Shown one piece after another: positions 1-64,000 of a stretch of DNA of 64,000 bases. The notes beneath the pieces were generated by a model that searched no databases, was not told the origin of the DNA, and saw only the letters and a list, made by a program, of their open reading frames with translations. Location of the stretch: IMG/VR virus record IMGVR_UViG_3300031857_000010, positions 1 to 64,000 of that record; one strand, given 5' to 3'. The translations under genes and the position numbers were made by a program. The stretch's first letter is position 1. Each line of letters starts with the position of its first letter. This DNA is from a virus.

Positions 1-2251
1 ATCAGGAAGTGCAGGTTCATCTGGTACAAGCGGTAGTGCGGGTAGTTCTGGTATAGACGGAAGTTCCGGTTCATCTGGAAGTTCGGGTACATCAGGTAGT
101 GCAGGATCATCTGGTACAAGCGGTAGTGCGGGTAGTTCTGGTACATCAGGAAGTTCTGGTAGTGCAGGAACATCTGGTTCATCTGGAAGTTCGGGTACAA
201 GTGGTAGTTCGGGTAGTTCAGGAACATCTGGTTCATCTGGTAGTTCTGGTACATCTGGATCATCTGGTAGTGCAGGAACTAGCGGTAGTGCAGGTTCATC
301 TGGTACAAGTGGTAGTGCAGGTAGTTCTGGTATAGATGGAAGTTCCGGTTCATCTGGAAGTTCTGGTACATCTGGTTCATCTGGAAGTTCGGGTACAAGT
401 GGTAGTGCAGGTTCTGCTGGTACAAGTGGTAGTGCAGGTAGTTCTGGTGTAAATGGAAGTTCTGGAAGTTCTGGTGTAAATGGAAGTTCAGGATCTTCTG
501 GGGCAGCTGGTACTTCTGGTTCCTCAGGTGTTTCACCTACTTTACCAACTCCTGCTGATTTTATTTGGACTTATGGAAACAGTTATAACACTTCTTTAAA
601 AGTTTTAAGGAATAATTATACATTAAATGTTTATAGTAACTGGAGTATCTTGGCTGGAAGAAGTAATTCGATTGCTCAGTTTGCTGATCATGCTGGAATA
701 TTAGCCGGTAGAGACAACACTATAACATCAACTACATATAGACCAAGTCAATACGCTTTAATATTCGGAGGAAATCAAAGTAAAATTAAGAGATCATCTA
801 AAAATTCAGGTATATTCAATGGATATAAAAACTACATAGGAAATAATGATGACATTTACTTTAATACAACCAAATACAATAATATTACAACTGGAAAGTT
901 AAATAGAATAAATATAAATTTTGTTCCTACTCCTCAAGATAATATTAACATTGATTATAATTTAATTTCAAACGGTATTGGTAATAAAATTTATGCTACA
1001 GCCCATACTCAAAGAAACTTTATAGTAAACGGATACCAAAACTTTTTAGGTTCTGCAAAAGCAAGTTTTATAGATAATGGTGCATACAATAAAATAGAAT
1101 TAAACATAAGAGGATATAAAAACAATTCTGATTATTTCAACGTATACAATAGTGTTTATAGTAAATATCATTTTATAAACAATGGATATAGTAACTTAAT
1201 TTCGGATTACCTAAGAATATATAAAGTAGATACTAATCAAAAATTCGAAATTAAAGGAAGATCAAACAGTATATTAAACGGGACTGATAACGAGATATAT
1301 GGTGGATTAAGTTTTATTACAGATGAAAATGCTACAACAACTTCTTCGCAATCATATTTTAATACTGTTGAAAATGGAAAGCAAAATAAAATCGTAGCTT
1401 CAGGAAAAACAAATTATAATTTCATACAAAATGGTTTACAAAATACAGTAAATAACACTACTAATTCTGGAATTTTAAATGGGTATAAAAATAGAATAAT
1501 ACAAATAATCAATGCAGATATTGATGGAAGGGCAGCCAATAATCTATTAAATAAATATAATAGTATTGGTAATGGAAATAGTAATTTAATTTCTGGACAA
1601 AATAAAGCAAATTCTGATTATACTTCTAAATACAACACTGTAGCTAATGGTAGATTAAATAAAATAGAAGCTACTTCATATAGAGGATATAGTGCAAATA
1701 CAGAATATAATTTTATTGCAAATGGAAGAGGAAATGAAATTTATGCAGCAAAATTTTCTGGTATTTTGGGTGGATCTGGACACACTATTCGTTTTAATCA
1801 TTCTGTTATACTTGGAGGTACAAATCTCACATCAACAAGAGATGAAGAAGCTAGAGTTAAGAATTTAACTATTACAAATCAAGTTCTTGGTGGAGATAGA
1901 TTTTTAACTATTGACTCTGCAACAGGTTATGTTTATTATACGGGAACTACTGGAGGGGGTAGTGGTTCTGGAACTTCTGGTTCAAGTGGTAGTTCTGGAA
2001 TTAATGGAAGTTCAGGATCTTCTGGTAGCTCTGGGGCAAGCGGAAGCTCAGGTTCATCAGGAAGTGCTGGAGAAAGTGGAAGCTCAGGTTCATCAGGAAG
2101 CACTGGGGCAAGTGGAAGCTCAGGTTCATCAGGAAGTACTGGAGCAAGTGGAAGTTCAGGATCTTCTGGTAGTTCTGGTGCAAATGGTTCATCAGGAAGT
2201 TCTGGTGCAAGCTTTCAACAAATGTTAATAATAACATCATTAGGAGTGTAA
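1..2251 (+). CDS. Collagen-like tail fibre protein (5' end outside the window)
   Basis: The reading frame is open from base 2 to the stop at 2249-2251, so the gene starts upstream and about 749 residues are visible. Three zones are seen: residues 1-175 are a regular Gly-X-Y repeat in which X and Y are nearly always Ser, Thr or Ala; residues ~215-615 carry about 17 copies of a degenerate NGxxNxI repeat; residues ~650-735 are a second Gly-Ser-Ser repeat. It ends with a short tail, GASFQQMLIITSLGV. Gly-X-Y segments are common trimeric stalks in phage fibres, and the NGxxNxI units look like a beta-roll or beta-helix. A TTG at 650 is internal and not a start. Position before three probable fibre-associated genes supports a host-contact role. 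The very high Ser/Thr content makes it a candidate O-glycosylation substrate. Confidence 0.85.
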   Translation, partial: SGSAGSSGTSGSAGSSGIDGSSGSSGSSGTSGSAGSSGTSGSAGSSGTSGSSGSAGTSGSSGSSGTSGSSGSSGTSGSSGSSGTSGSSGSAGTSGSAGSSGTSGSAGSSGIDGSSGSSGSSGTSGSSGSSGTSGSAGSAGTSGSAGSSGVNGSSGSSGVNGSSGSSGAAGTSGSSGVSPTLPTPADFIWTYGNSYNTSLKVLRNNYTLNVYSNWSILAGRSNSIAQFADHAGILAGRDNTITSTTYRPSQYALIFGGNQSKIKRSSKNSGIFNGYKNYIGNNDDIYFNTTKYNNITTGKLNRININFVPTPQDNINIDYNLISNGIGNKIYATAHTQRNFIVNGYQNFLGSAKASFIDNGAYNKIELNIRGYKNNSDYFNVYNSVYSKYHFINNGYSNLISDYLRIYKVDTNQKFEIKGRSNSILNGTDNEIYGGLSFITDENATTTSSQSYFNTVENGKQNKIVASGKTNYNFIQNGLQNTVNNTTNSGILNGYKNRIIQIINADIDGRAANNLLNKYNSIGNGNSNLISGQNKANSDYTSKYNTVANGRLNKIEATSYRGYSANTEYNFIANGRGNEIYAAKFSGILGGSGHTIRFNHSVILGGTNLTSTRDEEARVKNLTITNQVLGGDRFLTIDSATGYVYYTGTTGGGSGSGTSGSSGSSGINGSSGSSGSSGASGSSGSSGSAGESGSSGSSGSTGASGSSGSSGSTGASGSSGSSGSSGANGSSGSSGASFQQMLIITSLGV
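5..525 (+). repeat. Collagen-like Gly-Ser/Thr coding repeats, block 1
   Basis: This is a run of 9-nt units encoding Gly-Ser-Ser, Gly-Thr-Ser, Gly-Ser-Ala and occasional Gly-Ile-Asp or Gly-Val-Asn triplets. Larger duplications lie on top. A stretch starting at 8 recurs at 287 with only silent changes over about 90 bases, and a 30-base piece at 22-52 recurs 90 bases later. The pattern is typical of recombination or slippage within a fibre stalk. Confidence 0.9.
650..1845 (+). repeat. Degenerate NGxxNxI protein repeats within the fibre
   Basis: About 17 units follow a hydrophobic-hydrophobic-x-N/G-G-x-x-N-x-I/L pattern, for example NFIVNGYQNFL, HFINNGYSNLI, NTVANGRLNKI and NFIANGRGNEI, spaced by variable loops of roughly 10-30 residues. 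The DNA is not repetitive, so the repeat is old. The pattern resembles YadA-head-like left-handed beta-roll or beta-helix coils, but the fold is inferred. Confidence 0.7.
1952..2208 (+). repeat. Collagen-like Gly-Ser-Ser coding repeats, block 2
   Basis: A second Gly-X-Y stretch near the C-terminus is built from units such as Gly-Ser-Ser-Gly-Ser-Thr-Gly-Ala-Ser. Two almost identical 45-base copies (around 2070-2115 and 2115-2160) indicate recent tandem duplication. Confidence 0.85.
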
Positions 2252-2256
2252 AAATT

Positions 2257-3159
2257 ATGATAATAGATTCAACAACAGATTCAATAAATGTTTTATTGTC
2301 GGGTAATGTAATAACATCGCAATTGGATATAATATCCTCTTATAATACTATAACTACAACATCTTTAACTCCGGGAAAATTTCAAGGTACAACTAATAAT
2401 TTAACACCAGTTACCATTGTTCCCTCTCCCGGTGTCAACCAACAAAATCAACTGAGATTTTGTTCTATATATAATAATGATAGTACAAACGCTACTGTAA
2501 CAATTCAATATAGTGGAAATGCGGGACAATCAATTATATTTATATCTAGTATTGATGCTGGAGATTCCATTCAATTTACTCATGATAAGGGTTGGGGGAC
2601 TTATGGTGCAGAAGGGGAGCAAAGAGTTTTGGGAATGAATGATGCTCCCGGAGAATTAAGATTTCCAATAAATCTTAAACCAATAAATTTAACAGATATA
2701 TTAACCTTGGCATCAGGTACAGATTATGGCTTTCATTTAGGAGAGGCAGATAGGGCTTATTCCAAAGTTAGTATTAGGTATAACGTTGTGAGTAATCCCA
2801 CTCCAACAACTTATGCTGAAGTTGCTATATATAAAACTCAATTTAAATTAGCTTCAGCAACTACTGTAGTAAATCTATGTGGATTTGCTGATATATCTGG
2901 AGTTATAAATACGACCGGAAACAAAACAACAACTATTAATGTTACAGGAATAACAGAAAACGATGATTTATTTGTTGTATTTGGAACTGTTCATACTGGA
3001 ACATTTACATTAAGAGCTGGTTTGGTTGATTCATTAGAGTCCGGTGGAGCAGGTTCAGTAGCTGGAAGCTTAAGACCTTCAACAAATTCAAGTTTAACAC
3101 TAAACACTTCCGGTGTTTTAAATATTCCTTGGATTGCATATCAACCATCTCAATGGTAA
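2257..3159 (+). CDS. Fibre-associated virion protein, paralogue 1 of 3
   Basis: This 300-residue protein starts 5 bases after the fibre stop. I cannot name a family. It is clearly paralogous to the next two genes: a shared N-terminus (MIIDSTTDSINVLLSG here), a central LGEADRAYSKVSIRY element at about residue 165, and a GSLRPSTNSSL element near the C-terminus. It is rich in Ser, Thr, Asn and Val with predicted beta-strands, has no signal peptide and few charged residues, as in phage adhesins or fibre-tip proteins. Context (directly after the fibre, same strand, A-rich spacer, no Shine-Dalgarno) suggests a fibre tip, baseplate decoration or receptor-binding role. This is inference only. Confidence 0.65.
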   Translation: MIIDSTTDSINVLLSGNVITSQLDIISSYNTITTTSLTPGKFQGTTNNLTPVTIVPSPGVNQQNQLRFCSIYNNDSTNATVTIQYSGNAGQSIIFISSIDAGDSIQFTHDKGWGTYGAEGEQRVLGMNDAPGELRFPINLKPINLTDILTLASGTDYGFHLGEADRAYSKVSIRYNVVSNPTPTTYAEVAIYKTQFKLASATTVVNLCGFADISGVINTTGNKTTTINVTGITENDDLFVVFGTVHTGTFTLRAGLVDSLESGGAGSVAGSLRPSTNSSLTLNTSGVLNIPWIAYQPSQW

Positions 3160-3171
3160 AAAAAATAAATT

Positions 3172-4110
3172 ATGGTATTAGACGCAACAACAGATTCGCT
3201 TGAAGTTATATTATCAACGGCACACTCAGTAAGACCGCTGCAATTTTATGTATCTTATAATACTATTAATGTAACCAATTCGACAATAGTTCCCACAAAA
3301 AGTTTTGGTTCAACAAATGGTATTACATCTGTAACTATGGTTTCTGCACCATCATCTAACGAAGTAGATCAAGTAAAATTTCTTTCAATTTACAACTGTG
3401 ATAATAGACAAAATACTGTTACTGTAAGGATAAATTCATCATCTAATTTTAGAATATTATTTTCAATTCAATTGCTTAGTGGAGAGCAACTTCAATACAC
3501 AATTGCTGATGGTTTTAAAGTTTTTAATATGGATGGTATTTTAAAAACTGCAAATGCAACAGTTGGAAGTGCCGGAGTTAAATATGCTGTTTTACCTAAT
3601 CCATACTCTAATGGAACACAAACAATAACCAGTGGAACTGATTATGCATTTTATTTGGGAAAAGCAGATAGAAGATATGATTCTGTAACAATTCAATTAG
3701 CTGTTACTACAGCACTTGGAGCTACAATAACATGGGCAGAAGCAGCAATATATAAAGGTTATCCAGAAATTGCAACAAATTTGACTTTGACCAGATGTGG
3801 ATTTGTCGATGTTTCGACTGGTACAAACCACGGCGTAAATGCTACTGGAGGTAAAACTATTGTTATACCAATAGGTGATGGTAATCTTTCTGTTGGAGAG
3901 GATATTTGGTTTGTTATAGGGACTGTTACAAGTGGTACGGCTTTAGTTCTAAGATCTGTTGGGGCTGGTGGTGTAGATACTATAGGTGCAGGCATTGTTC
4001 AAACAGTAACCGGAAGTTTTAGACCATCAACAAATTCATCACTTTCTTTTACACTTCAAACAGCAGTCCAACCAGTACAAGTTGCTTGGTTTGGTGCTAT
4101 TAATGTTTAA
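3172..4110 (+). CDS. Fibre-associated virion protein, paralogue 2 of 3
   Basis: This 312-residue paralogue of the flanking genes starts with MVLDATTDSLEVILS. It carries LGKADRRYDSVTIQL in the middle and GSFRPSTNSSLSF near the end. Between these anchors the sequence differs strongly from its neighbours, as expected for surface loops under selection. The spacer to the previous gene is 12 bases of A and T without a Shine-Dalgarno. The three genes appear to form one transcription unit with the fibre gene. Function unknown; fibre-tip or receptor-binding role inferred from position. Confidence 0.65.
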   Translation: MVLDATTDSLEVILSTAHSVRPLQFYVSYNTINVTNSTIVPTKSFGSTNGITSVTMVSAPSSNEVDQVKFLSIYNCDNRQNTVTVRINSSSNFRILFSIQLLSGEQLQYTIADGFKVFNMDGILKTANATVGSAGVKYAVLPNPYSNGTQTITSGTDYAFYLGKADRRYDSVTIQLAVTTALGATITWAEAAIYKGYPEIATNLTLTRCGFVDVSTGTNHGVNATGGKTIVIPIGDGNLSVGEDIWFVIGTVTSGTALVLRSVGAGGVDTIGAGIVQTVTGSFRPSTNSSLSFTLQTAVQPVQVAWFGAINV

Positions 4111-4122
4111 AAATAAATAAAA

Positions 4123-5037
4123 ATGCTAATAGATAATACCAATGAAACAATTGAACTAGTACTTGCTGCTAGTGTTACGACAAATCAGGCAACATTTTCT
4201 TGTTCATTTAATGAATTTTCATCTAATACGTTTTCAGGGAATGAAACTAATGGTACAAGTAATAATACCACAGCGGTGACTTTAGTAGCAAGTCCTTCAT
4301 CAGGTTTTCAAAGACAAGTTAGAGAATTAATTATTGAAAATAATGATACCGCTTCGATTACAGTCACCATAAGATTTAATAATACATCGGTTACTAGAAT
4401 AATTATGAAAGCTATATTAGCAGTTGGAGATAGTTTAACTTATTCAGCACATGACGGTTGGAATTGTAAAGATACAAACGGAGGAATTAGATTTTATAAC
4501 ATACATATCAATCCAACTGGAAGTGTTAGAGGTCCTGAATTTTTTCCAGTTTCTGCTGCTGCTACGACTACAACTTTAGGTGCGAATGTTGCAGGTCAAT
4601 ATTTGGGTAAAGCTGAAAAGGCATATTCATCAATCGATTTTAGGTATAGAGTTGATACGGCTATTGCTGGTACTCAAACATTTTCTGAACTGGCTGTTTA
4701 TAGGATTTCAAATAGAATGAGCATAGGAACACAACAAGTATGGACAAGATTGGGTTTTACAAACTGTGCTGCTGTATGGAATTCCACCGGTTTAAAAACA
4801 ACTAATGTTGCTCTTACAGGTTGTAGAACAGGTGATGATTTATATGTAATTTGGGCAAGTAATAATACTACATCTATGGCACCAAGAAGTGGCAACTATG
4901 CTGATCCAATAAGTTCAATATTACAAGTTACAACAACAACCGTAGCAAGCTGGAGACCAAGCACATCACCTCTATATCAAGCTACAAGTTTTACTGCAGC
5001 TGCATCAGCTGTATGGGTCTTGTGGCAAGGAAATTAA
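4123..5037 (+). CDS. Fibre-associated virion protein, paralogue 3 of 3
   Basis: This 304-residue third paralogue opens with MLIDNTNETIELVLAAS. It carries LGKAEKAYSSIDFRY in the centre and ASWRPSTSPLY near the end. It is beta-rich and Thr/Ser/Asn-rich with no catalytic motif seen. Its stop region overlaps the stop of the opposite-strand glycosyltransferase gene by 4 bases, so the two converge without room for a dedicated terminator. Function inferred only from its neighbours. Confidence 0.65.
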   Translation: MLIDNTNETIELVLAASVTTNQATFSCSFNEFSSNTFSGNETNGTSNNTTAVTLVASPSSGFQRQVRELIIENNDTASITVTIRFNNTSVTRIIMKAILAVGDSLTYSAHDGWNCKDTNGGIRFYNIHINPTGSVRGPEFFPVSAAATTTTLGANVAGQYLGKAEKAYSSIDFRYRVDTAIAGTQTFSELAVYRISNRMSIGTQQVWTRLGFTNCAAVWNSTGLKTTNVALTGCRTGDDLYVIWASNNTTSMAPRSGNYADPISSILQVTTTTVASWRPSTSPLYQATSFTAAASAVWVLWQGN

Positions 5038-7397
5038 AATATAATTTTATTAATTTTATCTATTACCATATTTGAAGTAATTGATTTGGTACATTCAAAT
5101 TGTCTTGAAGTTCCTTTATGTCTTGGGCACCAATTCCAGTCAGCAGGATCTAATCTAAAATCATTGAAACATCCATTGCAAGTTTTAGTCTGATCTTCTA
5201 CAAACACTCGTTCACAATCTGTCATTTCGCAAATAGGTCTAGAAAAACCACTTATTAATACAGTTGGTTTATTCAATGACCAAGATAACCATGATAAACC
5301 ACTGCCCAATCCAATAAAACCTTCTGAGTGATAAATATAATTACATATTTCTTGAATAGTCTTACCATCTATTTTAATTACACCTTTAGGGTTTTTATTT
5401 CCCATATAATTATCAGGTTCTTTTGATAAAAGAAAAACTTCATAATCATTAGATTTCAAATAGTCAACAACTTCTTGCCAGCCGTTTGGATTATTCCAAT
5501 ATTTAGATTGAGCTGTGGAATGATTAGCAATACAAAAATATTTTTTATTAGTTGGTCTTTCAGATGGAGTAAAATCTATTTTTGGTTTTATTTCTTTGAA
5601 TTCTAATCCCAAAATATCACAAGCTGTTTTTTGTAGATGTTGATCTCTGAAATTAAAAGGATTTTTTGATGATACTATTTCGTTTTTATCATCATAAAAC
5701 CAACCTATAGTAAACATTTTATATAGATTATGAACTACTGATCCCGGTTGAACAAATTCTATTTCTGGATAATTTTTTTCAAAAAAACTATTATGGAAAG
5801 TTGAACATATTACTTTACAATTATTTTTTATTCTAAACTCTTCAACTTGTGGAAACCAAGCGATTGTGTCTCCCAGTGATGAGGAATCTAAGTGTATATA
5901 TATACGTTGATTTTCAAATGATGGTTTAATGATATGAGTTTTACCTTCAAGTTTATATTGTATATAAAAATCTCTATGATATTCTCTGTTCAACTGAGCG
6001 AACATATTATTTCTTAAAGTGGTTTCGTATAAAAGATCATTTGTTTCATTGTCAAAAAATCTGAATTTCACTTCAAATTTTTCTTCGCATTTTAAATCTA
6101 TTCTTGGTTCTTTAAAATATGAAAATAAAACTTCTGTTTTTGTTTTTTTATTTTCTTTAATTGAAATTGGTGTTTTTTCATAAACATCAATTAGTGTATC
6201 TTTAAGATTCATGTTTTCTTTTTTTTCATTATTTGATCCTTTATCAAGTTCAATAAAAGAAGCTCTAAAGTTTTGGTAATTAAAATAAATTGGAATTTTG
6301 TTTTGTATTTTTTGTTTAATCAATTCTAAATTATTTATGCCACTTCTATTGTTATTGTGTAGGTGAGTGTTATCAGAAAAATAATTTATTTTACAATTTA
6401 TATTAGAAGCAATTTCATATATAGTTTCGGCATCATCAAATGAATTTATTCTTAAAAAAGCATAATCCAAATCAATATATTCATCAAAATAAAGATCATG
6501 ATCAAAAAAAAGAATTTTTAGTTTTTCATTTTGTTTTTCATTGTAATTGAAATTAAAGAAACCTATTTTTTTTCTTGAATTTTCCCAGTTTAATGGACTT
6601 ATATATGTTGATTCGGCAGCTTCGTATATATCATCAAAGAATGTGTTTTTTCTCGGATATTCAATATTTGAATTTTTTCTTCTTTCTTTTGCTTCTTTTA
6701 TGAGAACAACCTCACCTCTTATATTCCAATTTCTAAAATTTTCAGAATCATAATGTTGTCTAGCCAAATAAACTGTTCTAGGAATAGTCAACCATTTTCC
6801 TTTTTCTTCGAGATTAATTAACCATTGAGCATCATTAGAAGTACATATTTCATTATCTTCATGTACTTTAAAATTAAGTTCTGGTAAATTTCTAAATATT
6901 CTTAAGTAGCCAAAAATTCCACTTCTTTCTGGTGTCAATCTTTCAAATGCTTCTAAAAATGAATTATTATCTCTTGATATATAAACATTGTCAACAAATC
7001 TTTCTAAAAAATTTTCTTTAGAGGAAGGTAATGAATCTTGATATTTATTAGCATTAAAATGTAGAAAAATAACTTCTGGAAATTTTTCAAAATAAAAAAC
7101 AATCTTTTCAAATGTATTTGGTAAAATTTTATCATCACCATCAATTGGACATACTATGTCTCCGGTAGCATGTAGTTGTGGATTCCACCAAATTTCTTTT
7201 TTATAATTTGGTTTTTTTAATTTTATTCTGTTATCTAGTCTTGAAAGTTCTTCGAGAATTTTACCTGTATTGTCTGAAGAAAAATCGTCAGCTATAATCC
7301 ATTCCCAATTATTATATCTTTGAGACAGAATTGAACTTGCTAATTCTTGGATATATTTTTCAGAATTATAAAAGGAAGTTATTATAGATAATTTCAT
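5034..7397 (-). CDS. GT2 glycosyltransferase fused to autotransporter-type O-heptosyltransferase
   Basis: This 787-residue protein has two recognisable parts. Residues 1-210 are a GT2 domain (MKLSIITSFYNSEKY, IIADDFSSDNTG, and an Asp-rich PIDGDDK near residue 82). Residues ~500-787 match the autotransporter strand-loop-strand O-heptosyltransferase family (TibC/BAHT type): SLGDTIAWFP at ~503, the block KYWNNPNGWQEVVDYL, GLGSGLSWLSWSL, and a C-terminal Cys cluster near 737-768 with the landmark DWNWCPRHKGTSRQFECTK. In TibC-type enzymes four Cys bind iron and the enzyme adds heptose to Ser of autotransporter repeats. All four Cys are present here. The middle (210-490) is unassigned. The gene abuts the Ser-rich fibre region, which suggests fibre glycosylation; the sugar donor cannot be read from the sequence. 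Confidence 0.85.
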   Translation of the reverse strand: MKLSIITSFYNSEKYIQELASSILSQRYNNWEWIIADDFSSDNTGKILEELSRLDNRIKLKKPNYKKEIWWNPQLHATGDIVCPIDGDDKILPNTFEKIVFYFEKFPEVIFLHFNANKYQDSLPSSKENFLERFVDNVYISRDNNSFLEAFERLTPERSGIFGYLRIFRNLPELNFKVHEDNEICTSNDAQWLINLEEKGKWLTIPRTVYLARQHYDSENFRNWNIRGEVVLIKEAKERRKNSNIEYPRKNTFFDDIYEAAESTYISPLNWENSRKKIGFFNFNYNEKQNEKLKILFFDHDLYFDEYIDLDYAFLRINSFDDAETIYEIASNINCKINYFSDNTHLHNNNRSGINNLELIKQKIQNKIPIYFNYQNFRASFIELDKGSNNEKKENMNLKDTLIDVYEKTPISIKENKKTKTEVLFSYFKEPRIDLKCEEKFEVKFRFFDNETNDLLYETTLRNNMFAQLNREYHRDFYIQYKLEGKTHIIKPSFENQRIYIHLDSSSLGDTIAWFPQVEEFRIKNNCKVICSTFHNSFFEKNYPEIEFVQPGSVVHNLYKMFTIGWFYDDKNEIVSSKNPFNFRDQHLQKTACDILGLEFKEIKPKIDFTPSERPTNKKYFCIANHSTAQSKYWNNPNGWQEVVDYLKSNDYEVFLLSKEPDNYMGNKNPKGVIKIDGKTIQEICNYIYHSEGFIGLGSGLSWLSWSLNKPTVLISGFSRPICEMTDCERVFVEDQTKTCNGCFNDFRLDPADWNWCPRHKGTSRQFECTKSITSNMVIDKINKIIF

Positions 7398-7423
7398 TTA
7401 TATAATTTTATTTATTTAAAACA

Positions 7424-8905
7424 TTAAAAATTCTTGAGTTTTTTATTTTTAATCTTAATTGCAAAGTTATCCATTTTTAAATTAAAAGGGATTTTATTCA
7501 CAAAAAACTGAGTTAATCTATATTGTCCAAAATTTATTCTTAATTCATATAATTCATTTTCTTTAAGAGGTGAACTTGGAACCATATAAAAAGAGTTATT
7601 TTTTATTCTACACCCAGAAATTACAACTCCATTTTTATTATGTACAGTTGCCATTATAAATAAATTTTTTTCACATAAAAATTCAAATCTTATATAATTT
7701 TCTTCCACGTTAATTAAAAATGTAGAATTTACAAATTCTTCACTCTCTAAATATTCATTTTTGACAAATGAAATTTTAACTGCATTATCTGCTAACCAAG
7801 TTTTACCAAAAGAATGGTCACAATTTAACCAAGTTTTTTCAATATCTGGTCTAGATTTATAATCTATTAATTTTTTCTCTGTTTCACAATCTTTTGATAA
7901 AGTCCAATCTGTTTCGGTATAACTATTGTAATTTTGATTTTCACCAACCCTTAACCATTTTTCTTCGAATTGAGTGTGAGATAATCCTCTAAAAATTCCC
8001 CATGAGCTGACACGAGGTAAACATATTGATTCATTACCCCTTTCGAAAAAAGAAATATTATTCATTTTTAATCTAAAAAACCAATCTAAATCTTCACACT
8101 CACCTCCAATAAATCTTTCATCCATCAAGCCAATTTTTCTAAACAATTGTTTTGAACAACCAAAAAGTCCAAAATTAACCTCTGAAACAAATGCATAACC
8201 AGAACACAAGAGAACTAAAAGATTTTCTATAATTTCAAACGTTGTATTTACTCTTGGATGAATCCAAAAAATAAATTCACTATCATGCATACAAAATACA
8301 GACTCATTTATAATTTGAGAAAAAGAATTGTATGTGCCTGACCAAATTTCATTTCTAAACCATGTTTCATAAACAAAATTATTTTTTACACAATCTTTTA
8401 GAATTATTTTTTCATTTTCATAATTATTTTTACCTAAAAAAGCTAAACCTATTTTCGATGGTTTTAATTGACGAGCTTTAAGGAATTTGAAGTATTTATC
8501 AGTTACATCGTTCAAAAATGATATTTTTTGAGTTCCATTAAATATTAATATTAAATTTTTTTGATCTGTAATATTTATTTTAAAAGATGTTATATCAATT
8601 AAATCTTTTAATTTATTCTCAATTAAAAAATATTCTTCATTGTTTTCTGTAATAATAGCTATTGATCCCCAAAGGTTAATTTTATTTATCAAACTATGTA
8701 TGTCATTATTTTCATTATCTGATAAATCTTTAAATTTTATTATTATCAAATCAAATTTATGATTCAAAGAATTATAATAAATTTCACTTGATTGATTGCT
8801 GTAATCCTTTTTATTTTCTAAAATTGAATTTTTGTCTAAAATTTTTGAATAATTTAATAAATTACAAGTTGTAATAAGTAATTCTTTGATAAATATATAA
8901 TTCAT
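7424..8905 (-). CDS. GT-A type glycosyltransferase-like protein
   Basis: This is a 493-residue protein. The central part (about 150-330) looks like a GT2/GT-A domain: a HDSEFIFWIHPR segment in the place of the metal-binding motif, then FGLFGCSKQLFRKIGLMDER followed by GGECEDLDWFFRL, the usual acceptor-side acidic motif of GT2 enzymes. The N-terminal ~150 residues are Asn/Ile/Lys-rich and unassigned; the C-terminal ~120 residues look like a beta-sandwich. It lies 26 bases upstream of the O-heptosyltransferase gene, and its start follows the stop of the RmlD-like gene directly. Donor and acceptor are unknown. Confidence 0.65.
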   Translation of the reverse strand: MNYIFIKELLITTCNLLNYSKILDKNSILENKKDYSNQSSEIYYNSLNHKFDLIIIKFKDLSDNENNDIHSLINKINLWGSIAIITENNEEYFLIENKLKDLIDITSFKINITDQKNLILIFNGTQKISFLNDVTDKYFKFLKARQLKPSKIGLAFLGKNNYENEKIILKDCVKNNFVYETWFRNEIWSGTYNSFSQIINESVFCMHDSEFIFWIHPRVNTTFEIIENLLVLLCSGYAFVSEVNFGLFGCSKQLFRKIGLMDERFIGGECEDLDWFFRLKMNNISFFERGNESICLPRVSSWGIFRGLSHTQFEEKWLRVGENQNYNSYTETDWTLSKDCETEKKLIDYKSRPDIEKTWLNCDHSFGKTWLADNAVKISFVKNEYLESEEFVNSTFLINVEENYIRFEFLCEKNLFIMATVHNKNGVVISGCRIKNNSFYMVPSSPLKENELYELRINFGQYRLTQFFVNKIPFNLKMDNFAIKIKNKKLKNF

Positions 8906-9697
8906 TTATAAATATTTTTTTTTAAAGTATATCATAGATAAAATTTGCATATCTAGACTTGGTAAATTAATATCACTTTCTAGACATTTGTTTATGTTTT
9001 TTTTATTAAGAACGGGATTTATTTTTTTATTTAAATGTAGAAAATTATTAAATTTTGATAGTAATTGATATTTGCTTAATTTTTCTGAGCCTACTTGAAT
9101 TACATTTTCAAAATTTTCAGGATTTTCTATAATAAATTCACAAATTTCAGCCCACTGCAATGTAGTTATTCCATTCCAAAAAACATTAGTAAATCCATCA
9201 ATTATTTGTCTTTCATTATTAACAAACCAATTCCAAAGAGAAAAATTAGAATTTTTTTCTGGTCCAACGATAGAAGTTCTTATTTGCTTTACATTTTTAT
9301 AGTTTTTCTCTAAGAACAATGATCCATATGCTTTGGATGAACCATAATTATCTTCAGCATTTCTTATTGTTTTTTTTGAATAAAATCCATTTTCTTCAAT
9401 ATTACCATTAAACTCACAATCTGTGCTAGGATGAATGATCAATCCATTAAAATTATCAGCCAACCATATTGGAAGCATGATGTTAATCGTTAAGTAATCA
9501 TTAAGTTTTGGATTTTTTTGAGGAATAATTCCTATGCAATTAATTAATACATCAGCTTCAGAATTTTTAATTTTCAGTTTAAAATTTTCATCAGGCCATT
9601 TCAAATCTAATGTATCAACTTTGAAACCTTTGATTTTAAAATAACTTAAAACAACATGGCCTAACATACCATTGTGGCCCAATATTAAAATTTTCAT
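8906..9697 (-). CDS. RmlD-like NAD(P)-dependent sugar-nucleotide reductase
   Basis: This 263-residue short-chain dehydrogenase starts with a clear Rossmann motif (ILILGHNGMLGHVV). It also has an NCIGIIPQ stretch, STDCEFNG, and the catalytic YGSSK at about residue 117. The order fits the RmlD family (dTDP-4-dehydrorhamnose reductase and relatives), which reduce 4-keto sugar nucleotides; family members are usually 280-300 residues. The stop codon is followed immediately by the ATG of the next gene, so the two are probably translationally coupled. No RmlA, RmlB or RmlC is visible nearby, so the substrate may come from the host or from the PseB-like enzyme two genes upstream. Confidence 0.75.
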   Translation of the reverse strand: MKILILGHNGMLGHVVLSYFKIKGFKVDTLDLKWPDENFKLKIKNSEADVLINCIGIIPQKNPKLNDYLTINIMLPIWLADNFNGLIIHPSTDCEFNGNIEENGFYSKKTIRNAEDNYGSSKAYGSLFLEKNYKNVKQIRTSIVGPEKNSNFSLWNWFVNNERQIIDGFTNVFWNGITTLQWAEICEFIIENPENFENVIQVGSEKLSKYQLLSKFNNFLHLNKKINPVLNKKNINKCLESDINLPSLDMQILSMIYFKKKYL

Positions 9698-9700
9698 TAT

Positions 9701-10252
9701 TTAGTAAATTAATTGTTTAAATCTACTGATTTTTTTTACCATGGTAACGCCCGGATTAAATGGTAGTGTTAGAATTTCAAAATCGTCAATTAAATTTTTT
9801 TTAATAAATAAAGGGGTTTTATATGCATCATTACAAAAACCCGGATCAAACATGTAAGGGTCATAAGGGTATGTATCATGAAAGAATATGAATCCATCTT
9901 CTATAATGTGTTTTGAGGCATTCATAAAATCTTTTAAAGATTGTTCATGTGAATGATCAGCATCAATAAAAATCATATCAAACTTAATGTTGGGATCTAG
10001 TTCTTCAAAAAATTTGTCTGTTGTCATTTGAAAATATTTCATATTACCTTTTAAGTTAAATGGACATGATGATGTGTCTACTCCCCAAGACTCTTGACAA
10101 AATTCAGAAATTGGATTAAAATTTCTTCCATCTCTCACACCAAGCTCTAAATATCTTTCAGGTTTTAAGTATGAACATATAAATGAAAAATAAGATACAT
10201 GATCAAATGTTTCAAGTGGTGGTGGTACGTTTCTTAAGTGTATTGGTTTCAT
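9701..10252 (-). CDS. Class I SAM-dependent methyltransferase
   Basis: This 183-residue protein has the Methyltransf_24 layout: a SAM-binding loop YLELGVRDGRNF near residue 35, FDMIFIDADHSHEQSLKDF near 90-108, and GFIFFHDTYPYDPYMF near 118-133. The acidic FIDADH and HDT motifs are typical of small sugar or cephalosporin-hydroxylase-like methyltransferases in polysaccharide loci. It lies 3 bases from the RmlD-like gene and 8 from the PseB-like gene in the same orientation, so methylation of a sugar is likely. Substrate unknown. Confidence 0.75.
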   Translation of the reverse strand: MKPIHLRNVPPPLETFDHVSYFSFICSYLKPERYLELGVRDGRNFNPISEFCQESWGVDTSSCPFNLKGNMKYFQMTTDKFFEELDPNIKFDMIFIDADHSHEQSLKDFMNASKHIIEDGFIFFHDTYPYDPYMFDPGFCNDAYKTPLFIKKNLIDDFEILTLPFNPGVTMVKKISRFKQLIY

Positions 10253-10259
10253 ATTTTTT

Positions 10260-11186
10260 TTAAATATTGTTGAAGTAATTTTTGTTCAATAAAAATGTAT
10301 TTAATTCTTCTTTACTTAGACAGTGATCTTTACTTGAATATTCTTTGAAATTTAATTCATTGAAAACCTTATGATAATGCATTAACAAATAATTATCAAT
10401 TTCTTTTGTTCTAGAAACTTCTTCTTCTGCAATCATGATTTCGTGTATTTTTTCAGATATTCTTGGTTCACCTATTTTATATCTCAAACCAAATTTTTTT
10501 TGATAAATTTCGAAAAGATCTTTAATATAAAAACTTTTTATTTTAGGTATTATATTGTAGCTTTTTTGTGTCAAAGAAAATTCAACTAACTCTATAGCTT
10601 CATCAATAGTCAAAATAAATCTTGTCATATTTTCAGAATATAGAGTCAGTTCGTAGTCTTTTTTTATAGCATCCCAAATTAGAGGGATAATACTTCCAGT
10701 AGAATTAGCAACATTTCCATAAATTGCACAACTCAATCTTGTTTCTGAGCATTCAGAGTTCACTATAAAACTTTCTCCAGCTACAAATTTCATAGCTCCA
10801 TATAAAGTCGTAGCTCCTCTACTCTTATCAGAAGAAATAAAACAAGCTGATTCCATCTTATTTTCCTCTGCTACCCTTCTTGAGTTTAATGCCCCTTCTA
10901 TAATTATTTTTACTGCTTCCTCCACGTTTTGATCAACACTTTCTATTTGTTTTAGAGAAGCTGCAAAAATTCCAATATCATGTTTTGTTGAAGCTCTCTT
11001 TAATAAATCATAGTTTCTAATATCTCCAATTACAGTTTTAATTTTTGGATATTCTTTTTTTAAAAAATAATGCTTTGATTCATCTCTACTATAAACTGTA
11101 ATTTCGTTATTATTATAATATTTTTTTATAAGATTTTTACCTAAAAAACCTGCACCTCCGGTTATAAATATTTTTTTATCTTTCAT
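10260..11186 (-). CDS. PseB/FlaA1-like UDP-GlcNAc 4,6-dehydratase family protein
   Basis: A 308-residue extended SDR. It has the N-terminal glycine motif FITGGAGFLGKNL, a VIGDIRNYDLL stretch, and the active-site segment SSDKSRGATTLYGAMKFVAG near residue 115-134. The pairing of an SDK motif with YxxxK is characteristic of the Polysacc_synt_2 group, such as PseB and FlaA1. Enzymes of this type convert UDP-GlcNAc to a 4-keto-6-deoxy sugar, the first step towards pseudaminic acid or bacillosamine-type sugars. No PseC or later enzymes are seen, so the final product is open. It lies 5 bases downstream of the giant fusion gene. Confidence 0.75.
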   Translation of the reverse strand: MKDKKIFITGGAGFLGKNLIKKYYNNNEITVYSRDESKHYFLKKEYPKIKTVIGDIRNYDLLKRASTKHDIGIFAASLKQIESVDQNVEEAVKIIIEGALNSRRVAEENKMESACFISSDKSRGATTLYGAMKFVAGESFIVNSECSETRLSCAIYGNVANSTGSIIPLIWDAIKKDYELTLYSENMTRFILTIDEAIELVEFSLTQKSYNIIPKIKSFYIKDLFEIYQKKFGLRYKIGEPRISEKIHEIMIAEEEVSRTKEIDNYLLMHYHKVFNELNFKEYSSKDHCLSKEELNTFLLNKNYFNNI

Positions 11187-11191
11187 AATTT

Positions 11192-14100
11192 TTAAATTAA
11201 ATCAAATTCATGGTCTAGGTTTTTTGAATATTGTAAATATCTTTCATATTCCTCCATAAACGGATTTAGATTTCCCCCCTGTGAAGCTCCGGGTTGATAG
11301 TACCATCTTTCGTTCAAATGATATATTTTTGGATCTAGATATTTGTTCGCAATTCTCACTGTTCCATCTATTTCATTTTTCCATGGATTTTCATTCTCTT
11401 CTAAAGAAGAAATTAGAAATTCTCTATTCCAGATACATGCATTGTGAGTCAAAAGCCATTCACTATTATTTTTTGCTTTTAATACTCTTTTACCTTCAAC
11501 AAAATGACTTGTTTTAATAAATTCATATGAACCCCAAAGCTTTTCATGTATTCTTAGACAGTTCCAATCGTTTAACCTAACCTTGTGAAGAGATTTCTTG
11601 AAAGTATTATAATCAGCTTTTACTGTAAGCCACATATCTTCCTGCATATATAATACATATTTTGTATTCAATTTACTCAAAATATCGAGTAGTCTATTTG
11701 AAAATTGAGATGAGTCAATTGATTTAGGAGATTTAATGTTATTAACCCTGAAATCATTGAATGGTAAATCTTTTTCTTCTGTACAAAAATATACCGGCCA
11801 ATTCAAACTCCAATCCCAATATCTGGAAAAAGATAAATACCAACCATTCCAAAATCTTTCATAATTATCACATGATTGAATAATTACAGTTATATCATCA
11901 TCAATATTTTCTTTTCTATATATTGGGGTATTTGGATCGATATCAGTTCCCTCTTTAAATCTCATATCTATTGATGATATTCCGGGCTGTTGAAGAAAAT
12001 AAGGTATTCTATAAATTCCTCTTTTTCTGTTCCAGAAAAATATATTACACCATAGATCATATGCATCCCAATTTGTATTTAATAGTTTATCTGCATATTC
12101 ATTTATGTGAGATTTAGTTATTAAATAACAATGTGCTTCTGATTGTTTGAACGTGAAGAACAAATCATTAACTATATTTTCGTGCTCAACTCCCGGAATT
12201 TGTTTACCAAAAGATGTTGAGATTAAATCATGTTTATTGTTTAAAAAATAGGTATCTATAATTTTTTCATAAACTTCTTTATATTCACCAAAAACTATAC
12301 AATCACATTCACAAATCAATATAGCATCATAATTTTTTATATAATCATCACAAATTGATTTTTTGTGTGAATTATAACATCCATAGTGAGATGGTGTCAA
12401 CAAATAATCTCCGGGATTTAAAGATATTGCGTGTGGTCTTTGACAATTTTCATAAGGGGGTAAATCATAATATTTTGGTGTTATTAATTGTTCATAATCT
12501 AATCCGTAAGATGATAGGTTGCGAAGAGATTCTATAGATTTAATTTCTCTTGGACCTTCGGGATTATTTAATATATGAATTATTTTGATTTTTGGTTTTT
12601 TGATACAATAAAAATTAGATAAATTTTTATCATCTGTATAATTGTCTTGATAATTGAAGCCACAATCTTTTAAAGTTTTTACTATAAAATTATACCCTTC
12701 AATTCCTATTGAATTAATATGAATCTCTCCTGTTATTTTCTTTATTTTATGTTTTAAAAAATCTTTGTCAATAGTTTCAAAAAATTCTAATTCTGCCCCT
12801 TCGCAATCAATCTTTAAATAATCGATATAATTGATATTGTTTTCAGAAATAAAATCATTTACATTTTTTATTGTGACTTTTTCTTTTTTTCTATTTAAAC
12901 CCCAATAATGTTCTATGTTTTCTGTTAATTCTTTCTTACCTGATATTGATGAAACCTCGCCTGTTAAAAATTCTACTTCTTCATTTTTAGCACCTATTCC
13001 GAAATTGAAAACTTGTATGTTGGATAAATCTTTTGTATTAAATTTTAAATATTCATATGTCTCTTTTATGGGTTCTATTGAATAAACCTTTTTAGCACCC
13101 ATCGAAGCAGCATATAATGTAAAAAGTCCTATATTAGAACCAATATCAACAACTATATCATTATTCTCTATGTTTTTATAATCTTCTCTTATGAAAATTT
13201 CATAAAAACTCCAAAATGAAGAATGATCTATTGGATTACATTTAAGTTCTATTTTTTTATTTTGTATTATTATTTCTGTTGTTGGAAATACATTTGGTTT
13301 CCATGTAGTTTTTTTTAAATCTAAAAAAGATTCACTTTGTATTATGTTTAAATCGTTGTCAAAAAATTCTACACAAATTCCATTTCTATGATTTTGTTGA
13401 GCATTTGGAATCATCCACATTCCATCTCCCTTATTGAAAGATAAGTCTGAATATAGACTTTGAAAAACTAAATTGGTTAAGGGGTCTCTCATTCTTATAT
13501 TGTATGTTTTGAGAGAAGGGTGATTGCTTATTATTGAATAATGTATTTTACCTTCATTTTCATCATAAGACACATCAAAAAATTTTTGTTTAGTTCTAAG
13601 TTTTAATTTATCTTTAATTAATTCAATATTGTTCTCTGAATTAGATAAATAATTTATATTATCAAATTTATCAAAATAATTTTGATATACATCTAAATTA
13701 TAAAGTAGAATTGGAATTTTCCAACCGATAGCTTCTCTTAAAACTAAAGGCATTGTCTCTTTATCACCATTATTGCCCCTAGATGTAAAAAGAAATAAAT
13801 CCATGCAACTGTAAAAAGTATCTGTATCATTTCTTTCACCCCATATTCTGCAATTTGCAGGTTTGTTAATTAATAAAGGTTCCCAATAGAATTTAAAATT
13901 ATCAGCCTGATTTCCTAAAAAATGAAATTCTACAGTATTGTCAAAATATTTAGCTAATTCAAATATTTCAGCTTGATTTTTTCTTGGTGTAAAAAGTCCA
14001 ACATTTAATATATGTTTTTTTTTGGGATCTAATCCTAGTTTTATTAATGTTTCCTCTCTATTGGGTCTTTCTTTGTATTCTATTGGATATTCTGCCAAAT

Positions 14101-14557
14101 ATTTAGGAACATCAATATTTTTATATTGTTCAATTTGCCAATTGCTTACAAAAAGAAATGCATCTGGAAAATATTTTTTGTTTTCATCCGGATTGTAAGA
14201 TGAATCATGACTAGTTTCAAAAATTTTATATGATCTATTTTTATTATAAATAAAATCAGCAATTTCTTTTGGTAAAAAATATTCCGGAATTTCTTCAATA
14301 TGAATGAAATCTGGTTTGATATTATCAATTAAATCTTTAATTTCATATAATTTGTTTTGTCCTAAAGAGAAAAAATGATTTTCATCTAAAATTTTTGTTA
14401 TTCTGTTTCTTTGAATTACTAAAACTCCACCAGTAATATTTTCATATTCAATACAGAAAACCTCTAATTTATCCTTAAGAAGTTCTATTTTTTTGAATAA
14501 GTATTGTGGTAGACCCCCTGTTGAAAGGTGTGGAGCAATAAATATTATTTTTTTCAT
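11192..14557 (-). CDS. Four-module GT-FkbM methyltransferase-GT fusion protein
   Basis: This 1121-residue protein is the largest of sugar cluster I. Residues 1-330 are a GT-B (GT4-like) domain: FIAPHLSTGGLPQYLF, HILNVGLFTPRKNQAEIF near 195 and MPLVLREAIGWKIPILLYN near 285. Residues ~465-640 are an FkbM methyltransferase: VVDIGSNIGLFTLYAASMGA near 470, YSIEPIKETYEYLKFN, and YLKIDCEGAELEFFE. Residues ~655-880 form a third domain containing ILICECDCIVFGEY, resembling a GT-A fold. Residues ~887-1121 form a fourth, GT-A-like domain (VIIQSCDNYERFWNGWYLSF, LYMQEDMWL). The fusion suggests sequential addition and methylation on one acceptor. It starts the sugar cluster I operon, 41 bases after the structural gene block. 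Confidence 0.8.
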   Translation of the reverse strand: MKKIIFIAPHLSTGGLPQYLFKKIELLKDKLEVFCIEYENITGGVLVIQRNRITKILDENHFFSLGQNKLYEIKDLIDNIKPDFIHIEEIPEYFLPKEIADFIYNKNRSYKIFETSHDSSYNPDENKKYFPDAFLFVSNWQIEQYKNIDVPKYLAEYPIEYKERPNREETLIKLGLDPKKKHILNVGLFTPRKNQAEIFELAKYFDNTVEFHFLGNQADNFKFYWEPLLINKPANCRIWGERNDTDTFYSCMDLFLFTSRGNNGDKETMPLVLREAIGWKIPILLYNLDVYQNYFDKFDNINYLSNSENNIELIKDKLKLRTKQKFFDVSYDENEGKIHYSIISNHPSLKTYNIRMRDPLTNLVFQSLYSDLSFNKGDGMWMIPNAQQNHRNGICVEFFDNDLNIIQSESFLDLKKTTWKPNVFPTTEIIIQNKKIELKCNPIDHSSFWSFYEIFIREDYKNIENNDIVVDIGSNIGLFTLYAASMGAKKVYSIEPIKETYEYLKFNTKDLSNIQVFNFGIGAKNEEVEFLTGEVSSISGKKELTENIEHYWGLNRKKEKVTIKNVNDFISENNINYIDYLKIDCEGAELEFFETIDKDFLKHKIKKITGEIHINSIGIEGYNFIVKTLKDCGFNYQDNYTDDKNLSNFYCIKKPKIKIIHILNNPEGPREIKSIESLRNLSSYGLDYEQLITPKYYDLPPYENCQRPHAISLNPGDYLLTPSHYGCYNSHKKSICDDYIKNYDAILICECDCIVFGEYKEVYEKIIDTYFLNNKHDLISTSFGKQIPGVEHENIVNDLFFTFKQSEAHCYLITKSHINEYADKLLNTNWDAYDLWCNIFFWNRKRGIYRIPYFLQQPGISSIDMRFKEGTDIDPNTPIYRKENIDDDITVIIQSCDNYERFWNGWYLSFSRYWDWSLNWPVYFCTEEKDLPFNDFRVNNIKSPKSIDSSQFSNRLLDILSKLNTKYVLYMQEDMWLTVKADYNTFKKSLHKVRLNDWNCLRIHEKLWGSYEFIKTSHFVEGKRVLKAKNNSEWLLTHNACIWNREFLISSLEENENPWKNEIDGTVRIANKYLDPKIYHLNERWYYQPGASQGGNLNPFMEEYERYLQYSKNLDHEFDLI

Positions 14558-14598
14558 TAATTATAAAATTAATAAAAAAAACTTAAAAAAGAAATTAT

Positions 14599-15480
14599 TT
14601 ATTCTCCATTACCCCTAGAAAGTTGATCAAATTCTTGATCAAAATTCGTTATTGTTCTTTGTTCTCTGACATCGACGTTACCAAATTCAAAATCAGTTTT
14701 CCTTGTGAATAAATTGTATTGTCTGTAAATGAAATTCTGATCATTAAAATAAGTCAAAATACCATTTTGTAAATCTCTGGTCGAATTTCCATAAAGTGCA
14801 TAAGAAAGTGTTTTTATAGTTTGATCAACCATTTCCACTTCAACATAAAAAGGGTCAAAATAAGTATTTGTAATTAATACTTTTTGATTTTTTTGACCAA
14901 TATCTACTCTGACATTATTTGATATCAAACTACCCTGATCTGGTGATACTGTTAAAAACAAAATTGTTCCAGCAGGGTCTAGGACATAAGTTGTTGCCCC
15001 TTGATTTACGGTATTATTATTTACATTGATGCTTACCAAATCACTTGAAGTTATAATTCTTGTTAAATTATTGATTTTTACATCATTGCTATCAAAATAT
15101 TCAATTTGATAACCTACAAGTGAATTATTTCTAGAAAACTGTAAAGCAGGTATTACTATGCCTTTTTTTGATATATTTAGCTGATTATTATCGTTTGTTA
15201 CTACGTATGAACAATCTAATATCGTGGTTTGAAATGTTTTTGGCTTAATTAATATGCTATAATATCCCAATTTATTAAACACATTTGCCGGAAGTCTTAA
15301 TTTATACATTCCGTCAGCACCAATAAGTTTTCTAAAATCTGAATTTGTTATGGAGTTAAAAAGGGGCCTCAGTTGTATGTCGCCAATTTCCTCTCTAGAA
15401 GCACTATAGGCATAAAGAATGTCAACGTCATCAATTGACACATCTGCTAATTTGTTTACACCATATAGACCAACCGCCAT
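14599..15480 (-). CDS. Probable virion (tail/baseplate region) protein
   Basis: A 293-residue protein that I do not recognise. It opens with MAVGLYGVNKLADVSIDDVD. Much of it reads as beta-strands rich in Asn, Ile, Val and Thr, like the other structural-type proteins in this block; no catalytic motif, signal peptide or membrane segment is seen. It is the last gene of the 26485-14599 block and is separated from the nucleotidyltransferase-bearing gene by 39 bases. A TATTTATT sequence lies 18 bases upstream of its start (15499-15506), so it may also have its own promoter. Tail or baseplate role inferred from context. Confidence 0.6.
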   Translation of the reverse strand: MAVGLYGVNKLADVSIDDVDILYAYSASREEIGDIQLRPLFNSITNSDFRKLIGADGMYKLRLPANVFNKLGYYSILIKPKTFQTTILDCSYVVTNDNNQLNISKKGIVIPALQFSRNNSLVGYQIEYFDSNDVKINNLTRIITSSDLVSINVNNNTVNQGATTYVLDPAGTILFLTVSPDQGSLISNNVRVDIGQKNQKVLITNTYFDPFYVEVEMVDQTIKTLSYALYGNSTRDLQNGILTYFNDQNFIYRQYNLFTRKTDFEFGNVDVREQRTITNFDQEFDQLSRGNGE

Positions 15481-15519
15481 ATTTTAATATTATTTAAAAA
15501 TAAATAGTATTTTAAAAAA

Positions 15520-17982
15520 TTATAGAGATAACATTTCTTGATATACATTATTGATTTTCGGTTGAAAATAAGCTAAAACTTCTTGCCAATTGTTAAATGT
15601 GCTATTTCTTATCTCTTCTAAGTTATCATTTGATTGTTGAATATCTAAAATTTTACCATTTTTGATTAAATCTATTGACATTTCATAACCTCGGATAACA
15701 GACCATAAAGCTTTTTGGTACCTTTCAAATTCTCTATTTTCAAAAGATTTTTGGGCTAAATTCAAATGAAAATCTCCTCTTTCTTTTTGTTTTGTTTTTA
15801 TTTTTTGTTTATCTAAAACATAATTAAATTTAATTCTTTCTAGGGCTTTAAAATCATATGATTGCGTGTTATAAACTTGCCAAACCCTATCTGTAGGAAC
15901 GTAGTCTTCTACAAATGCACTTCCAGTTACATCGTTTAATTGTTTTTCAAATTCATCTGGGTTGTAAATATAATACTCAACATTGTCCTCTTTTATAATG
16001 GTGAGAGGTTCAGCATTTTGGGCAACAATTATAATATCTATATCTGAAGTATCATTTACAGTACCAAAATAATACGAACCATAAACATAAATGTTATATA
16101 TACCACTCATGGGAACACCAATTTTTTTTGCGATATTAAATAAATTTATAGAAGAGAGTTTTAAAATACTCTGTAATTTTGAATTTACTGAATCCTCTAA
16201 ATTGGGATCAAAAATGTCTCTACTTAAAATATTTGGGTTTGGTGTTAAATAATTTATATCAATATAATCTTGTCTGTATCTCTCTAAAAAACTGTCACTA
16301 AAATTCTCGAAAACAAATCCATTATACATTAATTTACACTTGTTTGTGTTTGTAACATCGATTTGTTCATAATAATTATATGTGCTTAAGTCATAAAATT
16401 CCTCTAAATAAATTATTAAATATTGACAAATTTGATTGGGATTGTTGAAAGGTCTTAAAGATAAAACTATTGGAGATCTAACTCCCCAATTCTTGTAAAT
16501 GTTTATATTTATGGTTTTAACAGTATCTCCTATATCAAATTGCAGTTCATATGTTGGATCTAAAACATCGTTGTTTGGATTGGCTAAGTTAAAAGCACTA
16601 ATTCCGTCATCAGGACCCAGAAGGCTTGGTGAGAAGTATTCGTAGTTTAATATAACTTTATCTCTTTTATTTGGGAAATTATGTTTTATTGAAATTGAAA
16701 GTTGATTAGTATTTAAGGGATCATAAATTTGACCAATATAGTCTAAATTATACCAATTTTGATCTTGAACAAATTCAAATTCACACCTAGTTAGATTCGG
16801 TACATTTGAATTGTTATTAGAGCCCATAGACATTGATCTAGATTGTCTAATACTCAAGCTTAAATTTGGGTTAGAGCTATCTATTAAAGTATTAATTTGA
16901 GCTGATAAATCAATTACACTTTGATAAATATAGTTTTGATTTATATCCTGCACACTATTGAAGTTGGGGCTATAACTCCTATAATTCCAATTAAAATATT
17001 GTTTAAAAACATTGAAACCTCTAAAGTTTTGTATTTGATTGTCATTTGATGGTTGAGGAATATTTATGACTTGTGCTGGAGAGCTAAAATAAATACCATC
17101 TTCTAAAACTATTTGTGCTGTATTGTTTTGACTTTGACTTATTGAATTATTGGATTGATTTTGCATTCTCAAAAAATTTACCGGAAGTAAACTTTCAAGA
17201 TATTTTATTGAATTGGTATTTGGACCGAAATTAGAATTTGAACTTTGTTGAAGTCTGATAATTTCATCTATGTTACCATAAAGTGGTTGACTATTAAAGT
17301 TATTTCTATACAAATATCTAGTTACATTAATATTTCCATCACATGTGTCTTTAAAATATTGTGAAAAGTCTTCAAATGATAATAAGGCACTTTTTTTATT
17401 AATTGTTATATTAAGATAGTAATTCTCACTATCTCCAGTAAAATTAATAAAATCAGATGGTCTTGTTGCGTTTGGATAGTTATTTGGTAAAAAATTACCA
17501 TTAGGTAAAACCCTATTGGTAAAATAATTTGTTAAAGAATTAGTTTTTAGATATTTTTCATCAGCATTGAATAAACTGTTTTTTGTATCTATGAGATTAA
17601 TATCAGTGTTTTCAATATCTGTACTTTGACCTTGATTTGAATAATTAATATATTTCCTATAATAATCATTAAAAAATTCTGCTAATTTTTTATTATCATA
17701 AAATAAATCCCTAAATTCCTCAATTGTAAGGAGGCTTTTTATATAATTAATAAACTCTAAAGCAATTTTTTCATTTTCAGGTTTATCTAAAAAAGCTTTG
17801 ACATTTAAATCATTTACTAATGATACACCTACCTGAGGTGTGTAAGAGAAATATTCTTGATTTAAATTAATATTTTGTTGAGTATCATACAATACAGGCT
17901 CGTTAGAATCTAAAGTCAAAAGACTATTTAGATTTGTATTAGCACTGAAGGCAATGTTGTATAATATCTCAAATTTTTGCAT
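15520..17982 (-). CDS. Large virion-region protein with C-terminal nucleotidyltransferase and HEPN-like module
   Basis: An 820-residue protein. Residues 1 to ~600 are Asn-rich with no recognisable domain and resemble structural proteins nearby. Near residues 632-652 there is a clean minimal-nucleotidyltransferase motif: YGSYYFGT followed by NDTSDIDIIIVAQ, that is GS...SDxD, with the acidic pair intact. A helical segment at ~730-780 (DFHLNLAQKSFENREFERY, then ALWSVIRGYEMSIDLI) has the spacing of HEPN or KNTase C-terminal helices. MNT and HEPN domains occur together in toxin-antitoxin pairs and in antibiotic nucleotidyltransferases. Finding them on the end of a protein in a baseplate-type operon is unusual. 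It may modify a virion or host target, or be a building block without activity. The domain call is sound for NTase, tentative for HEPN. Confidence 0.7.
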   Translation of the reverse strand: MQKFEILYNIAFSANTNLNSLLTLDSNEPVLYDTQQNINLNQEYFSYTPQVGVSLVNDLNVKAFLDKPENEKIALEFINYIKSLLTIEEFRDLFYDNKKLAEFFNDYYRKYINYSNQGQSTDIENTDINLIDTKNSLFNADEKYLKTNSLTNYFTNRVLPNGNFLPNNYPNATRPSDFINFTGDSENYYLNITINKKSALLSFEDFSQYFKDTCDGNINVTRYLYRNNFNSQPLYGNIDEIIRLQQSSNSNFGPNTNSIKYLESLLPVNFLRMQNQSNNSISQSQNNTAQIVLEDGIYFSSPAQVINIPQPSNDNQIQNFRGFNVFKQYFNWNYRSYSPNFNSVQDINQNYIYQSVIDLSAQINTLIDSSNPNLSLSIRQSRSMSMGSNNNSNVPNLTRCEFEFVQDQNWYNLDYIGQIYDPLNTNQLSISIKHNFPNKRDKVILNYEYFSPSLLGPDDGISAFNLANPNNDVLDPTYELQFDIGDTVKTININIYKNWGVRSPIVLSLRPFNNPNQICQYLIIYLEEFYDLSTYNYYEQIDVTNTNKCKLMYNGFVFENFSDSFLERYRQDYIDINYLTPNPNILSRDIFDPNLEDSVNSKLQSILKLSSINLFNIAKKIGVPMSGIYNIYVYGSYYFGTVNDTSDIDIIIVAQNAEPLTIIKEDNVEYYIYNPDEFEKQLNDVTGSAFVEDYVPTDRVWQVYNTQSYDFKALERIKFNYVLDKQKIKTKQKERGDFHLNLAQKSFENREFERYQKALWSVIRGYEMSIDLIKNGKILDIQQSNDNLEEIRNSTFNNWQEVLAYFQPKINNVYQEMLSL

Positions 17983-17985
17983 TCT

Positions 17986-18339
17986 TTATTTATTAATAGT
18001 TATAGAAAAAATTTCTGCCTTTTTAATTATATTCTGAGTGGTCGGTACAAGAGTATTGTTGCTATTTGTCTTACCACTAATGCCGGTAGATCTTATACTT
18101 TCAAAAAAGCCAAATTCTATAAAAGACGGATTAATTAATTGTCTTTCCATTGATACTCTTAAGGGATCTAATTCAACGTCAACATAATCATCGAATAATT
18201 TTAATTCTCTGTTTAGTTTTACATTAAGATAAAAATCTTTATGGTTTTGAGTTCCATAAGTTCCATCAGGCTGAACAATTCCCTCTGGTCTAGAATCTAT
18301 ATATAATTTTATTTTTAAATTTTTTTCCATTTTAGTCAC
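17986..18339 (-). CDS. Small protein of the structural block, unknown
   Basis: This 117-residue protein begins MTKMEKNLKIKLYIDSRPEG and overlaps the end of the upstream 1104-residue gene by 8 bases. It contains YGTQNHKDFYLNVKLNRELK and ends TINK. A second ATG three codons in could also be the start. There are no recognisable motifs; the pattern of strands suggests a small beta-domain. Tight packing between two large structural-type genes suggests it is an accessory tail or baseplate component. Confidence 0.55.
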   Translation of the reverse strand: MTKMEKNLKIKLYIDSRPEGIVQPDGTYGTQNHKDFYLNVKLNRELKLFDDYVDVELDPLRVSMERQLINPSFIEFGFFESIRSTGISGKTNSNNTLVPTTQNIIKKAEIFSITINK

Positions 18340-21300
18340 TTGTTTGATTAGTGCTTTTTATCCAAGTAAATCCATTTTTATTACAATAGTCACCGTTGAT
18401 AGAAATATCATTTGAAAAATAAACATCTTCTATGGGACAATTATTTGAAGCTGTTGCTAAAAATCCATTAATTTTGATTGATCTATAAATAAGACTTGTT
18501 GATACTTTTTTAAGATTTCCTAAAAAACTATTACACCAAGCCCATCCCCAAACAGGATCTGAGCCTTGCCAAGCATTAGCCGAAAATCTTGTCCTTAAGA
18601 AAAAATCGGTTTCCTGATAGGTTAATTGACTAGAGGATCCTAAAGCAGATGAAATTAAAATGGATGGAGATTTTTTAAATGTTATTGATTTATTTATAAC
18701 TTTGTTTGATGGCGTTCCATTGTAGTTATATAATACAAAGTTTAAAAATGATATTATATAATTGCCTTGAGTTAATTTATTTACCGTCCTAATTCCTGAA
18801 TTAGTATTTATTTGATATACAAATTTATCATTTGTTGGAACGTCAAATGATAAATTTTTTAATGATCTTACAACATTATAAACCCCATTTACTCTAATAC
18901 TCAAAGGTCTTTCAGATATCCATATTTTTTCATTCGGTTTAACGTTAAAACCTAAAATATTTGATGATACAATTCCATTATTTATAATTTCTATTACAGC
19001 TTGGTTTTTTGTATTAACATTTGCCTGTGACCAATCATACAAAAATAGATTTTTCTGTGTGAATGAACCACCATATTGAGTTGTTGCCAATACAAAAGAA
19101 TCATCTTGAACAGATGGAGAAGTAAATCCATTTGGAAAGGTAGTCAAAGTACCATAACCTGCCTGTATTAGTAGTTGACCAAAATATAATTTTAAATTAA
19201 TTTGATAATCTGAAAAAGGCTCGAATAATAATATATCACTTATTGGAAAATTATTTTGTGTTGAATTTAATGGTGCTACTGGAATAAAATTATTCTGCAA
19301 AATATTGATACCTTTAGTTATAAATATTTGATTATATGTTGTATCAACATTTGATAAAGAACTAAATAAATATCCATTTGGAATAATCACTGCACTTGGA
19401 TAATATAATACATTTGTTGTTTTATCTAAACTGGTTCCCGTATAAGATTCAATAAATCCTTGAGCGTCATATTGAATTTGACTAAAACAATTTTTTATTC
19501 TTGTAAAAAAATAATAAGTTTCTTTTGAATTATCATTACCTGAATTTAATGTTATATTAGTATCTGTATTTATTTTTAAAGCGTTGTTAAATTCTTCTCC
19601 TAGTAAAACCGTTTTACTTAATAGGTTACTAGTTTTAAAATTATCTGAATTAGGATCTATGTTTGGTAGATAATTATAGCTGTTATTTTCAAACGTTATA
19701 GAATACTTACACTTAAAAAAACCCCAAATTGAATTTTGATTTAAACCTAAAAATGCTGGAATTGTACCTCCAAAAAATTCATCATTTGCTGGAAGTTTTA
19801 GTTTGAATTGTTTTCCATCGTATACAAACTGATCAGTAGAAACGCCAGTTGTAAAACCTGAAGTTACAACAACACTAATTGTTTCAGAAAATTTATATAG
19901 TTTATTATCAAATACAACGTTACTTCCTAAATTTGTAAAATTTATTTTAAAATAGGGTTCTAAAACTAAACTTCTTAATAATTTGCTATCGGTATTTCCG
20001 GTTACTAGTGTATTTTTCTCAATATAACCTTGATTAGATTGGTAGTAAGTTTGTAGTCTTGTTAAATTATCATTTAACCCTTGACTAACATATGTATTTT
20101 TAGCTACGGGTTTGTTGTATAGACTTCTTAATACAGCTATTCCATTAGGGGCATCATATGGAATTATCAATTCAACATATCTTTTATCGATGTCTTTATT
20201 TACATATAAAGTATAATTTATACTTTGTCCTTGATTAAAAGAACCTGCTATTAAATTGCTTGTAAGATTTCTAAATTTTAAAACTATTTTTCTTTGAATA
20301 TCGTCTTGTCTTGCTGAAATGAAATAAAAATTGACAGAATATAATAAATCAATTTGATTTAAATTTACAACAATACTATTGCTAAACCCTGTTCCCTGTG
20401 TATTTTGAAAGCCAAATGTTGACAAACAATCAGTTTCATTTTCATCAATATATATTTCTAAACTTTGATTTGGAACTAGTAGTTTTCTGTCAAGATTTAT
20501 ATCAATAGGAATTATTAGCGGGTTATTATCTTGTCTTGGTTCTGTAAATTCAAAAGATTGACTTGAAAAAGACACTTGAGATGGAACATCGTTATCGTTT
20601 ACATATAAGGAAATCATTTGAGCCTTTTCTGGGTCTGGTAAAAGACCTAAAATTGGAGTTACTTGCAAAGTAAGTCTTTTGACAGGTTCAACATAAAAAT
20701 CATCAGTAATTCTGATTCTTATATTTTTTGTAAGATTATCATTTTTATTCCATTCAATGTCATTAAAATTTAAAATAACATCTTGAGGCAATGTTACTGT
20801 TGTATATTCATTCATGTTTTCATCAACACCATATACAACATTTAATTTTGCTTTTTCATAACCTCTCGGTGGTTTTGAAATAGATATTTCAACATCAAAA
20901 AATTTATTTTCTAATAATCTGTCGTTAGAACCACCTTCTGTAACAGTAATTTGTTCTTGTTCAAAATATATAAAAGGGGGTCCAGTAGGTTCAACTTCTC
21001 TCCTAATCCAATGTCTGTCATAAAAAAATGGATAATTATTATTTATTTCAATAATATTTCCATTATCCAAAATTTCAGCTGTTTCAGAACCATATTCAAG
21101 TGGTAACCCATCTTCATTATAATAAAAAAATGGAAATTCTTGCTCTGCAGATAAATTTGAAATAAAATTATAGGTTGAAACAAAAATTGATTTGTTAGTA
21201 TTTGTTAGACTTTTAATGTCAAGTTCAAAAGGAAAAAAATAGTGTGCCTTTTTTTTTCCGTAAAGATTTTTACTCAAATCACCATTTCTAGAATCTAGAG

Positions 21301-21646
21301 GTTTGGAAAGTACAGACCAAGTTAATGCTGATGTATTTGAACTTTTATCATATATCCAAAATGGATAATTTGTCAGACCACTAGTGGCATTTGTACTAGA
21401 ATCGCCTATTCTGAAATCTAATTTTAGATTATCACAATCGCCCCATTTAGATTCTACCATACCGTACAAACAAAATTTATAAGAAGCATTTCTTTCCTGT
21501 TCAAATTTTACAGAAAAATCAAAAACATTATCTGCTTTTTCTACTTTTAAAATACTTTCCTCTCTGGATAATTCAGCATTTACAAAAAGTGAAATGTTTT
21601 TTGCATTTACATAATCTTTACTTGGTAATAATTCTTTTATTTTCAT
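18332..21646 (-). CDS. Large tail-region protein with Calx-beta-like domains
   Basis: This is a 1104-residue protein. Residues ~225-345 and ~350-500 look like two Calx-beta type repeats: each has an ITVTEGG or FEFTEPR opening, an alternating-strand body, and a DNITDDFYVEP-like acidic turn ending in SLYVNDNDVP before the next repeat. Such domains are common in adhesins and phage tail or fibre proteins and often bind calcium. The remaining ~600 residues are beta-rich and Asn/Ser-rich with no assigned family. Its ATG overlaps the stop of the upstream 1117-residue gene (TAATG), so the two are coupled. Probably a baseplate-attached or tail fibre-like protein; function inferred. Confidence 0.65.
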   Translation of the reverse strand: MKIKELLPSKDYVNAKNISLFVNAELSREESILKVEKADNVFDFSVKFEQERNASYKFCLYGMVESKWGDCDNLKLDFRIGDSSTNATSGLTNYPFWIYDKSSNTSALTWSVLSKPLDSRNGDLSKNLYGKKKAHYFFPFELDIKSLTNTNKSIFVSTYNFISNLSAEQEFPFFYYNEDGLPLEYGSETAEILDNGNIIEINNNYPFFYDRHWIRREVEPTGPPFIYFEQEQITVTEGGSNDRLLENKFFDVEISISKPPRGYEKAKLNVVYGVDENMNEYTTVTLPQDVILNFNDIEWNKNDNLTKNIRIRITDDFYVEPVKRLTLQVTPILGLLPDPEKAQMISLYVNDNDVPSQVSFSSQSFEFTEPRQDNNPLIIPIDINLDRKLLVPNQSLEIYIDENETDCLSTFGFQNTQGTGFSNSIVVNLNQIDLLYSVNFYFISARQDDIQRKIVLKFRNLTSNLIAGSFNQGQSINYTLYVNKDIDKRYVELIIPYDAPNGIAVLRSLYNKPVAKNTYVSQGLNDNLTRLQTYYQSNQGYIEKNTLVTGNTDSKLLRSLVLEPYFKINFTNLGSNVVFDNKLYKFSETISVVVTSGFTTGVSTDQFVYDGKQFKLKLPANDEFFGGTIPAFLGLNQNSIWGFFKCKYSITFENNSYNYLPNIDPNSDNFKTSNLLSKTVLLGEEFNNALKINTDTNITLNSGNDNSKETYYFFTRIKNCFSQIQYDAQGFIESYTGTSLDKTTNVLYYPSAVIIPNGYLFSSLSNVDTTYNQIFITKGINILQNNFIPVAPLNSTQNNFPISDILLFEPFSDYQINLKLYFGQLLIQAGYGTLTTFPNGFTSPSVQDDSFVLATTQYGGSFTQKNLFLYDWSQANVNTKNQAVIEIINNGIVSSNILGFNVKPNEKIWISERPLSIRVNGVYNVVRSLKNLSFDVPTNDKFVYQINTNSGIRTVNKLTQGNYIISFLNFVLYNYNGTPSNKVINKSITFKKSPSILISSALGSSSQLTYQETDFFLRTRFSANAWQGSDPVWGWAWCNSFLGNLKKVSTSLIYRSIKINGFLATASNNCPIEDVYFSNDISINGDYCNKNGFTWIKSTNQTSD

Positions 21647-24600
21647 TAATAATTAAATGCTTGTATATAACTTTTTGATTGTGGGGACCCTCCTCCAAAT
21701 ACACCTTCAAGATAGTATCTCATGTTATTGTAACCTTTAGGATATTCATTTGGCTGCAAAGGTTTAGGTTGAAATACTGATAAAGAAGCTCCGTTATTTA
21801 TTTGATTCAGCCAATCTGAAAAAAACCATGACCCTTGGAATGGAACATTATTTCTGATATCAAATGATCTTGCGTCTTCTAGTTCTTCTCCTACATATGG
21901 TAAAAATCCTTTAGCGTCAAAATAACTTCTACTTACTTTATATGGATTTGTAATTTCTCCATACGCCAAACCATTTATAAAAACACCATAGTAATTTTCT
22001 CTTCTAAAAGTTGAATCATAAGGTTGGCCTCCATTTGTAGCATAGTCGGATGATGCGTTGCATTTACTAGGGCCTAATCCAACTTCTCTAGGAACTAAAC
22101 TAGTCAAATAATAATTTTTTTCTTCACCCTCTGCACCTACAGCATATCTATAAACTGGTTGAACTATACCTGCAATTGATTTTATTCCTCTTGGAGTATA
22201 CGTTTGTCCTAAATAAAACAAGTATGATGCACCTTCATAAGAATTTGTATTAGGATTATATTTATCATTAGCTGGTAAAACAATTTCAAAATACGAATAT
22301 GTTTGAAAATCCATTCCTTTGTCCCAACCTCCGGGAACCACTTCTTGGCCATTGATATTAACTTTTGTTGTTCCTATATTAACAATTCTTAACTGACCTT
22401 GTCTATAATTTTCTATTCTAGTGAATTTGATTTCACATCTTTTTCTAAAAGAATAGGATGGACTTGTAGTTAGTTCTCCTTTTTGTAACCAGACAAAACC
22501 TTCAGATTTTGGACCGGGACAAGTTTTACAAGTATCTGAACTTTTTTTAGACTGATCAACAATTAATTCTTGTAAATTAAATCTTGCGAACTTAGCTGTG
22601 AAAGGAGGTTTTTTTGGATTTAAATAATACGGTTTTTCAATTCTATAGATATTTAATCTTCCAAATTTGGAAAAGAAATTTGCTCGACTTCCCATTTGAA
22701 GTGTAACTTCATCAATGTAATTGTAAATTGAAAAGTAATATGAGTTATATTCATTTGGACTTTGATAAACTGAATTTTTATCATGATTTGCAAAAATATT
22801 ATAGTCATTCTCTAATAAATGATCTCCCCAAGATTCATTTTTAATTCTTGGCCACCCTCTAGGTTTTAGCCAATATGCATATCCAGCTTCTAATCTTTGA
22901 TATCTTTCTCCAGCAATATCTGGTTTACCAGCCCAATCATAAGCTTCTGGATATTTATCTAAATCATAAGGTGTGAGTCCAGCATTATACCCATTAGACC
23001 ACTCTTCAGTCCAGTGATCAACTGCTTCATATCTCCAAATTTCATTTTTTGTTACTTCTCTTGAAAAATTATTTCCTGCATAAACTTGATTGAATGATTG
23101 TAAACCATAACCATTAGCATTTGTAGCCCAAGCATCTGGACCTCCTGCCATATCACCGTCTATAAATCTTGGTTGTAGAAAAAACTGTCCTTCAGATAAG
23201 TTGTATGTATTGGTTATTCCATTTCTATTTGTTATAGTAGGATTTAAATTTGGTGATCCATCAGGATTCCATGATTTTAATGGGTTTGTAATTATTGGTT
23301 TTCTTGCAACTCTGTATGTATCAGGATAATTTAATGACCATGGTTTTTCATAAGGATATTTTCCAATTCCGGAACCGGGAGGAGGAGAATCAGACTCATT
23401 TTCCCAACCACTAAATCTATTTAAATCAAAATGATTTACCTTAAAATATTTTACATTACCGTTTAAATCTGTTGGCCAATTTTCTGCAAAACCAGTAGTT
23501 TGAGATGAAACATTAGGGTCGGGAAAAGAAGTTTTTATTTGATATGCTCCTAGCCATAAACCTTTGTTTCCATTGGTGTCAATACCGTTTGGATCATAAA
23601 GGTTGGCAGGTAATTTAAATGCATTAAAATTAGTAGTATTAAATTCAACTTTATTATTTTTAATCTTGAATTCATCATTCCACGAAGTTTTTAAATCCAA
23701 GTTTCTATCATAAATGTCAATTATTTTTACTAATTCTACTTTTGGTAAAACATCTACGACAAAAGGTTTAGTCATGTCTCTTATAAAAACAGTAAAAGGA
23801 TTATTGACTCCAATTGCAGCCAATTCTTCAAGAACTTTTGGAGTAGATTCGACTGACTGATTAGTTATATTTTGTGGATTACCAGCTTGTGCTGAAATGG
23901 GATAAGTAAAAAAAGTTATCCATTTTCTTAAATCCAACACAATTGAAAGTTCTATTTCTGTATATCCTGTTTGAAATTCACCCCAAGACGGGACTATGTT
24001 TACTGGAAATTGATTAAAATATAAATGAGGTATTGTTGAAATATTTGGCTCATCATTTAAAGGGTATGGAAAAAAATTTAATGCAACTTCTTCTGGTTCT
24101 AACCCTTGTTTTAATAAATCTACTTCCAACATTAAAGTTTGTTGTCCAGTTGGAATGTTGTGAAGAACAAATTCTCCAAATTCGTTGGTTAAAGATGTAT
24201 ATTTATATTTTGGTGGTATGGTATCATTTCCTAAATCTTTTGGAGAATATGTGACATCAGTAAGATATGATTGAAAACTTCCATAGCTTGTTAAATTATT
24301 AGGCCCATTTACAGATGTTAAATTCTCAAATAAATTCAATTCAATTCTATTCCCATTTTCATCTACAGATCCTATTGAAGGTATTTCTTCACTCGGATTA
24401 AAAATTCCGACGACTGCATTTTTTATTGGAACTCTTAACTTATTTCCAACATCATCTAATAAAACTTGAATAGCTTCTATTTTTCCAAAAAGCACACCTC
24501 TATCATTAGTAAATTTTGGAGATTCATTTATTGGTACATTGTATACATTTAATGTATTTAAAACTTCTACCCCTCTATTAATTTTTATATTTAAAAAATA

Positions 24601-24999
24601 ATCATTAAACAAAACCTCTTCAAAAAAAACATATGAAAATAAATTGCTTAAAGGGATTTGATTTTGATTTGCTTGATATTTAATTCTATCTATGTAATCT
24701 TCCGAAATATAAGCTCTTTCGTTGGAATCTATTTTTTTAGATACTTCGTTTTGTATTACACTTCCAGTATAAATATTATAACCAGCACTTATAGCTGAAA
24801 GTGGAATGTTGTAATTATCATAATCTAATCCAAATTCTGTTTCTAAAATTGATTGACTTAGTTTTAAAGGATTGTTATTTACATCAGTTATAAGATAATA
24901 AATAGAATTGTCATCAGAGGTTTGACCACTGAATGTAGTGAAGTAATTAATTAATGTTTTTACTGCTTCTCCTTGTATAAGAATTTCTTCTTGTTGCAT
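21646..24999 (-). CDS. Large tail/baseplate-region protein with carboxypeptidase-regulatory-like domain
   Basis: A 1117-residue protein. Near residue 265-295 it has the sequence TNEFGEFVLHNIPTGQQTLM, which matches the carboxypeptidase regulatory-like / Cna-B-type beta-sandwich (G-x-F-x-h-x-x-h-P-x-G). The rest is Trp-, Tyr- and Pro-rich, for example repeated GYAYWLKPRGWP-like segments, plus a CKTCPG pair at ~825. This composition is common in large phage proteins that bind surfaces. No enzymatic motif is seen. It sits second in the structural minus-strand block after the DNRLRE-like gene. Role in baseplate or fibre attachment is inference. Confidence 0.65.
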   Translation of the reverse strand: MQQEEILIQGEAVKTLINYFTTFSGQTSDDNSIYYLITDVNNNPLKLSQSILETEFGLDYDNYNIPLSAISAGYNIYTGSVIQNEVSKKIDSNERAYISEDYIDRIKYQANQNQIPLSNLFSYVFFEEVLFNDYFLNIKINRGVEVLNTLNVYNVPINESPKFTNDRGVLFGKIEAIQVLLDDVGNKLRVPIKNAVVGIFNPSEEIPSIGSVDENGNRIELNLFENLTSVNGPNNLTSYGSFQSYLTDVTYSPKDLGNDTIPPKYKYTSLTNEFGEFVLHNIPTGQQTLMLEVDLLKQGLEPEEVALNFFPYPLNDEPNISTIPHLYFNQFPVNIVPSWGEFQTGYTEIELSIVLDLRKWITFFTYPISAQAGNPQNITNQSVESTPKVLEELAAIGVNNPFTVFIRDMTKPFVVDVLPKVELVKIIDIYDRNLDLKTSWNDEFKIKNNKVEFNTTNFNAFKLPANLYDPNGIDTNGNKGLWLGAYQIKTSFPDPNVSSQTTGFAENWPTDLNGNVKYFKVNHFDLNRFSGWENESDSPPPGSGIGKYPYEKPWSLNYPDTYRVARKPIITNPLKSWNPDGSPNLNPTITNRNGITNTYNLSEGQFFLQPRFIDGDMAGGPDAWATNANGYGLQSFNQVYAGNNFSREVTKNEIWRYEAVDHWTEEWSNGYNAGLTPYDLDKYPEAYDWAGKPDIAGERYQRLEAGYAYWLKPRGWPRIKNESWGDHLLENDYNIFANHDKNSVYQSPNEYNSYYFSIYNYIDEVTLQMGSRANFFSKFGRLNIYRIEKPYYLNPKKPPFTAKFARFNLQELIVDQSKKSSDTCKTCPGPKSEGFVWLQKGELTTSPSYSFRKRCEIKFTRIENYRQGQLRIVNIGTTKVNINGQEVVPGGWDKGMDFQTYSYFEIVLPANDKYNPNTNSYEGASYLFYLGQTYTPRGIKSIAGIVQPVYRYAVGAEGEEKNYYLTSLVPREVGLGPSKCNASSDYATNGGQPYDSTFRRENYYGVFINGLAYGEITNPYKVSRSYFDAKGFLPYVGEELEDARSFDIRNNVPFQGSWFFSDWLNQINNGASLSVFQPKPLQPNEYPKGYNNMRYYLEGVFGGGSPQSKSYIQAFNY

Positions 25000-25048
25000 A
25001 TTCTATTTTTATAACTAAAATAATTTATAAACACAAAAAAATAATTAA

Positions 25049-26485
25049 TTAATAATCTTGTGGATATAACTTATCGACTATTTTGAAATTCAATTTTTCA
25101 GCAATTATTCTTCTAGTTCCTAGTTCGTTAATTCTGAATGTAATTTGATAGTTTTGATTTGACAATAGCCAAGAAGTGTCTAAGTCTAAGAAAGATTTAG
25201 CACACCCATCAATAATTGCAGAATTACATGGTGTCCAAGGAATTATCTCTATGACATTATTCATAGAAAGTCTGTATTCGAGTCCAAAATTTGTTTTTGG
25301 ACTTTTTAAAGTATAATTCACTCTCGTATCAGCATAAATTCTAATGAGTTCATCTGTTTGTAGGGTGTCATTATTATTTAACCCATATGTTGTGACCACA
25401 TAATCATTTATACTTTTAGAATTATTTGTGTAATAATTCTGATTTATATCAAAAAATTGAATAAAATCTGTTTGATCATATCCGGGTTGAAATGTTACCC
25501 CTTGCCAAACATCTTTATATCTTTGACCGGGTGTTGCACCACTCATCCAAACATCAACATAATATACGCCTTTAGAAAGTTGTTGAGGTACCAAACCTGT
25601 AAACACATTAGCATTACTCATCGTTTTTATACTCACTGTACTAGATGAATAGAAATTTGTTGCCTGATTTCCTGAAAACGTATAAAGAAATAATCTGCAA
25701 GGTCTATTATTTGTTACTATATTTCTGTCATCATTTATTGTTTGATTGTATGTAACCTCCAAATAAGGTTTAAATGATGAATTTGTTTTTTGAGTAAAAA
25801 ATGAAGCAATATTTCGTGTATCTCCACTTTCTAATTCATAGGGTCTGGAATAACTGACTGCTAATCCATAATTTATAGAACCACCAGACAACCAATCATT
25901 AACAATATTTGTAACATCCATACTTATATCTTCGCTACCCAGCTGAAAATGCTGAGTGGAATAATAAGTTGTGGATGCTGTTGGATTGTTATATATTCCG
26001 GGTTCATTCCAAGAATCATTAGATTTTGCATAAATCCAATTTGAATTACCGGTAAGTCTCAGATTGCCTGCAGACTTTATCAAATAATTTGTATCAAATA
26101 AATCATAACCTCTTCCTTCATCCCAATCTTTGTCTATTGGGAAAGAAATTAGATCAAAAGAAGCGGAAATAGCTTTATTTAAAGTCGCATTTTGATATTC
26201 TGGTATGAGAATTTTATCTGAAGGGACTGAATTTTTTAATACAATTCTAAAGGATTGTACGGTTCCAGAATTTATAATTAAATCACTAAATTTTGTTACT
26301 AAATTAGAAAGGTCAAAATACAACAATAATCTGCTTATATTATTTTCTCTATATACTCCATTTTCGGTGAATCCTCCACCATAAAATATATCAGAAACAG
26401 GATTTTGTGAAGAATTTATGTATTCAAAGGCAGAACCGCTTGCAATTGTATTGCTTTTGCTTGGATAAATGCGATAAACAGACAT
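25049..26485 (-). CDS. DNRLRE-like virion protein
   Basis: A 478-residue protein opening with MSVYRIYPSKSNTIASGSAF. The features NISRLLLYFDLSNL near residue 50 and DVTNIVNDWLSGGSINYGLA near 195 match the DNRLRE domain signature, a beta-sandwich found in secreted and surface proteins (an early LLxFDLS strand, then a DVTxxVxxW helix followed by NYGL). The C-terminal half, with IYADTRVNYTL and FRINELGTRRI, looks like further beta domains. It is the first gene of the minus-strand structural block and has a perfect TATTTATA element 16 bases upstream. Probably a tail-associated or decoration protein. Confidence 0.65.
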   Translation of the reverse strand: MSVYRIYPSKSNTIASGSAFEYINSSQNPVSDIFYGGGFTENGVYRENNISRLLLYFDLSNLVTKFSDLIINSGTVQSFRIVLKNSVPSDKILIPEYQNATLNKAISASFDLISFPIDKDWDEGRGYDLFDTNYLIKSAGNLRLTGNSNWIYAKSNDSWNEPGIYNNPTASTTYYSTQHFQLGSEDISMDVTNIVNDWLSGGSINYGLAVSYSRPYELESGDTRNIASFFTQKTNSSFKPYLEVTYNQTINDDRNIVTNNRPCRLFLYTFSGNQATNFYSSSTVSIKTMSNANVFTGLVPQQLSKGVYYVDVWMSGATPGQRYKDVWQGVTFQPGYDQTDFIQFFDINQNYYTNNSKSINDYVVTTYGLNNNDTLQTDELIRIYADTRVNYTLKSPKTNFGLEYRLSMNNVIEIIPWTPCNSAIIDGCAKSFLDLDTSWLLSNQNYQITFRINELGTRRIIAEKLNFKIVDKLYPQDY

Positions 26486-26501
26486 TTTTTTATATTTTTT
26501 T

Positions 26502-26509
26502 TATAAATA
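26502..26509 (-). promoter_or_regulatory. Candidate phage promoter octamer TATTTATA (for the 26485-14599 operon)
   Basis: Reads TATTTATA on the minus strand, ending 16 nt before the ATG at 26485. It is preceded by TTGATTTTTTTATTGTTC; the TTGATTTT-N7-ATTGT part is shared with the element upstream of 57050. On the plus strand it reads TATAAATA, the T4 late octamer, 28-46 nt upstream of the gp25 starts, so it could be used in either direction. Confidence 0.5.
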
Positions 26510-26555
26510 GAACAATAAAAAAATCAATAATTTTTTAATGATATATTTATTATCA

Positions 26556-26945
26556 ATGGCTAATACAATAAATATCCGATTTCCGTTCAGAGAAACTTAT
26601 GATGGTGGTGTTTTTGATAGTACAATTACATCTGAAGCAGCTTATCAATCAGATTTAATATCTCTTTTGACAACAAAAAGAGGTCAAAGAGTTATGAGAT
26701 CTAAATTATATTCTCCAATATATGATTATTTAATGGAGCCTTTAGATACCATTACTGAACAAGAACTAAGGAGAGATATAGATTCAAAGGTTAGAGAGTA
26801 CATACCACAAATTGAGATAAAAAAAATTAGATTTAATCCAGATTATGATAATAATGCTCTCGGAATTAAAATTATTTACATTATAAAAGAATATTTTAGT
26901 ATTGAGAAAACTTTAGATTTATCTTTCCCAACTGAAATACAATAA
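26556..26945 (+). CDS. 25: Baseplate wedge protein gp25-like
   Basis: This 129-residue protein matches the GPW/gp25 family: MANTINIRFPFRETYDGGVF, then LLTTKRGQRVMRSKLYSPIY and IEIKKIRFNPD. In T4-like phages gp25 bridges the baseplate wedge to the sheath and tube; family members are about 100-135 residues. I chose the ATG at 26556 because homologues begin near MANxxxxRFPF. An ATG at 26538 would add MIYLLS, which looks like untranslated leader. The gene is followed after 5 bases by gp6, the classic wedge neighbour, but both lie on the opposite strand to the flanking structural genes. Confidence 0.88.
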   Translation: MANTINIRFPFRETYDGGVFDSTITSEAAYQSDLISLLTTKRGQRVMRSKLYSPIYDYLMEPLDTITEQELRRDIDSKVREYIPQIEIKKIRFNPDYDNNALGIKIIYIIKEYFSIEKTLDLSFPTEIQ

Positions 26946-26950
26946 TAAAA

Positions 26951-28807
26951 ATGGCTAATTTAAAACCAAAAATAAATTATTTAAATAAAGATTTCGATAG
27001 TATACGAAAAGAAATTGTAGACATTTTAAAAGTATATTATCCTGATCAATTTCAAGATTTCAATGTAACTAGCATTGGAATGTCACTGGTTGATTTATTA
27101 GCTTATGTAGGTGATATTTTATCCTATAACACAGATAAAAGGTTTAATGAACTTTTTATTGATGGAGTTTCTGAAAGGGAAGCTGTTTTCAGATTAGCAA
27201 AAACATTTGGTTATAGACCTGTAGGAAATAGACCAGCAGTTAGTATAGTTGATATTACTGTAGGGGTTCCGACTACTGCAAATGGCCCCAATACAGCTTA
27301 TTTACCAATTTTCAGACCCGGAGTTCAAGCAAAAGGTAATGGACAAGTTTTTGAAACATTTAATGAAATAGATTTTGGTAGTGATTTTTCTGCTACAGGT
27401 GTACCTAATAGAATTGTTAGTCCTGTATTTAATTCTAATCAAGATATTATTAGATACGACATAACTAAAAGGGAAGTTGTTAAGGCTGGTACTACATTAG
27501 TTTATAAAAAAGAAATTAGTACAGATGAGGCAGCAACATCATTTTATGAAATTTTATTACCTGAGACTAATGTTTTAGAAGTAGTTTCAGTGATTAACAA
27601 ACCGGGTACAGGTTATGTAACAGTTCCAACATATCAAGAATTTAATGATTATAATTTGAAATATTACGAAGTTGATTATTTAGCACAGTCACAGGTGTTT
27701 GTTGAAGATACGGCTGTATTGCCAACAAATGGTGTTTATGCTGGAAAATGGCTAGATGTTCCTCAGAGATTTATCAAAGAATATATGTCTAATGGAAGAC
27801 ATAAAATTACTTTTGGTGGAGGAACAAATAATAATAATGCTTATGAAAATTATTTGACTAACTTTAATATATATGATACTGGCTTAATAAATATTTCAGA
27901 TGTTTTAAATAATGATTCTTTAGGAACTAGATTACTCGCAAATTCTACTTTATTTGTACAGTATAGAATTGGAGGGGGCAGTTTATCAAATGTCGGTGCT
28001 GGTGCTCTGACAAATATTGCTAATATTTCAGCCGTTTTTGGAGGTAATGACCAAGGAACAATTCAAAATATTTTAGCAACAACTACAATTAATAATCCTT
28101 TGCCGGGATATGGTGGAGCTGAACCACAAAGTGTTGATGAAATTAAATTTTATATAAGTTCAAATTATGCAGCTCAAGATAGATGTGTAACATTGTCAGA
28201 TTATATTTCAAGAGTTAATCAAATACCGGGTAAATTTGGAGCACCATTTAGAACATGGGGTAAAGTTGAGGATAATAAAGTAAAATTGTATATAATAACA
28301 AAGAATGCAGATGGTAAGCTTGCAAACACATCTAATACTTATGTCAAAAACAATATTCTAAATTATCTGAAAAATTATAGAATGGTAAATGATTTTGTTG
28401 AAATAAATGATGGACAAATTGTTAATTTACAAATAGAAGCAGATTTATATATTGATAAACAATTTAATTCAAATGAAATTAAATTGGCTGCAATTACCGC
28501 TATAAAAGAATTTATGGATGTTAATAAATGGACATTCAATCAAAATATTTACATATCTCAAATTACCGATACTTTGAGAGAAATACCCGGAGTTATTAAC
28601 GTTGTTGATATTAGAGCTTATAATATGGAAGGTGGAAACTATTCAAGTTCTTTAATAACACAGGCAATTGGACCTAGACTATCTGTTATAGGAACAAGTG
28701 TATATAAAACTGAAATAGAATTTGTAGACAATACTATTTTCGGAAATTCAACTTCAATGTTTGAAATTAAATTCCCTGATGGAGATATAAAAGTACGTGT
28801 TGCTTAA
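26951..28807 (+). CDS. 6: Baseplate wedge protein gp6-like (baseplate J family)
   Basis: This 618-residue protein begins MANLKPKINYLNKDFDSIRK and continues with VTSIGMSLVDLLAYVGDILSYN and RLAKTFGYRPVGNRP. These are hallmarks of the T4 gp6 / baseplate J-like family, in which the N-terminal helical segment and a later IYISQITDTLREIPGVINVV element are conserved. gp6 dimers form the inner ring that joins baseplate wedges; T4 gp6 is 660 residues, so this is full length. It follows gp25 directly. Its stop overlaps the convergent spike gene by 4 bases. Confidence 0.88.
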   Translation: MANLKPKINYLNKDFDSIRKEIVDILKVYYPDQFQDFNVTSIGMSLVDLLAYVGDILSYNTDKRFNELFIDGVSEREAVFRLAKTFGYRPVGNRPAVSIVDITVGVPTTANGPNTAYLPIFRPGVQAKGNGQVFETFNEIDFGSDFSATGVPNRIVSPVFNSNQDIIRYDITKREVVKAGTTLVYKKEISTDEAATSFYEILLPETNVLEVVSVINKPGTGYVTVPTYQEFNDYNLKYYEVDYLAQSQVFVEDTAVLPTNGVYAGKWLDVPQRFIKEYMSNGRHKITFGGGTNNNNAYENYLTNFNIYDTGLINISDVLNNDSLGTRLLANSTLFVQYRIGGGSLSNVGAGALTNIANISAVFGGNDQGTIQNILATTTINNPLPGYGGAEPQSVDEIKFYISSNYAAQDRCVTLSDYISRVNQIPGKFGAPFRTWGKVEDNKVKLYIITKNADGKLANTSNTYVKNNILNYLKNYRMVNDFVEINDGQIVNLQIEADLYIDKQFNSNEIKLAAITAIKEFMDVNKWTFNQNIYISQITDTLREIPGVINVVDIRAYNMEGGNYSSSLITQAIGPRLSVIGTSVYKTEIEFVDNTIFGNSTSMFEIKFPDGDIKVRVA

Positions 28808-29835
28808 TTTAATCTGATGTTATTAGAAAGAATTTTAGCTGATAATGCAATTTTGTTTCTATATTTCTCTAGATTAAAAGCGAAATTATTTGGTAGTGCA
28901 GGACTTTGTGGTGGGTGAATATGAGAAAACATATAATTTATCATATTAATAATAACATCTACCAACTCATCGCCCAATACAGCTGGATGTAAAGTTTTAG
29001 CTTCTTCTCCAAAATCATTTAATCTTGGATTGTATTTAGCTTCATTATTTGCTTCTGTTATTTTTCTAAATTTTCCTTCTGGTGAAATTAAATTTATATT
29101 AGTAGCTTTAATGTTTTGTTGAGAAAACGGTTCAAATGTAGAATTTAATTGACTATCTGCTAATCGAACCCCTGAAGTAGAAATAGGTTTATCAACTATT
29201 TTTAATTCTATTTGACAAGGGAAATCCGTATTTTCTTTGAAGTCTAATAAATTTTGAAATATACCAGTTCTCAATTTAACATAATTGTTACCTAAGACCA
29301 AATCTGAATTTTGTCTACCTTGAAAAGCTACCTCATCTTGATTTGCAAATAATGTTCTTGCATCATTATCATTTCTTGTTGATGGACCGCCTCCAACTTG
29401 ATTTCCTCTGAGCGAAGCTTTATTATATACAGCTTGTGCAGATTCGAAATTTTGACTCTCTAATTTTGTTTGTTGTGTTATAAGTGGACCAATATAATAT
29501 CTGGCTGATGTAGGATCTGAAGGATTTTCCAAAAGAATTAAAACACATTCTCCAACCTTTGGTCTTACGTGTAGATATTCTGGCAGAAGAGGTACGCATA
29601 AAGGCATTTGTTGCAAAGACGAGTCTTTATCCTTGCCAGAAAATATCTTACCTTCGTTATTTATATTTACTATTTCAGCTTTAATTCTGTTGTATCCTGC
29701 ATTGTCAATAACTTCTCTAACAATAGCAGGATAAATTAATCTTTGACTTGGATTGGCTGCTTGTCTAAACAATGCCTGTCCATTAGTAGTCAAAATACTT
29801 TGAGATTCACTTGTAAAAATATTTTTTGTACCCAT
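28804..29835 (-). CDS. Baseplate spike/hub protein, gp5-OB or gpV-like
   Basis: This 343-residue protein has an N-terminal OB-fold-like region: YPAIVREVIDNAGYNRIKAE near 35, an acidic loop, then CVPLLPEYLHVRPKVGECVL near 78-97. This is the pattern seen in gpV, gp5 N-terminal and VgrG-like spikes. The C-terminal HPAVLGDELVDVIINMINYM followed by FSHIHPPQ closely resembles the ends of baseplate spike proteins from many myophages. It is shorter than T4 gp5 (575 residues); no lysozyme domain is seen. It is on the minus strand, tail to tail with gp6. A small 54-residue gene ends 4 bases upstream. Confidence 0.65.
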   Translation of the reverse strand: MGTKNIFTSESQSILTTNGQALFRQAANPSQRLIYPAIVREVIDNAGYNRIKAEIVNINNEGKIFSGKDKDSSLQQMPLCVPLLPEYLHVRPKVGECVLILLENPSDPTSARYYIGPLITQQTKLESQNFESAQAVYNKASLRGNQVGGGPSTRNDNDARTLFANQDEVAFQGRQNSDLVLGNNYVKLRTGIFQNLLDFKENTDFPCQIELKIVDKPISTSGVRLADSQLNSTFEPFSQQNIKATNINLISPEGKFRKITEANNEAKYNPRLNDFGEEAKTLHPAVLGDELVDVIINMINYMFSHIHPPQSPALPNNFAFNLEKYRNKIALSAKILSNNIRLN

Positions 29836-29839
29836 TAAA

Positions 29840-30004
29840 TTAATTTTTTTTAATTTGATCTACTATTTCATAATATTTTATCTCTAGTGAATCTATTATT
29901 GAAAGAAGTTTTTCAACTTCTTCTTTGTATTTTTCTATATCTTCCGCAATTATTTGTAAATCCTTTAATAATTCATTCTTAGATTTTTCTTGAACATTCT
30001 CCAT
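29840..30004 (-). CDS. Small coiled-coil protein (54 aa)
   Basis: A 54-codon frame runs from an ATG at 30002-30004 to a TAA at 29840-29842, 4 bases before the spike gene. The translation starts MENVQEKSKNELLKDLQIIA and continues with a Glu/Lys/Leu/Ile heptad pattern ending IVDQIKKN. It is a helical, probably dimeric coiled coil with no known family. It fills exactly the gap between two minus-strand genes and has an A/T leader like its neighbours, so it is likely real. Confidence 0.6.
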   Translation of the reverse strand: MENVQEKSKNELLKDLQIIAEDIEKYKEEVEKLLSIIDSLEIKYYEIVDQIKKN

Positions 30005-30026
30005 TTTTATAGTTTAAAATGTAAAT

Positions 30027-30443
30027 TTATACTCCAACCCCAGTACCTATCCAAGGTGTCAAGTTTGATCCCTGAGTAACTATTGGCCCACCTGCATTAG
30101 CACCAAAAGAAGTGACTTGTTGACCAAAATCAACCATCAAATCTACTCTCATATCGTCTTGTATTGCACCAACTATTTCTTCACATAAAATATTAGTATA
30201 AATTTCAAGTGAATTTGGAGCTCCATCTTGAAGGGGTCCGTTTGGTATTCCTGCTTCTGGAAATCTGGATGTTACTGTTGAAGCTACAACTGTAGGATCC
30301 ATTCCCGGTCTTAATTTTGCTAAGAATAAACTAGATATACTTAGTTTAGGTATTTTTAATCTTGAGTTTGTTATTAAGCCTAAAATTAAATCAGATAATT
30401 CATCTGACACTTGTAGTTTTTCATCAATTGGTATAATTCCCAT
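30027..30443 (-). CDS. Tail-region protein, unknown (138 aa)
   Basis: A 138-residue protein that begins MGIIPIDEKLQVSDELSDLI. It contains PGMDPTVVASTVTSRFPEAG and ends with a Gly-rich tail TPWIGTGVGV. It has an amphipathic helical N-terminal half and an acidic NILCEEIVGAIQDDMRVDLM helix. No family recognised. Position between a 550-residue tail-region protein and the spike gene suggests a small baseplate or tail-assembly component. Confidence 0.6.
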   Translation of the reverse strand: MGIIPIDEKLQVSDELSDLILGLITNSRLKIPKLSISSLFLAKLRPGMDPTVVASTVTSRFPEAGIPNGPLQDGAPNSLEIYTNILCEEIVGAIQDDMRVDLMVDFGQQVTSFGANAGGPIVTQGSNLTPWIGTGVGV

Positions 30444-30462
30444 TTTATTTTATTTTAAATAA

Positions 30463-32115
30463 TTAAGCAATATAATCGTAAACAACTTTTAATGCTTTCA
30501 GTGCCTGAGCTGCTTCTGCTTTCTTTTCGATTTCCTGAGCCTGTTCTTGTAAAAGCTTAGCTCTTGCTTGATATCTTTTAAATTTTCTAGCTAATTGATT
30601 TGCTTTTCTCTTAGCTAGTGCTTTAGTAATAAGCTTAGTAATTTTAGGTATTAATTTTTTTAGAATTAAACTTAAAACTAAAGCATAAATTCCATTCATT
30701 ATTACTTTATAGAAAGTTGAATTTTTATCAAACAAACTTCTGTCTTTTGAAATATCATTTTTAACACTTGTAAGCAAACCTAAAGTATTTTCTACAGTTA
30801 ATATAGGAACATTTACGGCAAATGGATCATTAGGTGTTTTTTCATACTGAGCCATTATTGCTGTACCACTAGGTAGTGGATTTGTAAGTGTTATTGAACC
30901 GACTCCTGTATTGTAGTCAATTGTTCCAGCTTCTCCTGATGGTCCTGATAAACTACCGCTACCATTATCGGTCATTGTTATGTTATTAAATGAAACTCTG
31001 AAAGTCCCGGGGACAATAGTAGTCAACATACTGGCTGTAATAACAATTTGAGAATTACTACCAGCTGTTGCCACTTGTTCATTTACAGGAATATTTGCAG
31101 GAACATTAACACTTGAGCCTGTTTGACCAGCTGCTGCTGCTTGAATCTCTAAATTTATTTTATCAAGAACTTTTTGAAGTATAGGATATAAAACAAGAGG
31201 TAATAAATTAATTATCTTATCTAATAAAATTCTTATCCAACTTTTTCTAATGGCACCTGCATTTTCTTCACTATTGATTCTTTGTGCTTCACTATCAACA
31301 TATCCATTTAATTCCACTAAAACTCCTGCAGGATTTTGATATGTTACTTGTCCTCCACCAACCGTTTGACCTTGAAGAAAAACTTTAATATTGTTATCTA
31401 TAATTGCATCTGCACTTTGTAGAATTGATTCTGGTAAATTAATTTTTACATCCTGACAAGAAACTGTGAAAGTAATAATACCTTTCTCTAATTGTTCTCT
31501 TAATTTAATTATATTATATTCTACATCACCGTAGGTGTTGCTTACTGTATTAACAGTAGTAAACATAACATCTGAAAGAGATGCATTATCTAGGTAATCA
31601 TCCGGACTTAAATCTGTATAGTTCTGAGTCAAATAGAAATTATTTCCATAATTATTTGGCGGTAATTTTAGAGGTTTAATTCTATCTTTTGGGCCATAAA
31701 TTAAAATTATAATTTTCTTTATTAATAAAGCTTTTAATAGCTCCATAGCAACATTGAGTTCTTGTTTGACATTTTGGTCTAACCAATCTTTGTTGCTAAT
31801 TCCTTGTTTAATTGTTATTGGTTTTGCGTCTAATGCTGCAGCTAAACCTTTAATTATAGCAGATACTAATTCGTCTGATCCCTTATCAAATAACCTATTA
31901 ATAAAAGACATTATTAAATTGTCTATATATCCAACACCAAGAGTTGCATCAGCAATTTTTGTTAAAAAATCTAAAAGAGAAATTTGTTGTGATTTTGGCC
32001 TATCGAAAAATTTTTTAAAAGGTATGGTAAGCAAATTATTCATAGAACTTAATTTGCTTAGAGCTTCACTTTGAGCCCCAGTTAATGGTTGTTGTATAGG
32101 TACATTAAAAGCCAT
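30463..32115 (-). CDS. Baseplate/tail-region protein with hydrophobic helices and a coiled-coil end
   Basis: This 550-residue protein opens MAFNVPIQQPLTGAQSEALS. There are hydrophobic helices near 140 (LLIKKIIILIYGP), 305 (INLLPLVLYPILQKVL) and 475 (IYALVLSLILKKLIPKI), and an Ala/Lys/Glu coiled coil at the C-terminus. Around residues 365-420 there is a beta-domain with the phage motif PGTFRVSFNNITMTDNGSG, then GTIDYNTGVGSITLTNPLPS, a pattern I know from several baseplate and tail proteins. The hydrophobic stretches could be hub-channel helices or lie within a tail complex. Function is inferred from position only. Confidence 0.6.
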   Translation of the reverse strand: MAFNVPIQQPLTGAQSEALSKLSSMNNLLTIPFKKFFDRPKSQQISLLDFLTKIADATLGVGYIDNLIMSFINRLFDKGSDELVSAIIKGLAAALDAKPITIKQGISNKDWLDQNVKQELNVAMELLKALLIKKIIILIYGPKDRIKPLKLPPNNYGNNFYLTQNYTDLSPDDYLDNASLSDVMFTTVNTVSNTYGDVEYNIIKLREQLEKGIITFTVSCQDVKINLPESILQSADAIIDNNIKVFLQGQTVGGGQVTYQNPAGVLVELNGYVDSEAQRINSEENAGAIRKSWIRILLDKIINLLPLVLYPILQKVLDKINLEIQAAAAGQTGSSVNVPANIPVNEQVATAGSNSQIVITASMLTTIVPGTFRVSFNNITMTDNGSGSLSGPSGEAGTIDYNTGVGSITLTNPLPSGTAIMAQYEKTPNDPFAVNVPILTVENTLGLLTSVKNDISKDRSLFDKNSTFYKVIMNGIYALVLSLILKKLIPKITKLITKALAKRKANQLARKFKRYQARAKLLQEQAQEIEKKAEAAQALKALKVVYDYIA

Positions 32116-32117
32116 TC

Positions 32118-32462
32118 TTAAGAGTTATTTTCTACACTATTGCCTTCGTTAGTATCTAAATATTTAAGAATCTGTGATTTGATTTGATCATCGTTCATAA
32201 CAGGTTTTGATCCATTTTCATCCTTGTAAACTATCGTGCTGATCATTTTTGTCAAATTCATTAATGCATCAGTTCTGTCTGAGGCAGTTCTCAAAAAATC
32301 AACTAAATATTTACCTTGAAGAATAAATTGCTCGTTATTTTCTATAGTTTCATCCTGTCTTCTAAATCTCTCTAAAGCCAAATTTCTTTCTTCATTGATA
32401 TTGTCTTTAAGATTGTTTAAAAGGGATTTTATCCCATCTTCAGAAATTTCTACCTTTCCCAT
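32118..32462 (-). CDS. Small helical protein, unknown (114 aa)
   Basis: A 114-residue, highly charged, mostly helical protein beginning MGKVEISEDGIKSLLNNLKD. It contains RNLALERFRRQDETIENNEQ and ends EGNSVENNS. It lies 2 bases upstream of the 550-residue protein and 33 bases downstream of the sigma gene stop, in the same orientation. A TATTTATT sequence 10 nt upstream (32473-32480) may be a weaker promoter. No function assigned; it could be a tail chaperone or scaffold. Confidence 0.55.
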   Translation of the reverse strand: MGKVEISEDGIKSLLNNLKDNINEERNLALERFRRQDETIENNEQFILQGKYLVDFLRTASDRTDALMNLTKMISTIVYKDENGSKPVMNDDQIKSQILKYLDTNEGNSVENNS

Positions 32463-32495
32463 GGTTTTTATTAATAAATATATTGAAGGAAAAAA

Positions 32496-33380
32496 TTATT
32501 TATTTTTATTTAAGAAATTAGTCTTAAATATTTTATAGAAACCTTTAAATCTACTCAAAGAATAAGTAATTTCTTTAGTTTCAAGACCTGTACGCTCTTT
32601 CAAGAGATAATAAATTGTGTTTTTATTATATAGTTTTAAAAGTTCATGATTTCTAAAAACCCACACTATGGCTTCTCCTACCCTACGATCGTTTGGAAGC
32701 ATTTTAGGTTTTTGAATTTCCTCTTCTAGTTTATTTATAATATTTTCAAAAATTTTTAAATTTACATCCTCTTTTTCGATTTCATCATAATCTAGAATAT
32801 TTTCAGGTCTACCTGAAGCCTCTTCAATGGACTCATCAATATCAACATTAGATTTTACATGTTTATATTGAATTCTCTTTTCTCCCATTAAATAGTGTTT
32901 AGCTATTGTTCCTAAATATGAAAAAGCTTGAGTACCATTTTTGGGATTGAATTTGTCTATTTTGGTTATTAAAAAAGACATACAATCTATTTGTAGTTCT
33001 TTTACTTCAACATCAGATCGAAATAGTTTATATGTAAAAATTATATTTTCAATTAATTTAGTCATAGGTTTATATAGATGTTTACTATAGATCCTATTTT
33101 TTTCTTCAATATCTTGAGAATTAATATAATCAACTATTGCTTTTTCTTGTTCAGGATACCAATATCTTTTAGAACCTTCATATTTCTTATCTAATTCATT
33201 CATTGCAATCAGATCCTTATAATATTCTCTTAATACAGAGATGTCTGGTGATCCATCATCAGATTTTAAAATATCAGAAAATGCACTTTTAAATAGAATT
33301 CCATGAAGATAGACATATTCTTCTCCAACAGTATCAAATTTTAAATCATCAAGTTTTAATAATTTTTTATTTTTTTCCAT
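32496..33380 (-). CDS. 55: Late transcription sigma factor, gp55-like
   Basis: A 294-residue protein. Residues ~100-175 look like sigma region 2 as in T4 gp55 and its relatives: SDVEVKELQIDCMSFLITKI, DKFNPKNGTQAFSYLGTIAK, HYLMGEKR. The FNPxxGxxAFSYL core is the characteristic segment for melting and recognising the -10 element. T4 gp55 is 185 residues; this one carries extra N- and C-terminal parts, including a helical C-terminus. gp55-type factors direct host RNA polymerase to late promoters that consist of a single TATAAATA-like -10 element. A terminator hairpin just upstream separates the gene from the GT genes. Confidence 0.78.
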   Translation of the reverse strand: MEKNKKLLKLDDLKFDTVGEEYVYLHGILFKSAFSDILKSDDGSPDISVLREYYKDLIAMNELDKKYEGSKRYWYPEQEKAIVDYINSQDIEEKNRIYSKHLYKPMTKLIENIIFTYKLFRSDVEVKELQIDCMSFLITKIDKFNPKNGTQAFSYLGTIAKHYLMGEKRIQYKHVKSNVDIDESIEEASGRPENILDYDEIEKEDVNLKIFENIINKLEEEIQKPKMLPNDRRVGEAIVWVFRNHELLKLYNKNTIYYLLKERTGLETKEITYSLSRFKGFYKIFKTNFLNKNK

Positions 33381-33394
33381 AAAAACTATAATAT

Positions 33395-33422
33395 AAAAGG
33401 GGGTTTTTTAGGCCCCCCTTTT
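33395..33422 (-). terminator. Rho-independent terminator downstream of the 33426-34364 GT gene
   Basis: On the minus strand the stem AAAAGGGGG pairs with CCCCCTTTT around a ~10-nt loop, followed by a T-rich run (ATAT). Nine T's on the other side would let it work in both directions. It starts 4 bases past the GT stop and ends just before the sigma gene, so it isolates the sigma gene from the upstream transcript. Confidence 0.85.
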
Positions 33423-33425
33423 TTT

Positions 33426-34364
33426 TTAGGCTGGTTGATAGACTTTGTTTCTATCATTGTCAAAGAAATACTCTTTCTTAGCTAAATCTGTCCAATATTT
33501 GTACTCTTCAATTGAAAGTCCTCCGTTTTCAGAATTTTTCTGTACTAGGTCTGATGGTAATTTGGAACTGAAATAATCATATTTATCAATTGCTCTATTT
33601 ATTTTGGCATCATATCCCAATCTAGGTATGGTGAAAAATTTAAGATCATTATAGATCATCCTAAGCAAAAATTCATATGAATAATTAATCTTCATACTTT
33701 CTTTCATGGGCTTATATGTACCATCTTTTTCTTCTGAATAATTGATGAGTGATTTTGTTTTGAAAGTACATCCTGCGATATTTACGCAATTGAATCTTAA
33801 CATCAAATTCAAATCAAATATTCCAGCAACTTCAGCAAAACCATCAACCCAAGAAGCTTCATTCATAAATCCAGCAAAACCTAACGGGCCAGTTTGTTTT
33901 GCAAGTGGTACTAACACATCATATTCACTTTTTTCTTTAGAATATAGATTAAAATATTTTAACCAAAACCTTGTTAGAAAATCATCTTGCTCTACCAAGG
34001 AAAACCATTCATAGTTGTTTTTATTGGCATAATTTAATGATTCATTGAATACTTTTGAGAATGTATCAGAAGTGGTTTCTTGAATTATAAAATTAATTTT
34101 ATTTTTACCAACTAATGTTTTTGTTTCTTCTTCGCCAGATTTTCCGATTTTTCTTTCAATGGATGGTTTTTCCAAGATAGATTTCAATTGATCCATCATC
34201 CCAGTACTCAAATTATTAGTTAAAACCAATAAATCAACAATTTCATCTTGTTCTGCTAAAGAATATAAACATTCATTTAGATGCAAATCCTCAATTTTAT
34301 TTAGAGGCAATACAAACAAAATTTTATTATTGTTTGAGCTTTTGTAATTCGTTAATTCTTTCAT
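33426..34364 (-). CDS. GT2-family glycosyltransferase
   Basis: This 312-residue protein has a GT-A core: KILFVLPLNKIEDLHLNECL at the start, WFSLVEQDDFLTRFWLKYFN near 140-158 (metal-binding QDD in place of DxD), then a conserved LAKQTGPLGFAGFMNEASWV segment and CTFKTKSLINY as the acceptor side. It is most similar in layout to polysaccharide GT2 enzymes. Its start lies 38 bases inside the previous gene, so the two are translationally coupled. A terminator follows the stop. Donor and acceptor unknown. Confidence 0.7.
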   Translation of the reverse strand: MKELTNYKSSNNNKILFVLPLNKIEDLHLNECLYSLAEQDEIVDLLVLTNNLSTGMMDQLKSILEKPSIERKIGKSGEEETKTLVGKNKINFIIQETTSDTFSKVFNESLNYANKNNYEWFSLVEQDDFLTRFWLKYFNLYSKEKSEYDVLVPLAKQTGPLGFAGFMNEASWVDGFAEVAGIFDLNLMLRFNCVNIAGCTFKTKSLINYSEEKDGTYKPMKESMKINYSYEFLLRMIYNDLKFFTIPRLGYDAKINRAIDKYDYFSSKLPSDLVQKNSENGGLSIEEYKYWTDLAKKEYFFDNDRNKVYQPA

Positions 34365-35520
34365 TTTTATATTCGTTTATGTTTTTAATAAGTGAATTTA
34401 TTTCAATATCTTCTGTATATTTATCGAGTGTGATATCATATTGTTTTTGAACTTCATCTGAATCTAATTGACCAGTTAAGAGTTTTTCTACAGCAATTCC
34501 TAACAATTCTGCCAATTGAAAAATATCACCATTAGCAGCCCAAAATCCATTGTCTGCATTCATGTATTCTTTACCACCGAGTGGTGTCCAACCTACTACG
34601 TGTGTTCCACAAGCCATAGCTTCAAGTGGCATTGTTCCAAAGCCTGCAATTTCATCGGTATATAAACAAATGGATGAGGTTCCTAATCTCTCGGCAAATT
34701 CTTCTTTGGATAAACCTTTTAATTCATCAAATCTGACCCATCTGAATTGAGGGTAAAAAGAATAGAAGGTCTTAATTACATTATATGTTTTAATTACTGC
34801 ATCTTGACTTCTTCCGGGCATGAATGCTATTTTAGGATATTTTTCAGTCAAAGGATATTTTTTAAATAAACTCTTATCAATTGATTGAGTACAATTCTTA
34901 ATGTTTAAACCCGGCATTATTGCTTTAATATACTCAGATATGCCATTTGAAATACTCATAACATCTTGTATTCCGAATTGCTGCCATTTTTGACCAATTT
35001 GCATAGCATTCAAGATGTAATACCAGCTTTGTGCTAAAACAATTTTTTTACAAGCTATTTGAGAAAATTTCTCCATCACATTTGGAAATCCTTCAGGAAT
35101 AATTACAAAATCTTCAGGATTTATTACAAGTTGTTTGGCTTGGACTGAAGTTCCATCATTAAATTTAACTTCTCCTTCTCCTAAAATGTGAAGTTCTACA
35201 TTTTCAGCTTCTTTCCCTAACCAGCTTGTATTGAATTTTTCGAATACATTTATTTGTTTTCTAGCTTTCTGTGATTCTTCATAGGAAGATTTATTATCAA
35301 TTCTTGGTTCATAGACAATACAACTATTAAAACCGCTATTCTTTAAAATGTTTACTTGTTTAAAGATAACTGATACACCACCTGATGCTACATTCATGGG
35401 AGGGCAGTAATAATAAATTTTAAAATTATTAGAACTAACCTTTTCAATCACATCGTTTAAAATTTTATTGTGATCAGGAATTTCTTGTTTAACTTCTTTT
35501 TCAATTGTTTCTTGTGACAT
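34327..35520 (-). CDS. GT-B (GT4-like) glycosyltransferase
   Basis: This 397-residue protein starts with a GT-B N-terminal domain: FKIYYYCPPMNVASGGVSVI near residue 33 (with the Gly-Gly-V of nucleotide-sugar GT-B folds). The C-terminal donor site is GFGTMPLEAMACGTHVVGW near 290-310, which fits the E-x7-E type GT4 motif. It starts an operon with the GT2 gene. A TATTTTTA sequence (7 of 8 to the candidate promoter) lies 17 nt upstream (35538-35545). Confidence 0.75.
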   Translation of the reverse strand: MSQETIEKEVKQEIPDHNKILNDVIEKVSSNNFKIYYYCPPMNVASGGVSVIFKQVNILKNSGFNSCIVYEPRIDNKSSYEESQKARKQINVFEKFNTSWLGKEAENVELHILGEGEVKFNDGTSVQAKQLVINPEDFVIIPEGFPNVMEKFSQIACKKIVLAQSWYYILNAMQIGQKWQQFGIQDVMSISNGISEYIKAIMPGLNIKNCTQSIDKSLFKKYPLTEKYPKIAFMPGRSQDAVIKTYNVIKTFYSFYPQFRWVRFDELKGLSKEEFAERLGTSSICLYTDEIAGFGTMPLEAMACGTHVVGWTPLGGKEYMNADNGFWAANGDIFQLAELLGIAVEKLLTGQLDSDEVQKQYDITLDKYTEDIEINSLIKNINEYKNERINELQKLKQ

Positions 35521-35568
35521 ATTTAAAATTTTTTATTTAAAAATATTTTTTTTGTTGGATAAAGTAAA

Positions 35569-36240
35569 TTATAAAATATTTTCTTTTATTAAATTAATAA
35601 AGAATGTGTCTTCCACTTCTGTTAAAGAGTTGAATTCGTAATCTGCTTTATCGTAACTGTTATAATCGGCTTTTATTTTAATTGATATTTTATTATCAGG
35701 TTTTGACTCTATAAATTCTGGATTATCTGTAATTACTAAATCACAATAATCCCAAACCCTATTCATATCGTTTTCAAAAATTATTTTTTTTATTCTGCAG
35801 GCAGATTTGGCTAAAAAATGATATGTTGCTTGGATTGCTTGATCTTTTTCATGAGAGAAAAGAACAATTTCATATTTACCATTGACCTCACCAATTTTTT
35901 GTAATTTATTTGCTTTGTCCATTGCTTTCGCAATAGGAGGTGCAGATCCATAAATTTCAAACACATAATCTTGATTTATGAAATTATAATATTCATCTTT
36001 AGAATCAAAATGATAATGATTTAACAAATCAAAAGTATCTATGGGATACTTTATTTTTTCGTCAACCATATTTTGTATTCTAGCATTTTCTCCTTCATCT
36101 TCTTCTTCTGGTACATATCTAAAATATTCATCCATTTTGACTATGGATTCATTTTTAATGTATTTTTTCCTATACATTTTATCAAATTGAGACAATTTAT
36201 CTCTCAATACTCCGTCTATGTTAATTCCAATTATTTTCAT
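35569..36240 (-). CDS. HAD-like phosphohydrolase homologue, nucleophile replaced
   Basis: This 223-residue protein starts MKIIGINIDGVLRD. The usual HAD motif I is DxDGT/V; here the first Asp, the nucleophile, is Asn7, while Asp9 is kept. Later come VLFSHEK (motif II-like, about 130) and CDLVITDNPEF (motif IV-like, about 178-188), an arrangement like 5'(3')-deoxyribonucleotidase (NT5C) relatives. I chose the ATG at 36240 because the longer frame to 36291 would run through a terminator hairpin. Without the nucleophile it is probably not a phosphatase; it may be a binding or regulatory protein. Confidence 0.6.
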   Translation of the reverse strand: MKIIGINIDGVLRDKLSQFDKMYRKKYIKNESIVKMDEYFRYVPEEEDEGENARIQNMVDEKIKYPIDTFDLLNHYHFDSKDEYYNFINQDYVFEIYGSAPPIAKAMDKANKLQKIGEVNGKYEIVLFSHEKDQAIQATYHFLAKSACRIKKIIFENDMNRVWDYCDLVITDNPEFIESKPDNKISIKIKADYNSYDKADYEFNSLTEVEDTFFINLIKENIL

Positions 36241-36278
36241 ATTTTTAAAAATAATTTTATTAAAAATAAAGTAAACAA

Positions 36279-36306
36279 AAAAGTCTCCCAAGTTAGAGAG
36301 ACTTTT
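36279..36306 (-). terminator. Rho-independent terminator downstream of the 36326-38431 unit
   Basis: On the minus strand the stem AAAAGTCTC pairs perfectly with GAGACTTTT around a 10-nt loop, followed by TT and a T-rich tail. It lies 20 bases past the stop of the 142-residue gene and 39 bases before the HAD-like start, so it closes the transcription unit that carries the metallophosphoesterase. Confidence 0.85.
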
Positions 36307-36325
36307 AAAAACATTAATTATTTTT

Positions 36326-36754
36326 TTAATATACGAATGATGATTGATTTTTGTTTACTAAATTAAAACCGAAAAGTTTATAATTTTTCTGAACTACACC
36401 ATCCCTAACTTCAGCCTTACCCTTTGGTATAATCACACAATCGTCTAAATTTATTTTCTTTGAATAAATTTCATTGGATTTAAAACCTTCTAAAAAGAAT
36501 TTAACTTTTCCAAATAGTGTGTTATCTTTTATCTTTAATTTGGTGACAATTCCGCAAACCAATTCAGAATTAGTGTATTCATATTGGATGTCTTTTGATT
36601 TTGCGTCTACTGCAAATTCTAAATCATAACCATTTTCATCTAAACCATCAATCCAAGACCTAATCAATTCTTCTGGATATCTTCTAAAGTTTTTATTTGG
36701 TTCATTTATTTTAAGAATAAAGAATTCTTTTTCAATTATTTTTTTATTATTCAT
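36326..36754 (-). CDS. Phage protein of unknown function (142 aa)
   Basis: This 142-residue protein begins MNNKKIIEKEFFILKINEPN. It contains FRRYPEELIRSWIDGLDENG, VCGIVTKLKIKDNTLFGKVK, and ends VVQKNYKLFGFNLVNKNQ. The pattern (a Tyr-Pro residue pair, then a short beta-barrel) faintly recalls the N-terminal part of phage prohead proteases, but no catalytic Ser, His or Asp arrangement is visible and it is far too short. It lies 6 bases from the metallophosphoesterase stop and is followed by a terminator. Function unknown. Confidence 0.55.
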   Translation of the reverse strand: MNNKKIIEKEFFILKINEPNKNFRRYPEELIRSWIDGLDENGYDLEFAVDAKSKDIQYEYTNSELVCGIVTKLKIKDNTLFGKVKFFLEGFKSNEIYSKKINLDDCVIIPKGKAEVRDGVVQKNYKLFGFNLVNKNQSSFVY

Positions 36755-36760
36755 AGTAAA

Positions 36761-38431
36761 TTAATAGAGAGTGATTTTGTTGTAATCGAAACCATAACCT
36801 ACTTCAGGCTGTTTTCCAGTAATAAAACCCGGTAAATTATTGTTACCTAATTCTTCTAAAATAAATTTATCAGAAGAGGCTACAGAAGGTACTTTTAAAG
36901 CTATAAAATTAGTACCTTCTTCAACTTTTAAAGAATGCCAATGGCCCTGAACTAATATGGTAAAACAACCCGGTTCACCGTAAAGGTTTACTAATTCGCT
37001 TGGCTTCTTTTTAGATAAAGAAGAATCTCCGTGTTGAACGAAAATACAAATATTATCTTTGACAATTTTACAAAGGTTATTTTTTGGAATGAAAAATTTA
37101 AGTCTTTCATTCTCTAATTCTCTTTTTAAAACATGAGAAATAACTTTTCCAGCAGTTCTGCTTTTATCTTCATCTCTTCCAACTCCTACACGATCATGAT
37201 TACCATGTATTGAATAGAATTCAATTGGACAATTAGTATTATTATGTATTTCTGATAATAATACTTTTAAAGAATCAATAGCATAAAATATTTGTTCCTC
37301 TTGAAACAAATCCATTTCGGCAGTATGGTTTGGATGCATTCCATCTTCTAAAACACTTTCTACTAGATCTCCAAGATTAACTAAAACAATTTCCCTGCTA
37401 TTATATTGATTATATTGTTCTAATATTTTATTCTTAATTTCTAAAATTCTTTCGTGAGCTATTTCTTTATTATAACCTCTACCATAAATTGGATTGTTAT
37501 ACTTCTTTCCATAATGTATGTCTCCAAAAAAACATATTAAAGGTTTTCCAGTGTTTTTGTTATCTTTTTTATTTATTTTGCCTTTTTGAATATTTGTTAT
37601 AAGCGTTTTTTTATCTGTTTGATCGATATATCTTGACACTATACTTTCAATCCATTCCTCATTGTTTTTATACTCAATTATTAATTTATGAGCATCTTTT
37701 AGGTTTTTTTCTACATATCTTCCTCTCTCATCCTCTAATTTTTTAAGGATATTGTTTTCTTTATTTCTAAAGATTATATCCATAACTTCTTCTTCAGTAG
37801 ATTCTTCAATAATGTGTGGTGCTACGGGAATAGAAGATTTTGTAATATTAAAAGCTCTTAGAATTCTTTTAAAGTCTCTAAAAGTCAAGTTTGAAAAATA
37901 TCTAGAAACACCTCTAAGTGTCATTCCGGCACCATCCATATTAGAATATAAACGATAAACCAGATCCATTTCTTCTCTGGTAAAATATCCCTCTAAAGAT
38001 TTTTCATCTCTTATAAAAATTTTATAATGATAAGATGAAACTTTTTTATTTTCATCTCTTATGATTTCAGAAAAACTCCTTTCATCATATTTTTCATCAT
38101 TATATGCATCGTAATTTAATTCTTCTATTTCTTCCTCAGTCAAAGATTCATTCTCCAAGGCTAATTTATCAGTTATTGATAAATTTTTATTATTTTTTAT
38201 CTTTTTAGATTTTGAAAATTTATGCCCTTTTAATTCTTCATAAAGTTTAACAATTTTATCAGCTTCCTCTTTAGTGACTGAATTGTTTTTTACTCTTTCT
38301 TCGATTCTTCTACAAAATGTAGAAACATAATCTGTGCTTCTACCAGATTTTTTACAAGATTCAGGAATTGAAATTTCTTGTTTAATACATCTGTTGAGAA
38401 TTGTAAGACAGTTTTTATAGTATTGATTCAT
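36761..38431 (-). CDS. Calcineurin-like metallophosphoesterase with N-terminal extension
   Basis: This is a 556-residue protein. The metallophosphoesterase domain occupies about 295-545 with all five canonical motifs: GDIHYGK near 300, GDLVE near 354, GNHDR near 410, VQHGDS near 468 and GHWHS near 495. The N-terminal ~290 residues are charged and helical, with ITDKLALENESLTEEEIEEL and a possible helix-turn-helix-like stretch around 165-190. Similar phage enzymes are mostly annotated as nucleases or phosphatases of unknown substrate. It is the first gene of its unit, with the 142-residue gene following. Confidence 0.82.
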   Translation of the reverse strand: MNQYYKNCLTILNRCIKQEISIPESCKKSGRSTDYVSTFCRRIEERVKNNSVTKEEADKIVKLYEELKGHKFSKSKKIKNNKNLSITDKLALENESLTEEEIEELNYDAYNDEKYDERSFSEIIRDENKKVSSYHYKIFIRDEKSLEGYFTREEMDLVYRLYSNMDGAGMTLRGVSRYFSNLTFRDFKRILRAFNITKSSIPVAPHIIEESTEEEVMDIIFRNKENNILKKLEDERGRYVEKNLKDAHKLIIEYKNNEEWIESIVSRYIDQTDKKTLITNIQKGKINKKDNKNTGKPLICFFGDIHYGKKYNNPIYGRGYNKEIAHERILEIKNKILEQYNQYNSREIVLVNLGDLVESVLEDGMHPNHTAEMDLFQEEQIFYAIDSLKVLLSEIHNNTNCPIEFYSIHGNHDRVGVGRDEDKSRTAGKVISHVLKRELENERLKFFIPKNNLCKIVKDNICIFVQHGDSSLSKKKPSELVNLYGEPGCFTILVQGHWHSLKVEEGTNFIALKVPSVASSDKFILEELGNNNLPGFITGKQPEVGYGFDYNKITLY

Positions 38432-38493
38432 CTTAAAATAATATTTCTGAAAAGTAAAATAAAAAAATTATAAAAACAAATTATAGATTTTAT

Positions 38494-39456
38494 TTAATTA
38501 ATACAGGAAATAGATTTGTTTAAAATCGGTTTATACCATTTAAAAGTTTCTATTAAACCTTGTTCTAATTCATAGTCAGGCTCGAAGCCATATTTTTTTA
38601 TTTTTTCTATATCTGCATGAGTTTTTGAAACATCTCCTTCTCTTTTAGGTGCATTCAATACTATAGGATTAGTTCCAAGTAAATCAGACATAATTTCTTT
38701 TATTTGTATTAAATCATAAGTTTTGTCATTTGATACATTGAAAATATTTCCATTTAATTTATTATTATATTCACCCATAATAAAATTTGCTTTGCAAACA
38801 TCTTTAACAAATACAAAACTTCTTGACTGAGATCCATCACCATCTAATCTTATCTCTGAATTTGTTATGAAGCCTTTCATCCAAGCACATATCACATTTG
38901 CATAAGAATTTGTTGCATATTGATTCGGACCATACACATTAAAATATCGAAGACAAACACTATCTAGTTGATAAAGTTCAGACCATATTTTTAAATATTG
39001 TTCAATTATCAATTTTTGTACTGCATAAGGTGATTTAAAATTTATTGAAGTGGTTTCTGGAGTAGGTAAAAAAACTGTATCACCATATATAGCAGAAGTA
39101 GAGCTGAAAACAAATTTCTTAATTCTATTTTCAGAACAATTTTTTAATAATATTAAAGTTTTTGTAACATTATTATTATTAGTAATCAATGGATTTTCAA
39201 CTGAATAACCCACACTTGGCATAGCTGCAAAATGATAAACTATATCTATGTTTTTATTTGTAAAATCAAAATTTACAAAATCATCATTTATGAAAATGAA
39301 TTTTTCATTTACTAAATTTTCTATAAAACATTTATTCTCTTCCCCGTTTATAAAATTATCTATGCCATAAATAAAATATTCAGTGTTTTCAAGTAAAAAA
39401 TTTACCATGTTGGATCCTATAAAACCTCCTGCACCAGTGACTAAAACTCTTTTCAT
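38494..39456 (-). CDS. NAD-dependent sugar-nucleotide epimerase (GalE-like)
   Basis: This 320-residue extended SDR begins MKRVLVTGAGGFIGSNMVNF. It carries IVYHFAAMPSVGYS, FSSTSAIYGD near 119-128, and SPYAVQKLIIEQYL with the YxxxK pair near 148-152. The LRYFNVYGPNQYA element near 172-184 is typical of UDP-glucose 4-epimerase and UDP-glucuronate 4-epimerase relatives. It probably interconverts a UDP-hexose or -uronate; the exact substrate cannot be read. Its start overlaps the Fcl stop by 4 bases, and its stop is 62 bases from the metallophosphoesterase gene. Confidence 0.8.
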   Translation of the reverse strand: MKRVLVTGAGGFIGSNMVNFLLENTEYFIYGIDNFINGEENKCFIENLVNEKFIFINDDFVNFDFTNKNIDIVYHFAAMPSVGYSVENPLITNNNNVTKTLILLKNCSENRIKKFVFSSTSAIYGDTVFLPTPETTSINFKSPYAVQKLIIEQYLKIWSELYQLDSVCLRYFNVYGPNQYATNSYANVICAWMKGFITNSEIRLDGDGSQSRSFVFVKDVCKANFIMGEYNNKLNGNIFNVSNDKTYDLIQIKEIMSDLLGTNPIVLNAPKREGDVSKTHADIEKIKKYGFEPDYELEQGLIETFKWYKPILNKSISCIN

Positions 39457-40388
39457 TTTCTGATTTTATTTAAATTATTATAGAACCAATCTATTGTTTC
39501 CTTCAAACCATCCTCTATTCTGGTGAATTTATAATCTGGTAAATATTTTAATAACTTACTATTATCACTTGGTTTTCTGAGTTGACCATCTGGTTTTGAT
39601 TCATCCCAAATTATTTTATTTTTGAATCCCATTAAATCTGCTACCAATGTAGCTAGATCTTTTATTGAAATTTCTTGTGAAGTGGAGAGAATTATTGGTT
39701 CATTTTCTTCATAATTTTCTAAAACCCATAGCGATAAATCAGCTACATCTTTGGAGAATATAAATTCTCTTAGTGGTTTACCTGTTCCCCAAACTATCAA
39801 GTCTTTATTTTCTTTAATAGAATTATAGCATTTATAAATTAATGCTGGCAATACATGTGAATTCTCTAGATTAAAATTATCGTTTGGACCATAAATATTT
39901 GTAGGAATAACTGATTTATAATTTAATCCATATTGTTCTCTATAAGACCTAATTTGTATATCGGCCATTCTTTTAGCATAAGCATAAGGATAATTTGAAT
40001 CATGTGGTGGCCCTAAGTGTATTTTTTTTTCATTTAGAGGATATTCTATGTTATCTGGAAAAACACATGTAGATAAAAAACAAACTAAATTTTTTATGCC
40101 AAATTTTCTACTCGATTCTATAACATTTGTATTTATCATTATATTGTCATAGAAAAATTCTCCTTTTAAATTCATATTACTTCCTAATCCACCAACTTTT
40201 GCAGCACAATGTATAACTTTATCTACAGCAAATTCGTTTTGTATTTTTGAGTCAGTATAAAATTCAAATATTTGCTCTGTACTTTTTTTATCTCTCAAAT
40301 CACAAACCTTAGAAGATAATGCAATTAAATCTCCTTTAAATTGAGATCCAACTAAACCACTTTGACCAGTTACTAATAACCTTCCCAT
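39453..40388 (-). CDS. fcl: GDP-L-fucose synthase
   Basis: A 311-residue protein matching the Fcl/WcaG family: MGRLLVTGQSGLVGSQFKGD at the N-terminus, HCAAKVGGLGSNMN, FLSTCVFPDN near 107 (with the active-site Cys), YAYAKRMADIQIRSY with the YxxxK pair, and IPTNIYGPNDNF. It catalyses the NADPH-dependent 3,5-epimerisation and 4-reduction of GDP-4-keto-6-deoxy-mannose to GDP-L-fucose. The partner enzyme Gmd is encoded two genes upstream in the same operon. Bacterial Fcl is ~320 residues, so it is full length. Confidence 0.88.
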   Translation of the reverse strand: MGRLLVTGQSGLVGSQFKGDLIALSSKVCDLRDKKSTEQIFEFYTDSKIQNEFAVDKVIHCAAKVGGLGSNMNLKGEFFYDNIMINTNVIESSRKFGIKNLVCFLSTCVFPDNIEYPLNEKKIHLGPPHDSNYPYAYAKRMADIQIRSYREQYGLNYKSVIPTNIYGPNDNFNLENSHVLPALIYKCYNSIKENKDLIVWGTGKPLREFIFSKDVADLSLWVLENYEENEPIILSTSQEISIKDLATLVADLMGFKNKIIWDESKPDGQLRKPSDNSKLLKYLPDYKFTRIEDGLKETIDWFYNNLNKIRK

Positions 40389-40394
40389 AATTAT

Positions 40395-41039
40395 TTAATT
40401 AAAGTTTTTTTTCCAATTATTATCAAATAATTCTTTTTCTTCGTAAGTATTGAATCTAAATGGACTTTTATTATTGAAAAATAATACGTGGTTTTTTATT
40501 TCTTGAACTTTTGTAAAACCAAAACTTTCAAGGTAATCAAAATTAGTCCACTCGTCATTTATTTTATGTATTTCTATGACCATACAATGTATGTAAACAT
40601 CATCAAAATTTATTCCTTCTAACACTTCTTTCTCATAACCTTCAACATCAAGGCTAAAAAAATGTATTTCATTTATATTATGTTTCTTGAGTAAGAAATC
40701 TAAAGTTTTACAAGGAAACTTAGTAGGAGACCAATTAGATTTATTATGAATGTTTATTATGCCACCAGTCATAAAATCATCAAAATCACCTTCTATGAAA
40801 TCTTCTTTATGATTTTTACTAACTAAAACATAATTTTCTAAAATTGTTTTAGGTCTAAAATCTCTATATGTAGAATTCCAATAATCTTTTGGTTCTACAA
40901 CTAAACCAGACCAACCATTTTCTTCTAAAAAAGTAGTATTACATTGATCATAAGGATTAGATCCACCAGCTTCAAAAAATATTTTTTCTTTGCCAAAAAT
41001 ATTATATATTATTTTATCAATCTGATTTTGAGAAGACAT
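40395..41039 (-). CDS. FkbM-family methyltransferase
   Basis: This 214-residue protein is a FkbM-type class I methyltransferase: FFEAGGSNPYDQCNT near 20 in place of the usual DhGhxxG loop, LVVEPKDYWNSTYRD, and HFFSLDVEGYEKEVLEGINF near 135-155, the family signature DxEGxExxVL. FkbM enzymes O-methylate sugars or polyketides. Its position between Gmd and Fcl argues for methylation of fucose or a related deoxy sugar. The gene has 1-6 base spacers on both sides. Confidence 0.75.
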   Translation of the reverse strand: MSSQNQIDKIIYNIFGKEKIFFEAGGSNPYDQCNTTFLEENGWSGLVVEPKDYWNSTYRDFRPKTILENYVLVSKNHKEDFIEGDFDDFMTGGIINIHNKSNWSPTKFPCKTLDFLLKKHNINEIHFFSLDVEGYEKEVLEGINFDDVYIHCMVIEIHKINDEWTNFDYLESFGFTKVQEIKNHVLFFNNKSPFRFNTYEEKELFDNNWKKNFN

Positions 41040-41040
41040 A

Positions 41041-42015
41041 TTAATTTTTATTTAACCAATACTCAATCATTTCATCAATCATACTATTAAAATTATATGA
41101 AGGGTTCCAATTTAATTCTTCTCTAATCTTAGTAGAATCCCCTCTTAAATAATTTAATTCTTCTGGTCTTTGATATTTTTCACTGGATTCAACATAAATT
41201 TCTTTTGATAAATTTAATTTATTAAAAACATAATCAACTAATTCTTGAACAGATCTACTTTCACCGGTTGCACAAACATAATCTTTTGCTTCATTGTTTT
41301 GTAGCATTAACCACATTGCTTGAACATAGTCTTTAGCATGTCCCCAATCTCTCTTTGCATTTAGATTTCCGAGTATTAATTTTTTAGACAATCCTTTATG
41401 AATCTTTACAGCTTCTGATACTACTTTATTTGTTACAAAATTTATACCTCTTCTTGGAGATTCGTGATTAAATAAAATCCCGGAGGTTATAAACATATTA
41501 TAAGAATTTCTATAGTTATTACATAAATTATGTGCAAATAATTTGCTACAACCATATGGACTAACTGGTTTCATTGGTGTAATTTCTCTTTGAAAAAAAT
41601 CTTGATCATAATTGTTGCCGAACATTTCAGAAGTTGCTGCGTGATAAATCTTTGAATCAGGTGAAAATTTTCTTACTGCTTCTAAAATAGATAGTGTACC
41701 ACCTGCATTAACGTCTAATGTATATTTTGGTAACTCAAAACTTATTTGAACATGTGATTGAGCTGCCAAATGATAAATCTCATCCGGTTTTAATTTATTT
41801 ACTATAGTTTCTATACTTATTGGATCTGTTAAGTCTGCGTAGTGTAACTGGATTAAATTATTTTTGTGTAAATGTTCAATTCTTGTTGTTTGTGATTCTG
41901 GCACTGAATTTCTTCTTATGGTTCCGTGAACACTGTAATCTTTTTCAATTAAAAATTCAGATAAATAACTTGCATCTTGACCATTTGCACCAATTATCAA
42001 AGCCGTTTTTTTCAT
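41041..42015 (-). CDS. gmd: GDP-mannose 4,6-dehydratase
   Basis: A 324-residue protein with a clear Gmd layout: MKKTALIIGANGQDASYLSE, HGTIRRNSVPESQTTRIEHL, IYHLAAQSHVQISFE, HAATSEMFGN near 126 (Thr-Ser-Glu of the active site), MKPVSPYGCSKLFAHNLC (YxxxK), and FNHESPRRGINFVTNKVV. It makes GDP-4-keto-6-deoxy-D-mannose, the substrate for Fcl. It sits in an operon with the GDP-mannose 3,5-epimerase (8 bases upstream), a FkbM methyltransferase and Fcl. No GDP-mannose pyrophosphorylase is visible, so host GDP-mannose must be used. Confidence 0.9.
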   Translation of the reverse strand: MKKTALIIGANGQDASYLSEFLIEKDYSVHGTIRRNSVPESQTTRIEHLHKNNLIQLHYADLTDPISIETIVNKLKPDEIYHLAAQSHVQISFELPKYTLDVNAGGTLSILEAVRKFSPDSKIYHAATSEMFGNNYDQDFFQREITPMKPVSPYGCSKLFAHNLCNNYRNSYNMFITSGILFNHESPRRGINFVTNKVVSEAVKIHKGLSKKLILGNLNAKRDWGHAKDYVQAMWLMLQNNEAKDYVCATGESRSVQELVDYVFNKLNLSKEIYVESSEKYQRPEELNYLRGDSTKIREELNWNPSYNFNSMIDEMIEYWLNKN

Positions 42016-42023
42016 TTATTTAA

Positions 42024-43157
42024 TTATTTATTTATTTTTTTATTGATCCAATCAAAAGTTTTTTCTAGTCCTTTTGTCAATGGTTCAGAAACTTTCCATC
42101 CAATTTTTTCAAAGAATAGAGTATTATCAGATTTTCTACCTCTCACGCCTTGAGGGCATTTATGACCATATTTTTTTAAAAATTCATCACCCCAAATATT
42201 ATTTATGTTTATTTTTTTTCCAGAAATTTTAATTACTATTTCTGCCATTTCATTTATAGTGATCATTTCTTCTGAACCTATATTGACAGGTCCTATAAAT
42301 TCTGAATTCATAAATTTTTCTATTGCTTCTAAACATTCATCAATATACAAAAATGATCTTGTTTGTAATCCATCACCCCAAATTTCGATACTACCACCAT
42401 TTTGAGTTTCTGCAACCTTCCTACAAATTGCTGCAGGGGCTTTTTCTTTGCCATTATTATATGAACCAAACGGGCCAAAAATATTGTGAAATCTTGCTAT
42501 TCTGACATTTAATCCATAGTTTCTATTGAAGGCTAGATATAATCTTTCACTAAATAATTTTTCCCAACCATATTCACTATCTGGGTTGGCTGGATATGCT
42601 GAATCTTCTACACAATTCGGATTTTCAGGATCATTTTGATTGTGCTCTGGATACATACAAGCAGATGAAGAATAAAAAATTTTCTTAACTTTTTTTACAA
42701 CACACTCGTGGGATACATTTAAATTTATTATTGCTGAATTAAGCATCACGTTGGCATCATTTTCTCCTGTAAAAATGTATCCAGCACCACCCATATCAGC
42801 CGCTAATTGATATAATTCATCTGTGTTTTCTAAAATTGACTTCTTTACTATTTCTGGATTTGTCAAATCTCCGACTATGAAATCATCTGCATGAGTATTT
42901 TCATATTCAGGATATTTGATATCAACAGCTCTAACCCAGAAACCTTTATTTTTTAATTTTTTAACTAAATGGCTACCAATGAAACCGCCTCCCCCAAGTA
43001 CAATTGCAATTTTTTTATTTTCTGGACTTTGAAAAGAAGTATTTCCTACAAATCTTTTTTCATTTGTATCTAAACATTTTTGAAAAAATGTAACCTCATC
43101 ATCTGTAATATAGATTGAGTTTTTGAATGTGTAATTTTCGAAATCGTAATATTTCAT
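42024..43157 (-). CDS. GDP-mannose 3,5-epimerase family protein
   Basis: A 377-residue extended SDR: VLGGGGFIGSHLVKKLKNKG, YQLAADMGGAGYIFTGENDA, FYSSSACMYPEHNQ near 156-170 (the SACxYPE element with catalytic Cys), DSEYGWEKLFSERLYLAFNR (YxxxK), FHNIFGPFGSYNNGKEKAPA, and GDGLQTRSFLYIDECLEAI. These are the hallmarks of the GDP-mannose 3,5-epimerase family, best known from plants, where it makes GDP-L-galactose and GDP-L-gulose. The first ~45 residues before the Rossmann fold are an extra N-terminal segment, as in plant enzymes. It heads the GDP-sugar operon together with Gmd and Fcl. Confidence 0.83.
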   Translation of the reverse strand: MKYYDFENYTFKNSIYITDDEVTFFQKCLDTNEKRFVGNTSFQSPENKKIAIVLGGGGFIGSHLVKKLKNKGFWVRAVDIKYPEYENTHADDFIVGDLTNPEIVKKSILENTDELYQLAADMGGAGYIFTGENDANVMLNSAIINLNVSHECVVKKVKKIFYSSSACMYPEHNQNDPENPNCVEDSAYPANPDSEYGWEKLFSERLYLAFNRNYGLNVRIARFHNIFGPFGSYNNGKEKAPAAICRKVAETQNGGSIEIWGDGLQTRSFLYIDECLEAIEKFMNSEFIGPVNIGSEEMITINEMAEIVIKISGKKININNIWGDEFLKKYGHKCPQGVRGRKSDNTLFFEKIGWKVSEPLTKGLEKTFDWINKKINK

Positions 43158-43221
43158 ATAATTTATTTTGTCTTTAATGAAATAAAAATAAAATAAAATA
43201 TAGGAAATAAAATATTAAAGA

Positions 43222-43977
43222 TCAGTTTATTTTACAAACTGGTATTGGTATCATTTTATGTAAATTCTTAGAATTTAAAAAATTATATATATTAATTATC
43301 TCCAATTGTCTTTCTGAATATTTTAATGGATCAATTGTATTGCTTTTACTTAATAATTCCATAGCCCACTCTAATTCTTCGTATGAAGCACCAATTTGTT
43401 GTTCATCTGTTCTGTCATCTGACCATAATCCATCTGTAGGAGCAGCTTCAATGATTTCTGAAATTATACCTAAATTTGATGCCATTTTTCTTACTTCAGT
43501 TTTAGTCAAATCTGCTATTGGGGAAATATCAACTCCACCATCACCATATTTTGTAAAGAATCCAATTCCAAAATCTTCTATTTTGTTGCCAGTTCCAACC
43601 ACAATTCCATTAACACTTGTTGCTATTTGATAAAGAGTAATCATTCTTAACCTTGAACGAGTGTTTGCAAAAGCTAGATTGTTATTATATTCATTTGCAA
43701 ATTTTTTTAAAAAAACATCATATATGTTAGTCAAATCATATTCTTTTTCAACAACATTGTTGTATTTATTTTTTAACCAATTAATATGCTTTCTTGCTCT
43801 TGTCAATTCAAGTTCATTTTGATAAATTGGCATTGAAACTAATATGGTTTCAATTTCAGTCATAGCACAAAGAGTTGAAACTAAAGCGGAGTCTATACCC
43901 CCAGAAACACCAACAACTAACTTAAATTTTTTTTCACTACAATAATTCTTAATCCAATCTACTATTTTTCTCTTCAT
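43222..43977 (-). CDS. nadE: NH3-dependent NAD+ synthetase
   Basis: A 251-residue protein with the P-loop KLVVGVSGGIDSALVSTLCA near 19-38, NTRSRLRMITLYQIA near 104-118, VVGTGNKIEDFGIGFFTKYG, GDGGVDISPIADLTKTEV, and EAAPTDGLWSDDRTDEQQIG. These are all diagnostic of NadE, which amidates deamido-NAD with ammonia. It lacks the glutaminase domain. Its start overlaps the upstream gene stop by 4 bases. Within a cluster full of NAD(P)-dependent sugar dehydrogenases it may boost the cofactor pool during infection. Confidence 0.9.
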   Translation of the reverse strand: MKRKIVDWIKNYCSEKKFKLVVGVSGGIDSALVSTLCAMTEIETILVSMPIYQNELELTRARKHINWLKNKYNNVVEKEYDLTNIYDVFLKKFANEYNNNLAFANTRSRLRMITLYQIATSVNGIVVGTGNKIEDFGIGFFTKYGDGGVDISPIADLTKTEVRKMASNLGIISEIIEAAPTDGLWSDDRTDEQQIGASYEELEWAMELLSKSNTIDPLKYSERQLEIINIYNFLNSKNLHKMIPIPVCKIN

Positions 43978-45092
43978 GTGTGTAAAAATTTGTCTATGAA
44001 TACATTTATTTTTTCGAAATTATCTGAATTGAAATTATATGATATTGATTTTTTATTTTTTAATTCACAAACTTTTGAAACAAAAGTATTTTTATTTTGT
44101 TTGTCATCGAGTAAAACTAAATTTGTATTACAATAATATGATGCTAGATCGATTGGTGAAGTTGATGGGCTTATAAAAATTTCAGAATTATGAACCACAC
44201 TCAAAAATTTTTTTACATCGAAAAAATTTCTCATATCATATTCTATGATATAATCGTTTTCTGGAATTGGATATTTTACTAAATCGTTTATAATCACTAA
44301 AAATTTCTTTTCTGAAATAAATTTGTTCACAAGTTTATTATAGAAATCTAAATCTACAAAACCAAAACCCGGATTTCCTTTTGTTCCATCTCCAACTAAA
44401 ATTTCATTTATATTGGATGATCTAAAATTTCTACTTTTCCAAGTATTTTTTACAAATAAAGTACAATATTTCTTATCTAATTTTAAAACATCTTCAAATT
44501 CGTAATTATTTTTCCACAAATCTAAATTCCAACCTAAAGTTCCACTAGTTTTCCAAGCAGTATTTTCCGATGTATAATAATCTCTTTCCCCCGAAGCATA
44601 TTTATATGATTGTAGACTAAATAAGTTGTATTTCCAAGGCAAATCTCTTCCTATAGCATGAATTTTATTCTTAAATTTATATTTTGATAGAATTAAATCA
44701 TAATCATCCTCATTAAAATTTCTTATCGTATACCAAAAAGCAATACCTCTATCTCCTTGGTTCTGAAAATTATTAATTAATAAATCGGTTTCTTTATTAT
44801 TTTTATAAGCTTTATTTGTATCAATAAAACCTTCTAATATAATCAATTCATCTACCCAAGGTTCATAAAAAATTTCTTGACCCTCAAAACAAATTCCAAC
44901 TGTTGGCCCATTGATATTTTTGAAAAAATCTAAAAACAATTCATTGAAAAAAATAGGATAAAAACCATATTCACACCAAAAATAATTTATCAAATTATAT
45001 TGTTCCGTATTTCCAATTGAACTTAAATAAAGATCTAAATCTTTTAAATTGTTTATTTTTACTTTTTTAATTTTTTGCATTATTGATTTCAA
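43974..45092 (-). CDS. Putative GT-B-like glycosyltransferase-associated protein
   Basis: This 372-residue protein opens MKSIMQKIKKVKINNLKDLD. The C-terminal part reads like a GT-B nucleotide-binding half: LVIINDLVKYPIPENDYIIE, FLSVVHNSEIFISPSTSPID near 295-315 and NLVLLDDKQNKN. The ISPSTSPIDLASY element resembles the donor-binding loop of GT9 or ADP-heptose-type enzymes. The N-terminal half, with PTVGICFEGQEIFYEPWVDE, is unassigned. It overlaps the FkbM gene by 26 bases and NadE by 4, so all three are coupled. Glycosyltransferase call is tentative. Confidence 0.5.
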   Translation of the reverse strand: MKSIMQKIKKVKINNLKDLDLYLSSIGNTEQYNLINYFWCEYGFYPIFFNELFLDFFKNINGPTVGICFEGQEIFYEPWVDELIILEGFIDTNKAYKNNKETDLLINNFQNQGDRGIAFWYTIRNFNEDDYDLILSKYKFKNKIHAIGRDLPWKYNLFSLQSYKYASGERDYYTSENTAWKTSGTLGWNLDLWKNNYEFEDVLKLDKKYCTLFVKNTWKSRNFRSSNINEILVGDGTKGNPGFGFVDLDFYNKLVNKFISEKKFLVIINDLVKYPIPENDYIIEYDMRNFFDVKKFLSVVHNSEIFISPSTSPIDLASYYCNTNLVLLDDKQNKNTFVSKVCELKNKKSISYNFNSDNFEKINVFIDKFLHT

Positions 45093-45798
45093 TTATATCT
45101 TCTATATCATTTATTTCTAACATTTCTCTACTATCATTAGATGCCCATTTCATAAACCAAGGATATTGATTTGTTGAAACTATGGGTAAATTATTAAATT
45201 CTTTTGAAATAAAAAACATATTTACTCCATTTATTCCTACTAAATCATAGTTCTTAAATTTACCTAAAAGTTCTAGTGCTGGAGGAGTAGCACCGTAATA
45301 AATAGTATTGTGATGAACATAATTTTTATCATATGGCATGATGCAACTTTTTTGAATATTGCTATTATATTCGATTACTACAATTTTAGGTCTATATTTA
45401 TTTAAGCTATTCCATATCCACCAATCATTACCGTCTATGTCAATAGAGATTAAATCAAAATTTATAGGACAGTTATTTTGTTCTAAAAGATAATCTATAC
45501 AATTATCTTCTTCAATTGATATAAAAGAATTTAGACATTTAACATTAAATGATGACATATTATTTGTTAATTGATCAAATTTATTTTTATCAGCTTCTAT
45601 ACAGATACCTGAAAAATTTTTATCTTTAATTAAATGATAAACGTTACTTAAATAAATTCCATCCCAACTTCCTACATCTACGAAGTATCCATTTTCATTT
45701 ATATTTAAGGACTCGAGACATTCTTTAATCATTCCGTCTTCTCCATATTGAGAATAATAATTTTCTTGGTACTTATTTAAACCGTAATTTTTTGACAT
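45067..45798 (-). CDS. FkbM-like methyltransferase
   Basis: This 243-residue protein has a class I methyltransferase core: QYGEDGMIKECLESL, YFVDVGSWDGIYLSNVYHLI near 37-57, SGICIEADKNKFDQL near 70, and FDLISIDIDGNDWWIWNSLN near 125-145. The DIDGND motif replaces DxEGxE in the FkbM signature, which is common in a subgroup of polysaccharide-locus methyltransferases. It is encoded between two probable sugar genes with tight overlap. Substrate unknown. Confidence 0.72.
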   Translation of the reverse strand: MSKNYGLNKYQENYYSQYGEDGMIKECLESLNINENGYFVDVGSWDGIYLSNVYHLIKDKNFSGICIEADKNKFDQLTNNMSSFNVKCLNSFISIEEDNCIDYLLEQNNCPINFDLISIDIDGNDWWIWNSLNKYRPKIVVIEYNSNIQKSCIMPYDKNYVHHNTIYYGATPPALELLGKFKNYDLVGINGVNMFFISKEFNNLPIVSTNQYPWFMKWASNDSREMLEINDIEDIIEINNAKN

Positions 45799-45807
45799 AA
45801 TTTTAAT

Positions 45808-46479
45808 TTATAGAATTGAATAATTAATATTGTTTTCTTTTTTAATCAAGTAATCTTCCTTTATATCTAATTCTTCAAAAGAGTTTTTTGGTAAAACATA
45901 AATTTTTCCAACACCACCTATACTACCATCCCTAATTGGTAATTTTCTGTTAGTGGAATTAAGATAATAATATAGATATCCATTATCATCATAACAAGTA
46001 TTTAATTCTTTTTCAATAAAAGAAAAATCACATTTTACGTTATGATATGAATCATATTGAAAATTTCTATTAGGTACGAAAAAATCATCAATTACTATAA
46101 TTGCTCTGTTTTTGAAAGATTTAGATATTGCAATTAATTCGTCTTGTAATGGCCAATAATTTTCCCAGTGTGCATCCAAATAAAACATCACAAAATTATA
46201 GTCATTTTCAATTTTTGGTAAAATTTCAGAAAGAAATTTTTCTGAGGAATCTTTGTATATTTCAACATTTTTTAAATGATTACATTTTTGATTTGACAAT
46301 TGGAAAAAATGATCTGTAATTTCTACACTTAAAACTTTTTCAAAATTTTCGCCTAAAAATTTTGTTGTATTACCCTCATATGAACCTGTTTCTATTACAC
46401 ATTTTATGTCAAATAGATTCTTTAATTTTAATATTTCCTCACAAACTTTTGTGTCTGAGTTGAAAGCTGTTGTTTCCAT
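45808..46479 (-). CDS. Class I methyltransferase-like protein
   Basis: This 223-residue protein has a SAM-binding element CVIETGSYEGNTTKFLGENF near 22-40, VLSVEITDHFFQLSN, and NFVMFYLDAHWENYWPLQDE near 100-119 followed by IIVIDDFFVPNR. LDAHW with a later IDDF fits small O-methyltransferases of polysaccharide loci. I chose the start at 46479 (METTAFNSDT) because it leaves a 19-base A/T spacer after the upstream stop; a start at 46527 would overlap that gene by 29 bases. Confidence 0.68.
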   Translation of the reverse strand: METTAFNSDTKVCEEILKLKNLFDIKCVIETGSYEGNTTKFLGENFEKVLSVEITDHFFQLSNQKCNHLKNVEIYKDSSEKFLSEILPKIENDYNFVMFYLDAHWENYWPLQDELIAISKSFKNRAIIVIDDFFVPNRNFQYDSYHNVKCDFSFIEKELNTCYDDNGYLYYYLNSTNRKLPIRDGSIGGVGKIYVLPKNSFEELDIKEDYLIKKENNINYSIL

Positions 46480-46498
46480 ATTTATTATTTTAATTTGT

Positions 46499-47596
46499 TT
46501 AATTAGATGTATATTCGAATAAATCACCGTAAATTTTTTTGACTTGAGTTATTACTTCTATTTTATCTTTTATTACTATTTTTAAACCTTTTTTTGCCAA
46601 TTCTACAGCGAATTTTAGTTGTTGAGATTCTTCGATTATAATAGAATCTTTTTTATAACTAACACCATCAATTTCTATAGTTTGTTTTTCATTTTTTCTA
46701 ATAAAATCTTCTATTTGATAATTTAAATGAATGTTGTTATATTGATCTGATGCTTTTGGTATTAAAGGATCAATGTTTATTTCTTCAGCAAAAATTCCCA
46801 ATGCTCTATTATCTCTTGGAAAACAAGGGCCACCAAACCCATAACCCCATTTCAGATATTTATTATTTATTCTCGAATCACAACCGATAGCATTGAGAAC
46901 ATTAAAATGAGAAATTTCTAATTTGTTACAAATATCGCCTATCATATTGGCAAAAGATATTTTTGTAGTTACAAAACAATTAATTGAAATTTTCGTTATT
47001 TCAGCTTCTGTTCTTGACATTTTACAAAAAACAGGTTGATTTTCTACTAAATTTTTATATACATTTTCAATCAGATTTCCAGATATTTCATCTGCTTGTC
47101 CTATTAAAACCATGTCTGGATATAATTGGTCCTTTATAATGCTACCCTGTGCTATGAATTCAGGATTATAAGATATTTTGTAATTATAAGAATCTAATTC
47201 TTCTTGGATTTTATCACAATAAGTTGGCATAGTAGTGCAACAAATTACTAAATCTTTTCTTTTTTGTTGTTTTCCTATTTTTTTTAATTTACTCACTAAA
47301 ATATCTATTTGTTCGTGATTGTATTTTCCGTTAGGAAGAGAGGGTGTTGCAACTACTACAAATATTATATCATTTTCTAATGCTAACTCTAGATTGTTAG
47401 ATGCATATAAATTTTCACATCTACTTAATAATAATTCAACATCTTTTTCAAGAGATTTCAATGTTTTATAATTTATAGAATTTATATAATTTTCATCAAT
47501 GTCAATTCCTGTAATTTGAAAACCTTTTTTTTCTAGATTAAGAGCAAAACACAAGCCTAATTTTCCTAATCCTATAACACTTATTTTTTTATTCAT
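46499..47596 (-). CDS. UDP-glucose/GDP-mannose dehydrogenase family protein
   Basis: This 365-residue protein has the family layout: ISVIGLGKLGLCFALNLEKK, TGIDIDENYIN, FVVVATPSLPNGKYNHEQID near 80-99, EFIAQGSIIKDQLYPD, and the catalytic-cysteine motif YGFGGPCFPRDNRAL near 255-269. These enzymes oxidise UDP-glucose, UDP-ManNAc or GDP-mannose to uronic acids with two NAD+. It is shorter at the C-terminus than typical members (about 400-440), so the last domain is reduced. With NadE close by, this may be the main NAD+ consumer of the cluster. Exact substrate unknown. Confidence 0.8.
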   Translation of the reverse strand: MNKKISVIGLGKLGLCFALNLEKKGFQITGIDIDENYINSINYKTLKSLEKDVELLLSRCENLYASNNLELALENDIIFVVVATPSLPNGKYNHEQIDILVSKLKKIGKQQKRKDLVICCTTMPTYCDKIQEELDSYNYKISYNPEFIAQGSIIKDQLYPDMVLIGQADEISGNLIENVYKNLVENQPVFCKMSRTEAEITKISINCFVTTKISFANMIGDICNKLEISHFNVLNAIGCDSRINNKYLKWGYGFGGPCFPRDNRALGIFAEEINIDPLIPKASDQYNNIHLNYQIEDFIRKNEKQTIEIDGVSYKKDSIIIEESQQLKFAVELAKKGLKIVIKDKIEVITQVKKIYGDLFEYTSN

Positions 47597-47625
47597 ATGT
47601 TGTAATGTTGATTTTATTAAATTTA

Positions 47626-48489
47626 TTACATTCCATGTAAATTTTCAAGACTTGGAAAGAAATTGTATTTAATTTTATTATTAATAATTAATATTCCAAA
47701 AACCATATTACTTGTTGACATAATTAATTCATCACACATTGTCAAATTATATACATCAGTAAAACAATTTACAATTTCTTCGTTGTAACAAAAATTCGGT
47801 TTATCTCTCCAGTCCATGTTACCTACCCCTCTTTGGTAATCATGATATATGATTTTATGTTTTGGTATATATAGTTCTATTTTTTCTATAAATTCTGAAA
47901 TATCACATGCAATATATATCTCGTCAAAATTATTATTTTCGAAGTAATCTCTTACGAATTTTGCATTCTCAGAATAAAAATTGGAATTTTCAACTCTTAG
48001 TTGAGGACCATTATGTTTTCCTATACAATAATGTTGTGGAGATCTTAGATGTACACCTAATATTTTTTTATTTGAATTATCAATTATTTTTTTTGAAGAA
48101 TCAATAAATGATTTTTTAAATTTCAAGTTTTTATTAAAAACTAAATTCCATTCATTTCTTAATATTTCAAAATCTTTTTCTCTATAAATTTCTGGTGTGG
48201 TATAAAAATAGCCATTATATTTATTGTAGAAGGGAATTTTATCTATAAAATTTTGATATTTTTCATTTAATCTATAATTTGAGTAATTAACCCAATTATT
48301 GGTATTTAAATTTATTTTTTCGTTGATGACAGGATTTGAATAATCAAAAACTAAATTAAGTAGGTCTATGTTATTAAAGTGCCAGTCAATAAAAACTTTT
48401 TCTCCAGTGTATTCTTGATAGCAATACCAATCTATAATTCTTAAAAAATTCGAGAAAATACCATTTTCATCTTTTTTTAAAACTATCAT
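47626..48489 (-). CDS. Putative fucosyltransferase-like (GT11/GT23-fold) protein
   Basis: A 287-residue protein. The segment KILGVHLRSPQHYCIG near 142-157 carries the HxR element that binds GDP-fucose in alpha-1,2, alpha-1,6 and O-fucosyltransferases. It is followed by FDEIYIACDISEFIEKIE and then MCDELIMSTSNMVFGI near 255-270, matching the usual ACD ... CDExxxSTSN pattern of this fold. Overall identity cannot be judged without a search. The GDP-fucose enzymes in the same operon make a fucosyl donor plausible. It is separated by 29 bases from the UDP-sugar dehydrogenase. Confidence 0.5.
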   Translation of the reverse strand: MIVLKKDENGIFSNFLRIIDWYCYQEYTGEKVFIDWHFNNIDLLNLVFDYSNPVINEKINLNTNNWVNYSNYRLNEKYQNFIDKIPFYNKYNGYFYTTPEIYREKDFEILRNEWNLVFNKNLKFKKSFIDSSKKIIDNSNKKILGVHLRSPQHYCIGKHNGPQLRVENSNFYSENAKFVRDYFENNNFDEIYIACDISEFIEKIELYIPKHKIIYHDYQRGVGNMDWRDKPNFCYNEEIVNCFTDVYNLTMCDELIMSTSNMVFGILIINNKIKYNFFPSLENLHGM

Positions 48490-48491
48490 AT

Positions 48492-49307
48492 TTATTTAGT
48501 TTTTATAATAATATTTTCATCGTTAAAATCTGAAAATATCTTACAGTGTGAAATATCTGCAAATTTATTTGACAGTTTTGAATTTTTACTGAAATCGTCA
48601 TGAACGCTGGATAAAAAATTATTAAAATCTAAATTACCCTCCTCTCCATATTTATGATCTTGATGTATAGAAAAAATTGTCTTAGTAACATCAATAGTAA
48701 ATTGATTATTAGATATTGCATTAGATACAAGCCAATTATCATATCTCATTCTTGCAATATAAAAATCAGGAATATTATCAAATGTTTTTTCACTACATAC
48801 GAAATAATCAATAGCACATGCTGGATTAAGAACACCATCATTTCTCAAATTAGAGATTAATTTTTTGCTCCAATCAGTATCTTCGAAATTTATAGGTTCA
48901 GGCGTTTTCCAACTGGTTCTTTGTCCTATAAAACAGAAATTTCTTGTATTAATTTGATCTATAATTTCGTTAATTGTTTTTGAAAAATCGTCAAATAATA
49001 TCATGTCAGCATTTATCTGACAAATAAAATCGTTTTCAGATTTTATTTCGCTGACTGCTTTCGAGTAAAGTGACCTAAAAGTAGGTATTTGTGTTGAAGG
49101 ACTTTTTTCAAAATCTTTGATTATCTTTATTTTGTTTTCATTATTTTTAAGTTTATTTATTTCATCTTCAATATTTTCTTGGGTCAAAATAAAAATTTCT
49201 TTGTCAATATTCTTTAACAATAGCCAACTTTGAATAGCGTTTAATTGTCTAAATTTGAATACTTCATTAAAAGGTTTTATAGTTGTAACAAATATTACTT
49301 TTTTCAT
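48492..49307 (-). CDS. GT-A-like glycosyltransferase
   Basis: This 271-residue protein starts MKKVIFVTTIKPFNEVFKFR, followed by AIQSWLLLKNIDKEIFILTQ. It carries DFICQINADMILFDDF near 91-106 (NADM at the place of the DxD motif) and a DYFVCSEKTFDNIPDFYIAR acceptor segment near 167-186, then DNWLVSNAI. This order is typical of a GT-A protein family of capsular loci whose donors are unknown. Spacer to the methyltransferase gene is 6 bases. Confidence 0.62.
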   Translation of the reverse strand: MKKVIFVTTIKPFNEVFKFRQLNAIQSWLLLKNIDKEIFILTQENIEDEINKLKNNENKIKIIKDFEKSPSTQIPTFRSLYSKAVSEIKSENDFICQINADMILFDDFSKTINEIIDQINTRNFCFIGQRTSWKTPEPINFEDTDWSKKLISNLRNDGVLNPACAIDYFVCSEKTFDNIPDFYIARMRYDNWLVSNAISNNQFTIDVTKTIFSIHQDHKYGEEGNLDFNNFLSSVHDDFSKNSKLSNKFADISHCKIFSDFNDENIIIKTK

Positions 49308-49313
49308 GCCAAT

Positions 49314-49937
49314 TTATTTTTTTTTATTTTTTGCAATCAAAAAACCATTCCTATCATTTTCATCTTCTGCAATTATTTCATAATCAATATTGTTTTTCAT
49401 AATTTTTGCAACTTCAATATTTTTCATCAAATTAGTATCGTCTAAAATAAAATATTTAGATCTAGATTCCAATTTTTTAAATTCTGCAAAACTGCTAAAT
49501 TCACCACCATCTAAAATTAAAACATCAATTTTATTAGGTAATTTGTCAATGATATTAGGTATTTTTTTATAATTTAAAATATCTTCTTTAAGCCATTTTT
49601 CTAAATGAAATCTAGCAATTTTATTAAAATATTCTGATCCAAGAGAATCTTCATTTAATAATTCATTTAATTCAATTATTCTGCCTAACAATAAATTGAA
49701 ATTATCAATTTTAGGAATATTTAATACAGCTTGATTGTACATGTCTTCATTAGATTCTATAGAGAAAACTTCATAATTTTCTTTAGATGAATCTATTATT
49801 GCATCATAAATACATTTTGTTGTCCCCAATCCATTCCAAGTGCCAATGTCAACTATGATTTTATTTTCATCAAGTTTGCAAATATTATATATTAATTCTC
49901 CTAATTTGCTACCTCTGTTAATTTGGCCTAATTGCAT
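49314..49937 (-). CDS. Class I SAM-dependent methyltransferase
   Basis: This 207-residue protein has the SAM loop IIVDIGTWNGLGTTKCIYDA near 25-43, VFSIESNEDMYNQAV near 58, and KIDVLILDGGEFSSFAEFKK near 137-155 with a following FILDDTNLMKN. It groups by layout with Methyltransf_24-type enzymes seen elsewhere in the cluster. It is preceded by 41 bases of A/T and followed after 6 bases by the GT-A-like gene. Probably methylates a sugar; substrate unknown. Confidence 0.7.
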   Translation of the reverse strand: MQLGQINRGSKLGELIYNICKLDENKIIVDIGTWNGLGTTKCIYDAIIDSSKENYEVFSIESNEDMYNQAVLNIPKIDNFNLLLGRIIELNELLNEDSLGSEYFNKIARFHLEKWLKEDILNYKKIPNIIDKLPNKIDVLILDGGEFSSFAEFKKLESRSKYFILDDTNLMKNIEVAKIMKNNIDYEIIAEDENDRNGFLIAKNKKK

Positions 49938-49978
49938 ATATTATAAAATTTTTTTTGTAATATTAATTAATTAAACAA

Positions 49979-50800
49979 TTATAGTAAATATTTGTCTTGT
50001 ATAATTTTAGGATGTTCTCCTATAAATTTTATATTGTGACAACCAAATGGTTTATAATTTTTATCTTTATCAAATTTGTTCCATTCCTCTAAACATTTTT
50101 CGTTTTTATAAAAAGAAGCTTTGAATTTAACTTGATTTAATTCTACGTAACTATAATGATATAATTTGATTCCTAATGCGAGTGTTTGGTCTCTAGTAAG
50201 TACTTTTCCTGTATTGCATACTGTATTATCACATACATAGTTAGGTGGTTCATGCGATATCCAATATGATTTACCCGGTACATTTCTGAATATTCTCATC
50301 CATGGTATTTGATTTGCCCATTTACTGTCAGTTTCATTTATACAATAATCATAACCGCCAAAAAAATGATTTGCATAAAAATGCACAGCATCAATTTTCT
50401 TTTTCTCTAATATTAATAATAAAGACTCTATGTCTTCATGATGATAAAATTCATCTGAATCTAATTGCCAAATATAATCTCCGGTTGCAATTTTTGCATA
50501 TTCATTACACATTTGAGTTTTACCATCCCAAAACCCTTTGGATTCAATTAGTTTTATTTTATTTTGAGGATCAGGAAAAGATTTTATAATATCTAAAGTT
50601 CCATCATTTGATTTTCCATCATTTGTGAATTTACTTGTATCCCCATCAAAATAATGATTTACTGCTTTTGTAGCTCCCTCTACTATTATAATTTCGTGTG
50701 CAAAGTCATAAATATTTTTAATGCAATTGTATAACATACCGTCTGGTAAGTTTTTTTCTGCATTAAAAACTATCATTCCAAAAGTAATTTTTATGCTCAT
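49979..50800 (-). CDS. GT2-family glycosyltransferase
   Basis: This 273-residue protein has an N-terminal GT2 core: ITFGMIVFNAEKNLPDGMLY, EIIIVEGATKAVNHYFDGDT, DGTLDIIKSFPDPQNKIKLI, and DYIWQLDSDEFYHHEDIESL near 108-127, with LDSDE as the metal-binding DxD. It is the classic single-domain form. It overlaps the upstream SDR-like gene by 4 bases. Nothing indicates the donor. Confidence 0.78.
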   Translation of the reverse strand: MSIKITFGMIVFNAEKNLPDGMLYNCIKNIYDFAHEIIIVEGATKAVNHYFDGDTSKFTNDGKSNDGTLDIIKSFPDPQNKIKLIESKGFWDGKTQMCNEYAKIATGDYIWQLDSDEFYHHEDIESLLLILEKKKIDAVHFYANHFFGGYDYCINETDSKWANQIPWMRIFRNVPGKSYWISHEPPNYVCDNTVCNTGKVLTRDQTLALGIKLYHYSYVELNQVKFKASFYKNEKCLEEWNKFDKDKNYKPFGCHNIKFIGEHPKIIQDKYLL

Positions 50801-51582
50801 AATTTTGATTCTATATCTTCTATTGTATAGTTTAATAATTCTTTATATGTAAACAAACATTTATCACTTTTAAGATAATATTCATTGTTTTTTTCATATT
50901 CATTGAATCTGTCAAAATTTTCTGTTATATAATTATCATATCTTAAATTAAAGTGATGATACAAATCTTTTATAAAATCATTGACAAAAATCATTCTGCC
51001 AGAACCTATGAGTTGATGCTTTTCCGCTATTAAAGAAGTTTTTACAACTAATTTAGGATGTATTATATCTCTATAAAAATATGTGTTTCCTATTTGTGTT
51101 GGTTGTTTATTGATAATTGAATTAAATATTTTACCAAATAAAAAATTTTCATTTCTATAAATCGAGTTGAAATTAAATGGAAACATTATTAAAACATTTC
51201 TATAAATTTCATTATTTTTTAAAATATAGTCAGTGATTTTAAATTTAGATGATAGATAACTAGTATTAAAGAATTTTATTTCTTTTTTCAAGTCTACGGG
51301 TCCTGAATATTGGTTCCATAATTCACATGTTGAATAAATTATTACTTTATTTGCCCTATCTTTAAAAAAATCTATAATTTTTAAAGTTAAAAAAAAATTA
51401 ATGTCATCATATGTATTTTTATCTTCTAAAAACTTTCTTGATTCCCCAAAACATAAAAAAACTTTATCATAATTTTCATTTAAAGAATTGTAATTTATAT
51501 TTCTAGATGAAATAAAATCGAAGTTTTCTTTTGGAAAATAATGTGATAATTGTGAAGTATTGCCAATAACTAAATTTCTCAT
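50797..51582 (-). CDS. Degenerate SDR-like sugar-nucleotide enzyme
   Basis: This 261-residue protein looks like a shortened SDR. The usual Rossmann glycine motif is reduced to LVIGNTSQLSHYFP; IIYSTCELWNQYSG near 102-115 and a YLSSKFK (YxxxK) near 131-137 are present, and VLIMFPFNFNSIYRNENFLF resembles the substrate loop of epimerases. The altered cofactor motif suggests a changed cofactor or loss of activity. It lies in the middle of GT genes, 4 bases from both neighbours. Confidence 0.55.
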   Translation of the reverse strand: MRNLVIGNTSQLSHYFPKENFDFISSRNINYNSLNENYDKVFLCFGESRKFLEDKNTYDDINFFLTLKIIDFFKDRANKVIIYSTCELWNQYSGPVDLKKEIKFFNTSYLSSKFKITDYILKNNEIYRNVLIMFPFNFNSIYRNENFLFGKIFNSIINKQPTQIGNTYFYRDIIHPKLVVKTSLIAEKHQLIGSGRMIFVNDFIKDLYHHFNLRYDNYITENFDRFNEYEKNNEYYLKSDKCLFTYKELLNYTIEDIESKL

Positions 51583-51586
51583 ACTC

Positions 51587-52654
51587 TTATTTATTGGATA
51601 ATCTATTTAATAGATCTTTCCATTTATCTAAAATAAGATTTTTTCTTTTTAAATTAAACTCTTCCATTTTATTACTGATTGAATCAAGATCTGTATTTTT
51701 TATTTTATATTTTAAATCGTCAAATGAATCAAAATAAGTTATGTATGGCATCCATTCTTGATTATAAAAATCAGACAACTCGATCCATCTTCTAATATTT
51801 TCAGTATTATTATAGTCATTTGGATCATCATTTTTTTTGTTATTAAACAAAATGGATCCGGAAGGCAAATTGAATACTTGATTCCAAGTTAATTCAGATA
51901 AAACACCATTGTTTTTATGTTCTTTAAACAGCTCTAACATAAAATTTATGCTAGGTACAAATAATGGTATATTTGCAGTATAATGTTCAAATATTGACAT
52001 TATAGAACAGTTATATGGTATCAGAACTATTCCTTTAAAGTTTGCTAAATCTTGCCAATCATATTTGCCTAAAAGTTTTTTATTAAAAAATTCAGAACCC
52101 AAATTTATATCTAATTTGCTCGAATAGAGGAATTTTTTATTTATGGGATCGTATTTGCTTTTAGTGTATTCACAAATATTTGGTATATAATTACAATCTT
52201 TTTCGACAAAATATTCAAAATATTTTTTATCATATAAAGAATTAGATACTGGAAAAATAATATTTTTATCTATATTTTTTCTTAGAAAGTTATTAAACTT
52301 AATCCAATTGTTTTGATTATTGTGAAAAGGAACTTCATATCTTATTGGAATTTGTATTATGATAGGTTTTTCAAATTTTTCAAATAACATTGAAAAAGAT
52401 GGTGGATATGTCAATACAAAACCATCATATTCACTTAATTCTTCTTTGTAAGTATTATAAAAATCATCTGCTAATTTTTGATCCAAATTCCACCAATTAT
52501 TTGAGTTAATAACTTCTATTTGATCGGGGTTTTTACCGAAAATCCAGTTGTGTCCAGAAATTGATTTACTATCAATTGAGTGTCCTAAATCTTCAAATAT
52601 TTTTTTTAAATCTGCTATAACAGATATGTGGCAGTCTAAATTGAAAAATTTCAT
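51587..52654 (-). CDS. Putative GT-B-like protein of sugar cluster II
   Basis: A 355-residue protein that begins MKFFNLDCHISVIADLKKIF. Segments GFVLTYPPSFSMLFEKFEKP near 93-112 and LLGKYDWQDLANFKGIVLIP near 195-215 followed by SIFEHYTANIPLFVPSINFM resemble the donor half of GT-B enzymes (EHYTAN... in place of E-x7-E). No catalytic residue can be assigned. It overlaps the upstream gene by 4 bases and is followed 4 bases on by the SDR-like gene. Function tentative. Confidence 0.5.
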   Translation of the reverse strand: MKFFNLDCHISVIADLKKIFEDLGHSIDSKSISGHNWIFGKNPDQIEVINSNNWWNLDQKLADDFYNTYKEELSEYDGFVLTYPPSFSMLFEKFEKPIIIQIPIRYEVPFHNNQNNWIKFNNFLRKNIDKNIIFPVSNSLYDKKYFEYFVEKDCNYIPNICEYTKSKYDPINKKFLYSSKLDINLGSEFFNKKLLGKYDWQDLANFKGIVLIPYNCSIMSIFEHYTANIPLFVPSINFMLELFKEHKNNGVLSELTWNQVFNLPSGSILFNNKKNDDPNDYNNTENIRRWIELSDFYNQEWMPYITYFDSFDDLKYKIKNTDLDSISNKMEEFNLKRKNLILDKWKDLLNRLSNK

Positions 52655-53340
52655 AATTGATTTGTTTGTTTTAAATAATTCTTTAGCAATTCAGTGTGTT
52701 CGGGTACATTGTTGTTTTTTTCATCAAATACTTCTCCAACAAATTCTAATTCTTTCCTTGGTGTAGGAAAAGGAAGATTGCATGGAAAATTAAATATTTC
52801 ATCGTGACATATATGACTTTTAAAATATTTTCTATATAAATCAGTCAAAAAAATTTGATCATCCATGTACTTGAAATCTGGTTTTATTTCTAAGAATTTA
52901 ATTATTGCATCCTTCATATTAAAATCAAATGAGTTCAATAATCCCCATGTTCCTCCTAAAATTTGAATTCCATGACTTGGATGATCTCTCATTATATGTA
53001 ATTTTTTATCTGTTTCTATCCATTCGTCTACAGCATATTTTTCTCTGAAGTTTAGTCTTGAATCAGTGTCTCTAACAATAAATCTTTCAACACTTTTATC
53101 ATCATATACTAGAAATCTCCAAAACATTCCATGATTGTCCATTCCTGAATTTGTCATATCTACAAGTTCAATCTTTAAATCTCTTAACTCGTCAATATAT
53201 TTTTCTGGAACTGAATTGTCATAATATATTCGACAGATCCAATCTGGATATATAAGTGGTTGCAATTTGACATTTTCGATTGCCCCAATACAATATTTCG
53301 GATTTTCTCCGTACAAACTGAAACTTATAATTTTTTTCAT
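52651..53340 (-). CDS. GT-A-like glycosyltransferase
   Basis: This 229-residue protein begins MKKIISFSLYGENPKYCIGA. It continues DWICRIYYDNSVPEKYIDEL and MFWRFLVYDDKSVERFIVRD followed by TDSRLNFREKYAVDEW, with RDTDSR as the metal-binding DxD near residue 96. The IQILGGTWGLL and YMDDQIFL elements are the usual acceptor side. I take the ATG at 53340 as start because it avoids overlap with the stop at 53342; a start at 53358 is possible. The pattern is common in capsule and LPS loci. Confidence 0.7.
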   Translation of the reverse strand: MKKIISFSLYGENPKYCIGAIENVKLQPLIYPDWICRIYYDNSVPEKYIDELRDLKIELVDMTNSGMDNHGMFWRFLVYDDKSVERFIVRDTDSRLNFREKYAVDEWIETDKKLHIMRDHPSHGIQILGGTWGLLNSFDFNMKDAIIKFLEIKPDFKYMDDQIFLTDLYRKYFKSHICHDEIFNFPCNLPFPTPRKELEFVGEVFDEKNNNVPEHTELLKNYLKQTNQL

Positions 53341-53341
53341 T

Positions 53342-54172
53342 TTACCAATAGCAGCCACCCTCTACCATTTTAAATTTTTCTGGAATTTCTATATCAAAAG
53401 GTCTTCTCCAATGTTCATTATAGAATTTATTGATATTTTTATTTTCGTCCCATCTTTTTCCTTTTATTCCAAATAATATTTGAGTCGCACCACCAACATA
53501 AATTCCAGATTTTTTCATTTCATTTTTTATGAAATTTAATAATGGTAGCCCATATGAACCACAACCAAGTAAGGCTATATCGAAATTTAATTCTGAAATT
53601 TCTTTCTTCATTATTTCGAGAGATTCTTTCCAGCTTGAATGAGGCCCTTCAGCACCAACAGATTGTACTGAAGTATAATTTATAAGATTAAATTTAGGTA
53701 ACATTTTTCCATCTGGCCAAATTTTTTCTCTTTTTTTATATTGATATCTTATTGATTGACTAAATGGATTTATAATTAATACATTCTTACCTTCTAGTTC
53801 TTGACTCCATGGATCATCAAAGTAATAAGGCTCAACTATTTTGAATCCTACTTTTGTTGAATTAGGAGAAAGTTTTTCGAATATTTTATGTTGTATATTA
53901 TCTATCATACTTCCATTCCATACCACTTGTAGATCTCCACAAGCTATTCCCTTTGAGTATTCTTCGAAAAAATCTTCTATTTTACCCCCATAAAATCCTG
54001 CTTGAATTGAAAGATAATATAATTGTTCATCTGTCACTTTTAAACCAGATAAAATTTGATTAGTCACAATTGTTTCAAAACCTGTTGCTATTCTCGAAAC
54101 TGCAAAAAGTTTATTGTTCTTAATATTTTGTTTAATTATTTCGTTCCCTTCTATTTCAGTTATCATGATCAA
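53342..54172 (-). CDS. GT-D-like (GGATQ family) polysaccharide-locus protein
   Basis: This 276-residue protein carries IALLGCGSYGLPLLNFIKNE followed by YVGGATQILFGIKGKRWDEN near 225-260, a combination I recognise from uncharacterised proteins in bacterial polysaccharide loci. The N-terminal half has AVSRIATGFETIVTNQIL and GKNVLIINPFSQSIRYQYKK near 135. The pattern is similar to the GT-D (DUF1792-type) fold, but the catalytic DxE is not obvious here. It ends 2 bases before the GT-A gene and overlaps the FkbM gene by 4. Confidence 0.55.
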   Translation of the reverse strand: MIMITEIEGNEIIKQNIKNNKLFAVSRIATGFETIVTNQILSGLKVTDEQLYYLSIQAGFYGGKIEDFFEEYSKGIACGDLQVVWNGSMIDNIQHKIFEKLSPNSTKVGFKIVEPYYFDDPWSQELEGKNVLIINPFSQSIRYQYKKREKIWPDGKMLPKFNLINYTSVQSVGAEGPHSSWKESLEIMKKEISELNFDIALLGCGSYGLPLLNFIKNEMKKSGIYVGGATQILFGIKGKRWDENKNINKFYNEHWRRPFDIEIPEKFKMVEGGCYW

Positions 54173-54792
54173 ATTATTTTTTTATTAATACAAAAGCATT
54201 GATATGGTTTTTGACTATCGTAACTTACTTTTTTCATATTTTCTAAATCAATACAAGTTAATTCATATTTTTTTATAATTAAATCTTTTATAATGTCCCA
54301 ATCTTGTTGTAAATGACATTCAACCAAGATATATTTTGTTTTATAGATTATTTTTTCTAATCCCTCAAGAACAAATTTTTCTGCTCCTTCAACATCAATT
54401 TTAATTAGTTTAATAGATTCTTCATTCGAAAAAAAAGTATCGAGCCTTATTGATTCAACTTTTCCAGCTATTGGGTTTTCTACAAAATTCATGTCATGTC
54501 CAATTATATTATTTGTCCACGCATCTTTGCCTTTATAATAATTTATGATAGAATTTTCATTAGACACTGCTTTATTGTGTATGATTACATTTTGATTATT
54601 TTCAAATCTATTCAATAAAACTTTTGTTGTATCAGGGTCTAATTCAAAAGAATAAATTTTTCCTGTATTTTCTAGATTTTTCAAAAAAAATTCAGTGTAA
54701 TCTCCATAATTAGCACCTACATCAATTATAATATCACCTTTTTCGATGAATGATTTTAGAAATTCAAAATTTCTTATGTCGTTGTGGTCCAT
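54169..54792 (-). CDS. FkbM-family methyltransferase
   Basis: This 207-residue protein has the FkbM signature in order: GDIIIDVGANYGDYTEFFLK near 18-37, IYSFELDPDTTKVLLNRFEN near 47-66, and LIKIDVEGAEKFVLEGLEKI near 127-146. It is the cleanest of the FkbM-type enzymes in the window, with DVGANxG and DVEGAE intact. These enzymes O-methylate sugars. It overlaps the upstream GT by 19 bases and the downstream gene by 4 bases, so it is tightly coupled. Confidence 0.82.
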   Translation of the reverse strand: MDHNDIRNFEFLKSFIEKGDIIIDVGANYGDYTEFFLKNLENTGKIYSFELDPDTTKVLLNRFENNQNVIIHNKAVSNENSIINYYKGKDAWTNNIIGHDMNFVENPIAGKVESIRLDTFFSNEESIKLIKIDVEGAEKFVLEGLEKIIYKTKYILVECHLQQDWDIIKDLIIKKYELTCIDLENMKKVSYDSQKPYQCFCINKKII

Positions 54793-55454
54793 TGTATAAA
54801 AAAATTTTCTTTTTTTCTTTTTTCGTAATTTAATTTATCAATATTGTTAAATGAATCATTTTTAATTTGTAGTGGATCCCATATTTCGCCTAACCAAACT
54901 GGATGTTCGTGCTTAATAATAACATGAGGTATATATTTTACTTTTTTCAGAATTTTGGATATATCTGTAAATTCAGTATCACACCAAAGAGATATATAGG
55001 TTGGGTTGTAGATGTAATTAAATCTTTTATAATATTTTTTCCCTAAAATACAAAGTGTATTAAGATTGTTTCCTTGATATCCGTCATTGAACCAAAGAAC
55101 ACCGTCAGTATCTGGAAAAAACTTGTTAAAGCTTTGTCTAATTATTGTATCATATCCTTTTTCTTGAGGTATCATATCATCTGAAGCTAGTAGAATAATG
55201 TCATAATCCTCATCATTCATATCAGCATTAATAGCTTCAACTTTATTTTTGTTATTCCCAAAGAAAAATTCTAAATTTTTATACTCTTTAAATTTATTAA
55301 TAACATTGTCACAATTCATGGATAAATCATCAGAATCACAACTTATTATGAAACGGGTTTTTGACAATTCATCTAGCAATTCATAATATTTATCTAAAAC
55401 TGAAAAAAACTTATCCGGTCTTGATCTTGTTGGAAATTTAATTAATAAATTCAT
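54774..55454 (-). CDS. GT-A-like glycosyltransferase
   Basis: This 226-residue protein begins MNLLIKFPTRSRPDKFFSVL. SCDSDDLSMNCDNVI near 38-52, VEAINADMNDEDYDIILLAS near 72-91 and DDMIPQEKGYDTIIRQSFNK near 92-111 give the acid pair (ASDDM) of a GT2-like active site. VLWFNDGYQGNNLNTLCILG is the usual acceptor side. It overlaps both neighbours (17 and 19 bases), consistent with a single operon. Confidence 0.7.
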   Translation of the reverse strand: MNLLIKFPTRSRPDKFFSVLDKYYELLDELSKTRFIISCDSDDLSMNCDNVINKFKEYKNLEFFFGNNKNKVEAINADMNDEDYDIILLASDDMIPQEKGYDTIIRQSFNKFFPDTDGVLWFNDGYQGNNLNTLCILGKKYYKRFNYIYNPTYISLWCDTEFTDISKILKKVKYIPHVIIKHEHPVWLGEIWDPLQIKNDSFNNIDKLNYEKRKKENFFIQWTTTT

Positions 55455-56142
55455 TAGTTATTTTTGATTCTATAATAAATTTAGTTCTGTCTATTTTTAG
55501 ACTATTATAATCAAAATTAATAATTTCTTCCTTATTTTCAAAAATAACTTCTATTATTTTATTTTTATTGAAACATGACATGATATTTTTAGGATAATTA
55601 TCAAAGATTTGTAAGTTATTCTCCAGTTCTAGTGGGTTTTCAAAATTTATATTTTTTATAAATTTTAATAATTCTTTGCCTCTATATACTGTTCCGTCTA
55701 AATTTAATGGATAACCAAAATCCATATAGTGAACCGACCAATCCCAGTATAATAAATTGTTTTTTTCTTCTATAGGTTTAAAAATATTGTCACAATTCAT
55801 ATTTGAACAAAAAGTAATATTTTTCCCTAAGGATAAACTAAAACAAAAAACTTCATCATTTTTTAGACAATTATCAATTTCCTCTATACGAAATTCATCG
55901 TAACATAGTTTATTTTCATCAAGGATCATATAATTGATACTTGTATTTTCATTAATTTCTGAAATTAAATCATTCTTTAAATTATTGGTTTTTATTATTT
56001 TACATCCCAATATTTCAGTATATAATTTATTGTTTTGATCAAAAATTACAATTTGATTATCACCAATCGCTTTTTGATTTAAACTTTTAATTAGAATGTT
56101 TAAATTCTCTTTATTTTTATTAAAAAAAATTATAGTTTTCAT
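55438..56142 (-). CDS. Degenerate GT-A-like protein, unknown
   Basis: This 234-residue protein begins MKTIIFFNKNKENLNILIKS. The layout (an N-terminal beta-alpha-beta fold, a MILDENKLC stretch near 92, then FCFSLSLGKNITFC and YWDWSVHYMDFGYPLNLDGT) is that of a GT-A fold. The metal-binding motif is not clear, and the protein lacks an obvious C-terminal acceptor domain. It sits between two GT2-like genes with overlaps of 4 and 17 bases. Perhaps a non-catalytic or rapidly evolving GT. Confidence 0.5.
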   Translation of the reverse strand: MKTIIFFNKNKENLNILIKSLNQKAIGDNQIVIFDQNNKLYTEILGCKIIKTNNLKNDLISEINENTSINYMILDENKLCYDEFRIEEIDNCLKNDEVFCFSLSLGKNITFCSNMNCDNIFKPIEEKNNLLYWDWSVHYMDFGYPLNLDGTVYRGKELLKFIKNINFENPLELENNLQIFDNYPKNIMSCFNKNKIIEVIFENKEEIINFDYNSLKIDRTKFIIESKITNEFIN

Positions 56143-56969
56143 GCTTTTAATTGTTTTTTATTTTGAATTATTTCTAAAGTATCATAATAAAGATCGGAAT
56201 TAATTTTTTCCGAATTTAAAGGATTGTCAATATTATAAAAATACATTACATCGCTTATGTGAAATGTTTTTTCAAATCCTGCCAAATCAGCCAAAGGATA
56301 AAATAATGCATAGTTAGAACAGGTTGAAAACCATTCACCTTTATCATCAGTAAAATATTCGAATTTCGGGTCTAATTGACAAAATTTATCATAAAGTGAT
56401 TTTCTAAAAGTAATTGGATGGGAAAATTTAGGTGTTATTCTTCTTAATATAGGAAATTCTTTTTCTTGATAAGTGGTAGAATAGCATTTTTTACCATCTG
56501 TCAATTTAGAAGATCCATAAGTCATCAAACAATCTTTTTCATTATAGATTTCATTTATTTTTTTTAGAACGTTTTTATTTGATAACCAGTCGTCACCATA
56601 TAAAATAAAAATAATATCATCAGGATCCGTCGAAGCATTTATAATAGCATTGTGAATATTCGGTAGAGCAGTAAGTCTTCTACTTGATTTCCAAGCATTT
56701 ACCTTTAAACATTTGGTTATTTCTAGTATGGGATGAATTTCGGTGATTATTAATTCTCCTTTTTCATCCCTGACAGGTTCATTTTTATCATCTGTCTGGT
56801 AAATACAAGCAGGTATTTTATTATAGCTATCGTCATTTGAAAAATCGTCTATAAATAAAACTTCATAATTATCATAATCTTGAGTCAGTACTGAATTAAC
56901 ACACATGTCAAAATAATCTCCGGGATTATGCAAGGGAATGATGACCTTAATTTTGTTATTTTTTATCAT
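56139..56969 (-). CDS. GT2-family glycosyltransferase
   Basis: This 276-residue protein is the first gene of sugar cluster II. IKVIIPLHNPGDYFDMCVNS, VLTQDYDNYEVLFIDDFSND near 28-47, and FILYGDDWLSNKNVLKKINE near 122-141 (GDD as metal-binding motif) are a textbook GT2 core. TFRKSLYDKFCQLDPKFEYF is the acceptor side. Upstream, a TGCTTATA sequence lies 10 nt before the ATG; it matches the candidate promoter in 6 of 8 positions, so the operon start is uncertain. It faces a plus-strand gene across an 80-base spacer. Confidence 0.78.
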   Translation of the reverse strand: MIKNNKIKVIIPLHNPGDYFDMCVNSVLTQDYDNYEVLFIDDFSNDDSYNKIPACIYQTDDKNEPVRDEKGELIITEIHPILEITKCLKVNAWKSSRRLTALPNIHNAIINASTDPDDIIFILYGDDWLSNKNVLKKINEIYNEKDCLMTYGSSKLTDGKKCYSTTYQEKEFPILRRITPKFSHPITFRKSLYDKFCQLDPKFEYFTDDKGEWFSTCSNYALFYPLADLAGFEKTFHISDVMYFYNIDNPLNSEKINSDLYYDTLEIIQNKKQLKA

Positions 56970-57027
56970 GCATTAAAATTATAAGCAAACTTTTTAATTG
57001 AAATAATTGATTTTAAAAAAATTGTAA

Positions 57028-57035
57028 TATTTATA
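57028..57035 (+). promoter_or_regulatory. Candidate phage promoter octamer TATTTATA (for 57050-58101)
   Basis: Exact TATTTATA ending 14 nt before the ATG at 57050, in the 80-base divergent spacer. It is followed by AGAAAATATTTAAC. The upstream sequence TTGATTTT-N7-ATTGT-AA is shared with the element before 26485. Confidence 0.5.
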
Positions 57036-57049
57036 AGAAAATATTTAAC

Positions 57050-57403
57050 ATGAAGACAAATAAAATTACAAAAGATTTTATTTTAGAATCAATTGAAAAA
57101 CAAGCTAAAATATACGCTAGAAAAGCTGAGCTTTATGATCTTATAAAAGAAGTTAATGAAGAATTAAAAAGTTTAAATGAAAATTCTCCAGTTGCATCTT
57201 TTGGTTTTATAGCATCTAATGATGCTTTTGGAAGAAGTAAAACTGGTTTTGCCTCTACTCCTAATATTTCTTATATAGCTCAACTTGAACAAGAAATGAA
57301 TTCTAATAATATAAATGAAGAAAATCTAATGGAAATAGATGAGTTGAAAAAAGAAAACGAAACTCTAAAAAAAGAAATCGAAGATTTAAAGAAGAAAAAA
57401 TAA
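57050..57403 (+). CDS. Helical coiled-coil protein (117 aa)
   Basis: A 117-residue protein of unknown function. An N-terminal helix (ITKDFILESIEKQAKIYARK) is followed by a central Phe/Ser/Gly-rich segment (ASFGFIASNDAFGRSKTGFA) and a charged coiled coil ending in KKEIEDLKKKK. It is the first gene of the plus-strand pair with the acidic protein and has a perfect candidate promoter. No known motif; it could be a scaffold or internal head protein, but that is speculation. Confidence 0.6.
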   Translation: MKTNKITKDFILESIEKQAKIYARKAELYDLIKEVNEELKSLNENSPVASFGFIASNDAFGRSKTGFASTPNISYIAQLEQEMNSNNINEENLMEIDELKKENETLKKEIEDLKKKK

Positions 57404-57456
57404 TTTTTTCACATATTTAATATTATATACACAAATTAATAAAAAATTCAAATAAA

Positions 57457-58101
57457 ATGAAAATCACAAAATCACAGCTTGTGCAAATTATAAAAGAAGA
57501 AGCAGATTCTTTCAAAAAAGAATTAAAACTTAAAAAAGAATTAGCTGAAATTGAAAAGCAATTGAACGAAGTTCATGCAAATGGAGAAATGAGTTCTACT
57601 GAAGATGATGGAGTTCATTCTGGTCAGAGAAAACCAGTATTCAAGAAAAAGGGAAGTCATTTGATTGAAGTAGAAGATGAAGGTAATGATCAAGAAGCTT
57701 TGTTAAATGCTTTAAAAACAATTGCATCTGCTTGTGGTTTGACTGGTACTATTGAGTTAGATTCTGAAGAAGAAGTTGAAATGGGTGATGAAGAAGATGT
57801 TGATGTTGATGTAGTTGAGCCAGAAACTTCTGATGAAGAAGGTGAAGAGGATGAAGAAGGTGAAGAAGAGAAAGAAGATGAACAAGAAGAAGGTGAAATA
57901 GAAGAAGTAGATATGGAAGAAGAATCTATGGAAGAAGGTGAAATGGAAGAAGAAGGCGTTAAAGAAGAAGGTGAAATGGAAGAGGAAGGTGTTAAAGAAG
58001 AAGGTGAAATGGAAGAAGAAGGTACCAAAGAAGAAAATAAAATCATGAACGAATCTTTCGAAAGAAAGAGAATGATGGAATTGGCAGGTATCAAGAAGTA
58101 A
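57457..58101 (+). CDS. Highly acidic repeat protein
   Basis: This 214-residue protein has a helical N-terminus (MKITKSQLVQIIKEEADSFK), a central glycine-containing domain, an extremely Glu/Asp-rich half from about residue 100, and three tandem copies of EEGEMEEEGVK near the end. It closes with NESFERKRMMELAGIKK. The N-terminal ITKSQL...IIKEE pattern and this ending recur in small proteins of environmental T4-like phages. The acidic repeat could bind a basic partner or mimic DNA, but that is speculative. A strong terminator follows the stop. Confidence 0.65.
   Translation: MKITKSQLVQIIKEEADSFKKELKLKKELAEIEKQLNEVHANGEMSSTEDDGVHSGQRKPVFKKKGSHLIEVEDEGNDQEALLNALKTIASACGLTGTIELDSEEEVEMGDEEDVDVDVVEPETSDEEGEEDEEGEEEKEDEQEEGEIEEVDMEEESMEEGEMEEEGVKEEGEMEEEGVKEEGEMEEEGTKEENKIMNESFERKRMMELAGIKK
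57931..58029 (+). repeat. Three tandem 33-nt repeats in the acidic gene
   Basis: Three copies (57931, 57964, 57997) of a 33-base unit encode Glu-Glu-Gly-Glu-Met-Glu-Glu-Glu-Gly-Val/Thr-Lys, with only a few base changes. Recent in-frame duplications are likely, and copy number may vary between relatives. Confidence 0.9.
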
Positions 58102-58137
58102 ATTACCACTACCAAATCAATATATATAATTTGAATT

Positions 58138-58166
58138 AGCCCGAAGAAATTCGGGCTTTTTCTTTT
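58138..58166 (+). terminator. Rho-independent terminator for the plus-strand pair
   Basis: The stem AGCCCGAA pairs perfectly with TTCGGGCT around a GAAA (GNRA) tetraloop, followed by TTTTCTTTT. It lies 36 bases downstream of the acidic gene stop. Confidence 0.95.
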
Positions 58167-58183
58167 AATAATTTTTTATAAAT

Positions 58184-58211
58184 AAAAAAACCCGAAAAAA
58201 ATTCGGGTTTT
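58184..58211 (-). terminator. Rho-independent terminator for the zinc-ribbon gene
   Basis: On the minus strand AAAACCCGAA pairs with TTCGGGTTTT around a 5-nt T loop, followed by a T run. It lies 22 bases past the stop of the 70-residue gene. Together with the element at 58138 it forms a pair of back-to-back terminators sharing the CCCGAA/TTCGGG core. Confidence 0.92.
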
Positions 58212-58232
58212 GAAATATTTTATATAATTCAA

Positions 58233-58445
58233 TTAAAGAATTATATTATTATTTTTTTGATACATTTCAAATGTAGATCCACAACAATTGCAATTATATA
58301 CTTTTACTTTTTTAACTTTTGGTTGTTGATGTGATGACTCATTTAATAGTTGATGTGAGTTTTCCACTATTGTTTTAATAGACTCTGTAAAAATTGGATT
58401 TGAGCAACCATTGGGACAATTAACTCTGTTTAGTAATTCTGACAT
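58233..58445 (-). CDS. Small zinc-ribbon protein (70 aa)
   Basis: This 70-residue protein begins MSELLNRVNCPNGCSNPIFT. Cys pairs CPNGC near residue 10 and CNCCG near 52 are spaced as in a zinc ribbon, with basic KVKKVKVYNC in front of the second pair. It is probably a small nucleic-acid- or protein-binding regulator. It has its own candidate promoter and terminator and lies between the acidic gene and PhoH. Confidence 0.7.
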   Translation of the reverse strand: MSELLNRVNCPNGCSNPIFTESIKTIVENSHQLLNESSHQQPKVKKVKVYNCNCCGSTFEMYQKNNNIIL

Positions 58446-58458
58446 TTTACTTTTTTTA

Positions 58459-58466
58459 TATAAATA
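58459..58466 (-). promoter_or_regulatory. Candidate phage promoter octamer TATTTATA (for 58233-58445)
   Basis: Exact TATTTATA on the minus strand, ending 13 nt before the ATG at 58445, in the 29-base gap after the PhoH stop. Confidence 0.5.
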
Positions 58467-58474
58467 GATTAAAA

Positions 58475-59182
58475 TTATTTATATTTATCTAAAATTTTTG
58501 AGATAACTTTATTTCTAACTATGTCGTTCTCAGAAAATCTAAACACCCCTATTTCTTCTAAATCAGATAATCTCGTCAGAGCATCATATAATCCAGTTTC
58601 TTTTGTGTCTTTGTATCTATCAGACTGTTCAAGATCTCCACTTATTATAAACTTTGAATTATATCCTATTCTTGTTAGTAAAGTTTTTACTTGTCTTGGT
58701 GTTGCGTTTTGAAATTCTTCAGCAATTACTATGGCATTGTCTATATTTATACCTCTCATAAAAGCAAGCGGTATAACTTTTATATATTCTCTTTCGATTA
58801 AACTTTGTACTCTATTTTTTCCTAATGCTTTTTCAAATAGATAAATTGAAGAATAAATATACGGTTCCATTTTTTCCTCTAATGAACCTTTTAAATATCC
58901 AAGTTTTTCATCAGCTTCAACTGCTGGTGTACATAGAATAATCTGATAAAAATCTGTATTTGGATTTTTTAAAAGCTCTAATGCTTTGAGAATAGATATC
59001 ATCGATTTTCCGACACCCGCTGGTCCAGAACAAATAATTATTTCCTTATTATCTATGAGTTCTAAAAATTCTTTTTGACTATTATTTTTTGGTTGGAAAT
59101 ATAAATCTCCTATTAAAATTTCTAAATCTTTTTTGGTTTCATTTTGGTAACCACTGATTCTAGTCTTTTTCTTAGATGCCAT
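58475..59182 (-). CDS. phoH: PhoH-like ATPase
   Basis: This 235-residue protein matches the PhoH family: Walker A IICSGPAGVGKSMISILKAL near 51-70, ILCTPAVEADEKLGYLKGSL near 83-102, and NAIVIAEEFQNATPRQVKTL near 146-165, then FIISGDLEQSDRYKD near 172. The Walker B acid-acid reads EE in VIAEEFQN where most homologues have DE. PhoH-like genes are common in T4-like phages and are often assigned to RNA or nucleotide metabolism, though their role is unresolved. It has a perfect candidate promoter 15 nt upstream. Confidence 0.88.
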   Translation of the reverse strand: MASKKKTRISGYQNETKKDLEILIGDLYFQPKNNSQKEFLELIDNKEIIICSGPAGVGKSMISILKALELLKNPNTDFYQIILCTPAVEADEKLGYLKGSLEEKMEPYIYSSIYLFEKALGKNRVQSLIEREYIKVIPLAFMRGINIDNAIVIAEEFQNATPRQVKTLLTRIGYNSKFIISGDLEQSDRYKDTKETGLYDALTRLSDLEEIGVFRFSENDIVRNKVISKILDKYK

Positions 59183-59197
59183 ATAAAATCATTTATT

Positions 59198-59205
59198 TAT
59201 AAATA
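59198..59205 (-). promoter_or_regulatory. Candidate phage promoter octamer TATTTATA (for PhoH)
   Basis: Exact TATTTATA on the minus strand, ending 15 nt before the PhoH ATG at 59182, in the 118-base divergent spacer. Confidence 0.5.
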
Positions 59206-59276
59206 TATTATAATTATTATTATATGTAATCAATTGATAAAATTAATTTTTTAAAAGATTAATAATTTTAGTTGAC

Positions 59277-59284
59277 TATTTATT
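59277..59284 (+). promoter_or_regulatory. Candidate promoter variant TATTTATT (for 59301-60646)
   Basis: TATTTATT (7 of 8) ends 16 nt before the ATG at 59301. With the PhoH element on the opposite strand it makes the 59183-59300 spacer a plausible divergent promoter. Confidence 0.35.
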
Positions 59285-59300
59285 ATAATAAATTAGGATC

Positions 59301-60179
59301 ATGAAAAAAAGAATTTCTATTGAAGAAATTGAGGATATAATTAAAGAAAAACTAAAACAAAATGGTGTTTTAGAGGTAATTAGTCAAGAAAAAATTTCTG
59401 AAATAAAAAATAAAATTAAAGATATTTTGGAAGCTGGTAAAAAACTTGATGAACAAGAATTAGATGTAAAACCTGTTCAAACTGTTAATCCTAATATTAC
59501 TGTGAAAACTACAGAAGATCCTGAAAAAACAGATATTATAAAGAAAGAGACTGAGCTTGATATAAAAGAAAAAGAATTAATTAATAAAGAAATAGAATTA
59601 GAAGATAAAGAAAAAAAACTAGAAGATAAACAAGAGGAATTGAGCTATAAGCCAGAAATTCCTGAAGTTTTAAGAAATATAAAACCCGGTGAAATTATTG
59701 TTTTTGATACTAATGAATTGAGTTTGGGGTTTGAAAATTTATCTAACAGGAAATTCAGATTAAAATCAGATCCTGATGACAAGAAATCAATTAAAGATTT
59801 ATGGTTGTTAAGTGCAATTACTAAAACAGACGTTTATAAAATAGAGTTAAAGAAAATTGGAGAACTGGATTTTAACCCATATGAAGGGACTACTGAATTT
59901 AAAAATATCACACAGTTTGATATAGAATCTACTAATGAAAGTAATGAATCTGATCATAATGTGCAATCAGCTGTGAAAAGTCAATTTCCTAATGAGGAAC
60001 AAGAGATGTTAGATTCTGTAGAGCCGATTAAAAATGTTACTCAACCATTAATGAATGTAAATGATTTAGAGAAAGAAAAATTTGAGAATAATTTTAAAGA
60101 TGTGATTACTAAAATAGTCAGTGATCAACTTAATAAAATTAGTTCAGAGACCACTAAAAAAAATATTTTCAGTTTATGA
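59301..60179 (+). CDS. Coiled-coil protein, unknown (292 aa)
   Basis: This 292-residue protein begins MKKRISIEEIEDIIKEKLKQ, with a strongly helical coiled coil at about 75-115 (ETELDIKEKELINKEIELED and following). A mid-domain (GEIIVFDTNELSLGFENLSN near 130-150) and an acidic C-terminal helix follow. It resembles phage scaffold or head-core proteins in overall shape, but no family is recognised. Its stop overlaps the next gene by 4 bases (ATGA). Confidence 0.6.
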   Translation: MKKRISIEEIEDIIKEKLKQNGVLEVISQEKISEIKNKIKDILEAGKKLDEQELDVKPVQTVNPNITVKTTEDPEKTDIIKKETELDIKEKELINKEIELEDKEKKLEDKQEELSYKPEIPEVLRNIKPGEIIVFDTNELSLGFENLSNRKFRLKSDPDDKKSIKDLWLLSAITKTDVYKIELKKIGELDFNPYEGTTEFKNITQFDIESTNESNESDHNVQSAVKSQFPNEEQEMLDSVEPIKNVTQPLMNVNDLEKEKFENNFKDVITKIVSDQLNKISSETTKKNIFSL

Positions 60180-60646
60180 TATCCGAATCATATAAAAATA
60201 GAATAAAAAAATTAAGTGGTATTAGACTTAATGAGGTAGAATTAAATGCCACTTCTGGAAGGAGTGGTAAAAATACATTTGGATATTTTGTCGAAGAATA
60301 CTTATTAAATGTAGGGGAAATTTTCTTTAATGATCTCAAGAAAAAAATAAACGAAAACCAAAATAAAAATTTGGAAATAAAAAATTCCAATAATAAAATA
60401 CAAAATAATTCAGTTTTAATAAATTTTCAAATAGAAGATACTACAGATAGAAATAATATTGAAGAACTTGATTTCTCTATAACTTTTTTGGTAAAAATAG
60501 AGTCTAATTCTAATACTGTTGCTTTATTAAAATATGAAAATGTAAATGACGAATTCAATCTGCAATCAAAACATTCAGAAAATGACTTGCAAGATTTTAT
60601 AAATGAAATCACTTTGAGAGTGATTAATGTGGAAAAGACAAATTAA
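60176..60646 (+). CDS. Unknown protein with LSGI motif (156 aa)
   Basis: A 156-residue protein that starts MISESYKNRIKKLSGIRLNE, a motif much like the end of the acidic protein (NESFERKRMMELAGIKK). The rest is a beta-rich domain with an acidic middle (NNIEELDFSITFLVKIESNS). Coupled by an ATGA overlap to the coiled-coil gene, so the two products probably act together. Function unknown. Confidence 0.55.
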   Translation: MISESYKNRIKKLSGIRLNEVELNATSGRSGKNTFGYFVEEYLLNVGEIFFNDLKKKINENQNKNLEIKNSNNKIQNNSVLINFQIEDTTDRNNIEELDFSITFLVKIESNSNTVALLKYENVNDEFNLQSKHSENDLQDFINEITLRVINVEKTN

Positions 60647-60693
60647 TATTCTTTTTTTCTATATTTTAATTTAATTTAACAAAAACAATAAAT

Positions 60694-61011
60694 ATGATTT
60701 ACTGGAAAATTACAAATTTATCAAATCAAAACGCTAAATTAATTGTTAGCACAGCACCAAACCATTCAAAAGGTTTAATTATAAAACCCGGAGAGTTTTG
60801 CCTATCTAATCCGAAACAAACCCCGGTGATGGATGCCCAAATAAGAAGAGGACTTATTAGTGTTGAAAAAGAATTTGATAATTCAAAATATGGATTTAAA
60901 ATAGCAGAGGCTTATAATTTAGACATTCTAAATAATTTAATTCAGCAGGAAGAAGATAAAATGAAACAAGCTAAAATTGATGCTGAAAACTATATAAACA
61001 ATCCTGAATAA
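60694..61011 (+). CDS. Unknown small protein (105 aa)
   Basis: This 105-residue protein begins MIYWKITNLSNQNAKLIVST. It contains HSKGLIIKPGEFCLSNPKQT and RGLISVEKEFDNSKYGFKIA, and a Lys/Glu helix at the C-terminus. It is a small beta-domain with a helix, with no known family. It is part of a plus-strand run, 4 bases before the next gene, and follows a 47-base A/T gap. Confidence 0.5.
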   Translation: MIYWKITNLSNQNAKLIVSTAPNHSKGLIIKPGEFCLSNPKQTPVMDAQIRRGLISVEKEFDNSKYGFKIAEAYNLDILNNLIQQEEDKMKQAKIDAENYINNPE

Positions 61012-61015
61012 TTTT

Positions 61016-61633
61016 ATGAAAGAAACTTTTAATTATATAGCAAATAATTATACTTATATAGATTCAACTGAAATATCCAATATAACAACCACAACATCAT
61101 TAACAGGTGTAAGTAGTTCTAATTCTGGATACATTACGTTGAGTAATCCAATCACATACAATGGTACAGATTTCATTACTCTTCAGGGAAATACAACAGC
61201 AGGAATCAATACTAATATAGTTAATGTTGATAATTTAAATATCAAACAATCTTTTATAAAAAATATTTTAGATAGAGTTATTGAAATTAGAAGTTTAACC
61301 AAAAAAGCTTTTTATGAATTTTTTGACATTAAAAAAATAGTTTATTATAAAAACAGTACTAAAATTGTTTGTACAAAAAATGTGGATTTAGAATACATAG
61401 ATGAACTTAAAGACACGTCAGAACTTTTGTTGGAATGTATTGACGTTCCTTTTGACGACTACAAAAAAAAAGCTATTAGAAAAACAGATAATAATATCAA
61501 TTTAAACGGCAGTAATTCAATATGGGTTACTTCAGGTACTAATACTATTACTATAAATAATTCAAACACTTATATAAGTCCTAATAATTTTAATTGGATT
61601 TACAATACAAATAATATAACTTATACGGCTTAG
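61016..61633 (+). CDS. Unknown protein, Thr/Asn-rich (205 aa)
   Basis: This 205-residue protein begins MKETFNYIANNYTYIDSTEI. The N-terminal ~65 and C-terminal ~45 residues are rich in Thr, Ser, Asn and Ile, as in virion proteins. A central helical, charged domain (KNILDRVIEIRSLTKKAFYE) lies between. No known family. It follows the previous gene after 4 bases and is followed by 51 bases of A/T-rich spacer. Confidence 0.5.
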   Translation: MKETFNYIANNYTYIDSTEISNITTTTSLTGVSSSNSGYITLSNPITYNGTDFITLQGNTTAGINTNIVNVDNLNIKQSFIKNILDRVIEIRSLTKKAFYEFFDIKKIVYYKNSTKIVCTKNVDLEYIDELKDTSELLLECIDVPFDDYKKKAIRKTDNNINLNGSNSIWVTSGTNTITINNSNTYISPNNFNWIYNTNNITYTA

Positions 61634-61684
61634 TATTTTATTTGTTTTTTTTATTTAGTATTTTTTGAGAAATAATTAAAAAAT

Positions 61685-62947
61685 ATGTCAGATAATCAAA
61701 TTAAAATTTTAATGGTGCCAAGTGATTTGGCGGGTGTTGGTCATTACAGAAATATTTGGCCCGGTCAAGAAATTAATAAAAAATTCGGTAATCAATTCAA
61801 AATTGAGATTGATCATACACCAGATTTTAATAATGTTGATTTTTTCGCTCAATTTGATATTGTTCATTTTCATAGACAGTTAGGTCCATTTGAAAATCAA
61901 GAAAAATTAATTAAGGAACTTAGAAGCAGAGGTGTTGTAGTTGTGATGGATTTAGATGATTACTGGATGCCATCAAAAGATCATCCTATGTACGGTGCAG
62001 CCCTCAAAGAGAAATTGGCAGAGAAAGTTACTGCTACATTTAAAATGGTAGATTATGTGACCACAACTACTGATATTTTTGCAAGTCATATTAAGAGATA
62101 TAATCCAAATGTAAAAGTCGTTCCAAATGCTATTGATATGGCACATCCTATGTGGGCTCAAGAGAATACAAAAAAAACAGACAGAGTTAGAATATCTTGG
62201 ATTGGTGGTTCCAGTCATGCAAAAGATTTAGAGTTGCTTAAGAACTCTATGAATATATTGCACAATGACTCGAATTTGAGAAACAAATATCAAATTGTAA
62301 TGTGTGGTTATGATATTCGTGGCTATATAACAGAAGTCGACCAAGATGGTAATGTAATTAATAACAGAAAAATAACTCCTCAAGAAACAATATGGAACGT
62401 ATTTGAAGGAGTTTTTACAGATAATTATAATCCTAATTTTATATCAGAAGATTATAAAAAATATTTATTGAAGTGTGAAAACGCTCAATTTAAAGGATTT
62501 GATGTTTATGAAGGACCATATGTTAGAAGGTGGACTCTTCCACTTACTCAGTATGGAAAACACTATAATTATTGTGATGTTTGTTTGGCTCCCTTAGCTG
62601 AAAATACATTTAATGAAGTTAAGTCTGAATTGAAAATCATAGAAGCTGGTTTGACTAAGAAAGTTCTTATAGCACAAGAATATGGTATTTATAAAGAATT
62701 GATAAAGAATGGTGAAAATGGAATTTTAATTCCTAAATCTAAAAACGTAAGAGGTTGGTATGAGGCAATTAGAAAGGTCGTAAACGATAAAGAATACAGA
62801 GAGAAATTAGCGAACAATCTTTATGAATTTGTGAAAGACAAATATACTTTGGAGATAGTAACCGCAAATAGGGTTCAGTGGTATAAAGAAATTGTTGAAA
62901 AAGCTCAAAAAAATAAACCAATTCTTCAAGAGTCTTACTCAAACTAA
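61685..62947 (+). CDS. GT-B (GT4-like) glycosyltransferase
   Basis: This 420-residue protein has a GT-B fold: ILMVPSDLAGVGHYRNIWPG near 8-27, VVVVMDLDDYWMPSKDHPMY near 85-104, ISWIGGSSHAKDLELLKNSM near 168-187, and a donor site near 305-330 with VCLAPLAENTFNEVKSELKI and IIEAGLTKKVLIAQEYGIYK (E-x-x-E type). It is the only sugar gene in the right-hand part of the window. Its presence among phage genes away from the clusters suggests a distinct target. Confidence 0.78.
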   Translation: MSDNQIKILMVPSDLAGVGHYRNIWPGQEINKKFGNQFKIEIDHTPDFNNVDFFAQFDIVHFHRQLGPFENQEKLIKELRSRGVVVVMDLDDYWMPSKDHPMYGAALKEKLAEKVTATFKMVDYVTTTTDIFASHIKRYNPNVKVVPNAIDMAHPMWAQENTKKTDRVRISWIGGSSHAKDLELLKNSMNILHNDSNLRNKYQIVMCGYDIRGYITEVDQDGNVINNRKITPQETIWNVFEGVFTDNYNPNFISEDYKKYLLKCENAQFKGFDVYEGPYVRRWTLPLTQYGKHYNYCDVCLAPLAENTFNEVKSELKIIEAGLTKKVLIAQEYGIYKELIKNGENGILIPKSKNVRGWYEAIRKVVNDKEYREKLANNLYEFVKDKYTLEIVTANRVQWYKEIVEKAQKNKPILQESYSN

Positions 62948-62960
62948 TTAAATTTCTTAA

Positions 62961-62968
62961 TATTTATA
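62961..62968 (+). promoter_or_regulatory. Candidate phage promoter octamer TATTTATA (for 62984-63799)
   Basis: Exact TATTTATA ending 15 nt before the ATG at 62984, in the 36-base gap after the GT gene stop. The following bases are ATTAAAAATATAATT. Confidence 0.5.
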
Positions 62969-62983
62969 ATTAAAAATATAATT

Positions 62984-63799
62984 ATGAAGAATATTAGTTT
63001 AAATTTTGGTTCTATAAAAGATACTATTTTTAGGTATTCATCGAAAACCATTATAAACGAAGGAAAAACATCCAGTTTTGTCGATTTATTTGTTGAAGAA
63101 TTAAAGAAAAAGCCAATTCTCAAACTTCAGTATTTGATCTATAAAAATATAGAAAATGCTAATTTTAAGAAAGAATACCTTGCTGAAAGATATTTGAATC
63201 AAAATATAAACTTGATAAAAGATTATAATTGGAATGATATTTTGAAGGAAAATAAAGATTTTAGAGTTGATATTCTTAAGAATTTCCATGTAGAATCTTC
63301 TCCGGAAAAAGCAGGTCTCTTTGAATCAATACATATTCTGATCAAATCTAAAACAATGAAAAATTTTAATGATTTAGATGATGAAAACAGGTCATATGAA
63401 ACAGTAATAAATTATTTGACCAGAGATATAGAAGTAGAAAAAAGCTCATTACAAGAAAATAAAACTAACGAAGAAATAGAGTTTCCTAAATTATTATCTT
63501 GGAAGTATGTGACTGAACTTGCAGTGAACAATTTTAACGAAAGATATTCTCACTTAAATGAATCAGAACAAAATTTAGTTAAAATTCTTATGTCTGAAGA
63601 AAATTACAAGGTAAATTATTTAGAGGATTTAAAACAAGAAAATCTTACATTGATAAATACTTTTCTCACTAATGCAGTTGATTCTGAAACAGCAAACAAT
63701 CTCAATAAATTTAAAAATAAAATAGAGAATTTAACGAACTCAAACTTAGATGAATCTATTATAAATCTCTATGAATTGAATTTGAACCTGAAAGATTAA
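62984..63799 (+). CDS. Helical protein of unknown function (271 aa)
   Basis: A 271-residue, mostly helical and charged protein beginning MKNISLNFGSIKDTIFRYSS. It contains NEGKTSSFVDLFVEELKKKP, RDIEVEKSSLQENKTNEEIE and NNLNKFKNKIENLTNSNLDE. No family recognised. It has its own perfect candidate promoter and is closed by a terminator, so it is a single-gene unit. Could be a regulatory or structural protein; no further call. Confidence 0.6.
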   Translation: MKNISLNFGSIKDTIFRYSSKTIINEGKTSSFVDLFVEELKKKPILKLQYLIYKNIENANFKKEYLAERYLNQNINLIKDYNWNDILKENKDFRVDILKNFHVESSPEKAGLFESIHILIKSKTMKNFNDLDDENRSYETVINYLTRDIEVEKSSLQENKTNEEIEFPKLLSWKYVTELAVNNFNERYSHLNESEQNLVKILMSEENYKVNYLEDLKQENLTLINTFLTNAVDSETANNLNKFKNKIENLTNSNLDESIINLYELNLNLKD

Positions 63800-63817
63800 A
63801 AAGTTTTTTTTAAAAAT

Positions 63818-63843
63818 AAACCCCCTAATTGGGGGTTTTTTTA
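63818..63843 (+). terminator. Rho-independent terminator (bidirectional)
   Basis: AAACCCCC pairs with GGGGGTTT around a TAATT loop, followed by TTTTATTG. It ends the 62984 gene, and on the minus strand it is followed by TTTATTTTT, so it also closes the exonuclease-like gene whose stop is at 63841. Confidence 0.93.
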
Positions 63844-64000
63844 TTGTAGGTTATACTTCTTTCTGTGTTCTACCATTAAATCAACTATTATTTTACGAGT
63901 TTGGGTTGTGAACTCACCCTTGGTCATAATCCAATCATAATAAGATTTATCTTTTTCAAGAACTAATGTTACTGATTGACCTTGATATTTGCCAAATCCA
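63841..64000 (-). CDS. C-terminus of an exonuclease-like protein (DUF3820-type tail), 5' end outside the window
   Basis: The visible minus-strand frame encodes 53 residues before the TAA at 63841-63843: GFGKYQGQSVTLVLEKDKSY, then YDWIMTKGEFTTQTRKIIVD and LMVEHRKKYNLQ. The pattern FGKY-G-x-hx-x-hhxxDxxYhxWh is the small C-terminal domain (DUF3820-like) found at the end of DnaQ-type exonucleases and alone in some phages. The catalytic domain, if present, is to the right of the window. Confidence 0.6.
   Translation of the reverse strand, partial: GFGKYQGQSVTLVLEKDKSYYDWIMTKGEFTTQTRKIIVDLMVEHRKKYNLQ

Follow-up and report, generated by a model that had tools for sequence, protein, structure and literature searches.

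The enzymes of the TibC/AAH type, which belong to the BAHT family of bacterial autotransporter heptosyltransferases, assemble as ring dodecamers and transfer sugar to Ser. Glycosylation is also found in collagen-like proteins such as BclA and the collagens of mimivirus, and, to our knowledge, the glycosylated collagens of Riftia, BclA and mimivirus depend on enzymes other than BAHT. The cuticle collagen of Riftia is described as carrying galactosyl-threonine (PMC10141479). In all three the sugar sits on hydroxyl side chains of Gly-X-Y proteins, and in this they resemble the fibre proposed here. The known substrates of BAHT enzymes are beta-helical autotransporters, whereas the candidate acceptor considered below is a Gly-X-Y chain: as judged from sequence, the stretch analysed probably holds a virion-protein O-glycosylation module that acts on the phage's own collagen-like fibre.

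The window, that is, the whole stretch of 64,000 bases, comprises bases 1-64000 of a virus contig of 216,699 bases (IMGVR_UViG_3300031857_000010), and no deposited phage gave a megablast match to its positions 1-14600. At its start lies an ORF (2-2251, + strand) for a collagen-like, tail-fibre-type protein of 749 aa, open at the 5' end, where the contig begins. It is followed on the same strand by three fibre-associated paralogues (2257-3159, 3172-4110 and 4123-5037), the last of which converges with the gene of a GT2-BAHT fusion glycosyltransferase of 787 aa (5034-7397, - strand), the proposed fibre O-glycosyltransferase, their stop codons overlapping by 4 bases. The fibre repeats, the three associated proteins, the fusion and the stop overlap had all been named in the original prediction and are confirmed in the sequence. 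The "six sugar genes" that it placed after the fusion amount to five ORFs up to position 14557, all on the - strand. Neither Pfam, at its curated cut-off, nor NCBIfam, at E 0.01, gave a match for one of these, a protein of 493 aa (7424-8905), which is possibly a GT-A glycosyltransferase from a motif judged by eye. The others are an RmlD-like NDP-sugar reductase (8906-9697), a methyltransferase (Methyltransf_24; 9701-10252) and a Polysacc_synt_2 (PseB/CapD-type) nucleotide-sugar dehydratase (10260-11186), all assigned by Pfam, and a protein of 1121 aa that joins GT4, an FkbM methyltransferase and an unassigned C-terminal part (11192-14557; Pfam, NCBIfam). Nucleotide-sugar genes are plentiful in the record. 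The locus is not a product of chance, since the Pfam and NCBIfam scores exceed their cut-offs and phages that have diverged widely show the arrangement again.

The C-terminal half of the fusion is a member of the TibC/AAH BAHT family. The family model TIGR04414 matches residues 418-785 (5043-6146, - strand) with 286.9 bits against a cut-off of 200, over model positions 7-374 of 374 (NCBIfam), and TibC matches this half with E 2e-54 (phmmer). The predicted structure of the domain (pLDDT 91.7) aligns with TibC (4rap) at Z 40.4 over 356 residues (model 25-392), whereas WaaC, WaaF and another GT9 give Z 19-22 and align only from residue 95-102 on; the N-terminal beta-barrel of TibC is kept in the model, which is closer to TibC than to the LPS heptosyltransferases. 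Relative to the catalytic and contact residues listed for TibC (eLife 2014 e03714, PMC4358343), the aligned enzyme keeps Asp110 (its residue 510), Lys230, Trp305 (its residue 703) and Thr226, as well as the four iron-finger cysteines (C740, C743, C757 and C769 at 5091-5180, - strand, aligned to C339, C342, C358 and C370), and P300 is replaced by Gly. D110, K230, W305 and the four cysteines are kept in 44/44 clusters, whose IMG/VR members come from the best 80 of 427 stretches, and T226 is T or S. The GT2 domain occupies the other end of the fusion (residues 4-118 matched, 7044-7388, - strand; PF00535, 3.4e-20), with DGDD in its sequence.

No autotransporter passenger was found beside the fusion enzyme, whose neighbour is the collagen-like protein. 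The latter scores 116.5 bits against PF01391 Collagen (cut-off 27.2, Pfam) and has PHROG tail fibre matches, largely through its repeats; because of these matches and of the baseplate genes in the same phage record (26538-28807), we infer that the fibre is part of the virion, so that a phage glycosyltransferase gene is linked in the window to a predicted structural-type fibre gene. A domain in which [IV]xNGxxNxI motifs recur (~530-1880) lies between two Gly-X-Y blocks (~2-529 and ~1900-2225). Stretches with six or more consecutive Gly-X-Y triplets add up to 258 residues, in which X is Ser or Thr in 73/86 triplets and Y in 67/86. Proline is absent from these stretches (0/258 residues) and from those of L003 (0/729), a near-identical contig that extends upstream with an ORF of 1002 aa and 729 Gly-X-Y residues, its repeats showing one apparent frame break and part of the ORF perhaps overlapping the window's portion. 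Charged residues make up a fraction of 0.01 in the copy that L013 carries. Without frequent proline or charged residues at X and Y, the fibre is unlike the proline- or charge-stabilised bacterial collagens. Circular closure was considered as a source of the missing 5' end and rejected, as no Gly-X-Y ORF is present in the 19.7 kb before the contig's far end. Collagen repeats are common in IMG/VR.

As TibC and AAH are described as acting on beta-helical passengers (PMC4358343), and the enzyme gene abuts the third paralogue, the sugar might go to another part of the fibre (the NGxxN repeat domain, a probable beta-solenoid) or to the three paralogues. This is unlikely, given that, among 44 cluster representatives (IMG/VR members from the best 80 of 427 stretches), none but the window's phage and the 76% relative has the paralogues, and none but the window's phage has the NGxxN domain (the fibre of the relative is cut by the contig end), while Gly-X-Y proteins recur beside the enzyme; moreover, the fibre's NCBIfam matches (E 0.01) include no strand-loop-strand repeat family. 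As for the paralogues, the products of 2257-3159 and 3172-4110 are each 28-29% identical to that of 4123-5037, and the first has no match in Pfam, PHROG or NCBIfam. Fold comparison did not identify the third, for which the beta-rich model of low confidence (pLDDT 61), whose closest fold scored E 0.005 and TM 0.16, was not usable.

The pairing of enzyme and collagen-like gene was followed in other genomes. BAHT is rare in deposited phages (4 records among 50,697), and the IMG/VR loci come from the best 80 of 427 stretches; clusters with short flanks were dropped (15/42 phage, 3/11 bacterial, 10/59 GMD and 46/59 terminase), and L009, L102 and L103 were left out of the tree for their long branches. 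BAHT has a collagen-like ORF no more than 5 kb away in 17/27 usable phage clusters, the window's phage and the 76% relative included, and in 5/8 bacterial clusters, against 0/49 clusters (one also with BAHT) for the control sugar gene GMD, which may not sit in tail regions (Fisher 2e-10, BAHT vs GMD). No ORF separates the Gly-X-Y gene from the enzyme in L073, L044, L095, L096, L097 and L101, and its neighbour in several bacteria, Methylobacter and Methylomicrobium among those with such a pair, is a small (Gly-Ser/Thr-Ser)n protein that seems to be exported, with no tail gene seen nearby by eye. The pair is also present in Microcystis phage Mel-JY01 (L007; fibre ORF 2-3052, enzyme 4750-8430), a deposited phage whose host is named and on which the papers searched have nothing. 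This recurrence in many phages and some bacteria suggests that the enzyme puts sugar on the fibre.

The association has its exceptions. In 10/27 phage clusters (IMG/VR members from the best 80 of 427 stretches) collagen is missing from the 5 kb around the enzyme, and bacteria L099, L100 and L103 have none in the flank examined; G004, G006, G008 and G149 have no Ser/Thr-rich collagen near the enzyme, but one elsewhere in the record. Twelve further BAHT records, picked for missing or odd nearby collagen, included six, of 8-50 kb, without any PF01391 match and three with a match below the cut-off. The original prediction held that it would be refuted by relatives in which the enzyme occurs and a Ser-rich fibre does not: one large record, LR756504 (636 kb), is of this kind, since it carries the enzyme and PF01391 matches nowhere in it. 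In many lineages, and not in the controls, the enzyme is linked to Ser/Thr-rich collagen. The linkage could also reflect in part a gene that merely sits in the tail-fibre region, the control for tails being weak: the terminase set retained 13/59 clusters, six of them with BAHT, and was seeded from L027, L020 and L007, the first two without nearby collagen, and a baseplate-gene control of six loci was not used.

The composition of the collagens bears on this point. Among the matches listed, the median Ser/Thr fraction is 0.465 in 20 phage clusters with BAHT vs 0.165 in 74 collagen records without it (p 8e-8), after exclusion of 3 BAHT-bearing records from these controls and of 3/80 collagen-pattern loci that had no run of 36 residues; the difference holds at GC <= 0.40 (20 vs 30 records, p 1.7e-5, in the same matches), and the BAHT-linked collagens are mostly proline-poor. 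In the inverse test, again among the matches listed, 3/77 collagen records picked regardless of BAHT carry the enzyme, all within the 9 richest in Ser/Thr (a cut of 0.45, set after the values were seen), as compared with 0/68 of the remainder; the other 6/9, records of 17.6-55.5 kb, are without it. No BAHT was found in G035 and G064. It is very unlikely, then, that the linkage is wholly positional, with glycosyltransferases gathering near tail genes and Gly-Ser/Thr collagens simply common in these AT-rich phages: the abundance of collagen repeats in IMG/VR, GMD genes that may lie outside tail regions, and a small terminase control drawn mostly from lineages without nearby collagen are compatible with it, but the inverse test ties BAHT to Ser/Thr-rich collagens only, the gap survives matching for GC, and the pairing extends to bacteria in which no tail gene was recognised nearby by eye.

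R286, described as highly conserved and needed in TibC (PMC4358343), where it contacts adenine, is Ile in the window enzyme and Arg in 23/44 clusters (IMG/VR members from the best 80 of 427 stretches). The lack of Arg does not necessarily rule out ADP-heptose, for Val stands there in the five phage clusters that carry HldE-like genes; the TibC-type donor residues, tried as an identifier, do not settle the donor. The 216.7-kb record, possibly incomplete, gave no match to TIGR02199, the ADP-heptose adenylyltransferase, and the host could supply ADP-heptose; heptose is only the default reading for the sugar.

In the 76% relative the fusion enzyme and the GT4 protein are kept, together with a collagen-like ORF, which is cut, and paralogues numbering four, and three other genes, including a DegT-type fragment and a hexapeptide-type gene, replace 7424-11186; the genes at 7424-8905, 8906-9697, 9701-10252 and 10260-11186 were not found in it. 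A GT4 part like that of 11192-14557 occurs in 26/34 phage cluster representatives (IMG/VR members from the best 80 of 427 stretches). GT9 enzymes act on the LPS core, the GT2 part is weakly similar to GtrB-type proteins (E 8e-5), and nucleotide-sugar genes are many, so that the cluster might instead alter the host surface glycan (O-antigen/LPS conversion, superinfection exclusion), the fibre being only its receptor-binding partner. We regard this as quite improbable: the GT9 part is of BAHT type and not of WaaC/WaaF type, a crude hydropathy test found no strongly hydrophobic segment in the window's sugar genes, and with it no candidate membrane transporter, polymerase or lipid-carrier transferase, and in bacteria the enzyme has as its partners Gly-Ser/Thr proteins that seem to be exported.

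The best reading is that a conserved enzyme and swappable sugar genes would O-glycosylate the fibre; the core of this, as the original prediction proposed it, is well supported by comparison (family, fold and linkage). That prediction's further points, cluster II as a source of more donors and a coat that would shield the fibre or alter host range, are conjectural. We infer the acceptor, the order of additions and the timing as follows: a cytoplasmic enzyme of the BAHT family would take the first sugar from a nucleotide-sugar and attach it to Ser/Thr residues within the Gly-Ser/Thr-Ser repeats; transfer would be expected on the unfolded chain, before trimerisation; and extension or tailoring of the glycan would fall to the GT2 fused to the enzyme, to the GT4 of 11192-14557 and to the exchangeable NDP-sugar genes. 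A wider proposal, tentative and on balance doubtful, is that a large BAHT branch, present in phages as well as bacteria, has as its substrates proline-free (Gly-Ser/Thr-Ser)n proteins, in which dense O-glycosylation replaces proline/hydroxyproline for stiffness and stability and swappable sugar genes give each phage its own glycan coat. If true, phages would build glycoprotein fibres themselves, using a defined enzyme, an acceptor of known type (Gly-Ser/Thr-Ser) and interchangeable sugar genes, which could explain some of the sugar genes near phage tail genes; a virulence-linked enzyme family would gain a new class of substrate, and there would be a simple bacterial route to glycosylated collagen. 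Since Mel-JY01 carries the pair, this is testable now if the isolate has been kept.

The papers searched contained no glycosylated collagen described with BAHT, no paper joining phage, heptosyltransferase and collagen-like protein, and none joining a glycosylated collagen-like bacteriophage tail fiber with a glycosyltransferase. Mycobacteriophages are reported to carry glycans on their own structural proteins (Freeman et al. 2023, cited in PMC12619734), as is predicted here; there the C-termini of capsid and tail tube are described as glycosylated (PMC12619734), whereas in the window the predicted target is a fibre and the enzyme a BAHT. EPclA, from an E. coli prophage, is likewise phage-borne, collagen-like and, as described, trimeric, but it is reported as proline- and charge-rich and, as a recombinant protein, sugar-negative (PMC3368898), while the window repeats are proline-free with few charges. 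Close to the window system, too, are TibC-TibA and AAH-AIDA-I (TIGR04414; eLife 2014 e03714, PMC4358343), with which the window enzyme shares family, fold, D110, K230, W305 and the iron-finger cysteines, and in which the gene is likewise described beside that of a repetitive, Ser-containing surface protein (PMC4358343). It differs from these systems, as they are described, in that its partner is collagen-like, the enzyme is fused to a GT2, Ile stands in place of R286 and Gly in place of P300, additional sugar genes are present, and the whole is borne by a phage.

The window covers bases 1–64,000 of a 216,699-base virus contig, which begins inside the ORF of the collagen-like fibre (2–2251, + strand). 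The visible part of this ORF runs from Gly-X-Y repeats, through a middle of approximately 450 residues with recurring [IV]xNGxxNxI motifs, to Gly-X-Y repeats again. Within the second repeat block ARAGORN calls a tRNA-Arg (1944–2032), most likely a false positive arising from the repeats, and in a near-identical contig (L003) the fibre repeats show an apparent frame break at about 16063–16380, from either assembly error or real variation. Next on that strand come three mutually paralogous proteins (2257–3159, 3172–4110 and 4123–5037), and the third is met, with a 4-base overlap, by the convergent gene 5034–7397 (− strand). Five more genes share the strand of the latter and encode an unknown protein, an RmlD-like reductase, a methyltransferase, a PseB/CapD-type dehydratase and a 1121-aa GT4-FkbM protein. 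Baseplate genes lie at 26538–28807, and a second, longer sugar cluster (38494–56969, − strand) holds epimerases, a GDP-mannose 4,6-dehydratase, a UDP-glucose dehydrogenase type, FkbM methyltransferases, GT2s, an NAD-synthase-like protein (43222–43977) and many unknowns. An acidic low-complexity tandem repeat with a 33-base period (57832–58035) lies inside ORF 57457–58101.

The 787-aa product of 5034–7397, a fusion with an N-terminal GT2, is assigned to the TibC/AAH-type protein O-heptosyltransferases (BAHT) on the basis of its scores, modelled fold and kept residues. Residues 418–785 score 286.9 bits against TIGR04414 (cut-off 200), and phmmer matches TibC at 2e-54. The AlphaFold model (pLDDT 91.7) aligns with TibC at Z 40.4, N-terminal barrel included, and with WaaC and WaaF at Z ∼20, barrel not included. 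An alignment of 94 loci, grouped into 44 clusters, was checked at the positions named as important for TibC (PMC4358343): D110, K230, W305 and the iron-finger cysteines, all four of them, are conserved in 44/44 clusters, position 226 is T or S, and P300 is kept in none of the 44. R286, described as highly conserved and as a residue without which TibC is inactive or much less active (PMC4358343), is present in 23 of the 44 clusters and is Ile in the window enzyme.

One check proposed with the original prediction was whether fibre and enzyme occur together in relatives. Counting as collagen-like any ORF with 30 or more residues in runs of at least six triplets, 17/27 phage and 5/8 bacterial clusters with sufficient flank have one no more than 5 kb from the enzyme (19/27 and 6/8 within 10 kb), vs. 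0/49 GDP-mannose dehydratase control clusters, which include one with BAHT and are not matched for tail position. A terminase control gave 0/13, and it is weak, with 13 of 59 clusters usable, six of them having BAHT, and with seeds L027, L020 and L007, the first two of which have no nearby collagen. Fisher tests, which count clusters as independent events although they are not, give p = 2e-10 for the comparison with the first control and 1e-4 for that with the weak second one. The 46 control records divide into four with both, two with the enzyme only (both weaker matches), four with collagen only and 36 with neither (Fisher p 0.0055).

A collagen match is found in 21 of 25 BAHT-bearing records, the window's included, the metagenome records being fragments. 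Two of the remainder (G005, G018) are phage fragments whose same-cluster relatives G004 and G006 do carry collagen, and G019 spans 24 kb. Among 12 further BAHT records, chosen for missing or odd nearby collagen, six have a match (three above cut-off) and six, of 8–50 kb, have none. In four records whose collagen is distant from the enzyme, that collagen nonetheless lacks proline and is rich in Ser/Thr (fraction in G004 0.55, G006 0.57, G008 0.50, G149 ∼0.6). The fourth of the 25 records without a collagen match, the 636-kb phage LR756504, is a true exception.

The association is selective for composition. Median Ser/Thr fraction is 0.465 in enzyme-linked collagens of 20 phage clusters and 0.58 in seven bacterial ones, vs. 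0.165 in 74 collagens without the enzyme (p 8e-8 and 2.5e-5); limited to records of GC ≤0.40, the difference keeps p 1.7e-5 (GC in the window is 0.23–0.35 in 2-kb steps). Two linked phage collagens are low in Ser/Thr: L055, whose first collagen block actually reaches 0.46, and L044, of which a 240-residue piece is visible. The inverse test drew at least 80 IMG/VR loci by bare glycine-codon pattern and kept 77 with runs of at least 36 residues, spanning Ser/Thr fractions of 0.02 to 0.60. The enzyme occurs in three of the 77 records (one match being a contig-end piece), all within the nine with Ser/Thr ≥0.45, and in none of the 68 below, p 0.0011 with the cut chosen after the values were seen. 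Linked collagens are also poor in proline (median 0 vs. 0.052) and charge (0.021 vs. 0.079), and proline is absent from 12/20 linked phage, 5/7 linked bacterial and 10/74 control collagens. Six Ser/Thr-rich collagens in BAHT-less records are proline-poor too (0 to 0.039), and therefore the lack of proline tracks Ser/Thr richness and not the enzyme alone.

The cleanest argument that the acceptor would be the repeats, and not the paralogues or the fibre's other domains, comes from bacteria. At five loci (two Methylobacter, one Methylomicrobium, one Polaromonas MAG and one gammaproteobacterial MAG), no more than 300 bases separate the enzyme from a small Gly-Ser/Thr-repeat protein (L093 8860–9723, L095 8848–9729, L097 11013–11714, L096 11130–11438 and L101 11189–11815) with, by eye, an apparent signal peptide or lipobox. 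Visual inspection of the listed ORFs up to 5 kb away recognised no autotransporter or tail gene. The five are possible new glycoprotein pairs of methanotrophs and other proteobacteria; bacterial loci L099, L100 and L103 have no collagen within the flank examined.

Deposited phages yielded only four BAHT records, three of them distinct (Microcystis phage Mel-JY01, a 735-kb and a 636-kb phage), IMG/VR at least 427 stretches, the best 80 of them examined, and a bacterial genome scan 11 loci. Bacterial and phage enzymes intermingle in a quick tree that leaves out three long-branched rows. A 76% relative (L005) retains the fusion enzyme and the GT4 protein together with four paralogues and a collagen-like ORF that the contig end cuts short; where the window has 7424–11186, it carries three other genes, one a DegT-type fragment, one for a hexapeptide transferase and one unknown. 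In 26/34 phage cluster representatives there is a part resembling the GT4 of 11192–14557 (phmmer E ≤1e-5), a count that may include other GT4s, such as BAHT-fused ones. Fusions of BAHT with another part occur in 12/34 phage clusters; seven N-terminal parts tested beyond the window's GT2 are all GT4-type (L016 slightly under cut-off), and L084 has a GT2 too. In Mel-JY01 (PP395634.1, locus L007), a + strand collagen-like fibre ORF (2–3052) is missing from the deposited annotation, which places there opposite-strand hypothetical genes (1–651, 739–2298) and one + strand gene (2519–3052). Record G047 carries at 311225–313182 a BAHT (767-aa frame) and, after it, an incomplete further copy (open frame of 295 aa), with collagen-like repeats nearby at 315477–317258.

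No ADP-heptose adenylyltransferase was found in the window's 216,699-base record. HldE-like adenylyltransferase and kinase genes occur in five phage clusters (L018, L019, L020, L027, L035). In three of these they immediately follow a stand-alone BAHT, in operons of overlapping genes (L020 11122–12256, L027 11137–12271, L018 11104–12232) that possibly encode an ADP-heptose supply, with matches to TIGR02199 and TIGR02198 at E 1e-26 to 1e-33, under the curated cut-offs. Position 286 is Val in all five clusters, and therefore loss of the Arg need not equal loss of ADP-heptose.

Taken together, the sequence comparisons suggest that BAHT and the Gly-X-Y fibre most likely act as a glycosylation pair; no published account of such a pair was found in the open-licence literature. 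During infection, the BAHT domain would place one sugar on Ser/Thr of nascent Gly-X-Y chains inside the cell, and the GT2, the GT4 and the variable genes would tailor it, possibly for shielding or host range, as first proposed. Proline and charge are the usual stabilisers of the triple helix, and a Gly-Ser/Thr-Ser chain that has neither of them lacks this support. A worm collagen is seemingly stabilised by sugar on threonine (PMC10141479), and the prophage collagen EPclA, rich in proline and charge, is stable in unglycosylated form (PMC3368898); hence the bold reading that in fibres of the window's type glycosylation may take the place of proline.

Follow-up and report, generated by a model that had tools for sequence, protein, structure and literature searches.

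Phage genes of NAD metabolism are at present usually read as counter-defence. Phages are known to reconstitute NAD+, for example with the Adps-Namat enzymes of NARP1, in which Namat is NAMPT-like (PMC12774641). Annotated phage NAD+ synthetases (NadE) are grouped in phrog_11189 (S-SSM7_258, P-TIM68 gp179, HTVC008M gp161 and Bellamy 225), and the cellular counterpart is the housekeeping NadE of Flavobacteriales (TIGR00552), which usually lies beside gldB/gldC. As a separate observation, many cyanophage proteins annotated as "NAD synthetases" are in fact GIY-YIG endonucleases. Bacterial glycans are known to contain uronamide sugars, which are made by WbpS, an amidotransferase of the AsnB type (PMC7468200). 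We found no earlier report, in the literature searched, of the pairing in phages of NadE with a nucleotide-sugar 6-dehydrogenase (UGDH), which is described below.

The window, a stretch of 64,000 nucleotides (positions 1 to 64,000 of the IMG/VR record IMGVR_UViG_3300031857_000010), belongs to a giant, marine-type phage, and its features are summarized in Table 1. The sequence-only reading had described NadE as full length with all motifs, and this was borne out. The open reading frame has both an ATG start and a stop codon, and its product exceeded the cut-offs of TIGR00552 (175 bits, cut-off 63.65) and PF02540 (171 bits, cut-off 21) in profile searches, scored 269 bits against PHROG 11189 ('NAD synthetase') and remained under the cut-off of the narrower equivalog PRK13980 (175 vs 255). 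It carries the P-loop SGGxDS and the residues R140, T160, E165, F170, K173, D180, K189, T211 and H260-K261 (E. coli numbering), so that the Mg/ATP residues are present together with the deamido-NAD residues R140, K173, D180 and H260-K261 (roles as in the E. coli annotation). No fused glutaminase (nitrilase) domain is present in this single-domain protein, and the AlphaFold2 model (pLDDT 87.9, pTM 0.88) matched solved NadE and NMN-synthetase structures over the full length. By family, the gene is a genuine NH3-dependent NAD+ synthetase, and we infer the corresponding enzyme activity.

Table 1. Features of the NadE-UGDH region, in window coordinates
Predicted product	Position	Strand	Basis
Nucleotide-sugar 6-dehydrogenase (UGDH class A, 365 aa)	46499..47596	(-)	TIGR03026 above cut-off; catalytic Cys in GFGGPCFPRD
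SAM-dependent methyltransferase-like protein	45808..46527	(-)	Weak rRNA-dimethylase-type matches
FkbM-like methyltransferase (weak)	45067..45798	(-)	PF05050 E=5e-4, under family cut-off
372-aa protein, no family match	43974..45092	(-)	ORF; its end overlaps the NadE start by 4 bases
NadE, single-domain NH3-dependent NAD(+) synthetase, 251 aa	43222..43977	(-)	TIGR00552/PF02540/phrog_11189; conserved ATP and NaAD residues; fold match
GDP-mannose 3,5-epimerase-like SDR, 377 aa	42024..43157	(-)	SDR matches; phrog_540 nucleotide-sugar epimerase; 3,5-epimerase call by eye
GDP-mannose 4,6-dehydratase (GMD)	41041..42015	(-)	TIGR01472 384 bits, cut-off 415
GDP-L-fucose synthase-like SDR	39453..40388	(-)	NF047922 248 bits, cut-off 500
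UDP-hexose or UDP-uronate 4-epimerase-like SDR (GalE/TviC type)	38494..39456	(-)	TIGR01179 170 bits, TviC 163 bits, both under cut-off

Like the Flavobacteriales housekeeping enzyme, the window NadE is a single-domain ATP-pyrophosphatase with all catalytic and NaAD residues, and the nearest marine Flavobacteriales copies are 56-59% identical to it; unlike them, it shares a phage glycan operon with UGDH. From the tail that follows the HK motif at the C-terminus, most phage NadEs have lost a Cys that is near-invariant in Bacteroidota; the window NadE retains it. At 39 family-invariant positions, departures numbered 4/741 in the UGDH-paired phages vs 6/3081 in Bacteroidota. Most phage NadEs cluster with marine Flavobacteriales members, and the closest relatives from cells are housekeeping genes that mostly adjoin gldB/gldC-like genes; likewise, 80 Bacteroidota relatives have NadE as a housekeeping gene, as a rule next to gldB/gldC. 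Among the 80 bacterial loci there was no co-directional NadE-UGDH pair, so that a bacterial origin of the pair was rejected; one locus (L064) has a UGDH-like gene, 28% identical and on the opposite strand. The best reading of these comparisons is that marine Flavobacteriales, through their housekeeping nadE, were probably the source of the phage gene.

The window genes from 47,596 to 43,222 share one strand, either overlap or lie at most 9 bases apart, and belong to a glycan block of about 33.4-57.0 kb that is all on that strand. The UGDH scored 221 bits against TIGR03026 (cut-off 190), its catalytic C258, K202 and N206 are invariant in the UGDH alignment, and PF00984 occurs only once in the window genome. 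The 372-residue protein had no match in NCBIfam, Pfam, PHROG or PADLOC, homologues of the SAM-dependent methyltransferase-like protein were found near NadE in 5/21 phage loci, and the 3,5-epimerase-like SDR gene follows immediately downstream of NadE. The sequence-only reading had placed NadE in one operon with UGDH and several NAD-dependent SDR enzymes. The same-strand operon stands, but by established enzymology only UGDH, among the enzymes identified in the window, turns over NAD+ stoichiometrically; in the epimerases the bound cofactor is regenerated, and NADP(H) serves GMD and fucose synthase.

To place this arrangement among phages, we used 80 NadE loci from an IMG/VR scan. UGDH was found within 8 kb in 59 of them and immediately adjacent in 41, and after removal of near-copies and short contigs it was within 8 kb in 21/29 loci. 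Among 67 de-duplicated NadE-UGDH pairs, all on the same strand, 46 were adjacent, vs about 9 expected from random placement in the same operon, and adjacency occurred in both gene orders. UGDH was by far the commonest neighbour of NadE (19/21 loci, with a partial copy in L028 counted; next family, 13). The annotated phage NadEs named above, of the same family and 49-54% identical to the window NadE, also have UGDH close by as in the window (adjacent or one gene away), although the dehydrogenase class and the gene order differ. The partner dehydrogenase classes share only about 25% identity, and parsimony on the NadE tree required at least 12 switches of partner class; in the loci L009 and L010, for example, the NadEs are 74% identical and the UGDHs 25%. 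Adjacency kept through repeated switches of partner indicates, at the level of gene order and phylogeny, a functional coupling of NadE and UGDH, and hitchhiking was rejected as a full explanation. The coupling is looser from the side of the dehydrogenase: of 20 phage records picked because they have a class-A UGDH and no NadE close to it, about 18 lacked NadE altogether, and only 5/80 class-B UGDH loci had NadE, so that NadE is no strict requirement of the dehydrogenase.

Our preferred reading, to which we give a probability of about one half, is that the gene encodes a genuine NAD+ synthetase of Flavobacteriales derivation, kept by many phages as a functional partner of the nucleotide-sugar 6-dehydrogenase. 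In the infected cell, phage NadE would convert host deamido-NAD to NAD+ (NaAD + ATP + NH3 -> NAD+), and the NAD+ pool would thereby be enlarged or sustained while phage enzymes oxidize UDP-sugars at two NAD+ per sugar, the resulting uronic-acid sugars entering a phage-directed glycan. We infer that the dehydrogenase is limited by NAD+, and also that a surface or virion glycan is the product made. NAD+ supply for sugar oxidation had already been proposed from the sequence. The link to sugar oxidation gains support, more than the sequence alone could offer, from the repeated and independent association of NadE with nucleotide-sugar dehydrogenases of different kinds; the intact active site is in keeping with NAD+ supply, as is the NAD-salvage arrangement of same-family phage NadEs beside NAPRTase. 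The supply itself is less secure, since the NADH formed by the dehydrogenase is re-oxidized by the cell, which recycles NAD+ and leaves no net demand for new NAD+, and many phages with a related UGDH have no NadE in the record. Moreover, NadE is the last step and therefore depends on the NaAD supply of the host; no upstream gene of the searched families is present in the genome.

Alternatively, NadE may lift the host NAD pool for all phage metabolism, the glycan island being a collecting place for accessory genes and the adjacency to UGDH mostly an inherited linkage. Same-family NadEs with the same active site adjoin GroEL/GroES in other phages, or, in a minority, NAPRTase in a true NAD-salvage arrangement, and on the NadE tree the members paired with UGDH intermingle with those that are not, all of which is in keeping with such a general role. 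Nevertheless, we consider it unlikely, if still a serious contender, because the partner was repeatedly exchanged for a distant one with adjacency kept in both gene orders and because UGDH is so far ahead of any other neighbour.

A less likely and more novel possibility than NAD+ supply is that the NadE fold acts on the product of its partner UGDH and amidates the new carboxylate (UDP-glucuronic acid would, for example, give UDP-glucuronamide), in a uronamide route unrelated to WbpS. The chemistry would be the same, a carboxylate being adenylated before NH3 is added, and a stoichiometric amidation step would account for the close and repeated pairing with carboxylate-forming dehydrogenases. 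NadE and a glycosyltransferase-like domain form a single fused protein in three loci (L020-L022), an arrangement that would not be expected from NAD supply. However, the geometry of UDP-GlcA should call for a remodelled pocket, and no altered NaAD pocket was found at the conserved positions: all 19 substrate/ATP positions are unchanged in the UGDH-paired phage NadEs that could be read (85/85), and housekeeping and NAPRTase-paired phage NadEs have the same residues (L027 is an exception at Y33). Neither do the UGDH-paired NadEs form a subclade apart on the tree, and an AsnB-type amidotransferase in place of NadE was found in 0/20 UGDH phages without NadE. WbpS and WbqG would have this chemical step in common with a uronate-amidating NadE, but their overall architecture is unrelated. 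A CN-hydrolase beside NadE in Sf-FS3, considered as ammonia donor, is annotated as such without Pfam support. Taken with the unchanged pocket, these results make amidation improbable.

The sequence-only reading had also offered replacement of NAD+ consumed by host defences, and this option found no support. NadE would then restore NAD+ destroyed by NAD-depleting immunity (Thoeris, DSR, SIR2 or TIR type), and it is indeed the final step of the deamidated route. The products of NADases, however, are nicotinamide and ADP-ribose, and their use by NadE requires nicotinamidase, NAPRTase and NMNAT. Family searches for NAD salvage, which covered the window genome and 22 phage records, found no NAPRTase/NAMPT (PF04095), NMNAT-family (PF01467) or nicotinamidase gene in the window genome. 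A lone NadE cannot rebuild NAD+ from those products, and the counter-defence pathway is thus unsupported. The NARP1 and NAMPT/NMNAT pathways likewise employ phage-encoded enzymes ending in NAD+, but the enzymes and substrates are different, and the family of the Namat partner is among those absent here. In addition, the gene to which NadE is linked in genomes is UGDH and not one for NAD metabolism or anti-defence, and we regard counter-defence as very unlikely. Some cyanophages gave NMNAT-superfamily matches resembling short nucleotidyltransferases, which were not counted as NAD genes. Amidation of NaMN to NMN, as by the Francisella enzyme 3FIU, is the least probable of all, for although the window NadE matches 3FIU best in both sequence and fold, H. 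pylori NadE fits the fold equally well (TM 0.83), short length is common to ordinary NadE and the window genome has no NMN adenylyltransferase-family gene.

Lists of phage metabolic genes may be inflated by a common misannotation, from which these results set true phage NadE apart; they also tie a phage NAD synthetase to nucleotide-sugar oxidation in most phage contigs examined, with partners changing often. The NadE-UGDH partnership, which recurs in many unrelated phages, points to the building of a phage sugar coat rather than to the defeat of host defences. It suggests one of two things: phage glycan synthesis in small marine hosts is limited by the supply of cofactor, or the NadE fold plays a hidden part in the chemistry of sugars.

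The nadE gene of the window (the first 64,000 bases of a virus record that is 216,699 bases long) encodes a complete NAD synthetase, as the sequence-only reading had claimed: the ORF has a full match to the Pfam family (171 bits), scores 175 bits with TIGR00552 (cut-off 63.65) and is also matched by PHROG 11189. AlphaFold2, given an alignment of relatives, produced a model (pLDDT 87.9, pTM 0.88) whose top matches among solved structures were Francisella NMN synthetase (3FIU) and the NH3-dependent NadEs of Pyrococcus, Helicobacter and Bacillus. The motifs were likewise intact, with all examined positions for ATP, Mg and deamido-NAD conserved relative to E. coli NadE (aligned at Y33, P-loop G46-S53, R140, T160, E165, F170, K173, D180, K189, T211 and H260-K261, whose roles follow the E. 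coli annotation). The proposed operon with a UDP-sugar dehydrogenase (UGDH) was also borne out, as the genes from NadE to UGDH overlap or lie at most 9 bases apart, inside an all-minus-strand block (about 33.4-57.0 kb) rich in glycosyltransferase-, methyltransferase- and sugar-nucleotide-type genes. Modification of the host O-chain has been suggested as a role for the glycosyltransferase genes that related marine phages carry (PMC7029224).

Features of the window and of compared loci (L-numbers, phage or bacterial contigs)
Feature	Location	Strand	Remarks
NadE	window 43222-43977	minus	251 aa; Pfam, TIGR00552, PHROG 11189
Operon protein	window 43974-45092		372 aa; no NCBIfam, Pfam or PHROGs match
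UGDH	window 46499-47596		passes TIGR03026
Operon protein	window 47626-48489		287 aa; no NCBIfam, Pfam or PHROGs match
Fusion ORF	L022:9011-10747		578 aa; NadE is C-terminal half; UGDH directly after
NAPRTase	L347:6786-7961		with NadE
NAPRTase	L027:4921-6084		NadE nearby
Class-B UGDH locus	L247:9723-10634		without NadE; amidinotransferase-like neighbour
S-SSM7_239	L007:1987-2424		145 aa; annotated 'NAD synthetase'; SegE-type GIY-YIG
P-TIM68 gp170	L004:6623-7057		same misannotated protein

UGDH is the next gene after NadE in isolates S-SSM7, P-TIM68, S-SCSM2R, Sf-FS3 and HTVC008M, and the second in Bellamy. It was the commonest shared neighbour in 21 phage NadE loci (18 full copies plus an incomplete copy in L028; the second-ranked family had 13) and was present in 20 of the 23 phage records tested. 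A scan of IMG/VR gave at least 556 NadE-encoding stretches; among the best 80, which are nearest to the window protein and describe this clade rather than all phage NadEs, UGDH lay within 8 kb in 59 and adjacent in 41, and it was found in 21/29 once near-copies were dropped and 4 kb was required on both sides. All 67 de-duplicated pairs were co-directional, and 46 were adjacent, versus about 9 expected from random UGDH placement in the same operon. Phage nadE is already annotated, with its own PHROG; no report of its pairing with UGDH, or of repeated re-assembly, was found in the largely open-access literature searched.

Linkage alone does not explain this adjacency, because the partner class changes repeatedly on the NadE tree (at least 12 times by parsimony, 4-5 forced by well-supported branches alone) and the gene order flips between loci. 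The partner classes differ in active-site signature (GFGFGGPCFPRDNR, GDGGxCHPRDNI and a third in L024) and are about 25% identical, their NadEs 44-74%; between loci L009 and L010, NadE is 74% identical and the UGDH at the same position 25%. Neither gene strictly requires the other, since each occurs alone: NadE was not found in the flanks of 25/80 class-A UGDH loci (and was absent throughout 18 of 20 such records), only 5/80 class-B loci have it, and some NadEs without UGDH adjoin NAPRTase or follow chaperone-type genes. In the latter six loci (L326, L348, L310, L314 and relatives), NadE lies directly behind phage GroEL (Cpn60 identity confirmed in L326), GroES-like and Hsp20-like genes. An amidinotransferase-like candidate, recognized by eye and mostly two genes downstream, neighbours UGDH in 23 of the 73 class-B loci without NadE.

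Among cellular genes, the housekeeping nadE of Bacteroidota comes closest. Of 75 such loci that could be read, about two thirds have a lipoprotein gene, presumably of gldB type, two genes from nadE, usually adjoined by one that is probably of gldC type. In the NadE tree, 21 of 22 phage sequences joined four marine Flavobacteriales genes (L030, L031, L032 and L034, from MAGs or single cells, with housekeeping neighbours) and one Chloroflexi MAG gene (L106) with support of 100/99; the NAPRTase-adjoining NadE of L027 fell outside.

Most likely, the window NadE is a working NAD synthetase, as predicted, that sustains NAD+ for the dehydrogenase: it would draw on host deamido-NAD (NaAD) to make NAD+, and so maintain the pool while UGDH spends two NAD+ per sugar. 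The earlier proposal of NAD+ supply for sugar oxidation thus stands as the leading reading, its weak step being that new synthesis is not stoichiometrically required, because NADH is normally re-oxidised; guesses at the need are that pools are limited in small marine cells or that abundant phage enzymes bind NAD tightly. The main alternative, that NadE amidates the uronate itself, accounts better for the adjacency and is compatible with the fusion of NadE to about 320 N-terminal residues resembling the neighbouring glycosyltransferase-like protein (L020-L022, near-identical contigs and therefore one event). It is opposed by the lack of a set-apart subclade of UGDH-paired NadEs and by an unchanged substrate site: the substrate positions, the same as in housekeeping NadEs, are kept in 85/85 readable UGDH-paired phage NadEs (de-duplicated set, n = 86). 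In a separate count over 39 family-invariant positions, UGDH-paired phages departed in 4/741 cells and Bacteroidota in 6/3081. Both results favour retention of NaAD chemistry. The uronamide enzymes known so far belong to the AsnB-type WbpS (PMC7468200), and no such enzyme replaced NadE among the UGDH-only phages tested.

The other earlier suggestion, countering NAD-depleting defences, has no genomic support here and is possible only if the host provides the upstream steps, because NadE by itself is not known to restore NAD+ from NADase products and the record has no NAPRTase/NAMPT, NMNAT-superfamily or nicotinamidase gene by searches that were positive in control genomes. NAPRTase occurred in 2 of the first 23 phage records and in further NadE phages; it forms a true NAD-salvage pair with NadE in L027 and in L347, whose record also has a UGDH of class A at a distance of about 60 kb.

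The cyanophage gene commonly named 'NAD synthetase' (S-SSM7_239, with homologues in P-SSM2, P-SSM4, P-RSM4 and ACG-2014d) is, judged by family matches, a SegE-type GIY-YIG endonuclease, matching PF19835 at 185-190 bits and giving no match to the NAD_synthase family. NAD synthetase has been counted in 24/153 cyanophages (PMC10452541) and also elsewhere (PMC7238727); these published counts may rest on the misannotated GIY-YIG protein.
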